46,027 nucleotides of DNA from a virus: IMG/VR virus record IMGVR_UViG_3300008267_001029, positions 1 to 46,027 of that record; one strand, written 5' to 3'. Positions 1 through 46,027 of this stretch are shown one piece after another. Position 1 is the stretch's first letter. The number at the start of each line of letters is the position of its first letter. The position numbers and the translations under genes were made by a program. The notes under the pieces are model-generated. The model was given only the letters and a program-made list of their open reading frames with translations. It did no database searches and had not been told where the DNA came from.

Positions 1-1
1 T

Positions 2-346
2 ATGGATCTAAATTTTGAGATATACAAGGGAAAATCCTTCTCAGGCCTTTGCAAGGATATTGTAAAGAATTCTGAAAATAAGAAGGATCAAATTGATATA
101 GTGGTTTCTGAACTTAGGGGGTTGATAAAGACTGTTAATGATGCGGTTATTATTGTTCCTCTTATTAAAGACTACTTTGATGTAGGTGTTAAGAATGATG
201 AACAACTTATCAAAATAGCGGCAGTAGTGCAAAGATTAGTTGCAAAGTCCGAGAATACAACCGATGGGTTACAAACCTTAATTTCAGAGGAAGAACGTAA
301 ACAATTGATGGATGAAGTTATCAAGATTAGTAAAACCAACGAATAA
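2..346 (+). CDS. Conserved phage protein of unknown function
   Basis: A 114-residue acidic, mostly helical protein that I cannot assign to a function. It has no signal peptide, membrane segment or metal motif. The middle (residues about 45-80, with VPLIKDYFDVGVKNDEQLIK) is the most family-like part and reads like small proteins that sit beside baseplate genes in marine T4-like phages; that likeness is from memory. The ATG lies at the very edge of the window, so the true start could be further upstream. It ends 2 bases before the next gene and is probably in the same late transcript as the baseplate genes, so a structural or assembly role is a guess from position only. Confidence 0.6.
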   Translation: MDLNFEIYKGKSFSGLCKDIVKNSENKKDQIDIVVSELRGLIKTVNDAVIIVPLIKDYFDVGVKNDEQLIKIAAVVQRLVAKSENTTDGLQTLISEEERKQLMDEVIKISKTNE

Positions 347-348
347 AC

Positions 349-2061
349 ATGAGTAGTTCAACCAATGTAATGGATATAGTAAGGAACACTAGCCAACCAG
401 CTAAGTCAATGGATCCTTCTAATATTCTGTCTGCAAATCCAAACTTTCAACTCGCAGTTGTTGTTGATATAATTCTTGATGAAAACCACCCATATATGGG
501 TAAAAATCAAAATGATCCTAACGCATATCCAGCGCCAACAATAAAATATCAACAAATACCTGTAAATTACAAAACAAACGTTCCAACACCATCAGACGTA
601 GATTATAGTTATATTGGCAGAGCTAAGGTAAGAATATTGAGTTTGGAAAAACAAACGGCGGTTGAAAAATTACCATGGGCGATTCCGTTGGATACAACTA
701 TCACGCAATATCCACTTATAAACGAACAGGTAATGGTAATAAAGATTGGTGATAGTTATTTTTATACAAAACCACTAAGTAAGTTTAATTTTGTTGGATC
801 AAATGGAGATTTTGTAACAGAAAAATCAGCTAGTGACACAGCCACTAGTGCGATTCCATATTTAAAACCACCTTTTAAAGAAAGTTATGTATCACACCCA
901 GTATTCACCAATTTGAATCAAACAGGATTCTTTGGTAATTATTTTATTATTAATCCTTATATCAGATCTGTACAAAAATACGAGGGAGATACTGCGATTG
1001 AAAGTAGGTTTGGTCAATCTATCAGATTTAGTGCTTATGATGAAAATAGATTAATAGATAAAAATATAACTGATTCTTCATACATACTTGATAAAAATCT
1101 ATTTAAAAAATCAGCGAGTGGTGGATATGGAAATCCAAAAATCACAATTAGAAACAGACAAAGAAATATTTCTAGCGATGTAGATCAATTAATTCATCCA
1201 AAATTACCAAAGATTCCAAAGATTGTCGATCAAGAAAAGAATTATGGTGGACAAATTGAGGAAGACATAAATCATGATGGCAGTACTATAGAAATATCAA
1301 GTGGTGCAACATCGTCTAAATGGAAAACTACAATTTATAAAAGTATATTTGCTGTAAACGTAGACAATCAACCAACCGAAGAACAAACCAAGTTTAATCC
1401 TGAAAATTCTACCAAGTTTGTAATGCCTGTTCTGACTGGTGATCAGATTGTTATAAACACAGATCGATTGGTGTTGAGTAGTAGATTTGCAGAAACTCTA
1501 CATTTCAGTAAACAACGTTATGCGGTTGTCACTGATAATGAGTACTCAGTCGATGCTAATGATCAGGTTGTAATAACAACAAATCGATTGACATGTTTAA
1601 ACTCCCCACAAATATTTTTAGGTCAATATGGTGAAACAAACGAACCTGCAATGTTGGGACAAACAACAGTTGACTGGTTATATGATCTTTGCAATTGGTT
1701 ATTGGATCACGTTCATTGGTATCACCACGTACATCCACATCCACATGGTCACGAAGATGCTGGTGCTATAAATCAACAAAATACTATGGATGCAAATCCA
1801 GATCAAACTCAAATTCCTGTACAACAAATAACCTTGAAATTGTTGAGAGATAATTTGCATAAAACATTAAGTAGACGAGTATTTTTAACAGGTGGTGGTT
1901 ATGCTCCGGGAAGCAATGGTGTTAAACCACCAGGTAGTGGTGCTGAGTGTCGTAATCCAGTTAAGATTAATACCGTAACTGGTGAAGGTGTTGTGGGTGA
2001 TTTTAAAGGTAGAAATCGTCGTGAAGGTCCAGTACAAATTGAATTTGAATTTCAAAATTAA
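349..2061 (+). CDS. Putative baseplate hub / spike-type structural protein (gp5-like, no lysozyme)
   Basis: A 570-residue virion-type protein. Residues about 85-150 form a beta-rich stretch (YSYIGRAKVRIL to SDYFYTK-like sequence) compatible with the OB fold of phage hub proteins. Residues 454-469 are a dense histidine cluster (HVHWYHHVHPHPHGHE), followed by a Gly-rich tail. Alternating His residues of this kind bind iron in the tips of other phage tail spikes (known for P2 gpV-type spikes); here metal binding is inference. No lysozyme catalytic motif is visible, unlike T4 gp5. It stands directly upstream of gp25 and gp6, which supports a central baseplate role. It could instead be another baseplate component; the hub call is moderate at best. 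Confidence 0.5.
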   Translation: MSSSTNVMDIVRNTSQPAKSMDPSNILSANPNFQLAVVVDIILDENHPYMGKNQNDPNAYPAPTIKYQQIPVNYKTNVPTPSDVDYSYIGRAKVRILSLEKQTAVEKLPWAIPLDTTITQYPLINEQVMVIKIGDSYFYTKPLSKFNFVGSNGDFVTEKSASDTATSAIPYLKPPFKESYVSHPVFTNLNQTGFFGNYFIINPYIRSVQKYEGDTAIESRFGQSIRFSAYDENRLIDKNITDSSYILDKNLFKKSASGGYGNPKITIRNRQRNISSDVDQLIHPKLPKIPKIVDQEKNYGGQIEEDINHDGSTIEISSGATSSKWKTTIYKSIFAVNVDNQPTEEQTKFNPENSTKFVMPVLTGDQIVINTDRLVLSSRFAETLHFSKQRYAVVTDNEYSVDANDQVVITTNRLTCLNSPQIFLGQYGETNEPAMLGQTTVDWLYDLCNWLLDHVHWYHHVHPHPHGHEDAGAINQQNTMDANPDQTQIPVQQITLKLLRDNLHKTLSRRVFLTGGGYAPGSNGVKPPGSGAECRNPVKINTVTGEGVVGDFKGRNRREGPVQIEFEFQN

Positions 2062-2063
2062 TT

Positions 2064-3671
2064 ATGAGTGATTATTATATAGCCTATGAAGAAACTATAC
2101 CTTGGAATGGTAGCGTTTTTAATGCTAACGAATATAGAAGAGCTATAAACTCATTCTATTCAAAAGTTGATCTTGTAAAACCAAATGCGATAACAGAAGA
2201 TGGTGCTCCAACCCCAAATATTTCTGTAAAAAATCTATCTCCAGATGCAAATTTTCCCAACGAATTGAATTTTAGTTTAAGTGGAAAATTTTCAACATCA
2301 AAGCGTGATGAATTAACCGGAAATTACTTAGCAAATGTTACTTTAAGTGGAGACGTTAAGGTTCCAAGACAAACATCTAGTGGAAAAACACTGAGAGCTA
2401 TTATAGCATCTTCTTTTAAGACTACACGCGCTGTTGGAAAGACTCCAGGTGAAGCCTTCAATAATGCTTTTAAAGAACTAAGAGAATCTTTGCTACAAAC
2501 TTTAGCTGATCAAATTGGTGGTAAAGGTATAAAAGTAGAACGACAACAACCTTTTACTGATCCCGATCCATCATTGCCAGGTCCACCTACACAGACAATA
2601 TCGGGAATAACTAATAAAGCTCCGGTTGTTGATAATCCAAATATAAAACTACCAACACAACAAGTTAAACAATTAGACGCAACCGCAGCTCAGTCAACGG
2701 TATCTAAAGCGCAAACATCGGTTGGAAATGTTACAAGCCAAGTGCAAAGCACAGCATCAGGTACGGTTAGTCAAGTTCAAAGTGTTGCTAGTAATGCAAC
2801 TAGTCAAGTTCAAAGTGTTGCTAGTAATGCAACTAGTCAAGTTCAAAGTGCTGCGGGTGGAACTATAAGTCAAACACAAGGATCTATATCCAACGTGACA
2901 TCTCAGGTTCAATCTTCAACCACCGCTTTAAATGGATTAACAGGTGGCTTGCTAGGTGGAGCAGCAGGTGCTGGTATAGGAGCTTTAGCTGGTGGTAGAG
3001 GTGCATTAATTGGTGGATTATCTGGTGCAGCATTAGGAGGTGTTGTTGGTAGTCTAAAGTCAAAAACTGAAGGATTGGGTAAAGATTGGAATCCAGATAA
3101 ATTTAGTCCATCATCTATAGCAGGAAATGATAAAATTATTGATCCAAAAACAGGACAAATAACATCTACTCAAGCTGTAGCTAAACTTGATGCTGCTAAA
3201 AAGGCTTTGGGGGCTGGTTTGCTAGGTGGAGCAGCAGGTGCTGGCATAGGAGCTTTAGCTGGTGGTGGCAGAGGTGCATTGATTGGGGGTTTAGGAGGAG
3301 CGGCGGTTGGTACAGGATTGTCACTAGGAGGTGTAACTGGAGGGGCTTTAGCTGGAACTGGTCTTGGTGCTGGTATCGGCGGTTTAGCTGGTGGCGGTAA
3401 AGGTGCAATAATAGGAGGACTTGCTGGGGGTGCTTTAGGTGCTGCCGCCGCAAAGTTATCATCTATTAAAAGTGGTGTTGCAAAACCAAAAATACCAAAA
3501 CCTCCAAGTCAACCAAGAATTAAAACGATAAAGATAAAAAAACCAAAGGACTATACTGGCGATATAAATGTTCCATCTCCATCTGATTTTCAAAAAGAAG
3601 CTATGTCTTTGCCTAATGCAGGCACAGAACAATTATCAAATATTAATCAAAATCTGTCTGGTTTAGTATAA
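2064..3671 (+). CDS. Glycine-zipper tail/baseplate protein with tandem repeats
   Basis: A 535-residue protein with three parts. Residues 1-175 are a globular mixed alpha/beta domain. Residues about 205-290 are a Ser/Gln/Val repeat built on an 11-residue unit (QVQSVASNATS), encoded by a near-perfect 33-base tandem repeat. Residues about 293-330, 382-425 and 430-475 are three glycine-zipper blocks (such as GGAAGAGIGALAGG), each long and hydrophobic enough to enter a membrane as a helical hairpin. The last 60 residues are Lys/Pro-rich. Glycine zippers pack helices in membranes and pores, so a role in crossing the host envelope during DNA entry is a reasonable inference, as is a scaffold-like tail role. 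I do not recognise the family. It lies between the hub-like gene and gp25. Confidence 0.55.
   Translation: MSDYYIAYEETIPWNGSVFNANEYRRAINSFYSKVDLVKPNAITEDGAPTPNISVKNLSPDANFPNELNFSLSGKFSTSKRDELTGNYLANVTLSGDVKVPRQTSSGKTLRAIIASSFKTTRAVGKTPGEAFNNAFKELRESLLQTLADQIGGKGIKVERQQPFTDPDPSLPGPPTQTISGITNKAPVVDNPNIKLPTQQVKQLDATAAQSTVSKAQTSVGNVTSQVQSTASGTVSQVQSVASNATSQVQSVASNATSQVQSAAGGTISQTQGSISNVTSQVQSSTTALNGLTGGLLGGAAGAGIGALAGGRGALIGGLSGAALGGVVGSLKSKTEGLGKDWNPDKFSPSSIAGNDKIIDPKTGQITSTQAVAKLDAAKKALGAGLLGGAAGAGIGALAGGGRGALIGGLGGAAVGTGLSLGGVTGGALAGTGLGAGIGGLAGGGKGAIIGGLAGGALGAAAAKLSSIKSGVAKPKIPKPPSQPRIKTIKIKKPKDYTGDINVPSPSDFQKEAMSLPNAGTEQLSNINQNLSGLV
2772..2850 (+). repeat. 33-base tandem repeat inside the glycine-zipper gene
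   Basis: Two identical 33-base units (2772-2804 and 2805-2837) are followed by a 13-base partial third unit. Each encodes QVQSVASNATS. The repeat is in frame, so copy number changes would lengthen or shorten the protein stalk without breaking it. Confidence 0.9.
2941..3290 (+). repeat. Duplicated glycine-zipper coding blocks
   Basis: The DNA at about 2941-3015 recurs almost unchanged at about 3213-3290 (both contain TTGCTAGGTGGAGCAGCAGG), encoding two near-identical zipper blocks. The high identity at the nucleotide level points to a recent internal duplication or to gene conversion. A more diverged third block follows at about 3350-3450. Confidence 0.85.
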
Positions 3672-3687
3672 TTATATATATAAGCAT

Positions 3688-4164
3688 ATGAAAAGTGATG
3701 TCTTAAAAGAAGTAATCAAGAAAATAGTACAACAAGAAGTAAAATCTATTCTTAAAAAAGAATTGAGATCTTGTTTAGCTGAAATTATTTTGTCTGAAGA
3801 TTCTAAGAAAACAAAGATTAAAGATTCCTCCCCAATTAAGATGGAGGAAATTCTTCAAGAATCTACAGAACAAGAAGTTGATCCAGAACCACAACCAAAA
3901 AAATTTGTTAAATATACCAATAACGAGGTGTTAAATCAAATTTTGAATGAAACAAAAGGTGGTATCCCGAGAGAAGGACAATATGTTGGATTGAGTGAGG
4001 GATTTTCAAGCATAGGCGGTGACAAGTCAGTTATCACCGAATCTGCTGCTCCTGTAAAAGCTCCAGAAAATGCTCCTGCAGAAGTAAAAGGTGTTTATCA
4101 AGCCATGACTAGAGATTATTCTAAGTTAATGAAGGCTATAGACAAGAAGAAAAACAAGGCTTAA
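3688..4164 (+). CDS. Small charged helical protein of unknown function
   Basis: A 158-residue protein. Residues 1-40 are a strongly charged amphipathic helix, probably a coiled coil; residues 45-80 are acidic and Pro-rich and look disordered; residues about 75-110 (NEVLNQILNETKGGIP) look like a short conserved segment; the C terminus is Lys-rich. Nothing points to an enzyme. It sits between the glycine-zipper protein and gp25, so a chaperone or minor baseplate role is possible, but this is only context. Confidence 0.5.
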   Translation: MKSDVLKEVIKKIVQQEVKSILKKELRSCLAEIILSEDSKKTKIKDSSPIKMEEILQESTEQEVDPEPQPKKFVKYTNNEVLNQILNETKGGIPREGQYVGLSEGFSSIGGDKSVITESAAPVKAPENAPAEVKGVYQAMTRDYSKLMKAIDKKKNKA

Positions 4165-4167
4165 TAC

Positions 4168-4581
4168 ATGGCTAAAAAAGCATTAGGTTTAAAATTACCA
4201 ATTACACTCGGTCAAGATGGATACTTTCAAACCAACTCTTTGACCGCAGAACAATTGTCTTCTAATATTCAAAACTTATTGTTAACAAAACCAGGTGAAA
4301 GACGATTCAATAATACATTTGGTTCAAGTTTGTATGGATTATTGTTTCAGATGACTGATTTGGATGTATCAAAAGAAATTATTGTGGATGCGGTTCAACG
4401 TGATGTTGATAAGTTTGTTAATGGCGTGATTGTAAATGATGTAAAAGTTCAATTATCTAACGAACAAAATTTCACGGGAACAATTAATAATGATAAGAAT
4501 AAGATATTTATAAGCGTCGTGTTTACCTATAATAATACGACCGCAACGACGGATGTAGCAATCTCAAACCCTAGAATCTGA
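4168..4581 (+). CDS. gp25: Baseplate wedge subunit, gp25-like
   Basis: A 137-residue protein of the GPW/gp25 family, which forms part of the wedge that joins the sheath to the baseplate in contractile tails. The diagnostic run is LLLTKPGERRFNNTFGS (residues about 38-55), matching the family pattern of a Leu-Thr-x-x-Gly-Glu-Arg turn followed by Phe-Gly, then LLFQMTD and the helical stretch to residue 95. Length fits T4 gp25 (132 residues). It overlaps gp6 by one base (TGATG), so the two wedge proteins are translationally coupled, as expected for partners. Confidence 0.88.
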   Translation: MAKKALGLKLPITLGQDGYFQTNSLTAEQLSSNIQNLLLTKPGERRFNNTFGSSLYGLLFQMTDLDVSKEIIVDAVQRDVDKFVNGVIVNDVKVQLSNEQNFTGTINNDKNKIFISVVFTYNNTTATTDVAISNPRI

Positions 4582-6560
4582 TGTCAGAACTCATTAACAA
4601 AACGTTTAGAACAAACACAAAGGATGTTAACTATGTGAATAGGGACTTCACATCTTTAAAACAACAACTCATTGACTTTACCAAGCAATATTATCCTTTA
4701 TCATACAGAGATTTTAGTGAAAGTTCACCGGGCCAAATTTTTATTGAACAAGCTGCGTATGTTGGTGATGTGTTATCATATTATACCGATCAACAATTCT
4801 TAGAGAGTTTTATTCAATTTGCGGTTGATCGTAGAAACATTATTAACCTAGCTAAATTTCTTGGTTATAAACCAAAAGTTTCATCCGCATCGGCAACTAA
4901 TGTTGACATTTTTCAACTGATACCATCAATTCAAACAACCAATAACGAATATATTCCGGATGAACGTTATGCATTGATACTAAGACCATTTACACAAATA
5001 TCGAGCATAAGCGGTATAAACTTTATAGTTGAAGAAAGTGTCGATTTTACTCAAGATACACTATTTTCACCAAGAGAAATAAGTGTTTTTAATAGAGACT
5101 CAACAGGAGCTCCTCAATTCTTCTTGTTAAAGAAATCAACAAAGGCTTATTCAGGCACGATTGTAACAAAACAAGTAAGTGTTGGTGCAGCTACACCATT
5201 TTTGTCAATCAAATTGGATGAAACAAACGTATTAAAGGTGGTTAGTATAGTTGATAGTAATAATAACAACTATTATGAGGTTGATTATTTAGCGCAAGAT
5301 ACTATTCCTTTAAAAATTGATAATGTTCCGCTTACAAATCAAACTCTATCAAAGTATAGAGGAGAAACACCAAAAATTCTAAAGTACTTAAGAACCGAAA
5401 AAAGATTTGTAACAACAATTGACGAAAATAATTTTACTTATTTGCAATTTGGTGCCAATACTGAAAATTTCGAAAATACAATTATTGTACCAAACCCAAC
5501 AAACGTTGGAGTTGCTCTTTCTAATTTAAAAAATCTAAATATAAGTTTGGATGGTACGAATGTATTAAAGAGTAATTCATATGGTGTATCCCCATCAAAT
5601 ACAACATTAACAATTACTTATATTATCGGTGGTGGTGTTAATTCAAATGTAAATGCTGGAGACATCAGTAAGATTTCGTCTACGTCATTTCAAAATGACA
5701 CAACTGGTTTAACCGATAGTGAAATTTCTTTATTAAACAACGTTAAAAATTCGTTAAGAGTAAATAATGAAGAAGCTTCAACTGGTGGAGATGATGCTGA
5801 GTCCGATGAAGAGATTAGACAAAACGCAATTTTAAACTTTTCCTCTCAAAACAGAATGGTTACTCAAGATGACTTTTTGTTGAGAGTATATGCATTACCA
5901 CCAGATTTAGGTAATATTTCCAAAGCTTATGTAGAAAGTAATTTAACTCAACAAGTTACATATAATGGGTTAGTAACCGGTATAACATCAATCGATAATA
6001 ATGTTAATGTTGATTTAACCCCAATCAATCCGTTGGATAGAAGAAAGTTTTTGGAGTCAAATAATCCATTTACTAACAATCTATATTTGTTAGGGTATGA
6101 TACAAATAAAAATTTGACTACAATAAATCAAGCAACTCTTCAAAATCTAATTACTTACATAAAAAACTATAGAATACTAACAGATAAGATTAATATAATC
6201 GATGGATTTATAATTAATATTGGTGTAGAATTTAAGATTTCAGTATTTCAAGGTTTTAATAAACGTGATGTATTAAATAATTGTATTCAATCGGTAAAAT
6301 CGTTTTTTGAAATCGATAAATGGAGTTTCAATCAACCTATCAACTTGAGTCAATTAAATTTTGAAATTATGAAGATAGAAGGGGTGCAATCTGTTACCGA
6401 TATTAAAATAAAGAATCTAACTATTGACGATGGTAACTATTCACCTGTCGCCTACAATGTTAGTATCGCTACTCAAAATAACATTGTATATCCATCAAAG
6501 GATCCATCTGTATTTGAGGTTAAATATCCAAACACTGACATAAAAGGATTGGTAGTCTAA
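4581..6560 (+). CDS. gp6: Baseplate wedge subunit, gp6-like (baseplate J family)
   Basis: A 659-residue protein matching T4 gp6 in size (660) and in family features. The N terminus (residues about 15-75, YVNRDFTSLKQQLIDF and SPGQIFIEQAAYVGDVLSYY) is the typical wedge start. The central beta-rich part contains the short Gly-Gly-Gly turn (YIIGGGVNSNVNAG). Residues about 395-430 (SDEEIRQNA, NRMVTQDDFLLRVYAL) are the conserved baseplate-J core. The C-terminal domain (about 520-640) is a small alpha/beta domain as in gp6. gp6 dimers make the inner ring of the baseplate and trigger sheath contraction; this is known for T4 and inferred here. Confidence 0.9.
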   Translation: MSELINKTFRTNTKDVNYVNRDFTSLKQQLIDFTKQYYPLSYRDFSESSPGQIFIEQAAYVGDVLSYYTDQQFLESFIQFAVDRRNIINLAKFLGYKPKVSSASATNVDIFQLIPSIQTTNNEYIPDERYALILRPFTQISSISGINFIVEESVDFTQDTLFSPREISVFNRDSTGAPQFFLLKKSTKAYSGTIVTKQVSVGAATPFLSIKLDETNVLKVVSIVDSNNNNYYEVDYLAQDTIPLKIDNVPLTNQTLSKYRGETPKILKYLRTEKRFVTTIDENNFTYLQFGANTENFENTIIVPNPTNVGVALSNLKNLNISLDGTNVLKSNSYGVSPSNTTLTITYIIGGGVNSNVNAGDISKISSTSFQNDTTGLTDSEISLLNNVKNSLRVNNEEASTGGDDAESDEEIRQNAILNFSSQNRMVTQDDFLLRVYALPPDLGNISKAYVESNLTQQVTYNGLVTGITSIDNNVNVDLTPINPLDRRKFLESNNPFTNNLYLLGYDTNKNLTTINQATLQNLITYIKNYRILTDKINIIDGFIINIGVEFKISVFQGFNKRDVLNNCIQSVKSFFEIDKWSFNQPINLSQLNFEIMKIEGVQSVTDIKIKNLTIDDGNYSPVAYNVSIATQNNIVYPSKDPSVFEVKYPNTDIKGLVV

Positions 6561-6561
6561 T

Positions 6562-8454
6562 ATGCATAAATTTATATATCCAGCTAAAGATACATACATC
6601 AATAATTCATCACAATACGAAGACAAGAACTTTGGTATTGATGAAATATTAGAAATCTATGCATCAAATAAAGGTGCAAAAACGGTATTTACAAATGTAA
6701 ATTGGCACACACCACCACAAACCACACAATCGTATGGTAATGAAGGATGGTTGGCATATAGTACCAGTTCTTTGTATGTGTATTCTGGCAGTATGTGGAG
6801 AAGATTTGACTTGAGTACCGATACTATTTCAAATACTACATTTATTGCCAACTTCACCGGAAGATTATCAAATGTAACTAGTATACCACGCACGAGGTTG
6901 TTTGTATCTGGATCTGCTGGATTTACATCTGGTTCATTTAGTGGAAGTTATAACTTTGCAAACAATTATTTTCATGCAAGTGGATCTTGGACAACAGGAA
7001 GTTTTTCAGGATCTATTAGAGCCAAATCATCATTTACTCAACTAAGAATTGGTTCAAGAAATTTCACTTCACCTCTTACCGCATCTGTAACTGGCACGGG
7101 TAGTTTTAAAAAGTTGACTGGTATTATTGATGGTAGATCAAATACTGGTCTACCATGTTGTACTGGTTTTTATAGACCCGTTAGAGCTTTTACAAGTGGA
7201 TCATTCGTTGGAAACTTTTCATCATCTCATTTTTATGGATTGATTCAAACCACAACATCTCCAACACTATATTATGCAGATGTTACCAATTTTATTGGAT
7301 ATTTTGATGGAAAATACAATGGAACATTTGCTAGACCATCAACTGCGACATATTTGTTGTATCCAGAATTTTCTAGAACATTAATTAAATTTGATTTGAA
7401 TGCTTTGAGCCAATCAATTGCTAGCAGTCAAATATCAAGTTCACATGTTAAGTTTACACTGAATTTGAAAGCATGTGGTGCTAGAAATCTACCTTTAGAT
7501 TATAAAATTTATGCTTATCCATTGAGTGCAAGTTGGGAAAATGGTAATGGTAGATATGCAAATGATGGAAGTGAAATGGGAGCCAGTTGGGATTATAGAA
7601 ACTACTCTGGTAGCGGTCTTTGGTTTGGAAATTCATTATCACGTAGTTATCAAAAAATAGATTATTTATTAACCTCATCATATGCGACCGCTAGTTTCAA
7701 GAATCAAGGCGGAACTTGGTATTATAATACACCAAAAACATATACAAACAAAAAAGCTTGGATTTGTAGTTCATCGTTCTTTCCTGGTTTAAGTGGATCT
7801 AAACTGATAGCAAGTCAATCATTCACATTTGGAGCACAAAGTGATGTGAGTATGGATGTTACAACTATTGTGAGATCTTGGTTGTGTGGATGTATTCCAA
7901 ACAATGGGTTAATATTAATAACATCACTTGAATTAAGTACACCTCCATTAGAATATACAGATGGACTATTACAATTTTTCAGTAAGGAATCCAACACAAT
8001 ATACTCACCATACATCGACGTAGCATGGGATGATGTTATTTTTAACACGGGTAGTTTGGCACCTCTCAGTGGCTCAACTGACAATTTAATAAATCTACAA
8101 TACTTAAAAGGAGCATATAAAGTAGGTAGTATACCAAAGGTATTCGTATTTGGTAGAGATAAATATCCATTAAAATCTTTTAGTAAAGCATATCAACAAC
8201 CAGTCATGGTCACTCCAAAGTACTTGCCAAAAACATCATATTATATGATTAAAGATGCTGAGTCTGAGGAAGTTTTAATTGACTTTGATCAATACACCAA
8301 GTTAAGTTGTGACCCCACAATGGGAAATTACTTCATAATTGATACTTCAGGATTGCCACAAGAAAGATATTTCAAAATACTTATTAAAGTAGAATATGAT
8401 GATGGTACCGTTGATATTGCGGATACTGGCAAAATATTCAAGATAGTAAGATGA
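6562..8454 (+). CDS. DNRLRE-like fibrous baseplate/tail protein
   Basis: A 630-residue protein. Residues 1-30 (FIYPAKDTYINNSS) and residues about 270-490 (TLIKFDLNALSQSI, a Trp-rich middle, DVSMDVTTIVRSWL, then YSPYIDVAWDD) follow the pattern of the DNRLRE beta-sandwich domain found on surface proteins. Between them, residues about 75-235 are a Ser/Gly/Thr-rich strand-loop-strand array with recurring SGSFSG-like turns. The C terminus (about 500-630) is a separate beta domain. The place after gp6 is where T4 has gp7 and gp8, but I see no likeness to them. It is best read as a virion surface or adhesin-like component. Ser-rich strand-loop repeats are candidate glycosylation sites, which is inference. 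Confidence 0.55.
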   Translation: MHKFIYPAKDTYINNSSQYEDKNFGIDEILEIYASNKGAKTVFTNVNWHTPPQTTQSYGNEGWLAYSTSSLYVYSGSMWRRFDLSTDTISNTTFIANFTGRLSNVTSIPRTRLFVSGSAGFTSGSFSGSYNFANNYFHASGSWTTGSFSGSIRAKSSFTQLRIGSRNFTSPLTASVTGTGSFKKLTGIIDGRSNTGLPCCTGFYRPVRAFTSGSFVGNFSSSHFYGLIQTTTSPTLYYADVTNFIGYFDGKYNGTFARPSTATYLLYPEFSRTLIKFDLNALSQSIASSQISSSHVKFTLNLKACGARNLPLDYKIYAYPLSASWENGNGRYANDGSEMGASWDYRNYSGSGLWFGNSLSRSYQKIDYLLTSSYATASFKNQGGTWYYNTPKTYTNKKAWICSSSFFPGLSGSKLIASQSFTFGAQSDVSMDVTTIVRSWLCGCIPNNGLILITSLELSTPPLEYTDGLLQFFSKESNTIYSPYIDVAWDDVIFNTGSLAPLSGSTDNLINLQYLKGAYKVGSIPKVFVFGRDKYPLKSFSKAYQQPVMVTPKYLPKTSYYMIKDAESEEVLIDFDQYTKLSCDPTMGNYFIIDTSGLPQERYFKILIKVEYDDGTVDIADTGKIFKIVR

Positions 8455-8455
8455 T

Positions 8456-8929
8456 ATGGCAAATATACCATTAGTTTATAATGTATCTTTGGTTGATGTC
8501 CAAAAGTTTAGAGACTTTGGTACGTTCGCTAATAACTTTGATGATTTTGGAAATCTAAGACAAGTTTATTCGGTAACACAATCCGTAAGTGGTAGTTTGA
8601 ATTATGTCAACATACCACTTAAGGTGTTTACTTACAACGAATCAAAGATCGTGGATACCAATACAACATCTTTTACTGAATTTGAGACTGAAGATATTGT
8701 TGACAACAGAAATATTGATCAAGTACTTGAAGAGTATAACAAGTCTATAGCTGAAAATAGAATTCTTAATGAGACTATCAACGATTTGGTTGAAAAATAT
8801 GAAACCAATGATGATAAACAAGTCATTGCTTCGATGAAAAATGAAATCATTAAACTTAGAATCGAATTGGGTCAAGGAAATGTTCCTTCTGACTTTAGTG
8901 ATGACTATCCATTCTTACCAATAATTTAA
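8456..8929 (+). CDS. Small coiled-coil structural protein, unknown
   Basis: A 157-residue protein. The first 80 residues are beta-rich (NIPLVYNVSLVDVQKF onward). Residues about 90-145 form a predicted coiled coil with a regular spacing of Ile and Leu, and the acidic tail ends in DDYPFLPII. It starts 2 bases after the previous stop and ends 2 bases before the 1479-residue gene, so it is very probably made with them and may help them trimerise or fold. I do not recognise a family. Confidence 0.5.
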   Translation: MANIPLVYNVSLVDVQKFRDFGTFANNFDDFGNLRQVYSVTQSVSGSLNYVNIPLKVFTYNESKIVDTNTTSFTEFETEDIVDNRNIDQVLEEYNKSIAENRILNETINDLVEKYETNDDKQVIASMKNEIIKLRIELGQGNVPSDFSDDYPFLPII

Positions 8930-8930
8930 T

Positions 8931-11900
8931 ATGCCTTATAATTATTTAACAATTAATGAAAGTGGACTAAGTTCGGGTTTGGTAAGTGCTTCATATTTTG
9001 ATGTCGAATTGCAATCATTGTACGAACAACAATATAGTACAGATGAATTATTCTTCGGAGATTCGGATGACGATTTAGTAGAATTTAGTTTATATAATTC
9101 AGTACAAGAACCACTTACTTTTGATAGAATCGTTCCAAGTGTAACTTATAGTATAGTTCAAGGCGATTATTTAGATATTAATGGACAACCAAAAAACTAT
9201 AGAGTTTTAAATCCAAATACAAACATAACCAGATTTCGAGACAATATACTTTTACATCCACAATTTGATTTAAAGTTCAATCAAGTAACTCCTGGTTTGT
9301 ATTATTTGTTGTATAACCCAATCAGAAATGTTGCGGGTAGCCCAACAAATAAATTGGTAATTAAAGAGATTTCTCCAAGCAGAACTGAGTTAAGACTTTC
9401 GTTCGCATTTAACAAGGATTCAAGTGCATCTAACGCTTTATCAGCAATAAAGATTACATCATTTGCTGACAAAAAATATTTGTTCTTACAGTTAGAAGAT
9501 AATTTGATTAAGATTATTAATAATAATCCTATATCAACTAATTTTTCAAAGGAAAAACAAAGTGCAAATTTAATTAAGATTTGTCAAAATCTTGGTTTTA
9601 AAAATGAAGCAGATCTGACTCAATTTATAATTGATTCATATACTGGATTTGATAGAGTCTTAGTATTGAATAGAACTGACAATTCAGATGTATTATCATA
9701 TCAATCTGTTAAATTTGCAGGTATTGCACAGCAATTAAAGAATTTTATATATCAGTATAATAATACTGAATTTTCCTCTGAGGAAATTCAACTCGCATTC
9801 AAAACAATCGTAACTAAAGTTTCTCAAGATCGAATCGTACAAAAGACATCTTTGAATCCTATTGATTTACAAGATGCGCTTAATCTATTCATACAAGTAA
9901 TATATACCGATTGGTTGCAACCACAGGTTGATGAGTTATTATTGAACTATAATGAAAGATTTTTTGGATTATACAAGAATGCTTTGAACTTCGACAATGG
10001 AAATTTAATAAAGATTCTTAGTCACACCAGTTATTTTAACGTTGTAGATGGAGTTGATAATGTTCAAGTAAAATTAGATTCTCCACTTCCAACTGAATAT
10101 AATGTTAAGTCAACATGTTGGATTTCAAATATATCCATAGCGCCTTTATACTTTAAAGTTAACATTTATGCCGATAGTGTATCTAGAAAGGTATATTTAA
10201 ATGGTGTTAATTTTTCAGTTCAGGTTCCAAAGATAAGTCCATCAAATGATACATTTGCGGATTTAGATAAAAATACACTTTTCTATGCAAAAACAACGTT
10301 AAAAGAAAAGATTAACGATTTGTTGATAGACTATAATAGTTTTGATAACTTTATTAACTATTCTTCTGCCGAATTAAGAACAAAGATTGCAAAGAATAAG
10401 ATTATTCAGTATAACAATTATGATGTTTCTAAGCAACAGATTAGTAAACAAGCTGACATATCTAATACTGCTATATCTTCGTCATTATCTGAAAAGTATA
10501 ATTCGTTGACTCAGAATCAAGTGGATCTGCTTCATACATTTGATGAATATGAATCATATCTTTTCTTTTATACATCCAGTATAGATGAAAAAATTCAAGA
10601 TGGTGTGTCATATGACAGAGACAACTATGATAGTTTATTAAATCAATTGCCTGAGTATCTTAAAAATGATCCACAATCTGAGGATTATATAAAGTTTACT
10701 TCGATGGTGGGACATTTCTTTGATAATATCTTAGTTTATATTAAAAAGTTTCCTAGAGCATATCCTATCAATTACAATGATAACAATGACTATCCAAAGA
10801 ATTATATAGAGGAGCTATTAAATTCATTCAATTGGAATATTGATAATACCAAGTTTGAAAAGAGTGACATAAGACAATTATTATTCAACAATACAGAATA
10901 CACCGGTTCACTATCATCATCATATTTTGATTATGCTAAATCTATATTAAATAGATTTGCAAACAACATGAGTGGTGTGTATAAAACTAAAGGTACTGCT
11001 ACTTCATATGAGCTAATTAGAAGTATTTTTGGTGTGTCATCCGAATTGATTCAACCCGTTGAATACGGTAGTAGTGATGTTTTGGTAAATAGACAAGTAT
11101 TCTATGACTTTGATGATATTGTGTATATGTCTAAGTTTACCAACAACGAATACATAACATTTAATTATACAGGTAGTGAATTTGAATTACAACCAAATGG
11201 TGCGACATATTCAGGCAGCACAGCATCTGGTATTACACAATCATATCGTGAAGTATTTACTGGTTTATCAGCTTTGGAGTGTTCTTTTAGATTTAAGAGC
11301 AACAATTATAATTACTTAGATAGAATTCCACTAATTAAGAAGTATAGAAACAACAATGTAGATTGGGAAATTTATATCAAGAAATCCATACAGAAAATTA
11401 GTGGTCAATTGATATTTAATTTTCAACCACAGGGTACAGATTCCAATTCAATTGTTCTTCAAGAACTTCCATTGTTAAATGGTGATGTATATACGATATT
11501 ATTGACTAGAGAAATTGCTCCTGGTGCATTTGATACTCCACAAACAACGATCAATTATAGTCCATTAACACAATCTATAACATCATCCGCTGCAAATAAG
11601 TACGCACCATATGTTTATACGTTGGCTATCAATCAATACTATGGCAGTCAACTAAACTTTACGGCCAAGAAGAATTCAACAATTTTATATGATCACAATC
11701 AGTACTTTTCAAGTGGTAGTTATCATGTTGGTAATTTTTCTTCATCTGTAAAGTTTGTTGGTAACATTGATAAGATTAAAGTATATTTGGATCCTGTATC
11801 CATAGACAACTTTAATGAACATTCTTATAATATCAATTCTTTTGCAATTGATGACAAAGAAAGAGAATATCAAAATGCAATATATGTTTGGAGTTTTGAT

Positions 11901-13370
11901 ACTCCAATCAGTTTATATTCGTCGTCATCTATAAAATTGATCCCAAATCAAAACATTTACTATAGTAATAACTTTTATGCTGTTAATTTCCCAGCACAAA
12001 TCGAAACATTGGGTTATCCAATTTGTAAACCAATGGAAGTTACTAAGTTTCCATATCAATTTGAAAAATTGTCTTTAAAACAAGCTATTAATTCCAATAA
12101 GTTTGGGCCAAATTATAGAAATAATAGTAAGATCAATAAAATTGATTTGATATTGGATACAAATTTGGTACCATCTGAACAATCCGCTTATACCGAAGAT
12201 GTAATTGGTGCAGATTCTAATTTGGTTGGTTATTACATAACTCCGTATCAATATTTGAATACCAAGATTGAAGACTTTTTGGGTAAAGAAGGTATAACAG
12301 ATGTTATTGGTAATCCAGCTTATTTAACCAGTCAAAGTTATCCTGAGTTGAAAACACTTCAACGAGAGTTTGCTAAGTTAAATGAAAAATACATCTATCC
12401 ACAAGAATTTTTAAGCACATATAAGTTCTATATTGATTTTTCAATATTTGATTTTATTAAAAAATTAACTCCACAAAGAGCTACATTAAAACGTGGTATA
12501 TTGTTGGAGCCATCAATATTTGAACGTGTAAAATTTAATTATAGAAATGTTGATGTGACTGCTTTGGATCCTGATAATCCACTAGCATCATCTTCAAGTT
12601 TAATTACATTTAACAATTATGCTACTTTTACATCCAGCTTGATAAATACCAATTACACATCAAGTTATGGGGTTGTGAGTTTAATTGAAACAAATGATAT
12701 TGATACAGATAACGATCAGTATAACTACTCTATGTTTGAAATCAATCCATCATATGATGTAAGAGATTTCGTATATAGTAAATATGGTAAGGATATTGGT
12801 GTTGATAAAGATGGACCTTACATCAAGGATATAACCAAAATTAACAAAAATGATTATTACTTGATGACAAATAATAGACCACCATCTGTGGTAGGATTTA
12901 CATCCAGTTATTTTGCAGTTCAAACCATAGGATCTGGATCTATAACAGGAAGTAGTGTTTATAAAGATCTGTACAAAGGCGATATGGATTCTGGATACTC
13001 TAAGAGACACTTAAGTAAATTTGTATTTGCTGGTTCTCGAAATAGATATCGTGCGGTTAGTGGGTCTATATATAGAATCAGTAATGGTGTCAAACTAGAT
13101 AAGAGCAAGGGTCAGTTGACATACTATTCATTTACAAAGGGTAAAAATGATTACACCAGAACCGTTAATAGAAGTGGTCTGCCAAATGGATCTTCACCAA
13201 TCATTACTATTCCCGGATATTTGTCATTACAAGTCACCAGTAGTACATTTACTAAATATGGCACTTTAACAGGATCAATTGGTAGTCCACAATCTATATT
13301 TGTACAATTACCATTGACCGCATCTGTTGAAACCAGTTCAAGTCTTAATACGTATATTATGAATTTATAA
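8931..13370 (+). CDS. Very large virion structural protein (positional gp7-like)
   Basis: At 1479 residues this is the longest protein in the window. It is rich in Asn, Tyr, Ser and Ile, and mixes beta-rich parts with a helical centre (about residues 430-720). Residues about 680-705 (YKTKGTATSYELIRSIFG) are a segment I associate with large baseplate or tail proteins of environmental phages. The C-terminal third (1150-1479) is Ser/Tyr/Gly-rich and fibre-like. Position just downstream of gp6 is that of T4 gp7 (1032 residues), the largest wedge protein, but I cannot show sequence likeness to gp7. It could alternatively be a long tail-fibre scaffold. Virion structural is safe; the exact part is not. 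Confidence 0.6.
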   Translation: MPYNYLTINESGLSSGLVSASYFDVELQSLYEQQYSTDELFFGDSDDDLVEFSLYNSVQEPLTFDRIVPSVTYSIVQGDYLDINGQPKNYRVLNPNTNITRFRDNILLHPQFDLKFNQVTPGLYYLLYNPIRNVAGSPTNKLVIKEISPSRTELRLSFAFNKDSSASNALSAIKITSFADKKYLFLQLEDNLIKIINNNPISTNFSKEKQSANLIKICQNLGFKNEADLTQFIIDSYTGFDRVLVLNRTDNSDVLSYQSVKFAGIAQQLKNFIYQYNNTEFSSEEIQLAFKTIVTKVSQDRIVQKTSLNPIDLQDALNLFIQVIYTDWLQPQVDELLLNYNERFFGLYKNALNFDNGNLIKILSHTSYFNVVDGVDNVQVKLDSPLPTEYNVKSTCWISNISIAPLYFKVNIYADSVSRKVYLNGVNFSVQVPKISPSNDTFADLDKNTLFYAKTTLKEKINDLLIDYNSFDNFINYSSAELRTKIAKNKIIQYNNYDVSKQQISKQADISNTAISSSLSEKYNSLTQNQVDLLHTFDEYESYLFFYTSSIDEKIQDGVSYDRDNYDSLLNQLPEYLKNDPQSEDYIKFTSMVGHFFDNILVYIKKFPRAYPINYNDNNDYPKNYIEELLNSFNWNIDNTKFEKSDIRQLLFNNTEYTGSLSSSYFDYAKSILNRFANNMSGVYKTKGTATSYELIRSIFGVSSELIQPVEYGSSDVLVNRQVFYDFDDIVYMSKFTNNEYITFNYTGSEFELQPNGATYSGSTASGITQSYREVFTGLSALECSFRFKSNNYNYLDRIPLIKKYRNNNVDWEIYIKKSIQKISGQLIFNFQPQGTDSNSIVLQELPLLNGDVYTILLTREIAPGAFDTPQTTINYSPLTQSITSSAANKYAPYVYTLAINQYYGSQLNFTAKKNSTILYDHNQYFSSGSYHVGNFSSSVKFVGNIDKIKVYLDPVSIDNFNEHSYNINSFAIDDKEREYQNAIYVWSFDTPISLYSSSSIKLIPNQNIYYSNNFYAVNFPAQIETLGYPICKPMEVTKFPYQFEKLSLKQAINSNKFGPNYRNNSKINKIDLILDTNLVPSEQSAYTEDVIGADSNLVGYYITPYQYLNTKIEDFLGKEGITDVIGNPAYLTSQSYPELKTLQREFAKLNEKYIYPQEFLSTYKFYIDFSIFDFIKKLTPQRATLKRGILLEPSIFERVKFNYRNVDVTALDPDNPLASSSSLITFNNYATFTSSLINTNYTSSYGVVSLIETNDIDTDNDQYNYSMFEINPSYDVRDFVYSKYGKDIGVDKDGPYIKDITKINKNDYYLMTNNRPPSVVGFTSSYFAVQTIGSGSITGSSVYKDLYKGDMDSGYSKRHLSKFVFAGSRNRYRAVSGSIYRISNGVKLDKSKGQLTYYSFTKGKNDYTRTVNRSGLPNGSSPIITIPGYLSLQVTSSTFTKYGTLTGSIGSPQSIFVQLPLTASVETSSSLNTYIMNL

Positions 13371-13416
13371 TTACAAATTTCGATAAAAAAACAAAACTTA
13401 AAGATAATTATTATAT

Positions 13417-14055
13417 ATGGCATATTTAGACAACAACGTTCTTACGGTAAACGCGATACTTACTAAGAAGGGTAGAGAAATCTTATCAAAAACCGGTGGT
13501 TTAAACATCACCGCGTTTGCTTTAGCCGATGATGAAATCGACTATACGCAATTTAATCCAAACCACCCACTTGGTAGCGCATACTATGATATAGCTATTC
13601 GCAATACACCCGTCATGGAACCAATTACAGACGAATCTCAATTGATGAAGTATAAATTGGTGACGTTGAACGATGGTGTAACGGCTGTACCTACAATCAA
13701 TTTGAACATTTCTTCTATAAATGTTCCAAGAGACTTTACTGGGGAAATATTGTTGAGTCCAAGTACCAATCCAACTTATAACGTAACTTTGGGTTATACC
13801 GCAATATTATCAAATAAGAACGTAGGAACATTGGTTGTAACCGAAACTAATAGTATTAATTCTTCTACCGCAACCATTCCAACATTTGCTGGGGATCTAG
13901 CATCAAATACATCACAAGCCGTGGTCGGTAATAAGTTTAGATTCATCCCAAATGCTTCTCTCTCAAAGACTACTACAACAAACATTACAATCATTGGTAA
14001 TGAAAGTGGTGGTAATACCGCAATCAACGTTACCGTAACAGTACCAACAACTTAA
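13417..14055 (+). CDS. Virion structural protein (tail/fibre region), unknown
   Basis: A 212-residue protein beginning MAYLDNNVLTVNAILTKKGRE, a start typical of small structural proteins in the fibre region of far-T4 phages (recollection, not a search). Residues 1-90 look like a conserved alpha/beta head; residues 100-212 are a beta-sandwich rich in Thr, Asn and Val (Ig-like in composition). The start is the ATG at 13417; the 46 bases upstream are AT-rich and hold only a weak purine run (AAAGAT) as a possible ribosome site. The Ig-like half suggests surface exposure. No catalytic motif. Confidence 0.55.
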   Translation: MAYLDNNVLTVNAILTKKGREILSKTGGLNITAFALADDEIDYTQFNPNHPLGSAYYDIAIRNTPVMEPITDESQLMKYKLVTLNDGVTAVPTINLNISSINVPRDFTGEILLSPSTNPTYNVTLGYTAILSNKNVGTLVVTETNSINSSTATIPTFAGDLASNTSQAVVGNKFRFIPNASLSKTTTTNITIIGNESGGNTAINVTVTVPTT

Positions 14056-14061
14056 TAAATT

Positions 14062-15132
14062 ATGATATTTAGTCAATTCACAAAAGATCAGGTTTCATCT
14101 GGATTATTCGGATCTGGAGATTTGCAGGTTAGTCAATCTCTTTTCACAACATCATCTACACAGGGTCGTCAATTGACCGGATCATCACCATACGATGTTA
14201 AGAATGGTCAATACTATTTAGATATTTATTATAGCAGTGAACAATATTTTGCGATTGCATATGGTGACTACGCAAATACAGGCAGTTCACAATATGATAG
14301 TCCAAATTATTCTGTACCTGTATTGACCAATGAAACAAAGGTTATTTATACACAATACAAGAATACACTGCTTCAACCAGGCGATACATTATTTAGTTTT
14401 GCTTCTGGAAGCGTGGACAATCCTGTTGATAGTGAAGCAATATTTGCAGTTAACTTCTCAGCTGATAAGTTTAAGGATCAAATTGACCCAGGTCAAATTC
14501 AATTGAATTTAAGCGGTGCAAATGGAATTTATTCTTACATTGATGATTCACAAGTTGTCAATAAGTCTCTTGGTGTATATAACATAATTTCCGGATCTAT
14601 TATTAATGGTGTTCCAACACCATATTTAAAGAATAGTACTATTCAATATGAAGGAATTGGTTTGTTTTATCCAACAAATGGTATAGTTGTTTTAAACGCA
14701 ATAAACCTACAAAAACGTGTTGGAATTAATTCTCAAATTGCAAACAGAGCTGGTTTTCCTAACTCAACATCTACAAATGTAGATGGTCACTGGAGAGTCT
14801 GGACCAGAGACTTTTTTAAATCATTAAAAGGAACAACCAAATTGATGAGTGTAAGAAAGAGTGAATTTGTACCATCTACAAATTACTTCGTTCGTGTTAA
14901 GAATAAAGAGTTTAATTATAGTAATAATCCAACATTTGTATCAGATGGTACTGATGGACAAACAAAAGGTACAATCATTTATCAAGATTTGATAAATAAC
15001 CCTCGTACTTATCTTACATCGGTTGGTTTATACGATACTAACAACGAACTACTAGCAATTGGTAAGCTAAGTCGTCCAACACAAAAATCATTCGACAACG
15101 AATTGTTGATTAAAGTTAGAATTGACTTTTAA
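14062..15132 (+). CDS. Tail/fibre structural protein with VGLY-type C-terminal module
   Basis: A 356-residue protein. Two modules recur elsewhere in the window. Residues about 135-180 (DQIDPGQIQLNL, then YSYIDDS) match the end of the 227-residue product of the next gene (DRIRPGSVRINN, then GYIVDDS). Residues about 275-356 (KEFNYSNNPTF, then TSVGLYDTNNELLAIGKL and a closing beta strand) match the C terminus of the 820-residue product after that. A family of T4-like structural proteins ending in this EFN...NPT...VGLY...A-I/V-A/G-K-L pattern is known to me from cyanophages; role there is virion structural. So this gene looks like the undivided ancestor-type of the two genes that follow. Confidence 0.6.
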   Translation: MIFSQFTKDQVSSGLFGSGDLQVSQSLFTTSSTQGRQLTGSSPYDVKNGQYYLDIYYSSEQYFAIAYGDYANTGSSQYDSPNYSVPVLTNETKVIYTQYKNTLLQPGDTLFSFASGSVDNPVDSEAIFAVNFSADKFKDQIDPGQIQLNLSGANGIYSYIDDSQVVNKSLGVYNIISGSIINGVPTPYLKNSTIQYEGIGLFYPTNGIVVLNAINLQKRVGINSQIANRAGFPNSTSTNVDGHWRVWTRDFFKSLKGTTKLMSVRKSEFVPSTNYFVRVKNKEFNYSNNPTFVSDGTDGQTKGTIIYQDLINNPRTYLTSVGLYDTNNELLAIGKLSRPTQKSFDNELLIKVRIDF

Positions 15133-15149
15133 TTATCGATAAATCTTCC

Positions 15150-15157
15150 TATTTATA
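15150..15157 (+). promoter_or_regulatory. TATTTATA element upstream of 15163
   Basis: Exact TATTTATA five bases before the start codon, in a 30-base gap. It is the reverse complement of the T4 late promoter core TATAAATA. The same word recurs before other genes in this window. Function is unproven. Confidence 0.4.
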
Positions 15158-15162
15158 TTAGG

Positions 15163-15846
15163 ATGATTAAATTTTTCAAAAACGAAGATATACTTGTCAC
15201 TGCATTCTCTGTAGCGTCTACACAGAATGTAAACAATATCGTTACTGATTTGATATTAGGAAATGATAGTGATACAAATTACTTTCCAATTCTAATATTA
15301 AACGATGAGTGTGATTATAACGTATCTGGTAGTTGTGAACCAAACACCACTAATCAAGCATACTTAGCTGAGTCTCAGTATTCTGGTATCATTCCAAATT
15401 TTGAAATTGGTAAATATATTACTGCCAGCGTAGTTTTTTATCCAAAGGAAAGTGAGTTTTATAATGTTAAAACCAATCCTACAAACTCAATAGGAACATA
15501 TCAAGGACAAGTTTATAATACAGTTAAAAACATGTATTATAATAATTACAATAATGGATATGATATATTTGGGTTTGATGGGTATGATACATCTAATGCC
15601 AAATTAAATTTGGCCAATGAATTTTCTTTATTTAGTTTTGCATCTTCTCAGGCTGGTGACAGAATTAGACCAGGATCAGTACGTATAAATAATCAAAGTG
15701 GTGACATAATAGGATATATTGTTGATGATAGCAAATATAACTTATATTTATCTGGAAGTTACTTTGTCAACTATTTTAGTTTTAATTCGGATAATAGTGG
15801 ATTGATTAAAAAAGGAACTTACGGATTAGCAAGTGTAATATCATGA
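15163..15846 (+). CDS. Structural protein, N-terminal half of a split paralogue
   Basis: A 227-residue protein. Residues about 165-205 (SFASSQAGDRIRPGSVRINN to GYIVDDSKYN) parallel the middle of the 356-residue protein encoded upstream. The first 60 residues differ. The gene overlaps the next one by four bases (ATGA), so the two are co-translated. Together, this protein and the C terminus of the next recreate the module order of the upstream 356-residue protein. It has a short Cys pair (ECDYNVSGSCE), rare in this window. Start chosen at 15163, just after AGG, since no other ATG in frame lies upstream within the gap. Confidence 0.55.
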   Translation: MIKFFKNEDILVTAFSVASTQNVNNIVTDLILGNDSDTNYFPILILNDECDYNVSGSCEPNTTNQAYLAESQYSGIIPNFEIGKYITASVVFYPKESEFYNVKTNPTNSIGTYQGQVYNTVKNMYYNNYNNGYDIFGFDGYDTSNAKLNLANEFSLFSFASSQAGDRIRPGSVRINNQSGDIIGYIVDDSKYNLYLSGSYFVNYFSFNSDNSGLIKKGTYGLASVIS

Positions 15847-18305
15847 GTCTTACTAATATATACAATGAGAGATATGGAACTTCAGTTGCAACCAATGATA
15901 ATTATATTGCTGTAGGAAACCCTCCTACACATGATTATGATCCCGCAGAGGGATTTTATAGAATTGGTGAAGTTGTTTTAATTAAAAGAGATGCGTTTAA
16001 CTCAAATTATTCGGCATCATATACATTTACAAAAAGTTTAGGAACTCAAACCATTTATAGTACACGTTTTGGTGAATCCGTAGATCTATCTGATTACTTT
16101 TTAGCCGTGGGTAATAGTGTATTGTCAGCTAGTGTAACAAAAGGGTCATTTGTTGATGTGTATGTAGTTGACTCTAATTATAATGTAGTTAGTGGATCAC
16201 CAGTATTAGATTCTGACTGCCTAGACGAAAGTGTTAATACTCAAACATATTCAAATAAACCATTTGTTACACTAACCGGATCTAATTCGTTTGGTACATC
16301 AGTTAGTATAACAAACAATTATTTAGCGATTGGCTCACCTTCTGAAAATAATAATCGTGGTAGAGTATATATTTATCAATTTTCTGCATCAAAATATAAA
16401 CTGGAATCTGTTTTGAATCCTGACACATCTATCTATCCAAATCAATATGGGTTTGGGTATTCAGTATCCATCGATAAAAAGAACCAAAATAGAATTGTTA
16501 TTGGAAGCAATCAACTTCTAAATAGTAAAGTTTATTTGTATCAATCTTCATCCGGTGGTTGGGGACTAAAACAATCATTTGCGCAAGTAACCGGGTCATT
16601 ATCGGTTGAAAATAGCATATTTAATTGGTATCCTATTTCTTTACAAAATTCAAGTTTTGGTAAATCCGTATCAATATACGACAAAATAATAGTTATTGGT
16701 GCGCCTACAGATTTAGTTTATTACGAATATTCTGGATCAACTATTCAAAGACAAAGAGGCGCCTTCTATGTGTATTCTACAAATGTGTGTGATTCTGCAC
16801 CAACAGGAAGTTATAATCTAATATCAAAACTATATGGTGATGAAAATACATTCAAGGATAATTTTCTGGGTGAATCTGTGTGTGTATACAATAACAATAT
16901 ATTAGTAGGATCTCCAAAAAGATACTATCCATTTGCTTCAATTTTTATATCGGGGTCGTTGAATTTTTACGAAAATATCGTGGATGAAAATGATTTCGGA
17001 GCATCGACCTTCTTAGGGCAAGTATTGTACTATAGTGTTACAGGATCCAATTTGGTCAAAATGACTAGTTATCCGATTTCTAAACGTAAAGAAAGTGAAA
17101 ATAGTCCTTTTCAAGCATTTGGAGGATCCGTATCAATTTATGGAAATAATATAGTAATTGGTTCTCCTGTTCCATTACTTAAAGATTATTATTTGGATGT
17201 ACCATATATTACCGAATCTGGAAGTGCATTGGTTACTAATCCATCTTTAGATTTAACAGGTAGTATCTATCTTGAAGGATGTGATGTGACATCAAGTGTC
17301 GTATTTCTTCAAATAGAACAATCGGTTACTTCTGATACCGGTACACCTGTATATGTATCGTTGTGTGAAGAATTACCAAATACACCATATACAGCAATTG
17401 AGGGAAGTGCATATATTTACAACACATCTGATTTACAAACCGATTTTAACATTGGTAATGTATTTTATAATAATAATAGAATCGTTATTAACAATACAGG
17501 CAGTAGTTTAAATTTAATAGCTAGAAATCCAACTGATCCAAATAAACCATACATTTACATGGATTATGAAAGTTTAGTTCAGTTGAATGAAAAACAATAT
17601 ATCTGTACTGTTGAACCAGGTGAATTTAATATTTCAACAAATCCTACAGCTGTTACAGGCAGTCTTATAAATTATGGAATTGTTAACAAGACCGACTTTG
17701 ATTTTAATAACTTGGATTTAATTCTAAGATATATTAACTATAAGATTACCTCTCCAAGAAGTGAACAATGGTGGAAGAATATGGTATCTGGCGATGTAGA
17801 AACAAGTATTCTTTCATTTTATAGTGGCTCCTATAACATCACAACTCCATATACCGGATCTTATTTGTCAGGATCAAGATTCCAAGACAATAAATTAACG
17901 GAACAATTGAAGTGTGTTTTGGCAACTAAGAATTTTGATGTTAATAGTGATGGAAGAGTAGACTTCCAAGATGGAAATGCAATTTGGAAATATTTCATTA
18001 ATAATCTAACATATCAAAATTATAAGAATTATACAAATCCAAATAGTAAGAGAAATACTTACGATGGAATGATTAAGTTTTTGAATGATAATACTGGAAA
18101 AGGTAACAAAGACTATATCAAGAAAGACTTTTTCAATTATCCATATAGTTCATCTATTGATCCAACAGGTTCTTATTTAGCTCCATATATTACCCAAGTA
18201 GGATTGTATAGTGGCGCTGATTTGGTAGCAATAGCTAAGTTGGCACAGCCAATTAAAAATAGTGGTGATTTACCTATTAATATTGCTGTTAAATGGGATA
18301 CTTAA
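15843..18305 (+). CDS. Seven-bladed FG-GAP propeller protein with EF-hand loop
   Basis: An 820-residue structural protein. Residues about 10-450 carry seven copies of an FG-GAP-type blade motif: YGTSVATNDNYIAVGNP, FGESVDLSDYFLAVGNS, FGTSVSITNNYLAIGSP, FGYSVSID...IVIGSN, FGKSVSIYDKIIVIGAP, LGESVCVYNNNILVGSP and FGGSVSIYGNNIVIGSP. Seven is the classic number for an integrin-type propeller. Residues about 590-605 (GEFNISTNPTAV) and 785-820 (TQVGLYSGADLVAIAKL) match the C-terminal module of the 356-residue upstream protein. Inserted between them, residues 699-710 (DVNSDGRVDFQD) form a canonical EF-hand or dockerin-type calcium loop. Propellers and calcium loops fit receptor binding outside the cell; that role is inference. 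The ATG overlaps the previous stop. Confidence 0.7.
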   Translation: MSLTNIYNERYGTSVATNDNYIAVGNPPTHDYDPAEGFYRIGEVVLIKRDAFNSNYSASYTFTKSLGTQTIYSTRFGESVDLSDYFLAVGNSVLSASVTKGSFVDVYVVDSNYNVVSGSPVLDSDCLDESVNTQTYSNKPFVTLTGSNSFGTSVSITNNYLAIGSPSENNNRGRVYIYQFSASKYKLESVLNPDTSIYPNQYGFGYSVSIDKKNQNRIVIGSNQLLNSKVYLYQSSSGGWGLKQSFAQVTGSLSVENSIFNWYPISLQNSSFGKSVSIYDKIIVIGAPTDLVYYEYSGSTIQRQRGAFYVYSTNVCDSAPTGSYNLISKLYGDENTFKDNFLGESVCVYNNNILVGSPKRYYPFASIFISGSLNFYENIVDENDFGASTFLGQVLYYSVTGSNLVKMTSYPISKRKESENSPFQAFGGSVSIYGNNIVIGSPVPLLKDYYLDVPYITESGSALVTNPSLDLTGSIYLEGCDVTSSVVFLQIEQSVTSDTGTPVYVSLCEELPNTPYTAIEGSAYIYNTSDLQTDFNIGNVFYNNNRIVINNTGSSLNLIARNPTDPNKPYIYMDYESLVQLNEKQYICTVEPGEFNISTNPTAVTGSLINYGIVNKTDFDFNNLDLILRYINYKITSPRSEQWWKNMVSGDVETSILSFYSGSYNITTPYTGSYLSGSRFQDNKLTEQLKCVLATKNFDVNSDGRVDFQDGNAIWKYFINNLTYQNYKNYTNPNSKRNTYDGMIKFLNDNTGKGNKDYIKKDFFNYPYSSSIDPTGSYLAPYITQVGLYSGADLVAIAKLAQPIKNSGDLPINIAVKWDT

Positions 18306-18308
18306 TTA

Positions 18309-18316
18309 TATTTATT
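18309..18316 (+). promoter_or_regulatory. TATTTATT element upstream of 18333
   Basis: One mismatch to TATTTATA. The longer run TTAATTATATTTATT (18302-18316) recurs exactly at 44912-44926 before the scaffold gene. A good ribosome site (AAGGA) follows before the ATG at 18333. Confidence 0.35.
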
Positions 18317-18332
18317 ATTATAAGGATAAACT

Positions 18333-18650
18333 ATGGCAACCTCATCAGATAGCAAAATAATTGATCGTGAATCTAGTAAAGTCAGCTTAGCTGATAGATA
18401 CAAGACACAAAAGGCCGGTGGTGCATTTAATGTTCAACAAAATGTTAAGACCAATGGTGCCAATGAAATATCCTTGGGTGGTACCACATTTGAAACCAAT
18501 TATACAAAGACAAAAGGTTTTAAACTGCAAATGGGTTTACAACAAACCGAATTCAAAGATGTCGGTGATGGTGTAAATTCTCGTCAACAATCTGTATATC
18601 TAAAAGGATTCAGCTCTACAAAATATGGTAGCGCTGTGATCAATCGTTGA
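18333..18650 (+). CDS. Small structural protein, unknown
   Basis: A 105-residue Ser/Thr/Gln/Gly-rich basic protein, with regular beta-type sequence in its second half (FETNYTKTKGFKLQMGLQQ) and no membrane or catalytic motif. It has one of the few clear Shine-Dalgarno sites here (AAGGA, 7 bases before the ATG) and its own upstream TATTTATT element. Its place at the end of the tail-structural run suggests a small virion part. Family not recognised. Confidence 0.5.
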   Translation: MATSSDSKIIDRESSKVSLADRYKTQKAGGAFNVQQNVKTNGANEISLGGTTFETNYTKTKGFKLQMGLQQTEFKDVGDGVNSRQQSVYLKGFSSTKYGSAVINR

Positions 18651-18662
18651 TATATATTCTAA

Positions 18663-19175
18663 ATGGTTATATTAGGATTAGACTCTTCAACGTCTGTCAC
18701 AGGATGGGCGTTTTCTGAAAATGGTAAGGTACTTGATGCTGGTTTTATTGATACAAAGAAATTTGAAACCACTAAGGAAAAAACTTATCATGTTATAGAA
18801 ACACTAGAAAAAAACAAGTTGATGAAACAAGTTGACCACATCAACTTGGAAGCTGCGTTGAGTGGTTTTGCCGGTGGATTTACATCACAACAAGTTATTA
18901 TAACATTAGCTAGACACAATGCCGTTTTTGCATATATTATAGAAGAACATTTCAAAGTGAAAGTCAATTTATTATCTGTAAATACCATGCGTAAACAATT
19001 GTTTGGTAAGTGTAGAATCAAGGGTGTCAAGTCAAAAGATTTTGTTAAGTTAGAGTTAGAACAATTAATTCCAGAGGTTAAAGATTTCTCCATATTGAAT
19101 AAAAAGGGTAACTGGGATGAAAAAAATGGTGATATGTACGATGGAATTGTTTGTTCGCTTTATAAAATAACTTGA
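18663..19175 (+). CDS. RuvC-like Holliday junction resolvase / RNase H-fold nuclease
   Basis: A 170-residue protein with an RNase H-like fold. It opens with the first strand and catalytic Asp (ILGLDSSTSVTGWAF, Asp6 or 7). The second acidic site is in HINLEAALSGF (Glu about 62). The last acidic residues are near the C terminus in KNGDMYDGIVCSL (Asp about 156 and 159). This layout and length match the poxvirus- and phage-type RuvC-like resolvases. It would cut branched DNA made by replication and recombination before packaging, doing the job of T4 endonuclease VII by a different fold. It precedes the primase and the gp46/47 fusion, which fits a recombination-dependent replication set. Confidence 0.75.
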   Translation: MVILGLDSSTSVTGWAFSENGKVLDAGFIDTKKFETTKEKTYHVIETLEKNKLMKQVDHINLEAALSGFAGGFTSQQVIITLARHNAVFAYIIEEHFKVKVNLLSVNTMRKQLFGKCRIKGVKSKDFVKLELEQLIPEVKDFSILNKKGNWDEKNGDMYDGIVCSLYKIT

Positions 19176-19213
19176 TCTTTAAAATATCCGTTGTATCATT
19201 ATGACGAGACGTT

Positions 19214-20110
19214 ATGTTAGAAATTTCCGTAATAGATACGCTTACAAAATTGTTCAAGCACAAACCATCCATACAAAAAGGTGGTGATGAAGCTCTATTT
19301 TTTTATAAAAGAAAACTGAATATTAATACCAATACTGGATATTATCATTGTTGGGTTTGTAATTTCAGCGGAAAGAGTTTTTCAACTCTCTTGAAGAAGA
19401 TCGGCGCTCCTAAAGAATATTTTGAGTTGCTTTGTAAACACAAAATTAAATATGATGCTTCAAAGAAGACCGAAATTAAGTTGATGTTGCCTGATGGATT
19501 TAAACCTCTTTATAAAGATAACTCTGATATAGAGTATAAGCACGCACTTGCATATTGTTTTAAACGAGGTTTAACTATTCATGAGATTGTAAGATATAAT
19601 ATCGGATATTGTTCAGATGGTAATTTCAGAAATAGAGTTGTTGTTCCATCATATGATGATGGTGGTAATTTAAACTTCTACTGCGGACGAGATTTTTACG
19701 AGAGTAAGATGAAGTATCGATTATGTGAGGCTACGAAAGATATTGTTGGATTTGAATTGTATACTGATTTTAATCAACCAGTAACTCTTGTGGAGGGTGT
19801 ATTTGATGCGTTTGCAGTAAAATACAACGCTGTTCCATTGTTTGGTAAGAACTTGTCCAATAAACTCAAGATCAAGTTGATGACTTATAGACCACCGAGG
19901 GTTAACGTGTTGCTCGATAATGATGCTCTGACATCCAGTTTTAGAATATGTGAATTTCTTTTACAAAATAATATTGATACATATTTGATTCGTTTAGAAG
20001 GAAAAGATCCGAATGAAATAGGACATAAAAAAACTTGGCAATTTATAGATAGTTGTGATAGACTTACAGAAAGTGAGTTATATAGTTTGAAGCTCAAAAA
20101 TATTTTATGA
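19214..20110 (+). CDS. DNA primase (gp61-like, TOPRIM) with an incomplete zinc finger
   Basis: A 298-residue primase. Cys46 and Cys49 (HCWVCNFSGKS) are the second half of the CHC2-type zinc finger. The TOPRIM catalytic core is clear: Glu194 and Asp198 in VEGVFDAFA, then DNDA around Asp235 and Asp237, then the GKDPNEIG turn. It would make RNA primers for lagging-strand synthesis. The expected first pair, a CPxC just before the Lys-rich KRKLNIN strand, is absent: residues 28-33 run LFFYKR where related primases have Phe-Cys-Pro-Phe-Cys-His-type sequence. So zinc binding may be lost, or a few codons were lost from the sequence. Start by ORF extent; no clear ribosome site. It overlaps the next gene by four bases (ATGA). 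Confidence 0.75.
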   Translation: MLEISVIDTLTKLFKHKPSIQKGGDEALFFYKRKLNINTNTGYYHCWVCNFSGKSFSTLLKKIGAPKEYFELLCKHKIKYDASKKTEIKLMLPDGFKPLYKDNSDIEYKHALAYCFKRGLTIHEIVRYNIGYCSDGNFRNRVVVPSYDDGGNLNFYCGRDFYESKMKYRLCEATKDIVGFELYTDFNQPVTLVEGVFDAFAVKYNAVPLFGKNLSNKLKIKLMTYRPPRVNVLLDNDALTSSFRICEFLLQNNIDTYLIRLEGKDPNEIGHKKTWQFIDSCDRLTESELYSLKLKNIL

Positions 20111-23100
20111 TAGTATTAAAAAATACCAACCAAAAGATCGATAATGTCGTTCATATCGCAGACATTCATATTCGTTTGACCAAGAGACATGACGAATATG
20201 TTTCTATTTTCCAGAAATTCTACGATTCTTTGGACAAAGTAAGAAAAGTAACCAATGCTGTATTGGTAGTTGCTGGAGATATATTTCACAATAAATCGGA
20301 TCTTAGTCCTGAATGTGTAAAAATCGGAAGTGACTTTTTAAAGAATTGTGCAGACCGAATTCCTACTATCTTAACTGCTGGAAATCATGATGCAACACTA
20401 GCCAACAAGGCCAGATTAGATTGTTTGACTCCCATCGTGGATAGTCTTAACCATCCCAATTTGTATTATCTAAAAGAATCCGATGTATTTCGTTATGAAA
20501 ATATTCTTTTCAATAATTTCAGTGTATTTGATGATCCCGAGAAATACTTGTTGTATGAAAAGATTGCGACAAAATATAAGAATGAAACCGATCACCACAT
20601 TGCATTGTTTCATGGTCCAGTAAACAGCGCTGTAACCGATGTTGGTTATACAGTTAGTAGTCGATCTATCACAAACGAGTTGTTTGATGGCCATCACATG
20701 GCTATGCTTGGTGATATTCATAAACATCAGATCCTTCAAGAGTTTGATGACGTTGATAATAAACCCATCATTGTGTATGCTGGTTCTATGATTCAACAAA
20801 ATCATGGTGAAGAAATCAAAGGACACGGATTTCTTCTATGGGATCTAAAGCGTAGAGTTTTTAAACACTATGAATTAATCAATGATTATGGTTTTTATAC
20901 GATTGAAATCAACAAGGGTAAGTTGGTAACTGATATTACTAATATTCCAAAGAAGGCTCGTATACGAACCATGTGTTATGAGTCTATTCCATCACAAGTA
21001 AAAGAAGTGATGAATGATTTGAAAGGTAAGTGTGATGTTATAGAAAGTACATTTATTCGTGTTGATGAACCAACAAATGATTTGACATTAAAGAATGGTC
21101 AGATCTTTGATATTCATAACATTTTTGATGTAGACTATCAAAACAAATTAATTGAAGATAACCTTATTCTTAAGAAGGTAGAGAAAAATCTTATCGAAAA
21201 AGTTAAGGATCTAAATAAGACTATAAACAATCAGATTCCGAAGGATAAAGCTCCTAAGAATATTAGATGGAAGCCTAAGACTTTTGAATTTGACAATATG
21301 TTTAGTTATGGTGAAGGCAATTACATTGATTTTACCAAATTAAAAGGAGCTATTGGATTGTTTGCACCAAACGCTAGCGGTAAGTCTAGTATCATGGATG
21401 CTTTGGCATTTTGTGTATTTGATAAGTTTAGTAAAGGATACAAAGCTTCTCATGTGTTGAATACTCAAAAGATGAGTTTCAAATGCAAATTTAATTTTGA
21501 AGTAAATGGCGTTGATTATTTTATTGAACGTGAAGGTGAAGCCGATAAAAAGGGAAACGTTAAAGTAAAGGTTAAGTTTTACAAAATTGAAAACGGAAAT
21601 GAGGTTCCATTAAACGGCGAAGCTCGTCGTAGCACCAACGATATTATTCGTGATTATGTTGGTACATACGAAGATTTTATTCTGACCGTTCTTAGTATAC
21701 AAAATAGTAAGGCTGGATCATTTATTGATCTTGGTCAGACTGAACGTAAAGATTTGTTGTGCCAATTCATGGGACTAAATGTTTTTGATCAATTGTATAC
21801 AATCGCCAATGAAAACTTTAAGGAAACCAATACTCTTTTGAAGAATGTTAGTAAAGATCAGTTAACAGAAACTCTACAAATGGTTTCTGGTAGTATTGAT
21901 CTAAATAACAGAAACATATTTCAATATAATCTGGATATCAAAGATCTTGAAGTCAAGAAAGAAGAACAAAATAATAAGTTATTAGAGTTGTCTAATGATA
22001 TAGTAAAGACCGCAACTTTTGATTTTGATATTACTAAATTGGAATCTGAAAAGACACAATTAGAATCTAAAATAGGCACATTCGAACGTGATATAAACGA
22101 AAAGAAGACTAAATTCTCTACAATTGAAGCTCAACTTTCAGATTTATCTTCTTCTCTAAAGAATTGTGAAAATATCGAAAATGATTATGATCAATATAAG
22201 ATTTGTAAGGATAACGAGTCCAAAAAGTCTTCTGAAATAGAAAAACTTAAAGTAGTAGTTAAAAACAAAATAGATAAGTTGAAGAAGTTGGAAGATCACA
22301 AGTATGATCCTAATTGTACATATTGCGTAAACAACGTCTTCGTAAAAGATGCTATTAAAACCAAGGAAGAACTTGAACTTGATAAAAACAATGGCAAACT
22401 ATTAGTAGAAGAATACAATATTATTAAATCTAAGTTGGATGTATTTGGAGATATTGAATCTCGTTATAAAGAATGTCAACGCATTGATGGTGAAATAGTT
22501 AAATTGGAAAAGGCTAAAGAAGTTTTGTCTACAGCAATATTACGTGATGAAAATTTCAAAATCCGATTACAAAATGATTTAAATGGAGTAATTCAAAACA
22601 TTGATACTTTTTATAAGAACAAAGATATCATTGAAAACAATTCTAAACTACTTGTTAGTGTTAATGAAGTAAAATCTATTGTTAAAAACATTGAATCAGA
22701 GATTAAATTGGTCAACAATAAATTGTTTAACTCGTCCACAGAAAGGGGTAAATTGGAATTACAGCACAAAACCACAACTGATCAGTTAAATAAGGTAAAG
22801 GAGTTGGAGGATTCATATGAAGCATATAAGTTATATACTGGTATAATCAGTAGAGATGGTATACCATATGAAATAATCACAAAAACTTTGCCTGAAATTG
22901 AGAAAGAAGTTAATAATATCCTACATCAATTGGTTGAATTTACTATATCCTTACAGACTGATGGTAAGAATATTATGACTAACATTGTTTATGATGATAA
23001 GCAATGGCCTCTTGAAATGGCTAGCGGTATGGAAAAGTTTATTTCTGGCTTAGCTATAAGAGTGTCACTTATTAATATTAGCAATCTACCAAGACCAAAT

Positions 23101-23295
23101 ATTATTTGTATCGATGAAGGATTTGGCTGTGCTGATAGTGATCACTTGGGTCAGATGGGTGCTTTGTTTAATTACTTGAAACACCAGTTTGATTTTATCT
23201 GGGTGATCAGTCATTTGGATCAGATGCGTGATATGGTTGATAACCAGATTGAAATAAAAAAAGAAGGTGGATATAGCAAAGTAGTATATAAATAA
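20107..23295 (+). CDS. gp47-gp46: Single-chain recombination nuclease: gp47 (Mre11/SbcD) fused to gp46 (Rad50/SbcC)
   Basis: A 1062-residue fusion. Residues 1-340 carry the calcineurin-type nuclease motifs of Mre11 in order: DIH (19-21), GDIFH (57-61), GNHD (92-95), FHG (168-170) and GDIHKH (202-207). Residues about 390-1062 are the Rad50 ATPase: Walker A PNASGKSS (421-428), long coiled coils, a CxxC zinc hook (Cys737 and Cys740), a signature-like ASGMEKF about residue 975, Walker B ICIDEG (Asp1003, Glu1004) and a switch-type His in VISHLD. In T4 these are two adjacent genes working as a complex for DNA end resection. Here both are joined by a short linker at about 345-390. No frameshift is seen at the joint. 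Confidence 0.9.
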   Translation: MIVLKNTNQKIDNVVHIADIHIRLTKRHDEYVSIFQKFYDSLDKVRKVTNAVLVVAGDIFHNKSDLSPECVKIGSDFLKNCADRIPTILTAGNHDATLANKARLDCLTPIVDSLNHPNLYYLKESDVFRYENILFNNFSVFDDPEKYLLYEKIATKYKNETDHHIALFHGPVNSAVTDVGYTVSSRSITNELFDGHHMAMLGDIHKHQILQEFDDVDNKPIIVYAGSMIQQNHGEEIKGHGFLLWDLKRRVFKHYELINDYGFYTIEINKGKLVTDITNIPKKARIRTMCYESIPSQVKEVMNDLKGKCDVIESTFIRVDEPTNDLTLKNGQIFDIHNIFDVDYQNKLIEDNLILKKVEKNLIEKVKDLNKTINNQIPKDKAPKNIRWKPKTFEFDNMFSYGEGNYIDFTKLKGAIGLFAPNASGKSSIMDALAFCVFDKFSKGYKASHVLNTQKMSFKCKFNFEVNGVDYFIEREGEADKKGNVKVKVKFYKIENGNEVPLNGEARRSTNDIIRDYVGTYEDFILTVLSIQNSKAGSFIDLGQTERKDLLCQFMGLNVFDQLYTIANENFKETNTLLKNVSKDQLTETLQMVSGSIDLNNRNIFQYNLDIKDLEVKKEEQNNKLLELSNDIVKTATFDFDITKLESEKTQLESKIGTFERDINEKKTKFSTIEAQLSDLSSSLKNCENIENDYDQYKICKDNESKKSSEIEKLKVVVKNKIDKLKKLEDHKYDPNCTYCVNNVFVKDAIKTKEELELDKNNGKLLVEEYNIIKSKLDVFGDIESRYKECQRIDGEIVKLEKAKEVLSTAILRDENFKIRLQNDLNGVIQNIDTFYKNKDIIENNSKLLVSVNEVKSIVKNIESEIKLVNNKLFNSSTERGKLELQHKTTTDQLNKVKELEDSYEAYKLYTGIISRDGIPYEIITKTLPEIEKEVNNILHQLVEFTISLQTDGKNIMTNIVYDDKQWPLEMASGMEKFISGLAIRVSLINISNLPRPNIICIDEGFGCADSDHLGQMGALFNYLKHQFDFIWVISHLDQMRDMVDNQIEIKKEGGYSKVVYK

Positions 23296-23296
23296 T

Positions 23297-24268
23297 ATGC
23301 AAATCACAGACACACTCACCATAGAAAATAAAACACTAAATTTTACAATAGCAGAAGATGGTGAGTGTGTCTTTTTCAAAGATTTTGGAATTGACGTAGA
23401 CTATCTTATTATAGTAAAGAGTTTAGATACAGATTTAACAACTAATATTTTAAATGTTAAAATGTCTTCTGAACACAACATTTGGAAATATGGATGGCCT
23501 ATTAATGTGACTGAAGCTGGTGATAATCATCCAGGTATCCGATTTGATATACATAACGTTAATGGTGATTTAATTCTCAAAAAGACATATAGATTTAATA
23601 CAACTCAGTTTAATATCAAATTAAAGTCAAATCCATATGATGTTACATATCATCCATTTATAACATTTTTATATAATAATAAGTTTAAGTCATTATGCAA
23701 TCTTAATGAAAACGATGTTGTATATGATTTGGGTGCTAACATAGGTGCGTTTTCTTTGTTTTGTTCTAATCAAGATGTTCGAAAAATATATTCATTTGAA
23801 CCAAATAAAAATATATTTGACTATCTCAAATACAATTGTGAGAAATATTGTAACAATGTAACTTTGTTTAAAAAGGCTATATCCAATGACTTTAAGCGTG
23901 TTTCGTTTGGTAATAATGAAGGTACATTAGATGTTGGGTCTGTGGCGTGTTCTATTGTTGATAATGGTGGCATGGATGTGGTATCTGCTATTAATTTGGA
24001 GACGTTTGCGTATATAAATGATCTTGAACTACCTACATTTCTTAAAGTAGATATAGAAGGATCTGAATATAATTTTTTTGAATCTATTACTAATGATTTT
24101 ATTAAAAATTGTCACACTATATTTTTAGAATTTCACAATAGAGATGAACGACTAAATAAAATTATAGATAGGCTTACAAAATTAAATTACAAAATGTCAT
24201 TTTACGAAGATTCTGATTATGTATTAAAGCAATCTATGGGTACTATATTTTTTATCAAACAACTATGA
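23297..24268 (+). CDS. FkbM-family SAM-dependent methyltransferase with N-terminal beta domain
   Basis: A 323-residue protein. Residues 1-125 are a beta-rich domain of unknown type (contains NIWKYGWPINV). Residues 135-323 are an FkbM-type methyltransferase: SAM motif VVYDLGANIGAF (141-152), the acidic strand end FEPN (167-170), and KVDIEGSEYNFF (250-261). FkbM enzymes usually methylate sugar hydroxyl groups. It starts 1 base after the nuclease stop and overlaps the next gene by four bases (ATGA), opening the sugar-modification cassette. The substrate is not shown by sequence; an O-methylated glycan is the natural inference. Confidence 0.82.
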   Translation: MQITDTLTIENKTLNFTIAEDGECVFFKDFGIDVDYLIIVKSLDTDLTTNILNVKMSSEHNIWKYGWPINVTEAGDNHPGIRFDIHNVNGDLILKKTYRFNTTQFNIKLKSNPYDVTYHPFITFLYNNKFKSLCNLNENDVVYDLGANIGAFSLFCSNQDVRKIYSFEPNKNIFDYLKYNCEKYCNNVTLFKKAISNDFKRVSFGNNEGTLDVGSVACSIVDNGGMDVVSAINLETFAYINDLELPTFLKVDIEGSEYNFFESITNDFIKNCHTIFLEFHNRDERLNKIIDRLTKLNYKMSFYEDSDYVLKQSMGTIFFIKQL

Positions 24269-26277
24269 AGAAGTTATTATTTGTCGCACCACATTTGTCA
24301 ACAGGTGGCCTACCACAATTTCTGCTTAAAAAGATTAAGTCTTTAATTAAAGACTATGATGTACACTGCATTGAATATGCAGATGTTACAGGCGGACAGT
24401 TTGTGGTACAACGTGATCAGATTAAAAATATCTGTGCTGCTAGGTTTTACACGTTATATGACAACAAGGAAGAAATATTAACAATTATCAACAAAATAAA
24501 TCCGGACATTATACACTTTGAAGAAATGCCCGAGTATTTCATGGATATGTCTCTTGCGTCTAAGATTTATGATAAGGATAGAAAATATTTTATTGTAGAA
24601 ACATCACACGATAGCAGTTTCAATTCTGATAATAAACGAGTTTTGCCTGATCAATTTCTTTTTGTTAGCAAGTTTCAAGAACAAAATGTAAAGAAACTTC
24701 CGGTTAATTCTAGAGTGATAGAATATCCGGTAGAAGTAAAAATTCGTAAGAATCGTGAACTGGGTCTTAAGGAGTTGGGTTTAGATCCTAGTAAAAGACA
24801 CGTAATGCATGTTGGTTTATTTACGCCACGTAAAAATCAAAAAGAATTTATAGATTATGCCAAAGCAATGGAATACGAGAATGTTCAGTTTCATTGTATT
24901 GGAAATATGGCTGATAACTTTAAGTTTTATTGGGAACCATTGATTAATGACTTACCAAGTAATGTAAAAGTTTGGGGTGAACGAAAAGACGTACATAACT
25001 TTTATAGTTGTATGGATTTGTTCTTATTTACTAGCAGAGGTCATGCAAACGATAAAGAAACAGCACCAATTGTTATTAAAGAGGCTATTTCTTATAATAT
25101 GGCGAGTTTATTTTATAATTTACCCGTTTATTTAAACAGATATTCTTGTTATGAAAATGTGTCTTATTTAGATGAAGTAAATTTTGAAAAAAATGTTCAA
25201 TCGATTCGTGATAGATTGTCGGGAGTTAAACCATCATACAAAGAAGATGATAAAGATTTCATTGCTGTTATATCAACACATCCAAACTATAAAATAGTTG
25301 AAGAAACAACAATCAAAGCTGTAAAACAAATTAAAAAAGCTGGAGTCAAAGTAATTTTGACATCACACTATCCTGTTAGTAATGATTTACAAACGTTAGT
25401 AGATTATTGTATTTATGATAAAAATAATCCAATGATTACGCACAACTTTTATGAAAATTGGTCGTTTATAAATCAATTTCATGATATAAGAGTACATTTA
25501 CCATCGTGTAGGGCTAATTTATATCATGGGGTAGGAGTTGCATTAAATTATTACAATGGAATATCTTTGGCTAAAACATTAGGATATAAAAACGTGTTTG
25601 CATTTAACTATGATGTTGTAATATCCGAAAAAGATTTTCTAAAATTAGAATATATAAAAAATTTAATGAAAACTAAAAAAGGTTTCTTTTTCTACGACAA
25701 AGCATTAGAAGGGGATACATTTAAAACAGTGTTTCATGCTATTAATACAGAATTTTATTTGGAAAATTTTGAATATTTTACACAAAGTTCATATGAAAAG
25801 TTTGTTAAAGAAAAAAATATATCAAATGGACTTGAACAATTTTATTATAATAGATTATTAGATTTTAAGAACGATCTATACATCGATTATTCAAACAATG
25901 AAGAGTCATTTTTTAATAATAGTGAAATTAATATGTTCTCTATGTGTGAATACCTATCGGTATTACCGATGACAAACAATCCAAATAAGTTTGTATGCAT
26001 AAGCAGTTTTAATAATAAAGTTGATAAAAAATATAATAGAATTATTGTATATAAAAATGATGTGATGATTCATAAACAAGAAAAAGAGATAGTATCTGAT
26101 GGTTGGTGGCATATTGAAGTTGACTTTGAACCAAATAATGAATATAAAGTAGTAAATACTTTACACGAATCAAATAAACTTGAAACATCATGCTCGGAAA
26201 CTATTTTAAAAGAAATTACGCATGTATTTTCTAAACTAGAAGACTTAAAAAACAACGGACATTTTACTGCTAAATAA
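24265..26277 (+). CDS. Two-domain glycosyltransferase (GT-B GT4-like plus GT-A-like domain)
   Basis: A 670-residue protein. Residues 1-320 are GT-B/GT4-like: N-terminal LLFVAPHLSTGGLPQFL with the Gly-Gly loop, VMHVGLFTPRKNQKEF (about 180-195), and the acceptor-side acidic motif region ETAPIVIKEAISYN (about 267-280). Residues about 345-560 look like a second, GT-A-like transferase: it starts IAVISTHPNYKIVEETTIKA and has FAFNYDVVIS (about 446-455), where the metal-binding acidic motif would lie. Residues about 565-670 are a small beta domain with SDGWWHIEVDF. Two transferases in one chain could add two sugars in turn. Donor and acceptor are unknown. The GT-A reading is weaker than the GT4 one. 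Confidence 0.72.
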   Translation: MKKLLFVAPHLSTGGLPQFLLKKIKSLIKDYDVHCIEYADVTGGQFVVQRDQIKNICAARFYTLYDNKEEILTIINKINPDIIHFEEMPEYFMDMSLASKIYDKDRKYFIVETSHDSSFNSDNKRVLPDQFLFVSKFQEQNVKKLPVNSRVIEYPVEVKIRKNRELGLKELGLDPSKRHVMHVGLFTPRKNQKEFIDYAKAMEYENVQFHCIGNMADNFKFYWEPLINDLPSNVKVWGERKDVHNFYSCMDLFLFTSRGHANDKETAPIVIKEAISYNMASLFYNLPVYLNRYSCYENVSYLDEVNFEKNVQSIRDRLSGVKPSYKEDDKDFIAVISTHPNYKIVEETTIKAVKQIKKAGVKVILTSHYPVSNDLQTLVDYCIYDKNNPMITHNFYENWSFINQFHDIRVHLPSCRANLYHGVGVALNYYNGISLAKTLGYKNVFAFNYDVVISEKDFLKLEYIKNLMKTKKGFFFYDKALEGDTFKTVFHAINTEFYLENFEYFTQSSYEKFVKEKNISNGLEQFYYNRLLDFKNDLYIDYSNNEESFFNNSEINMFSMCEYLSVLPMTNNPNKFVCISSFNNKVDKKYNRIIVYKNDVMIHKQEKEIVSDGWWHIEVDFEPNNEYKVVNTLHESNKLETSCSETILKEITHVFSKLEDLKNNGHFTAK

Positions 26278-26279
26278 CT

Positions 26280-28424
26280 ATGAAAATAATGCAAGTACAT
26301 TTAGGATTGTTACCAATTCCACCAAATGGTTGGGGTGCTATTGAAAAAATAATTTGGGATTATTATCTTCAATTAAATAAAAAGGGATTAGAGTGTGAGA
26401 TCAAATATCTTAATGATATAAGTTATAATGATAATACTATAGTTCATGTGCATGTAGCTAATTTAGCTAATGAATGTTATAAACGAGGCATTCCTTATAT
26501 ATTTACTCTACATGATCATCATGCATACTTGTATGGCAAAGACTCAAATGTCTTCAAAGAAAATTTACAAGCTATTGAGAATAGTGTTATATCTACATGT
26601 CCAGCAAAATATTTGGTTGATTATTTTGGTAGTAAAAAACTACGTTATTTTTCTCATGCGGTAAATACAGATATATTTAAACATAAAGAATATATTAAGG
26701 ATAACAACAAATTATTATGTGTTGCAAATAATGGTTATGCCAATAATCAATCATATGATAGAAAAGGTTTTACATTTGCAATTCAAGCTGCAAAAGAATT
26801 AAATTTACCAATTACAATTGCAGGTCCAAGTAATAATAAGAAATTTTTTGAAACATTAGATTCTTCGTTAAGTGAGTATGAAAAATTAACGAAAATTTTT
26901 GATTTAGACGAAGATGGTTTAATTGAGTTATATAACAAACATAGTATCTTTATTCACGCATCTGAATTAGAAGCTGGACATCCAAACTTAACTCTACTAG
27001 AAGCGATGTCAAGTGGTCTTCCTGTAATTGGAACTTTTGAAAATAAAAACTATGATGGCATGATTGTGGTTGAACGAAATGTTCAACAAATCAAAGAAGG
27101 TATAACCGATGTATTAAATAATTATGATAAATACAAAACAAACGCGTTAAATGCGGCTAAAAATAATTCTTATAATAAACGTGTAGATGAACTTATTGAA
27201 TTATATAGTGAATATACAAATAAATTATTCGCTAGTAAATTTGACATCGTGTATAACAATTTAGTTAAAAATAAAAATAAACCTATTTTAAAGACTGAGG
27301 TTTATTATTCATTTAATGATAATGCGTTTGTAGAAATAAAAAATTCTGAGAATATAGACGAAACTTTTGAAGTATCATTCAAAAATAGAATAACAAATCA
27401 GATACTATATAGCACAACGCTTAAAAATGGTTGGTGGGGAAGATGTGATTATTCGTACTATATACCATATAACTTAACAATTAAAAGTAATTTAACAGGT
27501 AAAACAATATTAGATTATGATTTGGATTTGACGGGGAAAAATGTTTTAATTCAGTATGATACACCAGCGCTGGGTGATCAATTATCTTGGATTCCGGTGG
27601 CCGATCAGTTTAGAAGAAAACATAATTGTAATCTATACGTCAAAATTCCAAATTTGATAGAATGTTTTAAAAAGAAGTATAAAAATATTACATTTTTAAA
27701 TATGGATGAATCTATACCAGACTTATTTGCTACATATAAGCCTGGGTGGTATGTAGATAATCAATCTATAAATGAAAAAAGATGTGTGAATGATGTTCGT
27801 AAACAACCTCTTCAAAAAGTAGCATCAGATTATTTGGGATTACCTTATTTTCCAGAACGTCCTTTGTTAGATTTTGAATTAAAAGCCTCCCCATATAAAA
27901 AACCAACAGTAACTATTGCCACACAAAGTACATCTCAATGTAAGTATTGGAATCATAAGGGAGGTTGGGATGTTGTGATAAAATACTTAAATGAAAAAGG
28001 ATTTGATGTAGCTTGTATAGATAGAAACTATAGCTGGGGTAATGGTGATAATATGAATGTTATGCCATCTAACGCAATAAATCTTACAGGTGATATGCCA
28101 TTAACCGAACGTATGAATCAAATTTATCATAGTAAATTTTTTATAGGTTTACCATCCGGATTATCTTGGTTATCATGGGCAATCGAAAAACCAACAATTA
28201 TGATAAGCGGATTTTCGTATGATTATACTGAATTTGATACTCAATACAGAGTTCAAAATAAAAATGTATGTATCGGATGTTGGAATGATAATTATTTTGA
28301 CAGAGGTAATTGGATGTGGTGTCCAAAATCCGAAAAAAAGGAAATATTTGAATGCACCAAATCTATTACTCCACAAATGGTTATAGAAACAATTGATCGT
28401 TTAATTAAAGATAATAATTTATGA
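26280..28424 (+). CDS. GT4 glycosyltransferase fused to an autotransporter-heptosyltransferase (BAHT/TibC-like) domain
   Basis: A 714-residue fusion. Residues 1-320 are GT4-like (LLPIPPNGWGAIEKI, then ELEAGHPNLTLLEAMSSGLPV with the donor-binding Glu). Residues about 335-420 are a beta domain with KNGWWGRCDY. Residues about 420-714 read as the bacterial autotransporter heptosyltransferase family: IQYDTPALGDQLSWIPV, SKFFIGLPSGLSWLSWA, PTIMISGFS, TQYRVQNKNVC, and the four-cysteine iron finger Cys664, Cys667, Cys681 and Cys692 (CIGCW, WMWCP, FECTKSI). In TibC the family moves heptose from an ADP- or GDP-heptose onto Ser of beta-solenoid adhesins. Presence in a phage, and fused to a GT4, is unusual. 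The acceptor here is unknown. Confidence 0.82.
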   Translation: MKIMQVHLGLLPIPPNGWGAIEKIIWDYYLQLNKKGLECEIKYLNDISYNDNTIVHVHVANLANECYKRGIPYIFTLHDHHAYLYGKDSNVFKENLQAIENSVISTCPAKYLVDYFGSKKLRYFSHAVNTDIFKHKEYIKDNNKLLCVANNGYANNQSYDRKGFTFAIQAAKELNLPITIAGPSNNKKFFETLDSSLSEYEKLTKIFDLDEDGLIELYNKHSIFIHASELEAGHPNLTLLEAMSSGLPVIGTFENKNYDGMIVVERNVQQIKEGITDVLNNYDKYKTNALNAAKNNSYNKRVDELIELYSEYTNKLFASKFDIVYNNLVKNKNKPILKTEVYYSFNDNAFVEIKNSENIDETFEVSFKNRITNQILYSTTLKNGWWGRCDYSYYIPYNLTIKSNLTGKTILDYDLDLTGKNVLIQYDTPALGDQLSWIPVADQFRRKHNCNLYVKIPNLIECFKKKYKNITFLNMDESIPDLFATYKPGWYVDNQSINEKRCVNDVRKQPLQKVASDYLGLPYFPERPLLDFELKASPYKKPTVTIATQSTSQCKYWNHKGGWDVVIKYLNEKGFDVACIDRNYSWGNGDNMNVMPSNAINLTGDMPLTERMNQIYHSKFFIGLPSGLSWLSWAIEKPTIMISGFSYDYTEFDTQYRVQNKNVCIGCWNDNYFDRGNWMWCPKSEKKEIFECTKSITPQMVIETIDRLIKDNNL

Positions 28425-30061
28425 AAATAGTAGGTAGTTACATGGGTCCACACGATGCCGGCGTAAGTTTAATTGAAAATAATCAAATTATAGCGTGTTA
28501 TACCGAGGAAAGATTCACTAGGATAAAATCAGCACACGCAGGTTGTATATTTCCAACCTTTAGTTTAGAATCTCTACAAAAAGATTTTAAATTTGACATC
28601 AACGACCCAAATGTAAAATTTGTGTGTGCTAAGCCTGTAGCTATTCAACTTGAAGAAATACGTAATATTGTAAAAAGTAGAGATGTTAAACTAATAGGAC
28701 ATGAGTATGCACACGCATGCGGCGCTTATTATACATCTGGTTTTAATGAAAACACATTAGTTGTTGCATATGATGGTGGTGATTGTGGCGATGATAATTG
28801 GACTAGTCTGACACATCAAAACTATGATCATTATAAACCGTGGAAAACTAGGGACGATAATCAAACAGCTTGTTATATTGTAAAAAATGGAAAGTTGATT
28901 GAAATTGGAAATAGACTTAAACATGGAAGTATTGCAAATATGTGGTATTTGATGTGTTTAATATTTGGTCTAACTCCATTAAAAGATGAAGGTAAAATAA
29001 TGGGTCTTGCAGCCCAAGGACATTTTGATCAAAAAATATTTGATACATTAAGTTTCTTTGTTAAAAACGATATGATAAAAGCATCGTGTATGATACGAGA
29101 AAAATATGTATCTTTGTTAGCATCATTATCGAACGAAGATGCTTTAAATTTAAAAAGAAATCTTGCATATAATCTACAATATCTAAGTGAAATTACAATT
29201 TTGGACTTCATTAAAAAATATTATGATGAATATGGTCCATTCGATAATCTATGTTTAGCAGGAGGCATTTTTGCAAATGTAAAAATAAATCAAAAGATAA
29301 ACGAATATCTTCCATTCAAAGATATTTGGGTTTATCCTGCTATGGGCGATGAAGGTTTGTCTTTAGGCGCTGCGATTGCATATGGAGTAGAACTTGATCA
29401 ATTTACAAATAGAAGAATTGATAATGTATTCTTTGGAAAGAAAACATCCGTTGAAGATACACAAGCCGATATAAATAATTTTCAAGCAAATTTTGGTAAA
29501 TCTATAATTTCAGAGGATTTAGATTTTAATAAAATTGGTGATTATTTGGTCGGAGGGAAAGTTATTGGTATATTTGATGGATCTACAGAATATGGCCCAA
29601 GAGCTTTAGGTTCACGTTCTATTATTGTAGAACCAACTAGAAAAGAAACGCATGCACATATAAATCAACGATTAAAACGTGATGACATTATGCCATTTGC
29701 CCCAATTATAATGGAAGAACATGTTGAAGATATTTGTTATGTCTATAAATCAAAACGTGCATCGGAGTTTATGACTCTGTGTTACACAATTAAAGAAGAG
29801 TGGGCTAATAAAATACCTGCAGTTATAAATTTTTATGATAATACAGCTAGACCACAAGTGGTGAACAAAGATAGACATTCTTTATTTCACAAAATACTTT
29901 CGTCATATAATTTTAAATCCAAGATACCTGTATTAATGAATACAAGTTTTAATGGTCACGGAGAACCAATTATTAACTCTCCAAATCATGCTTTGAAACA
30001 TCTATCGGAAGGAACGATAGATCTTTTAATTATCAACAACAAAATTTATAAATTATCATGA
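28421..30061 (+). CDS. Carbamoyltransferase, NodU/CmcH/TobZ family
   Basis: A 546-residue protein with both family domains. The N-terminal Kae1-like domain opens SYMGPHDAGVSLIEN, then has the metal-binding HEYAH (His94, His98) and the VAYDGG strand (Asp118), LAGGIFANVKIN and GDEGLSLGAA. The C-terminal YrdC-like domain contains YGPRALGSRSI (about 390-400), the PFAPI segment and VLMNTSFNGHGEPI. Length is normal for the family (540-600). These enzymes use carbamoyl phosphate and ATP to carbamoylate a sugar hydroxyl. It overlaps both neighbours by ATGA, so it is made with the glycosyltransferases. A carbamoylated sugar is the likely end product. Confidence 0.9.
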   Translation: MKIVGSYMGPHDAGVSLIENNQIIACYTEERFTRIKSAHAGCIFPTFSLESLQKDFKFDINDPNVKFVCAKPVAIQLEEIRNIVKSRDVKLIGHEYAHACGAYYTSGFNENTLVVAYDGGDCGDDNWTSLTHQNYDHYKPWKTRDDNQTACYIVKNGKLIEIGNRLKHGSIANMWYLMCLIFGLTPLKDEGKIMGLAAQGHFDQKIFDTLSFFVKNDMIKASCMIREKYVSLLASLSNEDALNLKRNLAYNLQYLSEITILDFIKKYYDEYGPFDNLCLAGGIFANVKINQKINEYLPFKDIWVYPAMGDEGLSLGAAIAYGVELDQFTNRRIDNVFFGKKTSVEDTQADINNFQANFGKSIISEDLDFNKIGDYLVGGKVIGIFDGSTEYGPRALGSRSIIVEPTRKETHAHINQRLKRDDIMPFAPIIMEEHVEDICYVYKSKRASEFMTLCYTIKEEWANKIPAVINFYDNTARPQVVNKDRHSLFHKILSSYNFKSKIPVLMNTSFNGHGEPIINSPNHALKHLSEGTIDLLIINNKIYKLS

Positions 30062-30585
30062 ATTCAAAAAATGGTTATTTCAACGTAGACTACGCCACAT
30101 CTATACCAAAATTAACTTTTAATAATATACCTCAAAAATATTTAAATCATGAATTGCATTATGTTATGAAGAGTGAAAAACATCAATATTATTCTACAGA
30201 TGGTGTAAAACCAGGATATTGGTATAAAAAATTAGACTTTATACCATTAGATTTTGATTTTATTAAATTGTATGCTTTTCAGATTGATACCGGTGTAGAA
30301 CTAATAGATGAATTACAATTCAAGATAACAGATTTTAATTTCATGTTTAATTTAAAAACCAATAATATAGATGAAGCAAATACTTGGTTTAAGTATATTG
30401 ATTTGTTTAATAAGGTATACGGAACACGTTATAAATATAGTGTAAATATAACTACATTAAATGAAAATTGTGATAATTATGAAATTTCCAGAGAAAAATA
30501 TAACGTGATGTACTCATTTCCAAAAAATGAGTTAGAAAAAATTTCATCGTTAGATATAATAAAAAAAATACTTGGTAATATTTAA
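30058..30585 (+). CDS. Unknown protein, last gene of the sugar cassette
   Basis: A 175-residue, Asn/Lys/Tyr-rich protein. Residues about 45-75 (STDGVKPGYWYKKLDF) resemble the beta-domain segments with a GWW motif in the two glycosyltransferases just upstream, so it may be a free-standing copy of that accessory or sugar-binding domain. The rest (85-175) is helical. No catalytic motif seen. Overlap of four bases (ATGA) with the carbamoyltransferase ties it to the cassette. Function unknown; the shared-domain idea is an inference from a short match. Confidence 0.5.
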   Translation: MNSKNGYFNVDYATSIPKLTFNNIPQKYLNHELHYVMKSEKHQYYSTDGVKPGYWYKKLDFIPLDFDFIKLYAFQIDTGVELIDELQFKITDFNFMFNLKTNNIDEANTWFKYIDLFNKVYGTRYKYSVNITTLNENCDNYEISREKYNVMYSFPKNELEKISSLDIIKKILGNI

Positions 30586-30606
30586 AACTCAAAAGATATA
30601 ATAAAT

Positions 30607-30625
30607 AGTGAGATGTTCACTTTTT
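30607..30625 (+). terminator. Weak hairpin plus T-run after the sugar cassette
   Basis: AGTGA (30607-30611), loop GATGT and TCACT (30617-30621), followed by four more T residues. The 5-pair stem is short and AT-containing, so it can act as a weak terminator at best. It lies between the cassette and the sheath gene. Confidence 0.3.
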
Positions 30626-30632
30626 CTGGCAC

Positions 30633-30640
30633 TATTTATA
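30633..30640 (+). promoter_or_regulatory. TATTTATA element upstream of the sheath gene
   Basis: Exact TATTTATA 32 bases before the likely sheath start at 30672, with a clear ribosome site between. Spacing fits a late promoter better here than at the other copies. Confidence 0.4.
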
Positions 30641-30657
30641 AATTAAACATAACTTTT

Positions 30658-30664
30658 GAAAGGA
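30658..30664 (+). promoter_or_regulatory. Ribosome binding site deciding the sheath start
   Basis: GAAAGGA lies 7 bases before ATG 30672. It is one of the strongest Shine-Dalgarno sites in the window and argues that translation starts at 30672 rather than at ATG 30613 or ATG 30712, even though the 30672 frame closes after 15 codons. Confidence 0.65.
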
Positions 30665-30671
30665 ATAAATT

Positions 30672-33600
30672 ATGCCAATACAAGAAGGTGGAAGATTTTC
30701 ACGAAGTAGCGATGCTTGAGCAACGTTTCGGTGTAGCTGATGGGGTTTATTATGGTCCATACACAGCCAAAGAGTATCTGATTCAACAAGGTGTAGTAAC
30801 CGTTGTACGTATCGGCGGTCTAACCGGATACTGGCAAAAAAATCCATTGGTCGTATATGCTGAACCAGGTTACTGGAACAGAAATAGTGACTTGGGCGCT
30901 TTGACCACATCATCATTCATGTACTTGGATAGTGATGCTTATACATCAAATCTAATTCTTGAATATAGTTCATCAGCAATTAGCTCAAGTACAACAGGTC
31001 TTCGTGGTAGTGTGTCAAATAGAGTTTCTTCATCATTGAGTATAACTCGCGCGACAAATACAGAAATAGATCAGTTCCTAGTGTCAATAGGTTGGCCAGA
31101 TGCATCAAATAGTTCAACACTATCAGCATCTCTAGCCGCATCTGGTAGTAAGGGTAAATTGTTCAAGATTGCAACTACAAGAAACAGCTATATCTTTAGT
31201 GGTTCTGTTGTACAACAAAGTAAGAAAGTTCAACCAAGTGGTGGTGCAAGCGAATATACATTAGCTAACTTTGACTACGATAAGTCGATTGTTACTGGTG
31301 TAGTTTCCGCATCTGTGGGTGCAACTAAATATGAGATCTCATTTAATACGAATGATTTGAAGGATACTTTAACTTATTACAAATATCTAAGTTCTTCATA
31401 TACTTTAAGTGGTGATGATGTAACTTATGGTTTGGTATTTGGTAAATATGCCGCAAACAATGTTCTAGATTTTAGTACCGCCACGATTAGTAATGTAAAA
31501 TCACAAGGTGCATTCGTATACAGATATGATACATCACGTTTGAGACTAAATGGTGTAGTTAATGGTAAGTTTGCTCCAAAAGCAGCTACAAGTAACTATC
31601 CAGTTGGATATAATGGTACAGGTGGATCACTAAGTGGTTCAGTATTGTATGCCGGTAAACAAGTAAATCTAGGTACAGTAACCACAACCAATAGTTCTGG
31701 TGCAAATACATATTTGTATAGAAAGATTACTGGTGTAACACCAACCGCTGGTGCATTTGCTGGTTATTACTATCTAAGTTCAAGTGTTCAATCACAAGAT
31801 GTAAGTCCAGAAGTTAAGATCTCAACAGCTTTCAACGAAAGTTCTGAAACCGTTGCTTATTTTTCAAGTTCAATCATCTCAAGTAGTAAGGTAACACTTG
31901 ATTACGATACCACTACATTTGATGTAAATGGTACTTTGTCACTATATAGCTCAAGCTTCAAATCTATTAGAAGTTCAACAAGTTGTGGTTCATCACTACA
32001 ATTCTTGGGTCTAGTAGGTGGCGCTTATGGTGATTTTGATGGTACATTCACAAGTCAAGATAATTCTGGTGGTGATCCATGTAATCCAAATACCTCTGCA
32101 AGAACCAAGATGGTGTTGGCTGTTTTGAATAATACTCAAAATGGTTCAACTCAGTTCAATAACAGATACGAAGTATTTGGTTTTGATACATCAACCTTGA
32201 GTCAATTGACAAGTTCAGTATTCCCATACAAGGGATTGATCAATCCAAACGAAAATGCTTATCAATTGATTTTGCGTTATAACTTCGCAAATGACGATGG
32301 TTCAACAAGTGCTGGCACATATGGTTATTATGACTTCACCCTAAATGAAAGTGATAATAATTATATTGCCAACGTATTTGGATTCGATCCTACAGCTGGT
32401 AATCCTGCTAAACAAATTGCTGGACAAAAGGTAGAAGCTGCTTACAACTACTTGTTGTTCAATGATAGTATTCAAAGATTCGTTGCAGAAAAGACTCGTC
32501 CAAGTGCAGAAGGTGGTGGTTGGAAGTTATCTGCTAAAACTGCTCCTGAAACAGGATTTGCAGTTGGTGAACCACTCAAGTTTGTTGATCAATATAGCAC
32601 AAATTTGAATGCAGGTGATAGTCAATTCGGTATTACAAATGCTTATACTCCATGGATTTATTCTCAAAGAATTGCTCCATTTAAGGGTAGTGCTGCGGCT
32701 GCTTCTACACCAACTAAGTTCCAATTGTTTAAAGTACATACTCTAAGTGATGGTACTTTGAGTAACAAGAAGTACAAGATTGAAATAAGCAACGTTAAGT
32801 TGTCTGGTACAGTCCCAGGCAGTGATTGGGGTTCATTCACACTAGCAGTACGTGCTTATAGTGATACAGATAAACGTCCAAAGTATTTGGAAATTTATCA
32901 AAACTTGAATCTAAATCCTGAATCTGCTAACTTCGTTGCTCGCAGAATTGGTGATAGATATGCTTACATTACATTCGCTGGTAAGATCATCGAGTTTGGT
33001 ACATATGCCAACTTGAGTCAGTTCATCAGAATTGAAATGGCTGATGGTCTATATCCAGAAGTATCCGTTCCATATGGATTTGAATCTTATTCAACTCCAG
33101 TTGCTGGTACTTTGGCAGATATTATTCCACCAGTAAGATACAGCAAAGCAAGTATCTGGTCATTGGCTCCTGGTAAATATGCTTGTGGTACGGTCTTCAA
33201 CGATGTTCCTCAAGCTGACGACGAATTGGTATCATTGTATCCAACATCATCTGCTAATGTAGGTGTATATAACGATACATATCAATACTTCAAACCACTA
33301 CCAAGTAGTGTAAATGGTATCAACATTGACTTCGACTTGGAAGACAAGACTTGGGGTACTGATAGTGCTAAGTTCTATGCAAATGGAACTGGTTCACTAC
33401 TATCTCCAACATTGAGTGGTAGTATTCCAAGTAACTACGATCCAGTTAACGAATCAACTTATGTTAAACTACGTAAGTTCTTGGTTGGATTCCAAGGTGG
33501 ATTTGAAGGTCAATGGCCAGCAATTCCAATCGCTATTGGAAGTGATATTACCGCTGGTAATACACAAGGTCTAGATTGTACAAATATCAACAGCCCAGGT

Positions 33601-34467
33601 AGTATTGCTTATAAACAAGCAATTGCTGCTCTAGGTAATGCTGATGAATTTGATATCAACTTGATCGTGTTGCCTGGTATCTTCCGTGAACAACACAGCT
33701 ACGTAACTGAGATTACTATCGATATGTGCGAAGCTCGTGGTGATTGTTTCTACATCATGGATAACATTGTGTTTCCAGCAAGTAACCAAACCGTTGGATT
33801 GATTGACTCCGCCATCAACAGCGTAGCAACAATTGATAGTAACTATGTAGGTACATATTATCCATGGGTTAAGATCCTAGATACAAATACCAACAAGGTT
33901 ATTAGTGTTCCACCTTCAGTAGTGTTGCCAGCAGTTTATGCTGCTAACGATAACGCTGCTGCTGAATGGTACGCACCAGCTGGTCTAAATCGTGGTGGTA
34001 TTCCAACCGCAGTACAAGTACTTGATCGTTTGACTCATAGTGAACGTGATACCTTGTATGAAGGTCGTGTAAATCCAATCGCAGCATTTCCTGGCCAAGG
34101 TATTTGTGTATGGGGTCAAAAGACTCTACAAATTGCCCCAAGTGCTTTGGATCGTATCAACGTTCGTCGCTTGTTGATCAACTTGAAGAAGTTCGTCGCA
34201 AGTTCAAGCAACTACTTGGTATTCGAACAAAACGTAGCTGCTACAAGAAATCGTTTCTTGAGCATCGTAAATCCTTACTTGGAATCAGTACAACAACGTA
34301 ATGGTATCTACGCTTATCAAGTTAAGATGGATGAACAAAACAATACTCCTGACCTAATTGATAGAAATATCCTATATGGTCAAATATTCATCCAACCAAC
34401 TAGAACTGCTGAATTCATCATCCTTGACTTCAACATACTTCCTACGGGCGCTCAATTTTCTGCCTAA
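30672..34467 (+). CDS. gp18: Tail sheath protein, gp18-like, with an N-terminal frame change
   Basis: Major contractile-tail sheath subunit. The C terminus (34240-34460) is diagnostic: VNPYLESVQQRNGIYAYQV, then DEQNNTPDLIDRNILYG and IFIQPTRTAEFIILDF. Near the N terminus, EQRFG, YTAKEYLIQQG and VVTVVRIGG match gp18 positions about 50-80. The protein is about 1260 residues against 659 in T4, because of long Ser/Gly/Thr-rich beta insertions. Start is a problem. ATG 30672 with a good ribosome site encodes MPIQEGGRFSRSSDA and stops at TGA 30717. The main frame, open from 30613, needs a +1 shift or restart at ATG 30712. About 35 residues expected before EQRFG, with the usual Pro-Gly-Val arm, are missing. 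Confidence 0.85.
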
Positions 34468-34490
34468 TTTGAGTTAAATGTAATAACGAA

Positions 34491-34518
34491 CCCCGCTTAG
34501 AAATAAGCGGGGTTTTTT
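34491..34518 (+). terminator. Strong intrinsic terminator after the sheath gene
   Basis: A perfect 9-pair stem (CCCCGCTTA / TAAGCGGGG) with a GAAA tetraloop, followed directly by six T residues. It starts 23 bases after the sheath stop and cleanly separates the tail unit from the head unit. It is the only strong terminator seen in the window. Confidence 0.95.
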
Positions 34519-34530
34519 ATTTGTGTGGTA

Positions 34531-34538
34531 TATTTATA
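34531..34538 (+). promoter_or_regulatory. TATTTATA element between the terminator and 34543
   Basis: Exact TATTTATA, 12 bases after the terminator T-run and only 4 bases before the ATG at 34543. If it is the promoter of the head operon the first message would be almost leaderless. Confidence 0.4.
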
Positions 34539-34542
34539 TATT

Positions 34543-34833
34543 ATGATACGTTTGACTCAAATTATTGAAGATTTAACCAAACCACAGGTTAAAGAAGCAG
34601 TTGACCCATCTTTATTAAAATTAATCGATGAAGTTATTAACGATACCAATGTATTGGTTGTTAATAATTTAAAAATGGTAAAGGATATTTTGTCAAAAGA
34701 ACCTATTGACAAAGCTAAATTAGATGTGGCTCTAAGTAACTATAAACGTTATTTTAATAGAGACAATGGTGGTACACCTGAAGTAATTCGTGGTATGACG
34801 ATGCAAAGTAAATTAGACGAGTTATCAAAATGA
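34543..34833 (+). CDS. Small head-module protein with a capsid-targeting-like N terminus
   Basis: A 96-residue helical protein. I place the start at ATG 34543; a GTG at 34525 is in frame but lies right against the terminator and adds residues coded by the TATTTATA element. The N terminus MIRLTQIIED has the form Met-x-x-Leu-x-x-Ile-Ile-Glu, matching the tag seen on other head-module proteins (an [IL]-x-E site at residue 9). The rest is a small all-helical domain (LKLIDEVINDTNVLVVNNLKM). No known family. It overlaps the next gene by ATGA. A packaged internal protein is possible. Confidence 0.6.
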   Translation: MIRLTQIIEDLTKPQVKEAVDPSLLKLIDEVINDTNVLVVNNLKMVKDILSKEPIDKAKLDVALSNYKRYFNRDNGGTPEVIRGMTMQSKLDELSK

Positions 34834-35615
34834 TCAGTTTAAACGATTTATTATTAGAAGCCAAACTTCCTCAAAGCGAGCAAGATATGGATCTTTATGC
34901 CCGCAAATACAAAAAGACTATAGATTATTTACGTACCAAGAACAAAGTACTATTACTAACTACTAGTAATAGATGGAGTCAACACAAAGACGATGTTCCA
35001 AAAAGTACTCAATTAGCAATTAAGATACAAGAACTATTGGGTAAAGAAAAAGTCACATTGATTGAAGTACCTAGTTTAAATATAGCTCCTTGCGAAGGTA
35101 ATGTTAGTAGCAATTTGAAGTACGATGGAAATCATTGTGGTGTAAAAGGTGCGTTGCTTAAAGATAAAGATAAGAATCCAACCGGATATCATCGTTGTTG
35201 GGCAAGTTTAAATAATAAAAACGATGAACTTTGGAAGATTACCAAAGAACTATTTGAAAGTGATTGCGTTGTATTTTTTGCTAGTGTTAGATGGGGTCAA
35301 GCCAATGGTTACTATCAGAAATTAATTGAAAGATTAACTTGGATTGAAAATAGACATTCTACATTGGGTGAAAAGAATGTTGTACAAGATATTGAGTCTG
35401 GATTTATTGCGGTTGGACAAAACTGGCATGGTAAACAGGTTGTTGATACACAAAAATCCGTTCTAGGTGATTATTACAAATTTAAAACTCCAGATCAATT
35501 GTTCTGGAATTGGCAATTTACACAAGATGATACAGACGAAACCAAACGTTCGTATGATAAAGCGATCAGAGTATTTGATAAAACATTTTTAAAACCATAT
35601 GATAAAGCTGAGTAA
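34830..35615 (+). CDS. Flavodoxin-fold, NAD(P)H-dependent FMN-reductase-like protein with N-terminal tag
   Basis: A 261-residue protein. Residues about 40-65 (VLLLTTSNRWSQHK, then STQLAIKIQELL) are the first strand, FMN phosphate loop and helix of the FMN-reductase family. Next comes IEVPSLNIAPCEGN (80-93), then CVVFFASVRWGQANGYYQKLIERL (about 147-170), the strand and loop that contact the flavin ring. A later GKQVV lies in the position of the last core strand. The first 11 residues, MISLNDLLLEA, resemble the T4 capsid-targeting tag with an LLE/A cleavage site. Flavin reduction is inferred from fold; a redox role inside the head or after injection would be new. It overlaps the next gene by 17 bases. 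Confidence 0.68.
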   Translation: MISLNDLLLEAKLPQSEQDMDLYARKYKKTIDYLRTKNKVLLLTTSNRWSQHKDDVPKSTQLAIKIQELLGKEKVTLIEVPSLNIAPCEGNVSSNLKYDGNHCGVKGALLKDKDKNPTGYHRCWASLNNKNDELWKITKELFESDCVVFFASVRWGQANGYYQKLIERLTWIENRHSTLGEKNVVQDIESGFIAVGQNWHGKQVVDTQKSVLGDYYKFKTPDQLFWNWQFTQDDTDETKRSYDKAIRVFDKTFLKPYDKAE

Positions 35616-36633
35616 TATATTAAACGAAGTAATACAAGAAGGTGGTGCTGGTGGTCATATGGCACATCCTTTTGATTTCTCATCTAATGGCAAAGACTTA
35701 GTAAACGTATTTGTTAAAGCTGTTGATTCACTAAAACAAGGTGGTGGCAGTGTTAAAATCGATGGCGTAAATGCTAGTATTCGTTTAGTAAATGGTCAGT
35801 TCGTAATGGATCGTGGATCAGCAAAGCCACTTGATATTAAGGGCATGAGACCCGAAGATTTGCCAAATAGATTTGAACCAGGTCATGGATTTATTGGCAT
35901 TGGAACTAAAGTAATCAATATTTTTGATGAAGCGATTCCAAGTACCAAATCCGAATTAAAAAAGTTGGGTTTACTAGATAATCCAAATATACTTTTTAAT
36001 ATTGAGTATGTAGAAGGTACAACAAACGTAGTTGGTTATGGTGATATTGGAAACTTTTTAGCAATTCATGGATTAAAGGAGATCAAACCAAAGACATTTG
36101 GTAAGGATGGTAGTGTAAAATCCCGTGTTGCTGTTGAAATACCGTATGATAAAGCGGCAATGCAGTCCTACATCAATAAATTAAATAAGGTTGCAATGAA
36201 GTATGGATTTAAAGTACTAGGCAGCGTTGGTACATCATTTAAATCGGATCCAAATTTAGCCAAAGTATTGAGAGAACCAGTAACATTATATCCTACAGAA
36301 GTTGCTGAAACCAAGTCATTAAAAGATTGGTTAAAAAATGTAAAGATTAATCTTCCACTCATCACCCGTGAACAATTTATTAATGCTTCAAACAGCAAGA
36401 ATATTGCACAAGATTTTGCCGGTCAAGACGTTCAAAAAATTATAAATGATACTATCGTTTATTTAGCTACTATCAAATTAGGAGATGAAGTATTAAAGAA
36501 TGCTACTAGTGAGATTGGTGACTTAGATAAACATGAAGGAATCGTGGTTAGAGATCCAAATATCTATAACAATCCTTTCAAAATTACAGGAAGTTTTATT
36601 ATAAAAGGTTTGGAAAGTAAGTTTAAGAAATAA
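35599..36633 (+). CDS. Nucleotidyltransferase (DNA/RNA ligase-like) protein with capsid-targeting-like tag
   Basis: A 344-residue protein with the ligase-superfamily motifs in order: motif I KIDG (Lys53, the candidate adenylated residue), motif III FNIEYVEG (133-140), motif IV EGIVVR (313-318) and motif V-like FIIKG with KFKK at the end (333-344). It lacks the OB-fold domain that normally follows motif V. The N terminus MIKLSNILNEV ends in an LNE/V site like the gp21 tags. Cyanophage head-region proteins that start with a similar tag, then contain KWDG, are the closest type I recall (possibly DUF6267). Ligation, capping or simple nucleotide transfer cannot be told apart from sequence. Confidence 0.72.
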   Translation: MIKLSNILNEVIQEGGAGGHMAHPFDFSSNGKDLVNVFVKAVDSLKQGGGSVKIDGVNASIRLVNGQFVMDRGSAKPLDIKGMRPEDLPNRFEPGHGFIGIGTKVINIFDEAIPSTKSELKKLGLLDNPNILFNIEYVEGTTNVVGYGDIGNFLAIHGLKEIKPKTFGKDGSVKSRVAVEIPYDKAAMQSYINKLNKVAMKYGFKVLGSVGTSFKSDPNLAKVLREPVTLYPTEVAETKSLKDWLKNVKINLPLITREQFINASNSKNIAQDFAGQDVQKIINDTIVYLATIKLGDEVLKNATSEIGDLDKHEGIVVRDPNIYNNPFKITGSFIIKGLESKFKK

Positions 36634-36641
36634 AATAAATA
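36634..36641 (+). promoter_or_regulatory. AATAAATA late-promoter-like element before 36652
   Basis: One mismatch to the T4 late core TATAAATA, 10 bases before ATG 36652. Weak evidence on its own, but it fits the set at 38865 and 40685. Confidence 0.3.
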
Positions 36642-36651
36642 CATATTTGTT

Positions 36652-37299
36652 ATGAAAAGAGCATTAGGTAAAAGCAATCTTGATATTGTTAAAGATTATG
36701 TTGATGGCGTTCGTCCATTCGTCCAAGTAGGATATGATTCTAATTTGGAAAATTCAACCCGTAAAGAAGGTGAAGAGTGGGAGGATGGCCAAGGACGTAA
36801 ATGGGTTTGGAAAAATGGTAGTAAACGCAGAGTTTCAAAACGTGCAACTCTTGTTATAGAACAAAGATGTACGTGTTGTAATATGGATGTTAGATGGGGC
36901 AGTTATTTGGATGATCGTGTTTGGCCAAAAACACAAATGTGTTATGAGTGTTTTACCAATGAAGAAACCCGTCTCAAAACACTTGGTATCTGGGATACAT
37001 TTAATAAAATACGTGAACTTAAAAATGTAAGATCCGCATTGCAGGATTACAAACGAAAGTTTGAAGAAACAAAAAGTTGGTGTGAACAAAATCATGGTAA
37101 ACCAATTGAATTTTCAGAAGAAGATGGTTCAGTTGAACGTTGGAGTGGTGCTGAAAACTTTTCAAAAGTATTAGAAGATGTTACCAAGGATTTAGAAGCT
37201 ATCAATGAAAGATTATCAACGATAGATGCGGAAATTGTGGAATTAGAAACAAAATATGAGTCAGCCAAACTTAAGAGAGATAATAAAAATAGAGTATAA
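36652..37299 (+). CDS. Zinc-motif and coiled-coil protein, candidate small terminase or packaging factor
   Basis: A 215-residue protein. Residues about 38-60 are a Trp/Lys-rich segment (EEWEDGQGRKWVWKNG). Residues about 72-105 carry Cys pairs (RCTCCNMD, then MCYECF) spaced as in a zinc ribbon. Residues 120-210 form long coiled coils. The 44-base overlap with the terminase gene is where T4 has gene 16, the coiled-coil small terminase. I see no clear gp16 likeness, and the zinc motif is not typical of gp16, so the packaging role is from position. A DNA-binding adaptor is an alternative. Confidence 0.5.
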   Translation: MKRALGKSNLDIVKDYVDGVRPFVQVGYDSNLENSTRKEGEEWEDGQGRKWVWKNGSKRRVSKRATLVIEQRCTCCNMDVRWGSYLDDRVWPKTQMCYECFTNEETRLKTLGIWDTFNKIRELKNVRSALQDYKRKFEETKSWCEQNHGKPIEFSEEDGSVERWSGAENFSKVLEDVTKDLEAINERLSTIDAEIVELETKYESAKLKRDNKNRV

Positions 37300-38869
37300 G
37301 AAGTGTATTGAGGATCCTATATACTTCATGAAGAAGTATGTAAAGATTCAACATCCTATACGTGGCACTGTTGGGTTTGAACTATATCCATTTCAAGAAG
37401 AAGCTTTACAAGACTTTGTTGATAATCAATTAAACATTGTTCTCAAAAGCCGTCAGATGGGTATTAGTACTCTTACTGCCGCTTATAGTTTGTGGTTGAT
37501 GACGTTCCACAACGACAAGAACATTCTTTGTATTAGTATTACTCAAGAAACCGCAAAGGAAATTGTTACCAAAGTACGTTTTGCTAATGACAATTTACCA
37601 TCGTGGTTAAAAGTTCCATGTGTAGAAGATAATAGATTGTCATTACGATTAAAGAATGGTTCTCAAATTAAAGCGGTATCATCCGCTGGTACTGCAGGTC
37701 GTTCATCAGCACTATCATTACTAATCATAGACGAAGCTGCATTTATTGACGGTGTTGAAGAAATATGGCTATCTGCTCAATATACATTGAGTACTGGTGG
37801 TAGAGCTATCGTATTGAGTACACCAAATGGTGTTGGTAATTTCTTTCATAAAACGTGGGTTGAAGCCGAAGCAAACCAGATTTCTGGTAAGGGTGGATTC
37901 AACACAATAAGACTTCCGTGGCATTTACATCCAGATCGTGATCAATCTTGGAGAGATAAACAGACAGAATTATCTGGTGTAAAAGGTGCAGCACAAGAAT
38001 GTGATTGTGACTTTAGTACATCTGGTAATCAGGTTGTTTCGGTTGATATTTTAGAGTTTTATAAACAAACATATATAAAAGACCCAGTTGAAAGGCGCGG
38101 TAATAATCAAGATATGTGGATATGGTCATATCCTGACTATAGTAAGAACTATATAGTTACTGCGGACTGCGCAAGAGGTGATGGTGGAGATTTTAGTTCG
38201 TTTCACGTATTTGATGTTGAGTCATTGGAACAGGTTGCTGAATATAAGGGTCAATTAACAACCAAAGATTATGGCAATTTGCTTGTTAGTATAGCTACAG
38301 AGTATAATAATGCGTTGTTGGTGATAGAAAATAATAACGTTGGTTGGGCTACAATACAACAGGTTGTTGACAGAAATTATCAAAATACATTTTATAGTGC
38401 TTCTGATTTAACAATAGTTGATGTTGAAAGAACTTATACAAATAAACTCAATACTGCCGATAAAAAACTAGTAGCTGGCTTTACCACCACTACAAAAAAT
38501 AGACCATTGATGGTTAGCAAATTGGAATCATTATTTAGAGAAAAAAGTATAATAATTCATTCACTGCGATTGTACGAAGAATTGAATGTATTTATTTGGA
38601 ATGGTCCAAAAGCAGAGGCTATGAAAGGTTATAATGATGACTTGGTGATGTCATTGGCAATTGGATTGTGGGTTAGAGAAACAGCTCTTAAATTGAGAAA
38701 CGAACAAATACAATATAATAGACAAATGTTGTCTGGAATCAACAAAGTAACCAGTATACACAATCAACCATTGTTAACAAAGCCGTTTGGTCAATCTGCC
38801 GAATCATGGGAGTTTAGTCCAAACTCTAACGTAAATGGTAAAAAAGAAAGCTTAAAATGGTTGTTATAA
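37256..38869 (+). CDS. gp17: Terminase large subunit, gp17-like
   Basis: A 537-residue DNA-packaging motor and nuclease. The ATPase part shows the atypical Walker A LKSRQMGIST (63-72), Walker B LLIIDEAAF (Asp159, Glu160) and the coupling motif LSTPNG (188-192). The RNase H-like nuclease part has Asp304 in TADCARGDGG, an acidic second site in VIENNNVGWA, and the last Asp pair in YNDDLVMSLAIG. T4 gp17 is 610 residues; the shorter N terminus is common in far-T4 phages. The ATG at 37256 lies inside the upstream gene (44-base overlap), so the start is a little uncertain, but LREIIKIEYKKC is already family-like. Confidence 0.93.
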   Translation: MSQPNLREIIKIEYKKCIEDPIYFMKKYVKIQHPIRGTVGFELYPFQEEALQDFVDNQLNIVLKSRQMGISTLTAAYSLWLMTFHNDKNILCISITQETAKEIVTKVRFANDNLPSWLKVPCVEDNRLSLRLKNGSQIKAVSSAGTAGRSSALSLLIIDEAAFIDGVEEIWLSAQYTLSTGGRAIVLSTPNGVGNFFHKTWVEAEANQISGKGGFNTIRLPWHLHPDRDQSWRDKQTELSGVKGAAQECDCDFSTSGNQVVSVDILEFYKQTYIKDPVERRGNNQDMWIWSYPDYSKNYIVTADCARGDGGDFSSFHVFDVESLEQVAEYKGQLTTKDYGNLLVSIATEYNNALLVIENNNVGWATIQQVVDRNYQNTFYSASDLTIVDVERTYTNKLNTADKKLVAGFTTTTKNRPLMVSKLESLFREKSIIIHSLRLYEELNVFIWNGPKAEAMKGYNDDLVMSLAIGLWVRETALKLRNEQIQYNRQMLSGINKVTSIHNQPLLTKPFGQSAESWEFSPNSNVNGKKESLKWLL

Positions 38870-38872
38870 ATA
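38865..38872 (+). promoter_or_regulatory. Late promoter core TATAAATA before the portal gene
   Basis: Exact match to the T4 late promoter core on the coding strand, overlapping the terminase stop codon and 22 bases before ATG 38895. Function inferred from T4. Confidence 0.5.
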
Positions 38873-38894
38873 CTTATATATATGGCGGTAAAAT

Positions 38895-40677
38895 ATGACT
38901 GATAAAGCATTTCAAGAATTAAAGAATAGATCACTTTTTGCCAGACTTAAACGTCTGTTTAGCAATGACGTAATTGTTAGAAACGTATCTATCATATCAA
39001 AGTAGCCGTGTAGAACTATTTCGTGATTATGATACAATGGACATGGATCCAATTCTTGCATCTGCACTTGACATTTATGCTGACGAATGTACCAGTAAAA
39101 ATGAATTGGGTGATATTATTTCAGTACAATCTTCTAACGATGATATTAAACAAATATTAAATAATTTGTTCTATGATATTTTAAATATTGAGTTTAACCT
39201 ATGGAGTTGGACTCGTAGTTTGGTAAAGTATGGTGATTTTTATTTGAGACTTCATATTAGTCCTGAATATGGTGTATACATGGTTGAACCATTAAGTTCT
39301 TATTATGTTACCCGTGTAGAAAATGCACATTTAGAAAACAAGAATTTCGTTAAGTTTCAAGTTAATCTTCCTTACGGAAATAAACTTGAAGACTTAGAAA
39401 ATTATCAAATTGCACATTTTAGATTGTTGAGTGATAGTAACTTCCTTCCATATGGTAAGAGTATGTTAGAAGGTGCTCGTCGTGTATGGAAACAATTGAG
39501 TTTGATGGAAGACGCAATGTTGATTCATCGTATCATGCGTGCTCCAGAAAAAAGAATCTTCAAAGTAGATATTGGTAATATTCCTCCAAACGAAGTTGAT
39601 AATCATATGGAACGTATTATCGCACAGATGAAAAAGACTCCATATTTGGACCAAGCTACTGGCGATTACAACCTACGTTTCAACCTACAAAACATGGTTG
39701 AAGACTTTTTCTTACCAGTACGTGGTGGTGATAGTGGTACCGATATTAGTAATTTGCCAGGTCTTGAATGGACTGGAACAGACGATATCGAATATCTACG
39801 TAACAAGATGATGGCGGCACTCAAGATTCCAAAGGCATTCTTGGGTTATGACGAAAGTTTAAGTGGTAAGGCTACACTTGCAGCTGAAGATATTCGTTTT
39901 GCACGTACAATTCAACGTATTCAAAGAATTATTGTTAGTGAATTGAACAAGATTGCGGTTATTCATTTATATTCTCAAGGATATCGTGATGAATCACTCG
40001 TTGACTTTACATTAGAATTGACCAATCCATCTACAATCTTTGAAAAAGAAAAGATTGATGTTTGGAAGAGTAAGGTTGAAGTTAGTAAAGACATGCAAGA
40101 ACAAAAGTTGTTTAGTAAGAAGTGGATTTATGAAAACGTATTTAGTATGTCTGATCAAGACATGATTAATCTACAAAAGCAACTTATTGATGATGCTAAG
40201 GGAACATATAGATTTAAGCAAATCGAAGAAGAAGGTAATGATCCAGCTTTAAATTTCTTGAAATCAAAGGGTGAAGAATCAGGCGGATCAGGCGGATCTG
40301 GTGGTGGAGACACTGGTGGTGCTGATACTGGTGGTGGTGCTGAAGCCGGTGGTGGAGAAACAGGTGGCGGTGCCGAATCTGGAGGTGCAGCCGCAGGTGG
40401 TGCTGAATCGGGTGGTACTCCTCCACTCACAGAAAAGAAAAGAGATCAAACTGGCAGAAAAGATGCTAGAAAATATCCTTTCGGAGAAGATCCACTCGGT
40501 GAGTTAGAAAACAACCGAGATGTCGATTTATCTCCAACTCATAAATATAAAAACAAGTCTCCTTTGTCACTTGAATCTATTTCATCATTGATGAAAGCAT
40601 TTAATGGTCACAAAGATATTTTAAAGGAATCACAAGGTAAACCTTCGTTCATGGACGAAACAAACATAAAAGAATAA
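38895..40677 (+). CDS. gp20: Portal protein, gp20-like, with an N-terminal frame change
   Basis: Dodecameric portal through which DNA enters and leaves. The main frame shows LFRDYDTMDMDPILASALDI, PGLEWTGTDDIEYL, and FLGYDESLSGKATLAAEDI, all strongly portal-like. That frame opens only at TTG 38974. A separate frame from ATG 38895 encodes a typical portal start (MTDKAFQELKNRSLFARLKR, then LFSNDVIVRN) but stops at TAG 39003. Reading through needs a +1 shift between about 38985 and 39005, and roughly 40 residues expected between VIVRN and the LFRDYD segment look absent. Residues coded at about 40279-40420 are a Gly/Ala/Glu low-complexity stretch; the tail then holds ILKES, a possible gp21 site. 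Confidence 0.85.
40279..40422 (+). repeat. Gly-rich low-complexity coding repeat in the portal gene
   Basis: Imperfect GGTGGT/GGCGGA repeats encode a run of Gly with Ser, Ala, Asp, Glu and Thr (GGSGGSGGGDTGGADTGGG and on). This is locally GC-rich against an AT-rich background, and splits the portal core from a short basic C-terminal tail. Confidence 0.85.
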
Positions 40678-40684
40678 AGAATAG

Positions 40685-40692
40685 TATAAATA
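40685..40692 (+). promoter_or_regulatory. Late promoter core TATAAATA before 40739
   Basis: Exact T4-type late core, 46 bases before the ATG at 40739, in the 61-base gap after the portal gene. A TATTTATA lies 24 bases further on (40717-40724), so the two words form an inverted pair. Confidence 0.5.
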
Positions 40693-40716
40693 GTGATTAT
40701 TTTTAAATTCTACTTA

Positions 40717-40724
40717 TATTTATA
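40717..40724 (+). promoter_or_regulatory. TATTTATA element before 40739
   Basis: Exact copy of the recurring intergenic word, 14 bases before the ATG. Inverted relative to TATAAATA at 40685. Confidence 0.35.
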
Positions 40725-40738
40725 TTTAATTGGAACTT

Positions 40739-41614
40739 ATGCATAAGAAAGCGAAACATTCAAAGTTTAAAAATAGCGGCGTGCTATTTGAATTACTTAC
40801 CAGACAAATAACGTCTGATATTTTGGCCGGGCGTGATGAAACATTCACAAAAAATTTAATGTTCAAATACTTCAACGAGTCAGTGGAGTTGGGTAAAGAG
40901 TTCCAATTATACAACTTTATCGCATCACAATGCTCTAAAAATCCACAGACTGCTGACCGTATTCTTGATGTTGTATTGCAAACTCGTTCCAAGATTGATG
41001 CTCGTGAATTAAATAAACAAAAATATAACTTGGTTAAAGAGATTAAAGAACAATATAACATCGATGAGTTCTTAAAGAATAAGATTCCAAATTATAAACT
41101 TTATGCATCAGTTTACAAGTTGTTTGAAAATCAAAATTTAAATGAAGTAAAGTTTGGCGTTGAAGAGTTATTAGAAGCCAGAGAATGTGTTATTGAGAGT
41201 TTGACTAAAGATAAAAAGAGTGATTCACAACCACTAGACATTTATGATAGTCAACCAGCCGAAGTTAGATTATTGGCTTATAAGTTCCTAATTGAAAATT
41301 TCAATAAAAAGTATAGTAACTTGTTGCCAGATCAAAAGCGTTTGTTGAAAGAATATATTACAAACGTATCAAATACCAATAAGTTTACCGAGTTTGTAAA
41401 TGTAGAGTATAAGAGAGTTTCTGAGATTTTGAAGGAATATATTTCATCAATTAATAGTAACGAAGTTATTAAGATCAAATTGAATGAGACTATAACCCAA
41501 CTTTCAAGCAAAAATATTGTAGGATTGGTTAAGGAAAATCAACTTACATCTCTTTTGACCGCATATGAGTTGGTCGAAGAATTGAAAAAGATTCAAAATG
41601 AAAAAACTTCTTAA
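40739..41614 (+). CDS. Conserved head-assembly protein of unknown function
   Basis: A 291-residue, almost wholly helical, Lys/Glu-rich protein. I choose ATG 40739 (MHKKAKHSKFKNSG) over an in-frame TTG nine bases earlier, because the basic start is the conserved-looking one. The first 60 residues (GVLFELLTRQITSDILAGRD) are what I recall from proteins lying between portal and protease in marine T4-like phages. No enzyme motif. It overlaps the next gene by 17 bases. A role in prohead core building is a guess from place. Confidence 0.6.
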   Translation: MHKKAKHSKFKNSGVLFELLTRQITSDILAGRDETFTKNLMFKYFNESVELGKEFQLYNFIASQCSKNPQTADRILDVVLQTRSKIDARELNKQKYNLVKEIKEQYNIDEFLKNKIPNYKLYASVYKLFENQNLNEVKFGVEELLEARECVIESLTKDKKSDSQPLDIYDSQPAEVRLLAYKFLIENFNKKYSNLLPDQKRLLKEYITNVSNTNKFTEFVNVEYKRVSEILKEYISSINSNEVIKIKLNETITQLSSKNIVGLVKENQLTSLLTAYELVEELKKIQNEKTS

Positions 41615-42752
41615 AGAGTCAGGCGATCCATTTAGAGATATTGTAAAAAAATACGCTCAATATTATAGAGATAGCGAATTGGCTCGTATTTCTAAACAAG
41701 AATATAATGCGTGGTTACAAGCACACGCCGATAAGATTTCACCATCAACCCGTGAAAAAGTAAAAAAGCAGGTAGATGCCCAATTAAAGAAGAAGAATGA
41801 AGCTAGTACTACATCAGGCGTTCCTGGTGTAATGACACCATTTGCATTTAGTTCCAATAAAAAGTCTCCTGGTAATGTTCGTGCTGCTACACAATTCGGA
41901 TTTAAGTTAGCAAAACCTGTAAAAAAGAATCCCAGCTATGCTTTAGAAAATCAAATGTATAGTGAACCAGCATATGTAACTCCTGCTCAAAACATTGAAC
42001 CAGTTCCTACATATAAAGACTCAAATGGTTTGGTACAACACGGAGATCCAGAATTAGATCCAGCATTGGCAGGTCACGAACAAGGAATATTGCCTGTTAC
42101 TGAACACGCAAATAGACTTGTTAGACAAATGCGTAAAGAGGGAGTTGGTGGTTTGCTTTATAAATTAAAGAACGAAGCCGAACAACAACCTGTTGCACAA
42201 CCTGCTCCAACAGCACAACCCGCACCAACTGCTCCAACAGCACCTGCTCCTACCCCTAAGGCTCCCGTTGATGTTAATTTACAATCATATGATGTACAAC
42301 CGGACTTTACAGATTTTGATTCCAAATTGAAGAATAGTACTGAACAACTAAAAGTAGATCTTCAAAAGAAAATACAAGATTCTATTTTAGATAAAAAGAT
42401 TGTTGTAAGAGCTAGTAAGGGATATAAACAACCTGAAGCTGATTATACGATCAACGTAACTGGTGTACAAATTGATTATTATTATGATCGATATGTTATT
42501 GTAATTATAGGTCGTGAAGAAAGCAAACAAAAGACTGCTAAATTCTTTATCAAGCCAGGCTTCAAAATCAAAATTTTAGGAAAAGCAGATGTCAAACCTA
42601 AAGATCAATATCAAATAGCTAAATCTAAAGCATTGGTTGATCCAAATAAACAAGCTGCAACACAATCTGCAAATAACGTGACATCTGAAGAACCACCCGC
42701 AGCTGCACAAACCGCTGGTGAAAAACCACCACAATCTCAACCTACTGCTTAA
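41598..42752 (+). CDS. Pro/Ala-rich head-module protein with LKE tag
   Basis: A 384-residue protein in three parts. Residues 1-70 are a charged helical region starting MKKLLKESGDPF, with an LKE/S site at residue 7 like the other tags. Residues about 70-225 are flexible, with a Pro/Ala/Gln-rich run at about 196-225 (repeated PAPTAQPAPTAP units). Residues about 230-340 form a compact beta domain (KKIVVRASKGYKQ, YYYDRYVIVIIG). The last 40 residues are again Pro/Ala-rich. No known family. A core or internal head protein that gp21 trims would fit, but this is inference. Confidence 0.55.
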   Translation: MKKLLKESGDPFRDIVKKYAQYYRDSELARISKQEYNAWLQAHADKISPSTREKVKKQVDAQLKKKNEASTTSGVPGVMTPFAFSSNKKSPGNVRAATQFGFKLAKPVKKNPSYALENQMYSEPAYVTPAQNIEPVPTYKDSNGLVQHGDPELDPALAGHEQGILPVTEHANRLVRQMRKEGVGGLLYKLKNEAEQQPVAQPAPTAQPAPTAPTAPAPTPKAPVDVNLQSYDVQPDFTDFDSKLKNSTEQLKVDLQKKIQDSILDKKIVVRASKGYKQPEADYTINVTGVQIDYYYDRYVIVIIGREESKQKTAKFFIKPGFKIKILGKADVKPKDQYQIAKSKALVDPNKQAATQSANNVTSEEPPAAAQTAGEKPPQSQPTA

Positions 42753-42753
42753 T

Positions 42754-43356
42754 ATGAAACAAATTCTAATCGACATATTACCTTTTGAATTTAAGAAAAC
42801 ATCACTAAACGAATCATTGAAGGATGGAAAACTTCTTGTTAATGGTGTTTTACAACGTGCTGATGCAAAGAATCAAAATGGCCGTGTATACCCAGAAGAT
42901 ATTTTAAAGCGTGAAGCCGCAAAATATATGGACAACTTTGTTAAACAACGTCGTGCTATGGGTGAACTAGATCATCCAGAATCCTCTGTTGTTAACTTAA
43001 AGAATGTTAGTCACAACATCGTAGATATGGGATGGGATGGTAAGGATCTAGTTGGCACCGTTGAAATTTTACCTACCCCAAGTGGTAATATTTTGAGAGA
43101 TTTATTACAATCTGGAATTCTATTGGGTATCAGTAGTCGTGGTCTTGGTAGTGTAAAGAAAGACATGAGAGAAGGTGCTGATGTTGTACAAGATGATTTT
43201 GATTTAATTGCGTTCGACTTTGTAAGCAATCCAAGTACACAAGGTGCATTCATGTATCCTCAAGGAAAGATCAATGAAAGTGTTGATCAAAAAATAATCA
43301 TCAACCCATATAGCAATGTAGAAAGATTAATTCATAATATTCTTTCTGAATTGTAA
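42754..43356 (+). CDS. gp21: Prohead core protease, gp21-like
   Basis: A 200-residue serine protease of the T4 gp21 type, which degrades the scaffold and trims head proteins after assembly. His74 in GELDHPESS and Ser127 or Ser128 in LGISSRGLGS are the catalytic candidates; FDFVSNPST (about Asp155) carries the conserved end motif. The start is ATG 42754, right after the previous stop; an in-frame ATG at 42718 lies inside the upstream gene. Its own N terminus has SLNES at residues 17-21, a possible self-cleavage site. Length fits T4 gp21 (212). Confidence 0.9.
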   Translation: MKQILIDILPFEFKKTSLNESLKDGKLLVNGVLQRADAKNQNGRVYPEDILKREAAKYMDNFVKQRRAMGELDHPESSVVNLKNVSHNIVDMGWDGKDLVGTVEILPTPSGNILRDLLQSGILLGISSRGLGSVKKDMREGADVVQDDFDLIAFDFVSNPSTQGAFMYPQGKINESVDQKIIINPYSNVERLIHNILSEL

Positions 43357-43366
43357 TTTTAAACAA

Positions 43367-43374
43367 TATTTATA
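43367..43374 (+). promoter_or_regulatory. TATTTATA element before 43380
   Basis: Exact copy, only 5 bases before the ATG at 43380, in a 23-base gap. Confidence 0.35.
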
Positions 43375-43379
43375 TTCAT

Positions 43380-43844
43380 ATGATCAAGCTAAAACATTTA
43401 GTAGAAAATTCCACAGAAGTTGCTTATTCTCCTCTAACCAAAGAAGAAAAGAAAAAGTTATATGAAACAATCAAAGCATATAACGAATATCGTGGTGCAT
43501 TAAAAGCCGAATCCGTTTATGAAACAGCAACCAAAATTATGGAAGCTGTTAATCTAGCTGAACGTTATGCCATCAAAGAATGTAACGAATGGATGGAAGC
43601 CAAGATGATCGAACGTGACATGAAAGATGTCAAGAAGATGGCTGGTAAGTTGTATGAAGAAGCACACAAGATCAAGGGTGTTGAAAAACAACTTGAAATG
43701 TTGTACGAAGAAATTGGTATGAAGTTGGAACGTTACTTTGAAATCGCAGATCCAATTACAGAAGCTCCACAAGCTTATCAAGTACAAGGTAGACCAGATT
43801 CAGTAAGTATTGCTTCTTCAAGAGATATCGATCAAGTCAATTAA
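43380..43844 (+). CDS. Small helical prohead-core-like protein with tag
   Basis: A 154-residue, highly charged, all-helical protein (heptad-like run from about residue 20 to 120). It begins MIKLKHLVEN, with an LVE/N site at residue 9, and has another possible gp21 site near the end (PITEAPQ, ITE/A). Size, charge and place between protease and scaffold resemble the small core proteins of T4 (gp67 and gp68 types), without clear sequence likeness. Its stop codon overlaps the stop of the opposing minus-strand gene through a shared TTAA. Confidence 0.55.
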   Translation: MIKLKHLVENSTEVAYSPLTKEEKKKLYETIKAYNEYRGALKAESVYETATKIMEAVNLAERYAIKECNEWMEAKMIERDMKDVKKMAGKLYEEAHKIKGVEKQLEMLYEEIGMKLERYFEIADPITEAPQAYQVQGRPDSVSIASSRDIDQVN

Positions 43845-44269
43845 AAAATTCTGGTTGGAATACTATCAATGTATTCAATCAGTTTATTAAAGGTTTCAAA
43901 TACATAACGACGGGATGTTTCCAAAACATACCCGTCTTCTTCTTTATATACCTTAATAGTTTGTTTATGATCTTCTAGTTCTAAGCTTGGAATTTCTACT
44001 TCACAAGATAGTTCATAATCATCATCCATCTTGAAACCCATATGACCCAAAGTGTCAATTTCGTTGAATGCCCAACCATTTGGATGATCAATATCAGCGA
44101 TTTTATACTTTTGAATTTCTTCTTGTTCGTTATTTAGAAAATTTCTCATCTTCATGGTAGTAGGCTTGTAATTAAAGTTTTCATTGTTTCTGAGTTGCTT
44201 TAAGAACTTAGTGTTGCTTTTACTAATTTCCATGTGTTTACTAAAATTTGGGTTGTAATTATAGGCCAT
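43841..44269 (-). CDS. Minus-strand hypothetical protein
   Basis: A 142-residue, acidic protein. Residues 1-60 are Asn/Lys-rich and helical; residues about 60-135 look like a small alpha/beta domain (HPNGWAFNEIDTLGHMGF, SCEVEIPSLELEDH). Not recognised. It overlaps the upstream minus-strand gene by 11 bases, so the two form an operon running against all other genes in the window. It meets the plus-strand gene tail to tail with no terminator between, so the messages can overlap. Confidence 0.6.
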   Translation of the reverse strand: MAYNYNPNFSKHMEISKSNTKFLKQLRNNENFNYKPTTMKMRNFLNNEQEEIQKYKIADIDHPNGWAFNEIDTLGHMGFKMDDDYELSCEVEIPSLELEDHKQTIKVYKEEDGYVLETSRRYVFETFNKLIEYIDSIPTRIF

Positions 44270-44873
44270 ATGAGTTAATTCTATCTATAAAATCTGCTAG
44301 GATTTTTGTTTTTTCCGTACCATCATCGTCTTCAAATATGCTACTCAAAGTGTAAAATACTTTATCTTTTGGTTCATCAGAATCATTTGATAGTATTCTA
44401 ACAAAACAAGCGTAGTTATAAAATCCTTTGTTTTGATTGTTGGTTAATTTCTTGAACACAAACTTTTTGGTAGAGTCATTACTTTGTACTTCAGCGGAAA
44501 CTTCTCTGGTGCTTCTTTTATGTACAAAGTTTGTTTTACCAAATCCAGCAAAACCATTTTGCTTTGATTGAAATGTTAACAATTCTTTTTCATCAAATGG
44601 AACACCGACGTTTTCTCTTAAAACTTGATCAAATGGTTTGTCGGTAATTTCTTTTGCTTTACTTAGTGTATATTCAGCTCCTTGAACTTCAGATTCTTCT
44701 TTTAATCTGTTGATGATTTCTTTTACCTTTGTGAAATGTTTTACACTACTTGGTTTGATACTACTAGCCATTTTTCGTACTTGTGGAGATACTTTGCTTG
44801 GTTTCACATCACCTTTTTGTAATCCACGTACTAATCTAAATAGTCTTGCTTGCTTTTCACTTTGTGCTGGCAT
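44259..44873 (-). CDS. Minus-strand protein with DUF3008-like N terminus
   Basis: A 204-residue protein when read from MPAQSEKQARLFRLVRG. An ATG two codons upstream (44879) is also possible; I choose the inner one because DUF3008-type domains start Met-Pro-Ala-x-Ser-x-x-Gln. The conserved run continues as a Pro-Ser turn and KMASSIKPSSVKHFTKVK, ending about residue 52. DUF3008 is a short domain common in phage head regions with no known function. The rest (about 65-204) is an unassigned alpha/beta part. It is first in the minus-strand pair; a promoter-like run lies about 50 bases upstream on its strand. Confidence 0.65.
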   Translation of the reverse strand: MPAQSEKQARLFRLVRGLQKGDVKPSKVSPQVRKMASSIKPSSVKHFTKVKEIINRLKEESEVQGAEYTLSKAKEITDKPFDQVLRENVGVPFDEKELLTFQSKQNGFAGFGKTNFVHKRSTREVSAEVQSNDSTKKFVFKKLTNNQNKGFYNYACFVRILSNDSDEPKDKVFYTLSSIFEDDDGTEKTKILADFIDRINSYGL

Positions 44874-44918
44874 ATACAATAAATATCATTTTTTTTAACA
44901 TCTGACGATTTTTAATTA

Positions 44919-44935
44919 TATTTATTTATCAAATA
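44919..44935 (-). promoter_or_regulatory. Divergent AT-rich promoter region
   Basis: On the minus strand this reads GATAAATAAATATA, near the T4 late core, about 45-55 bases before the minus-strand gene pair. On the plus strand it is the TATTTATT word, 56 bases before the scaffold start. It could serve both directions. Confidence 0.35.
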
Positions 44936-44981
44936 CATCAATCATTTGATGTCTACAAATAAGAAAGGATAGTAATATTAT

Positions 44982-46027
44982 ATGAGCGATCTATTAAAGG
45001 AAAGCATCGCAGACGCAAAGGCTGTTCGTGAAACAGCAATTGCCAATGCAAAGACCTTTCTTGAGGAAAATTTTGCTAAGAGCATGAAAGAAATGTTCGC
45101 AGAAAAACTCAAGGAAGAAATGACAGACGAACCAGCAGCCGAAGACCAAGTTGACGAAAACTTGTCAACTTCAAAGATTGGTGGAGAAAAGGGAAATGAA
45201 GCTTCTAAGCAACATCCTGTTAAACCATCTACTTCTGCTAACAAGAGTACAACTCCAGCCGGCAAACAAGAGTTTGACGCAAAGTTGGAAGAAGAAGCCG
45301 GTGCAGGTGACGAAGAAGTAACCAGCGAAGAACTAGATGAAATTCTAGCTGAACTTGAAGGCGAAGTCGTTAGTGAAGAAAAGGAAGAAGAAGACGACGA
45401 CAAGGAAAAGGTTGACGAAACCGTTTCCGAAGGCGAAGAAGTAAATCTAGATGAACTTCTAGCTGAATTGGAAATGGAAGATGAAGCAGCTGATCCAGCC
45501 GCAGTTCCAGCAGCAGCTCCAGCAGCACCAGTTGCTCCGGTTGATCCAATGGCCGCTGTTCCAGCCGCACCTGTTGCTCCAGTTCCAGGTCAAGTTCCAT
45601 CACCATCTGAGTCTGATGTAACTTATGAAGAAATGGCAGAAGCTCTAGTAGCTATTAACGAAGAAAACGAAGCATTGAAGAACCAATTGGGTGAACACGT
45701 AAACACCGTCAAGTATTTGAAGGGTGTTTTAGCCGAAACCAATTTGTTGAATGCTAAGTTGCTTTACACCAACAAGTTGTTCAAAGGTAAGGCTCTTACC
45801 GAAGATCAAAAGTTGAAGATTATCAACACTTTCGACTTGACTAAGAATATTCGTGAAGTCAAGTTGGCATACACCGTTTTGGCCGAATCAATTAATACCG
45901 GTGGATCAGTTGCTAAAAAGAAGACCAATGCAACTGTAAGTACTATCACCGAAGGTTTGGCAAGCAAACCAGTATCATCAACAAAGCCTGACTCTACCAT
46001 TGTAGAACCTCAAGCTGATGTGATGAC
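44982..46027 (+). CDS. gp22: Prohead core scaffolding protein, gp22-like (partial, 3' end missing)
   Basis: An open frame of at least 348 codons that runs off the window, so the C terminus is missing. It starts MSDLLKESIADA after AAAGGA. The sequence is acidic and helical with low-complexity parts: a Glu-rich centre with two LDE(I/L)LAELE copies (about residues 110-120 and 155-166), a Pro/Ala/Val linker (about 170-205), then a coiled-coil and helical end (EEMAEALVAINEENEALKN onward; KIINTFDLTKNIREVKLAY). This is the usual form of gp22, the internal scaffold cut up by gp21. It has many [IL]-x-E sites, the first at LKE/S (residue 7). The major capsid gene would be expected next, outside the window. 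Confidence 0.8.
   Translation, partial: MSDLLKESIADAKAVRETAIANAKTFLEENFAKSMKEMFAEKLKEEMTDEPAAEDQVDENLSTSKIGGEKGNEASKQHPVKPSTSANKSTTPAGKQEFDAKLEEEAGAGDEEVTSEELDEILAELEGEVVSEEKEEEDDDKEKVDETVSEGEEVNLDELLAELEMEDEAADPAAVPAAAPAAPVAPVDPMAAVPAAPVAPVPGQVPSPSESDVTYEEMAEALVAINEENEALKNQLGEHVNTVKYLKGVLAETNLLNAKLLYTNKLFKGKALTEDQKLKIINTFDLTKNIREVKLAYTVLAESINTGGSVAKKKTNATVSTITEGLASKPVSSTKPDSTIVEPQADVM

Follow-up and report, generated by a model that had tools for sequence, protein, structure and literature searches.

A predicted phage protein O-glycosylation module at a variable locus next to the tail sheath gene

The DNA analyzed here, referred to as the window, is a stretch of 46,027 nucleotides from a virus (positions 1 to 46,027 of IMG/VR record IMGVR_UViG_3300008267_001029). 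It carries a marine-phage block of five genes, at 23297-30585, with a fused Mre11-Rad50 gene on the left and the tail sheath gene on the right. This block probably constitutes a phage protein O-glycosylation module, in which virion fibers would be glycosylated and the glycan then methylated and carbamoylated. Enzyme families, conserved catalytic and donor residues, gene order, hotspot behavior, and co-occurrence could be read from the sequences themselves, and from these we infer the transfer of heptose, a collagen-like fiber as its acceptor, the order of the steps, and a purpose such as fiber shielding or altered recognition.

A previous annotation made from the letters alone (the sequence-only reading) had described a five-gene cassette between recombination and tail genes, and all five open reading frames were found there (Table 1). 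The junctions read from the DNA agree with that description as well: ORF1/2, ORF3/4, and ORF4/5 overlap by ATGA, ORF2 and ORF3 are separated by a 2-base gap, and the nuclease gene stops 1 base ahead of ORF1. Domain searches likewise returned the FkbM enzyme, the two-domain glycosyltransferase, the carbamoyltransferase, and the small protein without a family. The same gene set occupies the same place in independent contigs, with protein identities of 50-82%, and because it recurs in place in this way, the block is neither a chance arrangement nor an assembly accident.

Table 1. The block and its two borders in the window
Feature	Coordinates	Strand	Length	Matches and remarks
Fused Mre11(SbcD)-Rad50(SbcC) nuclease	20107..23295	+	1062 aa	phrog_100, phrog_77, PF00149; left hotspot border
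ORF1, FkbM-family methyltransferase	23297..24268	+	323 aa	TIGR01444, PF05050
ORF2 (whole)	24265..26277	+	670 aa	
ORF2 N-terminal half, GT4 (GT-B) domain	24265..25239	+		PF13692 35.7 bits, PF00534 34.8 bits
ORF2 C-terminal half (O2C)	25240..26277	+		GT-A-fold domain ~25246-25940, then beta domain ~25950-26230
ORF3 (whole)	26280..28424	+	714 aa	
ORF3 N-terminal half, GT4 domain fused to BAHT	26280..27281	+		PF00534 46.5 bits
ORF3 C-terminal half, TibC/Aah-type protein O-heptosyltransferase (BAHT)	27282..28424	+		TIGR04414; PDB 4rap
ORF4, NodU/TobZ-type O-carbamoyltransferase	28421..30061	+	546 aa	PF16861, PF02543, phrog_1601
ORF5, no family assigned	30058..30585	+	175 aa	
Tail sheath	30613..34467	+	1284 aa	PF04984, PF17482, phrog_23; right hotspot border

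The gene order was compared in relatives with and without the block. In four of them (L283, L285, L286, and L298) the Mre11-Rad50 gene is followed directly by the sheath gene. Other sites hold ORF2 and ORF3 only (L019), ORF1 to ORF3 (L282, L284, and L294), or ORF2 to ORF5 (L007), the FkbM gene being absent from both L007 and L019. The states of the site are therefore empty, the core pair, the core with FkbM, the core with the carbamoyltransferase and ORF5, and all five genes. Judged by this gene content, the locus is a hotspot in which ORF2 and ORF3 form the core pair and the finishing genes, ORF1 on one side and ORF4 with ORF5 on the other, are swappable. The comparison, which had been proposed together with the sequence-only reading, thus gave empty, partial, and full sites, and the genes are not unlinked in all relatives. 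The suggestion that the block was inserted as a unit did not survive in that wording, as some relatives have partial sets and others an empty site.

The C-terminal half of ORF3 can be assigned to the BAHT family on solid sequence grounds. It scored 315.6 bits against the TibC/Aah equivalog model TIGR04414 (cut-off 200), and a phmmer search matched it to the TibC structure PDB 4rap (E 5.8e-66), covering TibC residues 23-386. Its architecture comprises a beta-barrel, a GT9-like catalytic core, and a four-cysteine iron finger; the N-terminal barrel (TibC 1-97) was counted as present with an alignment that starts at TibC residue 23, and PF21129 was not listed for the window. According to the TibC paper, heptosylation depends on D110, R286, W305, K230, and every one of the four cysteines, and P300 is the selector of ADP-D,D-heptose (PMC4358343). 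The catalytic base and the ADP-heptose contacts (D110, T226, K230, R286, and W305) are all kept in ORF3, with Asp433 as the catalytic base, and so are P300 and the four cysteines (C339, C342, C358, and C370 in TibC; Cys664, 667, 681, and 692 in ORF3). The iron finger was found in 62/62 viral rows. A heptosyltransferase of the lipopolysaccharide (LPS) type (WaaC/RfaC) was rejected, since the heptosyltransferase I model TIGR02193 gave 21.6 bits (cut-off 185.3). Of the GT4-heptosyltransferase fusion in the sequence-only reading, the GT4 half stood, and the other half proved to be of the TibC/Aah protein O-heptosyltransferase family and not of the LPS type. This identity suggests Ser/Thr residues of a protein as the acceptor. 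N-terminal extensions of more than 200 aa were present in 55 of 91 viral BAHT rows versus 5 of 77 rows from the bacterial collection, and the GT4 fusion might alter the ring-shaped BAHT dodecamer.

The C-terminal half of ORF2 was modeled with AlphaFold2 from a 30-row alignment (A5; pLDDT 91.4). VIA-align comparison with GT-A enzymes gave Z scores of 14.5 for B4GALNT1, 14.2 for WrtF, and 13.2 for glycogenin, with many families tied. The model has a GT-A fold, which makes this half a putative nucleotide-sugar transferase; the ORF2 alignment gave no match when run against PDB sequences. The O2C domain lies beside or is fused to the BAHT in ~30 phage loci, and an ORF2-type group was recognized in 25 of 59 loci, in most cases immediately ahead of the BAHT. 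A single 'GWW' beta domain common to ORF1, ORF2, ORF3, and ORF5 was discarded, as profile-profile probabilities were below 1% and sequence support was absent.

The methyl and carbamoyl steps are putative and were assigned by family membership. ORF1 scored 70.3 bits against the FkbM model TIGR01444 (cut-off 37.7) and 47.8 bits against PF05050, and it diverges fast, with 58-60% identity in relatives in which ORF2 to ORF4 have 70-82%. ORF4 matched PF16861 (170.5 bits) and PF02543 (115.6 bits), both above the gathering scores, as well as phrog_1601 (302 bits), and in the PDB 7xb6 (E 5.8e-40) and TobZ 3ver (4.7e-31). The narrow NodU nodulation protein equivalog NF041651 was rejected (109.9 bits, cut-off 1000). 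ORF5 gave no match in Pfam, NCBIfam, or PHROG searches, and its structure model was unreliable (pLDDT 43); in the relatives seen it is tied to ORF4, both being present in L001 and L005-L009 and both missing from L019, L282, L284, and L294. With four glycosyltransferase domains, an FkbM enzyme, and a carbamoyltransferase encoded side by side and coupled, the block is consistent with the earlier proposal that a short glycan is built and then methylated and carbamoylated.

BAHTs are known as activators of adhesins in Gram-negative bacteria, and to our knowledge no BAHT acceptor is a collagen-like protein. Literature searches turned up no paper on a TibC or BAHT gene in phages. The family is nevertheless widespread in phages, with 185 relatives confirmed in viral contigs. 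Phage and bacterial rows were clustered in the BAHT tree (9 label changes versus 41 in shuffles), and the place of the window clade relative to the bacterial clade has low support (69). The adenine-contacting position R286 of TibC is Arg in 15 of 62 phage BAHTs, and since many lack it, some may use another donor. In five phages the BAHT is followed by genes that best match, in NCBIfam, the kinase and adenylyltransferase halves of HldE; these stay below the curated cut-offs (TIGR02198, 100.2 versus 345 bits; TIGR02199, 94 versus 181.5 bits) but each is still the best library match. No rfaE-type gene was found in the window or in its close relatives G001, G002, and G005. AIDA/TibA strand-loop-strand repeats (TIGR04415) exceeded the cut-off in 0 of 50 records, which are fragments. 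By sequence the enzyme is a family member, but we do not propose for the phages an enzyme-acceptor pair of the classical type (TibC-TibA and Aah-AIDA-I).

A different type of protein accompanies the phage enzyme, with collagen-like (Gly-Ser/Thr-Ser/Thr)n repeats. Among records sampled neutrally, by Mre11-Rad50/terminase, such a protein was present in 7/13 with a BAHT versus 2/32 without (p=0.001), and among records of at least 100 kb in 3/3 versus 0/11 (p=0.003). Conversely, 9 of 13 repeat-selected records of at least 100 kb contained a BAHT, compared to none of 11 repeat-negative neutral records (p=0.0005). Pfam Collagen exceeded its cut-off in 10/11 large records with and 0/11 without a BAHT, a scan that covers collagen-like proteins generally and therefore cannot tell repeats of the Ser/Thr type apart from the other kinds of collagen. 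The repeat gene lay within ~10 kb of the BAHT in 27 of 58 phage loci, versus 1 of 74 BAHT-less Mre11-Rad50 loci. In G001, G002, and G005 the repeat proteins measure 1130 aa, at least 763 aa, and at least 662 aa, the last two being cut by contig ends. Four bacterial BAHT loci (L111, L113, L125, and L173) adjoin small GTSG-type repeat ORFs, and their BAHTs fall among phage rows in the tree. The window itself has 0 matches to the repeat; in close relatives the fiber gene lies ~29-34 kb downstream, and the corresponding place is beyond the end of the window contig. Four repeat-carrying records of at least 100 kb have no BAHT, and the large record G027 and three records of 62-91 kb have a BAHT without the repeat. 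A homologous fiber in empty-site relatives was found as a weak match only (G057, 39% over 65 residues). The BAHT-collagen association could reflect a common lineage or habitat.

The repeat association points to collagen-like virion proteins as the acceptor. Virion protein, host surface, and DNA had all been considered in the sequence-only reading, and the choice is narrowed to protein Ser/Thr by the TibC/Aah identity and to collagen-like virion proteins by the repeats. In the proposed mechanism, the BAHT half of ORF3 would use an ADP-sugar as donor and place heptose, or a similar sugar, on Ser/Thr of a phage structural protein, most likely the collagen-like fiber protein and secondarily the adjacent sheath. 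The sugar would be lengthened by both GT4 domains together with the GT-A domain in ORF2, after which the FkbM enzyme would O-methylate and the carbamoyltransferase O-carbamoylate the finished glycan; swapping ORF1, or ORF4 with ORF5, would change the outer glycan chemistry. We give even chances to a broader reading, that a large and so far unrecognized phage TibC branch, usually fused to other glycosyltransferases, O-heptosylates or otherwise O-glycosylates such fibers, that in a few bacteria small repeat lipoproteins are the partners of this type of enzyme, and that swappable methyl- and carbamoyltransferases diversify the coat.

Several other explanations have to be weighed. GT4, FkbM, and carbamoyltransferase genes are frequent in surface-polysaccharide clusters. 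The module might act on the LPS, O-chain, or capsule of the infected host, for instance as a barrier to superinfection, a role that has been proposed in print for the glycosyltransferases and rfaE of SAR11 myophages (PMC7029224). We consider this unlikely, in view of the 21.6 bits for the LPS model against 315.6 for the protein O-heptosyltransferase model, the invariant iron finger in the 62 viral copies, and a locus that sits amid virion genes by the sheath and correlates with fiber repeats.

The acceptor could also be the adjacent sheath, with its large inserted domain and hydrophobic-SSS clusters, instead of the distant fiber. In L019 the sheath starts 90 bp past the BAHT, in L070, L282, L284, and L294 the sheath gene comes next after it, and in 9/60 bacterial rows a large Ser/Thr/Gly-rich protein follows the BAHT. 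The window sheath, which is without a stretch near its start that relatives have, contains 8 hydrophobic-SSS motifs versus 0.55 in shuffles; other relatives with a BAHT have 1-5 and BAHT-less relatives 0-1. However, these counts are small and the sequences related, L282 has a BAHT yet one motif, empty-site relatives have a sheath of the same length, and the collagen-repeat association is far stronger. With an enrichment that is clear in the window and weak and variable in relatives, the sheath was rejected as main acceptor and retained as an improbable rival.

Alternatively, the co-occurrence of BAHT and collagen-like fibers may merely reflect that large aquatic phages with certain hosts often have both, the enzyme acting elsewhere, for instance on a host surface protein. 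Sampling was by lineage, records are fragmentary, and in some phages only one of the two is present, but the association holds in the neutrally sampled set, in both directions and at short range, and recurs in the four bacterial loci with phage-like BAHTs, which makes this explanation very unlikely. Glycosylation of phage DNA, although hypermodification is possible for phage glycosyltransferases (cited in PMC12619734), has a negligible chance, given a protein O-glycosyltransferase family, a hotspot that is optional between close relatives and sits with tail genes, and no modified-base enzyme noted in the window.

If the fiber glycosylation reading is true, many aquatic phages put a chemical coat on their appendages, one that gene exchange at a single hotspot can switch. 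It would also account for the extreme composition of the Ser/Thr-Gly repeats, and, for the glycosyltransferases and rfaE of aquatic phages, would replace the usual LPS reading with a role directed at the virion.

Collagen-like glycoproteins of the BclA type on Bacillus spores combine Gly-X-Y repeats with O-glycans on Thr and a modified terminal sugar. They differ from the phage module in their enzymes and sugars, and in residing on the spore surface and not on a virion. The glycosylation of mycobacteriophage virions, as far as we know, involves other glycosyltransferases and acceptors, and no BAHT, heptose, or FkbM/carbamoyl finishing. Like the proposed module, it has phage virion proteins as glycan carriers, namely capsid and tail tube (Freeman et al. 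2023, as cited in PMC12619734). Pelagimyophages have a host-recognition cluster with glycosyltransferases and rfaE, read as LPS O-chain modification, and resemble the phages studied here in being aquatic and T4-like, with glycosyltransferases, rfaE, and collagen repeats in variable tail regions; BAHT identity and a fiber acceptor were not considered in that study (PMC7029224). With TibC-TibA and Aah-AIDA-I (TIGR04414; PMC4358343) the phage enzyme shares, over ~370 aligned residues, the catalytic core, catalytic Asp, ADP-heptose contacts, Pro300-type selector, and iron-finger cysteines. Unlike TibC and Aah, it is fused to a GT4 domain and paired with a GT4+GT-A protein, an FkbM enzyme, and a carbamoyltransferase, and the phage records have collagen-like (G-S/T-S/T)n proteins and no AIDA-type repeat protein over the cut-off. 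The uncultured Caudovirales phage protein A0A6J5SVC1 (UniProt) shares the O2C fold and is automatically named 'Glycosyltransferase Aah/TibC', a database name for which no underlying study was found. The reading is testable in an isolate, the Microcystis phage Mel-JY01 (PP395634). Its BAHT is without R286 and P300, no carbamoyltransferase was seen beside the fusion, and the domains reside in a single 1226-aa protein annotated 'methyltransferase FkbM'. Like the window, it has colinear structural genes and a fused Mre11-Rad50 gene, and its GT4-O2C-BAHT fusion (WWT39291) adjoins a 1788-aa collagen-like fiber ORF.

Family profile matches made ORF1 an FkbM methyltransferase and ORF4 a carbamoyltransferase of the NodU/TobZ type, and left ORF5 without a family after the searches. 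The sequence-only reading had described five ORFs, with ATGA overlaps at three of the four junctions and a 2-base gap at the other, and all were present exactly as claimed; in the DNA the overlaps fall at ORF1/2, ORF3/4 and ORF4/5 and the gap at ORF2/3. ORF2 begins with a GT4 domain, and a PDB sequence search with its alignment gave no match; its C-terminal half gave a confident model from a 30-sequence alignment (pLDDT 91.4), in which a GT-A fold precedes a beta domain; comparison with GT-A glycosyltransferases gave Z values as high as 14.5. ORF3 is a fusion of a GT4 domain and a BAHT domain, the latter scoring 315.6 bits (cut-off 200) with TIGR04414, the autotransporter O-heptosyltransferase family to which TibC and Aah belong. 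About 370 residues of ORF3 aligned with TibC (4rap; E 5.8e-66), and the LPS heptosyltransferase I model gave 21.6 bits, under its cut-off of 185.

TibC residues shown or proposed to be needed include the catalytic base D110 and the donor contacts T226, K230, R286 and W305 (PMC4358343). The window retains all five of these, along with P300 and the four iron-finger cysteines (C339, C342, C358 and C370 in TibC numbering). Among 62 non-redundant viral BAHT copies, the cysteines and W305 were found in 62/62 and D110 in 61/62, the remaining copy having a gap there. Position 286 is Arg in just 15/62 and position 300 Pro in just 5/62; since the window has both, its clade is unusually TibC-like, and other phage members may use a different donor.

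When viral contigs were scanned for the BAHT domain, 185 relatives were confirmed. In 55/91 viral rows the domain is fused to a long N-terminal part (>200 aa), versus 5/77 in the bacterial collection, where all five lie on metagenome-assembled contigs. The ORF2 C-domain adjoins or is fused to BAHT at ~30 loci, and ORF2-type genes were grouped in 25/59 loci. Five phages have genes for an HldC-like adenylyltransferase and an HldA-like kinase right after BAHT; their matches are under the curated cut-offs, yet heptose families are the best match. In one 164-kb repeat-carrying phage contig (G110), TGA recoding is possible (see the table).

The block, in an IMG/VR record that is a 46,027-base fragment, lies between a fused Mre11-Rad50 (SbcD-SbcC) gene on the left and the tail sheath gene on the right. 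This site is empty in relatives L283, L285, L286 and L298, and holds ORF2+3 in L019, ORF1+2+3 in L282, L284 and L294, ORF2-5 without FkbM in L007, and all five in the window, L001, L002, L004, L005, L006 and L008; L070, L288 and L289 carry other gene sets, as does LR756508, a 484-kb relative without BAHT, whose set looks glycan-related by eye. From these contents, ORF2+ORF3 is the core and the finishing genes vary from relative to relative. The GC of the block (0.23-0.31), slightly under that of its flanks, is compatible with a mobile module but no proof of one.

The Mre11-Rad50 fusion is maintained throughout this phage lineage, including the isolated Microcystis phage Mel-JY01. T4 gp18 is about half as long as the sheath of the window. 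The stretch missing near the sheath start, either a real mutation or an assembly error, makes the N-terminal reading frame unlike that of L001, L005 and L007.

Coordinates of features in the window and in related records
Record	Position	Feature
Window	15843-18305	FG-GAP repeat protein, 820 aa; neighbours are other tail-fibre-like genes and recombination genes
Window	20107-23295	1062-aa Mre11 (SbcD) + Rad50 (SbcC) fusion
Window	23297-30585	ORF1-ORF5
Window	30613-34467	1284-aa sheath; very large N-terminal region with abundant Ser clusters
Window	about 30700-30725	Sheath gene lacks ~120-140 bases that L001, L005 and L007 have
Mel-JY01 (L012/L011, PP395634)	187687-190001 + 1-3049	1788-aa collagen-like fibre ORF, apparently spanning the ends of the linear record; unannotated, GenBank has minus-strand ORFs there
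G110	C1:85335-86378	BAHT reading frame containing seven TGA codons in frame
L111	6654-7073	Small GTSG-type repeat ORF by BAHT gene, bacterial contig
L113	9133-9438	As L111
L125	3596-3931	As L111
L173	1284-1940	As L111

The phage records searched contained no AIDA-type repeat protein above cut-off, though simple motif counting does show repeats of this type at some bacterial BAHT loci. Phage BAHTs instead have collagen-like proteins with extreme (G-[ST]-[ST])n repeats in their vicinity. In a neutral control set of 45 records, for which Mre11-Rad50 or terminase served as the sampling marker, repeats occurred in 7/13 records with BAHT versus 2/32 without (p=0.001), and at >=100 kb in 3/3 versus 0/11 (p=0.003), phylogeny being ignored in both tests. 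Conversely, and again ignoring phylogeny, BAHT was present in 14/23 records sampled by repeat pattern versus 3/22 neutral repeat-free records at >=60 kb (p=0.001), and in 9/13 versus 0/11 at >=100 kb (p=0.0005); G026, known beforehand, is excluded from all these record counts. The Pfam Collagen model, likewise ignoring phylogeny, gave the same split, being over cut-off in 10/11 large records with BAHT versus 0/11 without. At local range, repeats accompanied 27/58 BAHT loci versus 1/74 BAHT-less loci, a p of 5.5e-11 that also ignores phylogeny and is not to be taken at face value because the two samples differ in lineage. Within the window's clade, the longest contigs have repeat-protein genes 29-34 kb downstream of BAHT, a position beyond the window's end. 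Of the four bacterial GTSG-type ORFs, three have N-termini that look lipoprotein-like by eye.

The families and gene order of the module are shown by the sequence; its purpose, the transfer to the fibre, the sugar's identity and the order of steps we infer. Most likely, BAHT would attach the first sugar to fibre Ser/Thr, ORF2 together with ORF3's GT4 half would lengthen it, and FkbM and the carbamoyltransferase would cap the glycan.

Our literature search found neither a paper on TibC-type enzymes of phages nor one on their link to collagen-like fibres, and in UniProt 'Glycosyltransferase Aah/TibC' is an automatic name on one phage protein. The enzyme family itself is already known, as is virion glycosylation in mycobacteriophages, according to work cited in PMC12619734, and in an aquatic myophage paper such genes were interpreted as LPS modification (PMC7029224).

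What the first reader, a model, noticed from the sequence alone, without database searches (positions are those of the whole stretch)
26280..28424. Phage-encoded autotransporter heptosyltransferase (TibC/BAHT-like) fused to a GT4
Seen: ALGDQLSW, FIGLPSGLSWLSWA, PTIMISGFS and the four cysteines at 664, 667, 681 and 692 that match the iron finger of the family, following an N-terminal GT4 domain in one chain. Known: BAHT enzymes transfer heptose to Ser on beta-solenoid autotransporter adhesins. I know of no described phage role. Inference: the phage makes O-linked heptose-type sugars on protein, then extends them with the fused GT4.
Basis: partly seen in the sequence, partly recalled or inferred. 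Interest (0 to 1): 0.8.

Follow-up and report, generated by a model that had tools for sequence, protein, structure and literature searches.

The report
Phage TibC-type sugar transferase fused to GT4
Many environmental phages, including this one, carry a relative of the bacterial enzymes that glue heptose sugar onto adhesins, fused to a second sugar transferase and lying in the phage's tail-gene region; its genomic partners suggest that it decorates long glycine-threonine-serine repeat fibres rather than the adhesins that gave the family its name.

Summary
The C-half is a TibC/BAHT-family enzyme: TIGR04414 315.6 bits (cut-off 200), AlphaFold model TM 0.91 to TibC 4RAP, catalytic, donor-contact and iron-finger residues kept. 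The N-half is a GT4. The same fusion recurs in about 30 distinct phage proteins; at least 353 viral stretches encode BAHT relatives. I found no report of phage BAHTs in the paper library. Viral BAHTs, with a few bacterial ones, form a branch apart from the autotransporter branch. The gene sits in a 7.3-kb cassette between SbcCD and the tail sheath; two close relatives have the empty site. The autotransporter acceptor repeat passes its cut-off in none of 45 phage records. Instead, (Gly-Ser/Thr-Ser)n repeat proteins occur in 27/52 BAHT loci against 0/67 random, 0/24 other-GT and 1/48 sheath-control loci. All five bacterial loci of this branch carry a small lipoprotein with such repeats. The 46-kb window has no such repeat, but two longer relatives encode a 1,129-aa one. 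Best explanation: O-glycosylation of Ser on repeat fibres of the virion, extended by GT4s, methylated and carbamoylated. Acceptor, sugar and activity are inferred, not shown.

The parts
26280..28424 (+). GT4-BAHT fusion protein, 714 aa
   Evidence: AlphaFold model pLDDT 86.5
26280..27269 (+). N-terminal GT4 domain (aa 1-330)
   Evidence: PF00534 46.5 bits, cut-off 26.4; structural matches to MshA and BshA; invariant E231 and E241 in 26 relatives
27294..28400 (+). C-terminal BAHT/TibC domain (aa 339-707): beta-barrel plus GT-B catalytic domain
   Evidence: TIGR04414 315.6 bits; domain model pLDDT 96.5, pTM 0.92, TM 0.91 and rmsd about 2.0 to 4RAP
27576..27578 (+). D433, equivalent of the proposed catalytic base D110 of TibC
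   Evidence: alignment (that printout numbers window residues one too low); D in 56/56 viral and 94/94 bacterial sequences
28032..28061 (+). beta-hairpin thumb (aa 585-594); tip D-N instead of F265-V266 of TibC
28269..28355 (+). Cys4 iron-finger motif (C664, C667, C681, C692)
   Evidence: 56/56 viral sequences keep all four
24265..26277 (+). GT4 plus a second unassigned domain (670 aa), constant partner in window-type cassettes
   Evidence: PF13692/PF00534 over cut-off; a relative precedes GT4-BAHT in the window group, L006, L269, L122, L096, L138 and the 735-kb phage
23297..24268 (+). FkbM-type methyltransferase, optional cassette member
   Evidence: PF05050 47.8 bits; absent in L006 and L268
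28421..30061 (+). NodU/TobZ-type carbamoyltransferase, optional cassette member
   Evidence: PF16861 170.5 and PF02543 115.6 bits; phrog_1601
30058..30585 (+). 175-aa protein of unknown function, only in close relatives
   Evidence: no Pfam or PHROG hit; 4 relatives
20107..23295 (+). left border of the cassette: SbcD-SbcC fusion
   Evidence: abuts the sheath in empty-site phages L181 and L184
30613..34467 (+). right border of the cassette: tail sheath
   Evidence: PF04984/PF17482, phrog_23

Best explanation
A phage glycosylation cassette in the virion-gene region. The BAHT half transfers a first sugar (most likely heptose from host ADP-heptose for this protein) in the cytoplasm to serines of a virion protein, most likely a long (Gly-Ser/Thr-Ser)n repeat fibre encoded elsewhere in the same phage. 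The fused GT4 and the neighbouring GT4 protein extend it, and the FkbM methyltransferase and carbamoyltransferase cap the glycan. The cassette is swapped or lost at a fixed site, as expected for a surface trait under diversifying selection. Shown: family, fold, active-site conservation, fusion, cassette borders, empty site, repeat association. Inferred: activity, donor, acceptor, order of steps, benefit.
For: Family and fold. Catalytic and Cys residues invariant in 56/56 viral sequences. The fusion recurs, and in L122 and L096 the GT4 and the BAHT are separate neighbouring genes beside the same partner GT; L122 continues into a tail sheath, so its MAG contig is phage. Cassette within virion genes: codirectional sheath, terminase, portal, tube or hub in 17 of 44 loci of at least 12 kb; in the 735-kb phage a tail fibre, baseplate wedge and sheath lie nearby. 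Empty site in L181 and L184. Repeats (G[ST][STND])>=6: 27/52 BAHT loci vs 0/67 random (p 1e-12), 1/48 BAHT-less sheath loci (p 5e-9), 0/24 other-GT loci (p 2e-6); median distance 3.8 kb, several BAHT subclades. Reverse: BAHT in 7/120 repeat loci vs 0/120 random, p 0.014. Bacterial members of this branch: 5/5 loci with a repeat lipoprotein (4/5 by the strict count), 0/5 genomes with TIGR04415, against 11/14 in the autotransporter branch. Window relatives G001 and G002 encode a 1,129-aa repeat protein. Phage-encoded GTs are reported to glycosylate mycobacteriophage capsid and tail tube (PMC12363180).
Against: No repeat protein in the 46-kb window itself, nor in relatives G049 (46 kb) and G050 (91 kb), nor in the 636-kb phage LR756504, though the IMG/VR records may be fragments. 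25/52 BAHT loci show none within reach. Most repeat loci (113/120) show no BAHT within their short stretch. Loci are related, so the Fisher p-values overstate independence. Nothing shows that the repeat proteins are on the virion or glycosylated. The two empty-site phages also show no repeats in 61 and 53 kb, which fits the model, but those records are partial.
Confidence: 0.55

Rival explanations
1. The cassette glycosylates another virion protein (sheath, tube, capsid or other fibre), and the repeat-protein link only reflects shared location in the hypervariable fibre region.
For: Sheath is next door in many loci and Ser/Thr-rich (19% in the window); BAHT loci without repeats exist.
Against: Sheath length and Ser/Thr content do not track BAHT presence: L181 and L184 have the long sheath and no BAHT. 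BAHT-less sheath loci rarely have the repeats (1/48). In bacteria the same branch pairs with repeat lipoproteins where no tail exists.
Confidence: 0.17
2. The enzymes remodel host surface glycans or surface proteins during infection, for example to block superinfection, as proposed for glycosyltransferases of pelagimyophages (PMC7029224).
For: The cassette is accessory and variable; phage GTs are commonly read this way; the mix of GTs, methyl- and carbamoyltransferase suits polysaccharide too.
Against: No lipid-carrier, flippase or membrane GT was identified among the cassette genes scanned; the BAHT domain keeps the iron finger that contacts protein acceptor in TibC; genes sit among virion genes; no classical acceptor repeat.
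Confidence: 0.17
3. The classical reaction: it heptosylates a host autotransporter.
For: TIGR04414 equivalog score and full TibC donor pocket.
Against: Separate branch, altered or missing thumb, no TIGR04415 acceptor over its cut-off in 45 phage records nor any in 5 bacterial genomes with this branch. The host is unknown; nearest cultured terminase relatives are Microcystis phage Mel-JY01 and Flavobacterium phage immuto.
Confidence: 0.05
4. The cassette hypermodifies phage DNA bases.
For: GT, methyl- and carbamoyltransferase sets also occur in base-modification loci (recalled, not tested).
Against: No TET/JBP oxygenase found in 32 records, though that search had no positive control and dCMP hydroxymethylase was not sought; BAHTs are protein Ser transferases; near relatives do without the cassette.
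Confidence: 0.03

Closest known systems
TibC / AAH bacterial autotransporter heptosyltransferases (BAHT, TIGR04414; PDB 4RAP, 4RB4; PMC4358343)
   Same: Domain order beta-barrel plus GT-B core, catalytic Asp, Thr/Lys/Arg/Trp donor contacts, Pro at the D,D-heptose selectivity position, Cys4 iron finger; 35% identity and TM 0.91.
   Different: Fused to GT4; different branch of the tree; thumb tip D-N in the window and thumb deleted in 30/56 viral members; R286 kept in only 12/56 viral members; no autotransporter acceptor, repeat proteins instead.
Mycobacteriophage virion glycosylation (Che8, Corndog, Myrna; Freeman et al. 2023 as described in PMC12363180 and PMC11256854)
   Same: Phage-encoded glycosyltransferases; glycosylated capsid and tail tube, the kind of outcome proposed here.
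   Different: Different phages; the passages read do not describe BAHT enzymes or repeat-fibre acceptors.
Mimivirus collagen glucosyltransferase (PMC9546862, title and abstract only)
   Same: A virus glycosylating collagen-type repeat proteins.
   Different: Acts on galactosyl-hydroxylysine; an enzyme of a giant amoeba virus.
Bacillus BclA and other glycosylated collagen-like surface proteins (own knowledge)
   Same: Gly-X-Thr/Ser repeats carrying O-glycans.
   Different: The enzymes are not known to me as BAHTs; bacterial spore coat rather than phage.

Membership tests
BAHT / TIGR04414 | Profile score over the curated cut-off | tested here: met
   315.6 bits vs 200
BAHT / TIGR04414 | TibC fold with N-terminal beta-barrel | tested here: met
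   TM 0.91, rmsd about 2.0 to 4RAP
BAHT / TIGR04414 | Catalytic Asp and donor-contact residues (D110, T226, K230, R286, W305) | tested here: met
   D433, T551, K555, R611, W630 in the window; R not kept in most viral relatives
BAHT / TIGR04414 | Four iron-finger cysteines | tested here: met
   All four align; region modelled at pLDDT about 87-97 in the domain model. Cys-Cys distances and metal could not be measured
BAHT / TIGR04414 | Hydrophobic beta-hairpin thumb tip (F265-V266) that builds the dodecamer | tested here: not met
   Hairpin present but tip D-N. Many bacterial BAHTs vary here too; oligomer state not testable
BAHT / TIGR04414 | Partner autotransporter with strand-loop-strand repeats (TIGR04415) in the same genome | tested here: not met
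   Over the cut-off in 0/45 phage records, one sub-threshold match; the window record is a fragment and was not itself in that search
BAHT / TIGR04414 | Transfer of heptose from ADP-heptose to Ser | not testable with these tools
   Needs an assay
GT4 glycosyltransferases | Pfam PF00534 over cut-off, GT-B fold, paired catalytic-site glutamates | tested here: met
   46.5 bits vs 26.4; matches to MshA/BshA; E231 and E241 invariant, spacing two residues longer than the usual E-x7-E (recalled)
Virion-glycosylation systems | Glycan on a virion protein made by phage GTs | not testable with these tools
   Genomic context only
Phage DNA-hypermodification loci | Base oxidation or hydroxymethylation enzyme encoded with the GTs | tested here: inconclusive
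   No TET/JBP in 32 records, without a positive control; hydroxymethylase not tested

The most novel reading that the evidence does not exclude
A second branch of the BAHT family, spread in phages and present in some bacteria, that is specific for (Gly-Ser/Thr-Ser)n repeat proteins: giant glycosylated repeat fibres on phages and repeat lipoproteins on bacteria. In phages it is combined with other GT, methyl- and carbamoyltransferase modules in exchangeable cassettes, making phage fibres glycoproteins with variable sugars.
Probability: 0.5. Interest if true: 0.88.

Novelty: new variant of a known kind. Interest (0 to 1): 0.77.

Why it matters
Protein O-glycosylation of phage particles is little described outside mycobacteriophages. 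If right, a large set of aquatic phages, including 636- and 735-kb ones, carry a dedicated, exchangeable glycosylation system for their fibres, and the acceptor range of a well-studied bacterial enzyme family is wider than autotransporters. It gives a directly testable enzyme-substrate pair, including a compact bacterial version (one enzyme, one small repeat lipoprotein).

Tried and rejected
Sheath N-terminal region as the acceptor: long Ser-rich sheaths occur without BAHT. Phage-made heptose: no nucleotidyltransferase match over the HldE cut-off in 31 records, and a SIS/GmhA-type gene over its cut-off only in the 636-kb phage, so host supply is assumed; host supply was not settled. TATAAATA late-promoter-like motifs at the cassette edges: 13 in the window vs 10 expected, not significant. 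TET/JBP search for DNA modification: negative but uncontrolled. Iron finger in the first full-length model: pLDDT below 50, so not used; the deeper domain alignment resolved it. No paper in the library on phage BAHTs or on collagen-like phage fibres glycosylated this way; subscription papers are mostly not held.

Full report
Observation. The ORF at 26280-28424 encodes 714 aa and contains every motif named, at the named places. Residues 339-707 score 315.6 bits against TIGR04414 (cut-off 200) and align end to end with TibC, the four cysteines falling on the four iron ligands reported for TibC. Residues 160-287 match GT4 Pfam models over cut-off. A BAHT-domain model from 103 relatives has pLDDT 96.5 and pTM 0.92 and matches 4RAP with TM 0.91 and rmsd about 2.0; LPS heptosyltransferases follow far behind (TM about 0.5). 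In the full-length model the N-half matches GT4 enzymes MshA and BshA. Residue numbers printed for the window are one too low after the first; the right ones are D433, T551, K555, R611, P625, W630, C664, C667, C681, F690, C692.

Surroundings. The window is a 46,027-base IMG/VR record of a T4-like myovirus: portal, terminase and sheath. Nearest cultured relatives by terminase are Microcystis phage Mel-JY01 (55%) and Flavobacterium phage immuto (53%). The gene is the third of five tightly packed genes, 23297-30585: FkbM methyltransferase, GT4 plus second domain, GT4-BAHT, carbamoyltransferase, and a 175-aa unknown. They lie between an SbcD-SbcC fusion and the tail sheath. In L181 and L184, whose sheath C-terminal part is 92-93% identical to that of the window, SbcCD is followed directly by the sheath, a natural empty site. 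L006 has two cassette genes, L268 lacks FkbM, L269 lacks the last two, and L183 and L185 have a GT4-BAHT and a second short BAHT, with a GT2 gene confirmed in L183. So the cassette is modular and dispensable.

Spread. About half have the same GT4 in front (28 match the window's GT4 half by BLAST, 42-81% identical); others are BAHT alone or larger fusions with other GT and methyltransferase domains up to 1,544 aa. The 735-kb phage LR756501 has the same fusion at 39% identity over 99% of the query, next to a relative of the same partner GT. Mel-JY01 has GT4, a methyltransferase-like stretch and BAHT in one 1,226-aa protein annotated only as methyltransferase FkbM. Among the 80 bacterial loci fetched only L138 has the GT4 fused; L096 and L122 have it as the adjacent gene, and L122 is a phage contig in a MAG since a tail sheath follows.

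Branch. A maximum-likelihood tree puts 56 viral and 8 MAG sequences on one side of a branch with 100% SH-aLRT support, and 87 cellular BAHTs including TibC on the other (quick method, midpoint drawing, no bootstrap). The catalytic Asp, Thr, Lys, Trp and the four Cys are invariant in the viral set. The thumb tip is a gap in 30/56 viral members but in only 4/94 of the bacterial set, and R286 is kept in 12/56 viral against 92/94 bacterial. The window protein keeps R and the TibC-type Pro, so it is among the most TibC-like in its donor pocket. The change of thumb agrees with a change of acceptor, but does not prove it.

Acceptor. The classical acceptor repeat TIGR04415 passes its cut-off in none of 45 phage records, three of them long deposited genome records; one record has a sub-threshold match. 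Looking at what lies beside the viral BAHTs, I found ORFs with long (Gly-Thr/Ser-Ser)n arrays, up to 956 triplets. The pattern (G[ST][STND])>=6 occurs in 27 of 52 BAHT loci of at least 8 kb, in 1 of 48 BAHT-less sheath loci, 0 of 67 random viral loci and 0 of 24 loci fetched through other glycosyltransferases. Limiting to 5 kb each side gives 17 of 44. It spans several BAHT subclades. In the reverse direction BAHT occurs in 7 of 120 repeat loci and 0 of 120 random ones. These tests treat loci as independent, which they are not fully. The idea arose from the same loci, so the forward count is exploratory; the reverse test and the bacterial test are the more independent ones.

Bacterial test. 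Of 80 bacterial BAHT loci only L102, L112, L125 and L155 contain the repeat pattern, and all four belong to the viral-side branch. With L104, read by eye (its array is too short for the strict pattern), all five bacterial members of that branch have a small ORF with a signal-peptide-like and lipobox-like start followed by GTS/GSS repeats, from immediately next to BAHT to about 2 kb away. None of their five genomes has TIGR04415, while 11 of 14 sampled genomes of the other branch do. This supports a split of acceptors between the branches.

The window. No such repeat lies in the 46 kb. Longer records of its relatives L005 and L008 (G001, G002; cassette proteins about 58-82% identical) encode a protein, complete at 1,129 aa in G001, with an N-terminal domain, several hundred residues of GTS repeats and a C-terminal domain; in G002 it starts about 35 kb downstream of the BAHT, beyond where this window ends. 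L268 and L269 relatives also have it. That the window phage has one is therefore a prediction.

Mechanism. TibC moves heptose from ADP-heptose to Ser (PMC4358343); the conserved pocket suggests the same here. The two GT4 proteins would extend the glycan; methyl and carbamoyl groups would cap it. A cyanophage relative of the first 100 residues of the GT4 lies beside phage genes annotated as heptose kinase, isomerase and epimerase, a weak hint of heptose chemistry. Codirectional virion genes in 17 of 44 loci and sheath, baseplate and fibre genes near the fusion in the 735-kb phage favour a virion target. From my own knowledge, O-glycans on Gly-X-Thr repeats can stabilise collagen helices lacking proline, so stiffening or shielding fibres is a possible benefit. 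None of these steps has been shown by experiment.

Verdict. The finding is a new variant of a known enzyme family with a testable new acceptor class.

Noticed in passing
window 30613-30710: The 5' end of the sheath gene lacks about 140 bases present in relatives L005 and L179; the listed ORF matches relatives only from residue 31 (their residue 49-58). Assembly error or real lesion; intact copies exist in relatives.
   Followed up: partly
L183:5967-6812, L185:6572-7417, L192 about 5362-6174: A second, shorter BAHT of about 270-281 aa follows GT4-BAHT directly before the sheath.
   Followed up: partly
L191:4048-7089, L194:4450-7521: A 1,013-1,023-aa protein without Pfam match occupies the cassette site between SbcCD and sheath.
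   Followed up: no
L102, L104, L112, L125, L155: Bacterial BAHT of the viral-side branch beside small lipoproteins with (GTS/GSS)n, some with acidic tails; the gene directly upstream is DUF6502 in L104 and L125.
   Followed up: partly
L003:2-3052 (Mel-JY01): A + strand repeat-rich frame (162 G-X-Y triplets) runs through the start of the record, where the deposited annotation mostly calls opposite-strand genes.
   Followed up: partly
L517:6001-10018: Synechococcus phage SynMITS9220M01: a glycosyltransferase related to the GT4 N-terminus lies next to annotated heptose kinase, phosphoheptose isomerase and heptose epimerase genes.
   Followed up: partly
LR756504 430122-430517 (L172): GmhA-like SIS gene about 27 kb from a stand-alone BAHT in a 636-kb phage.
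   Followed up: no
L122: Contig binned as a Winogradskyella MAG is a phage fragment (sheath, tube-like gene) with the GT4 and BAHT as separate genes.
   Followed up: yes
window 20107-23295: SbcD and SbcC homologues fused in one 1,062-aa protein.
   Followed up: no
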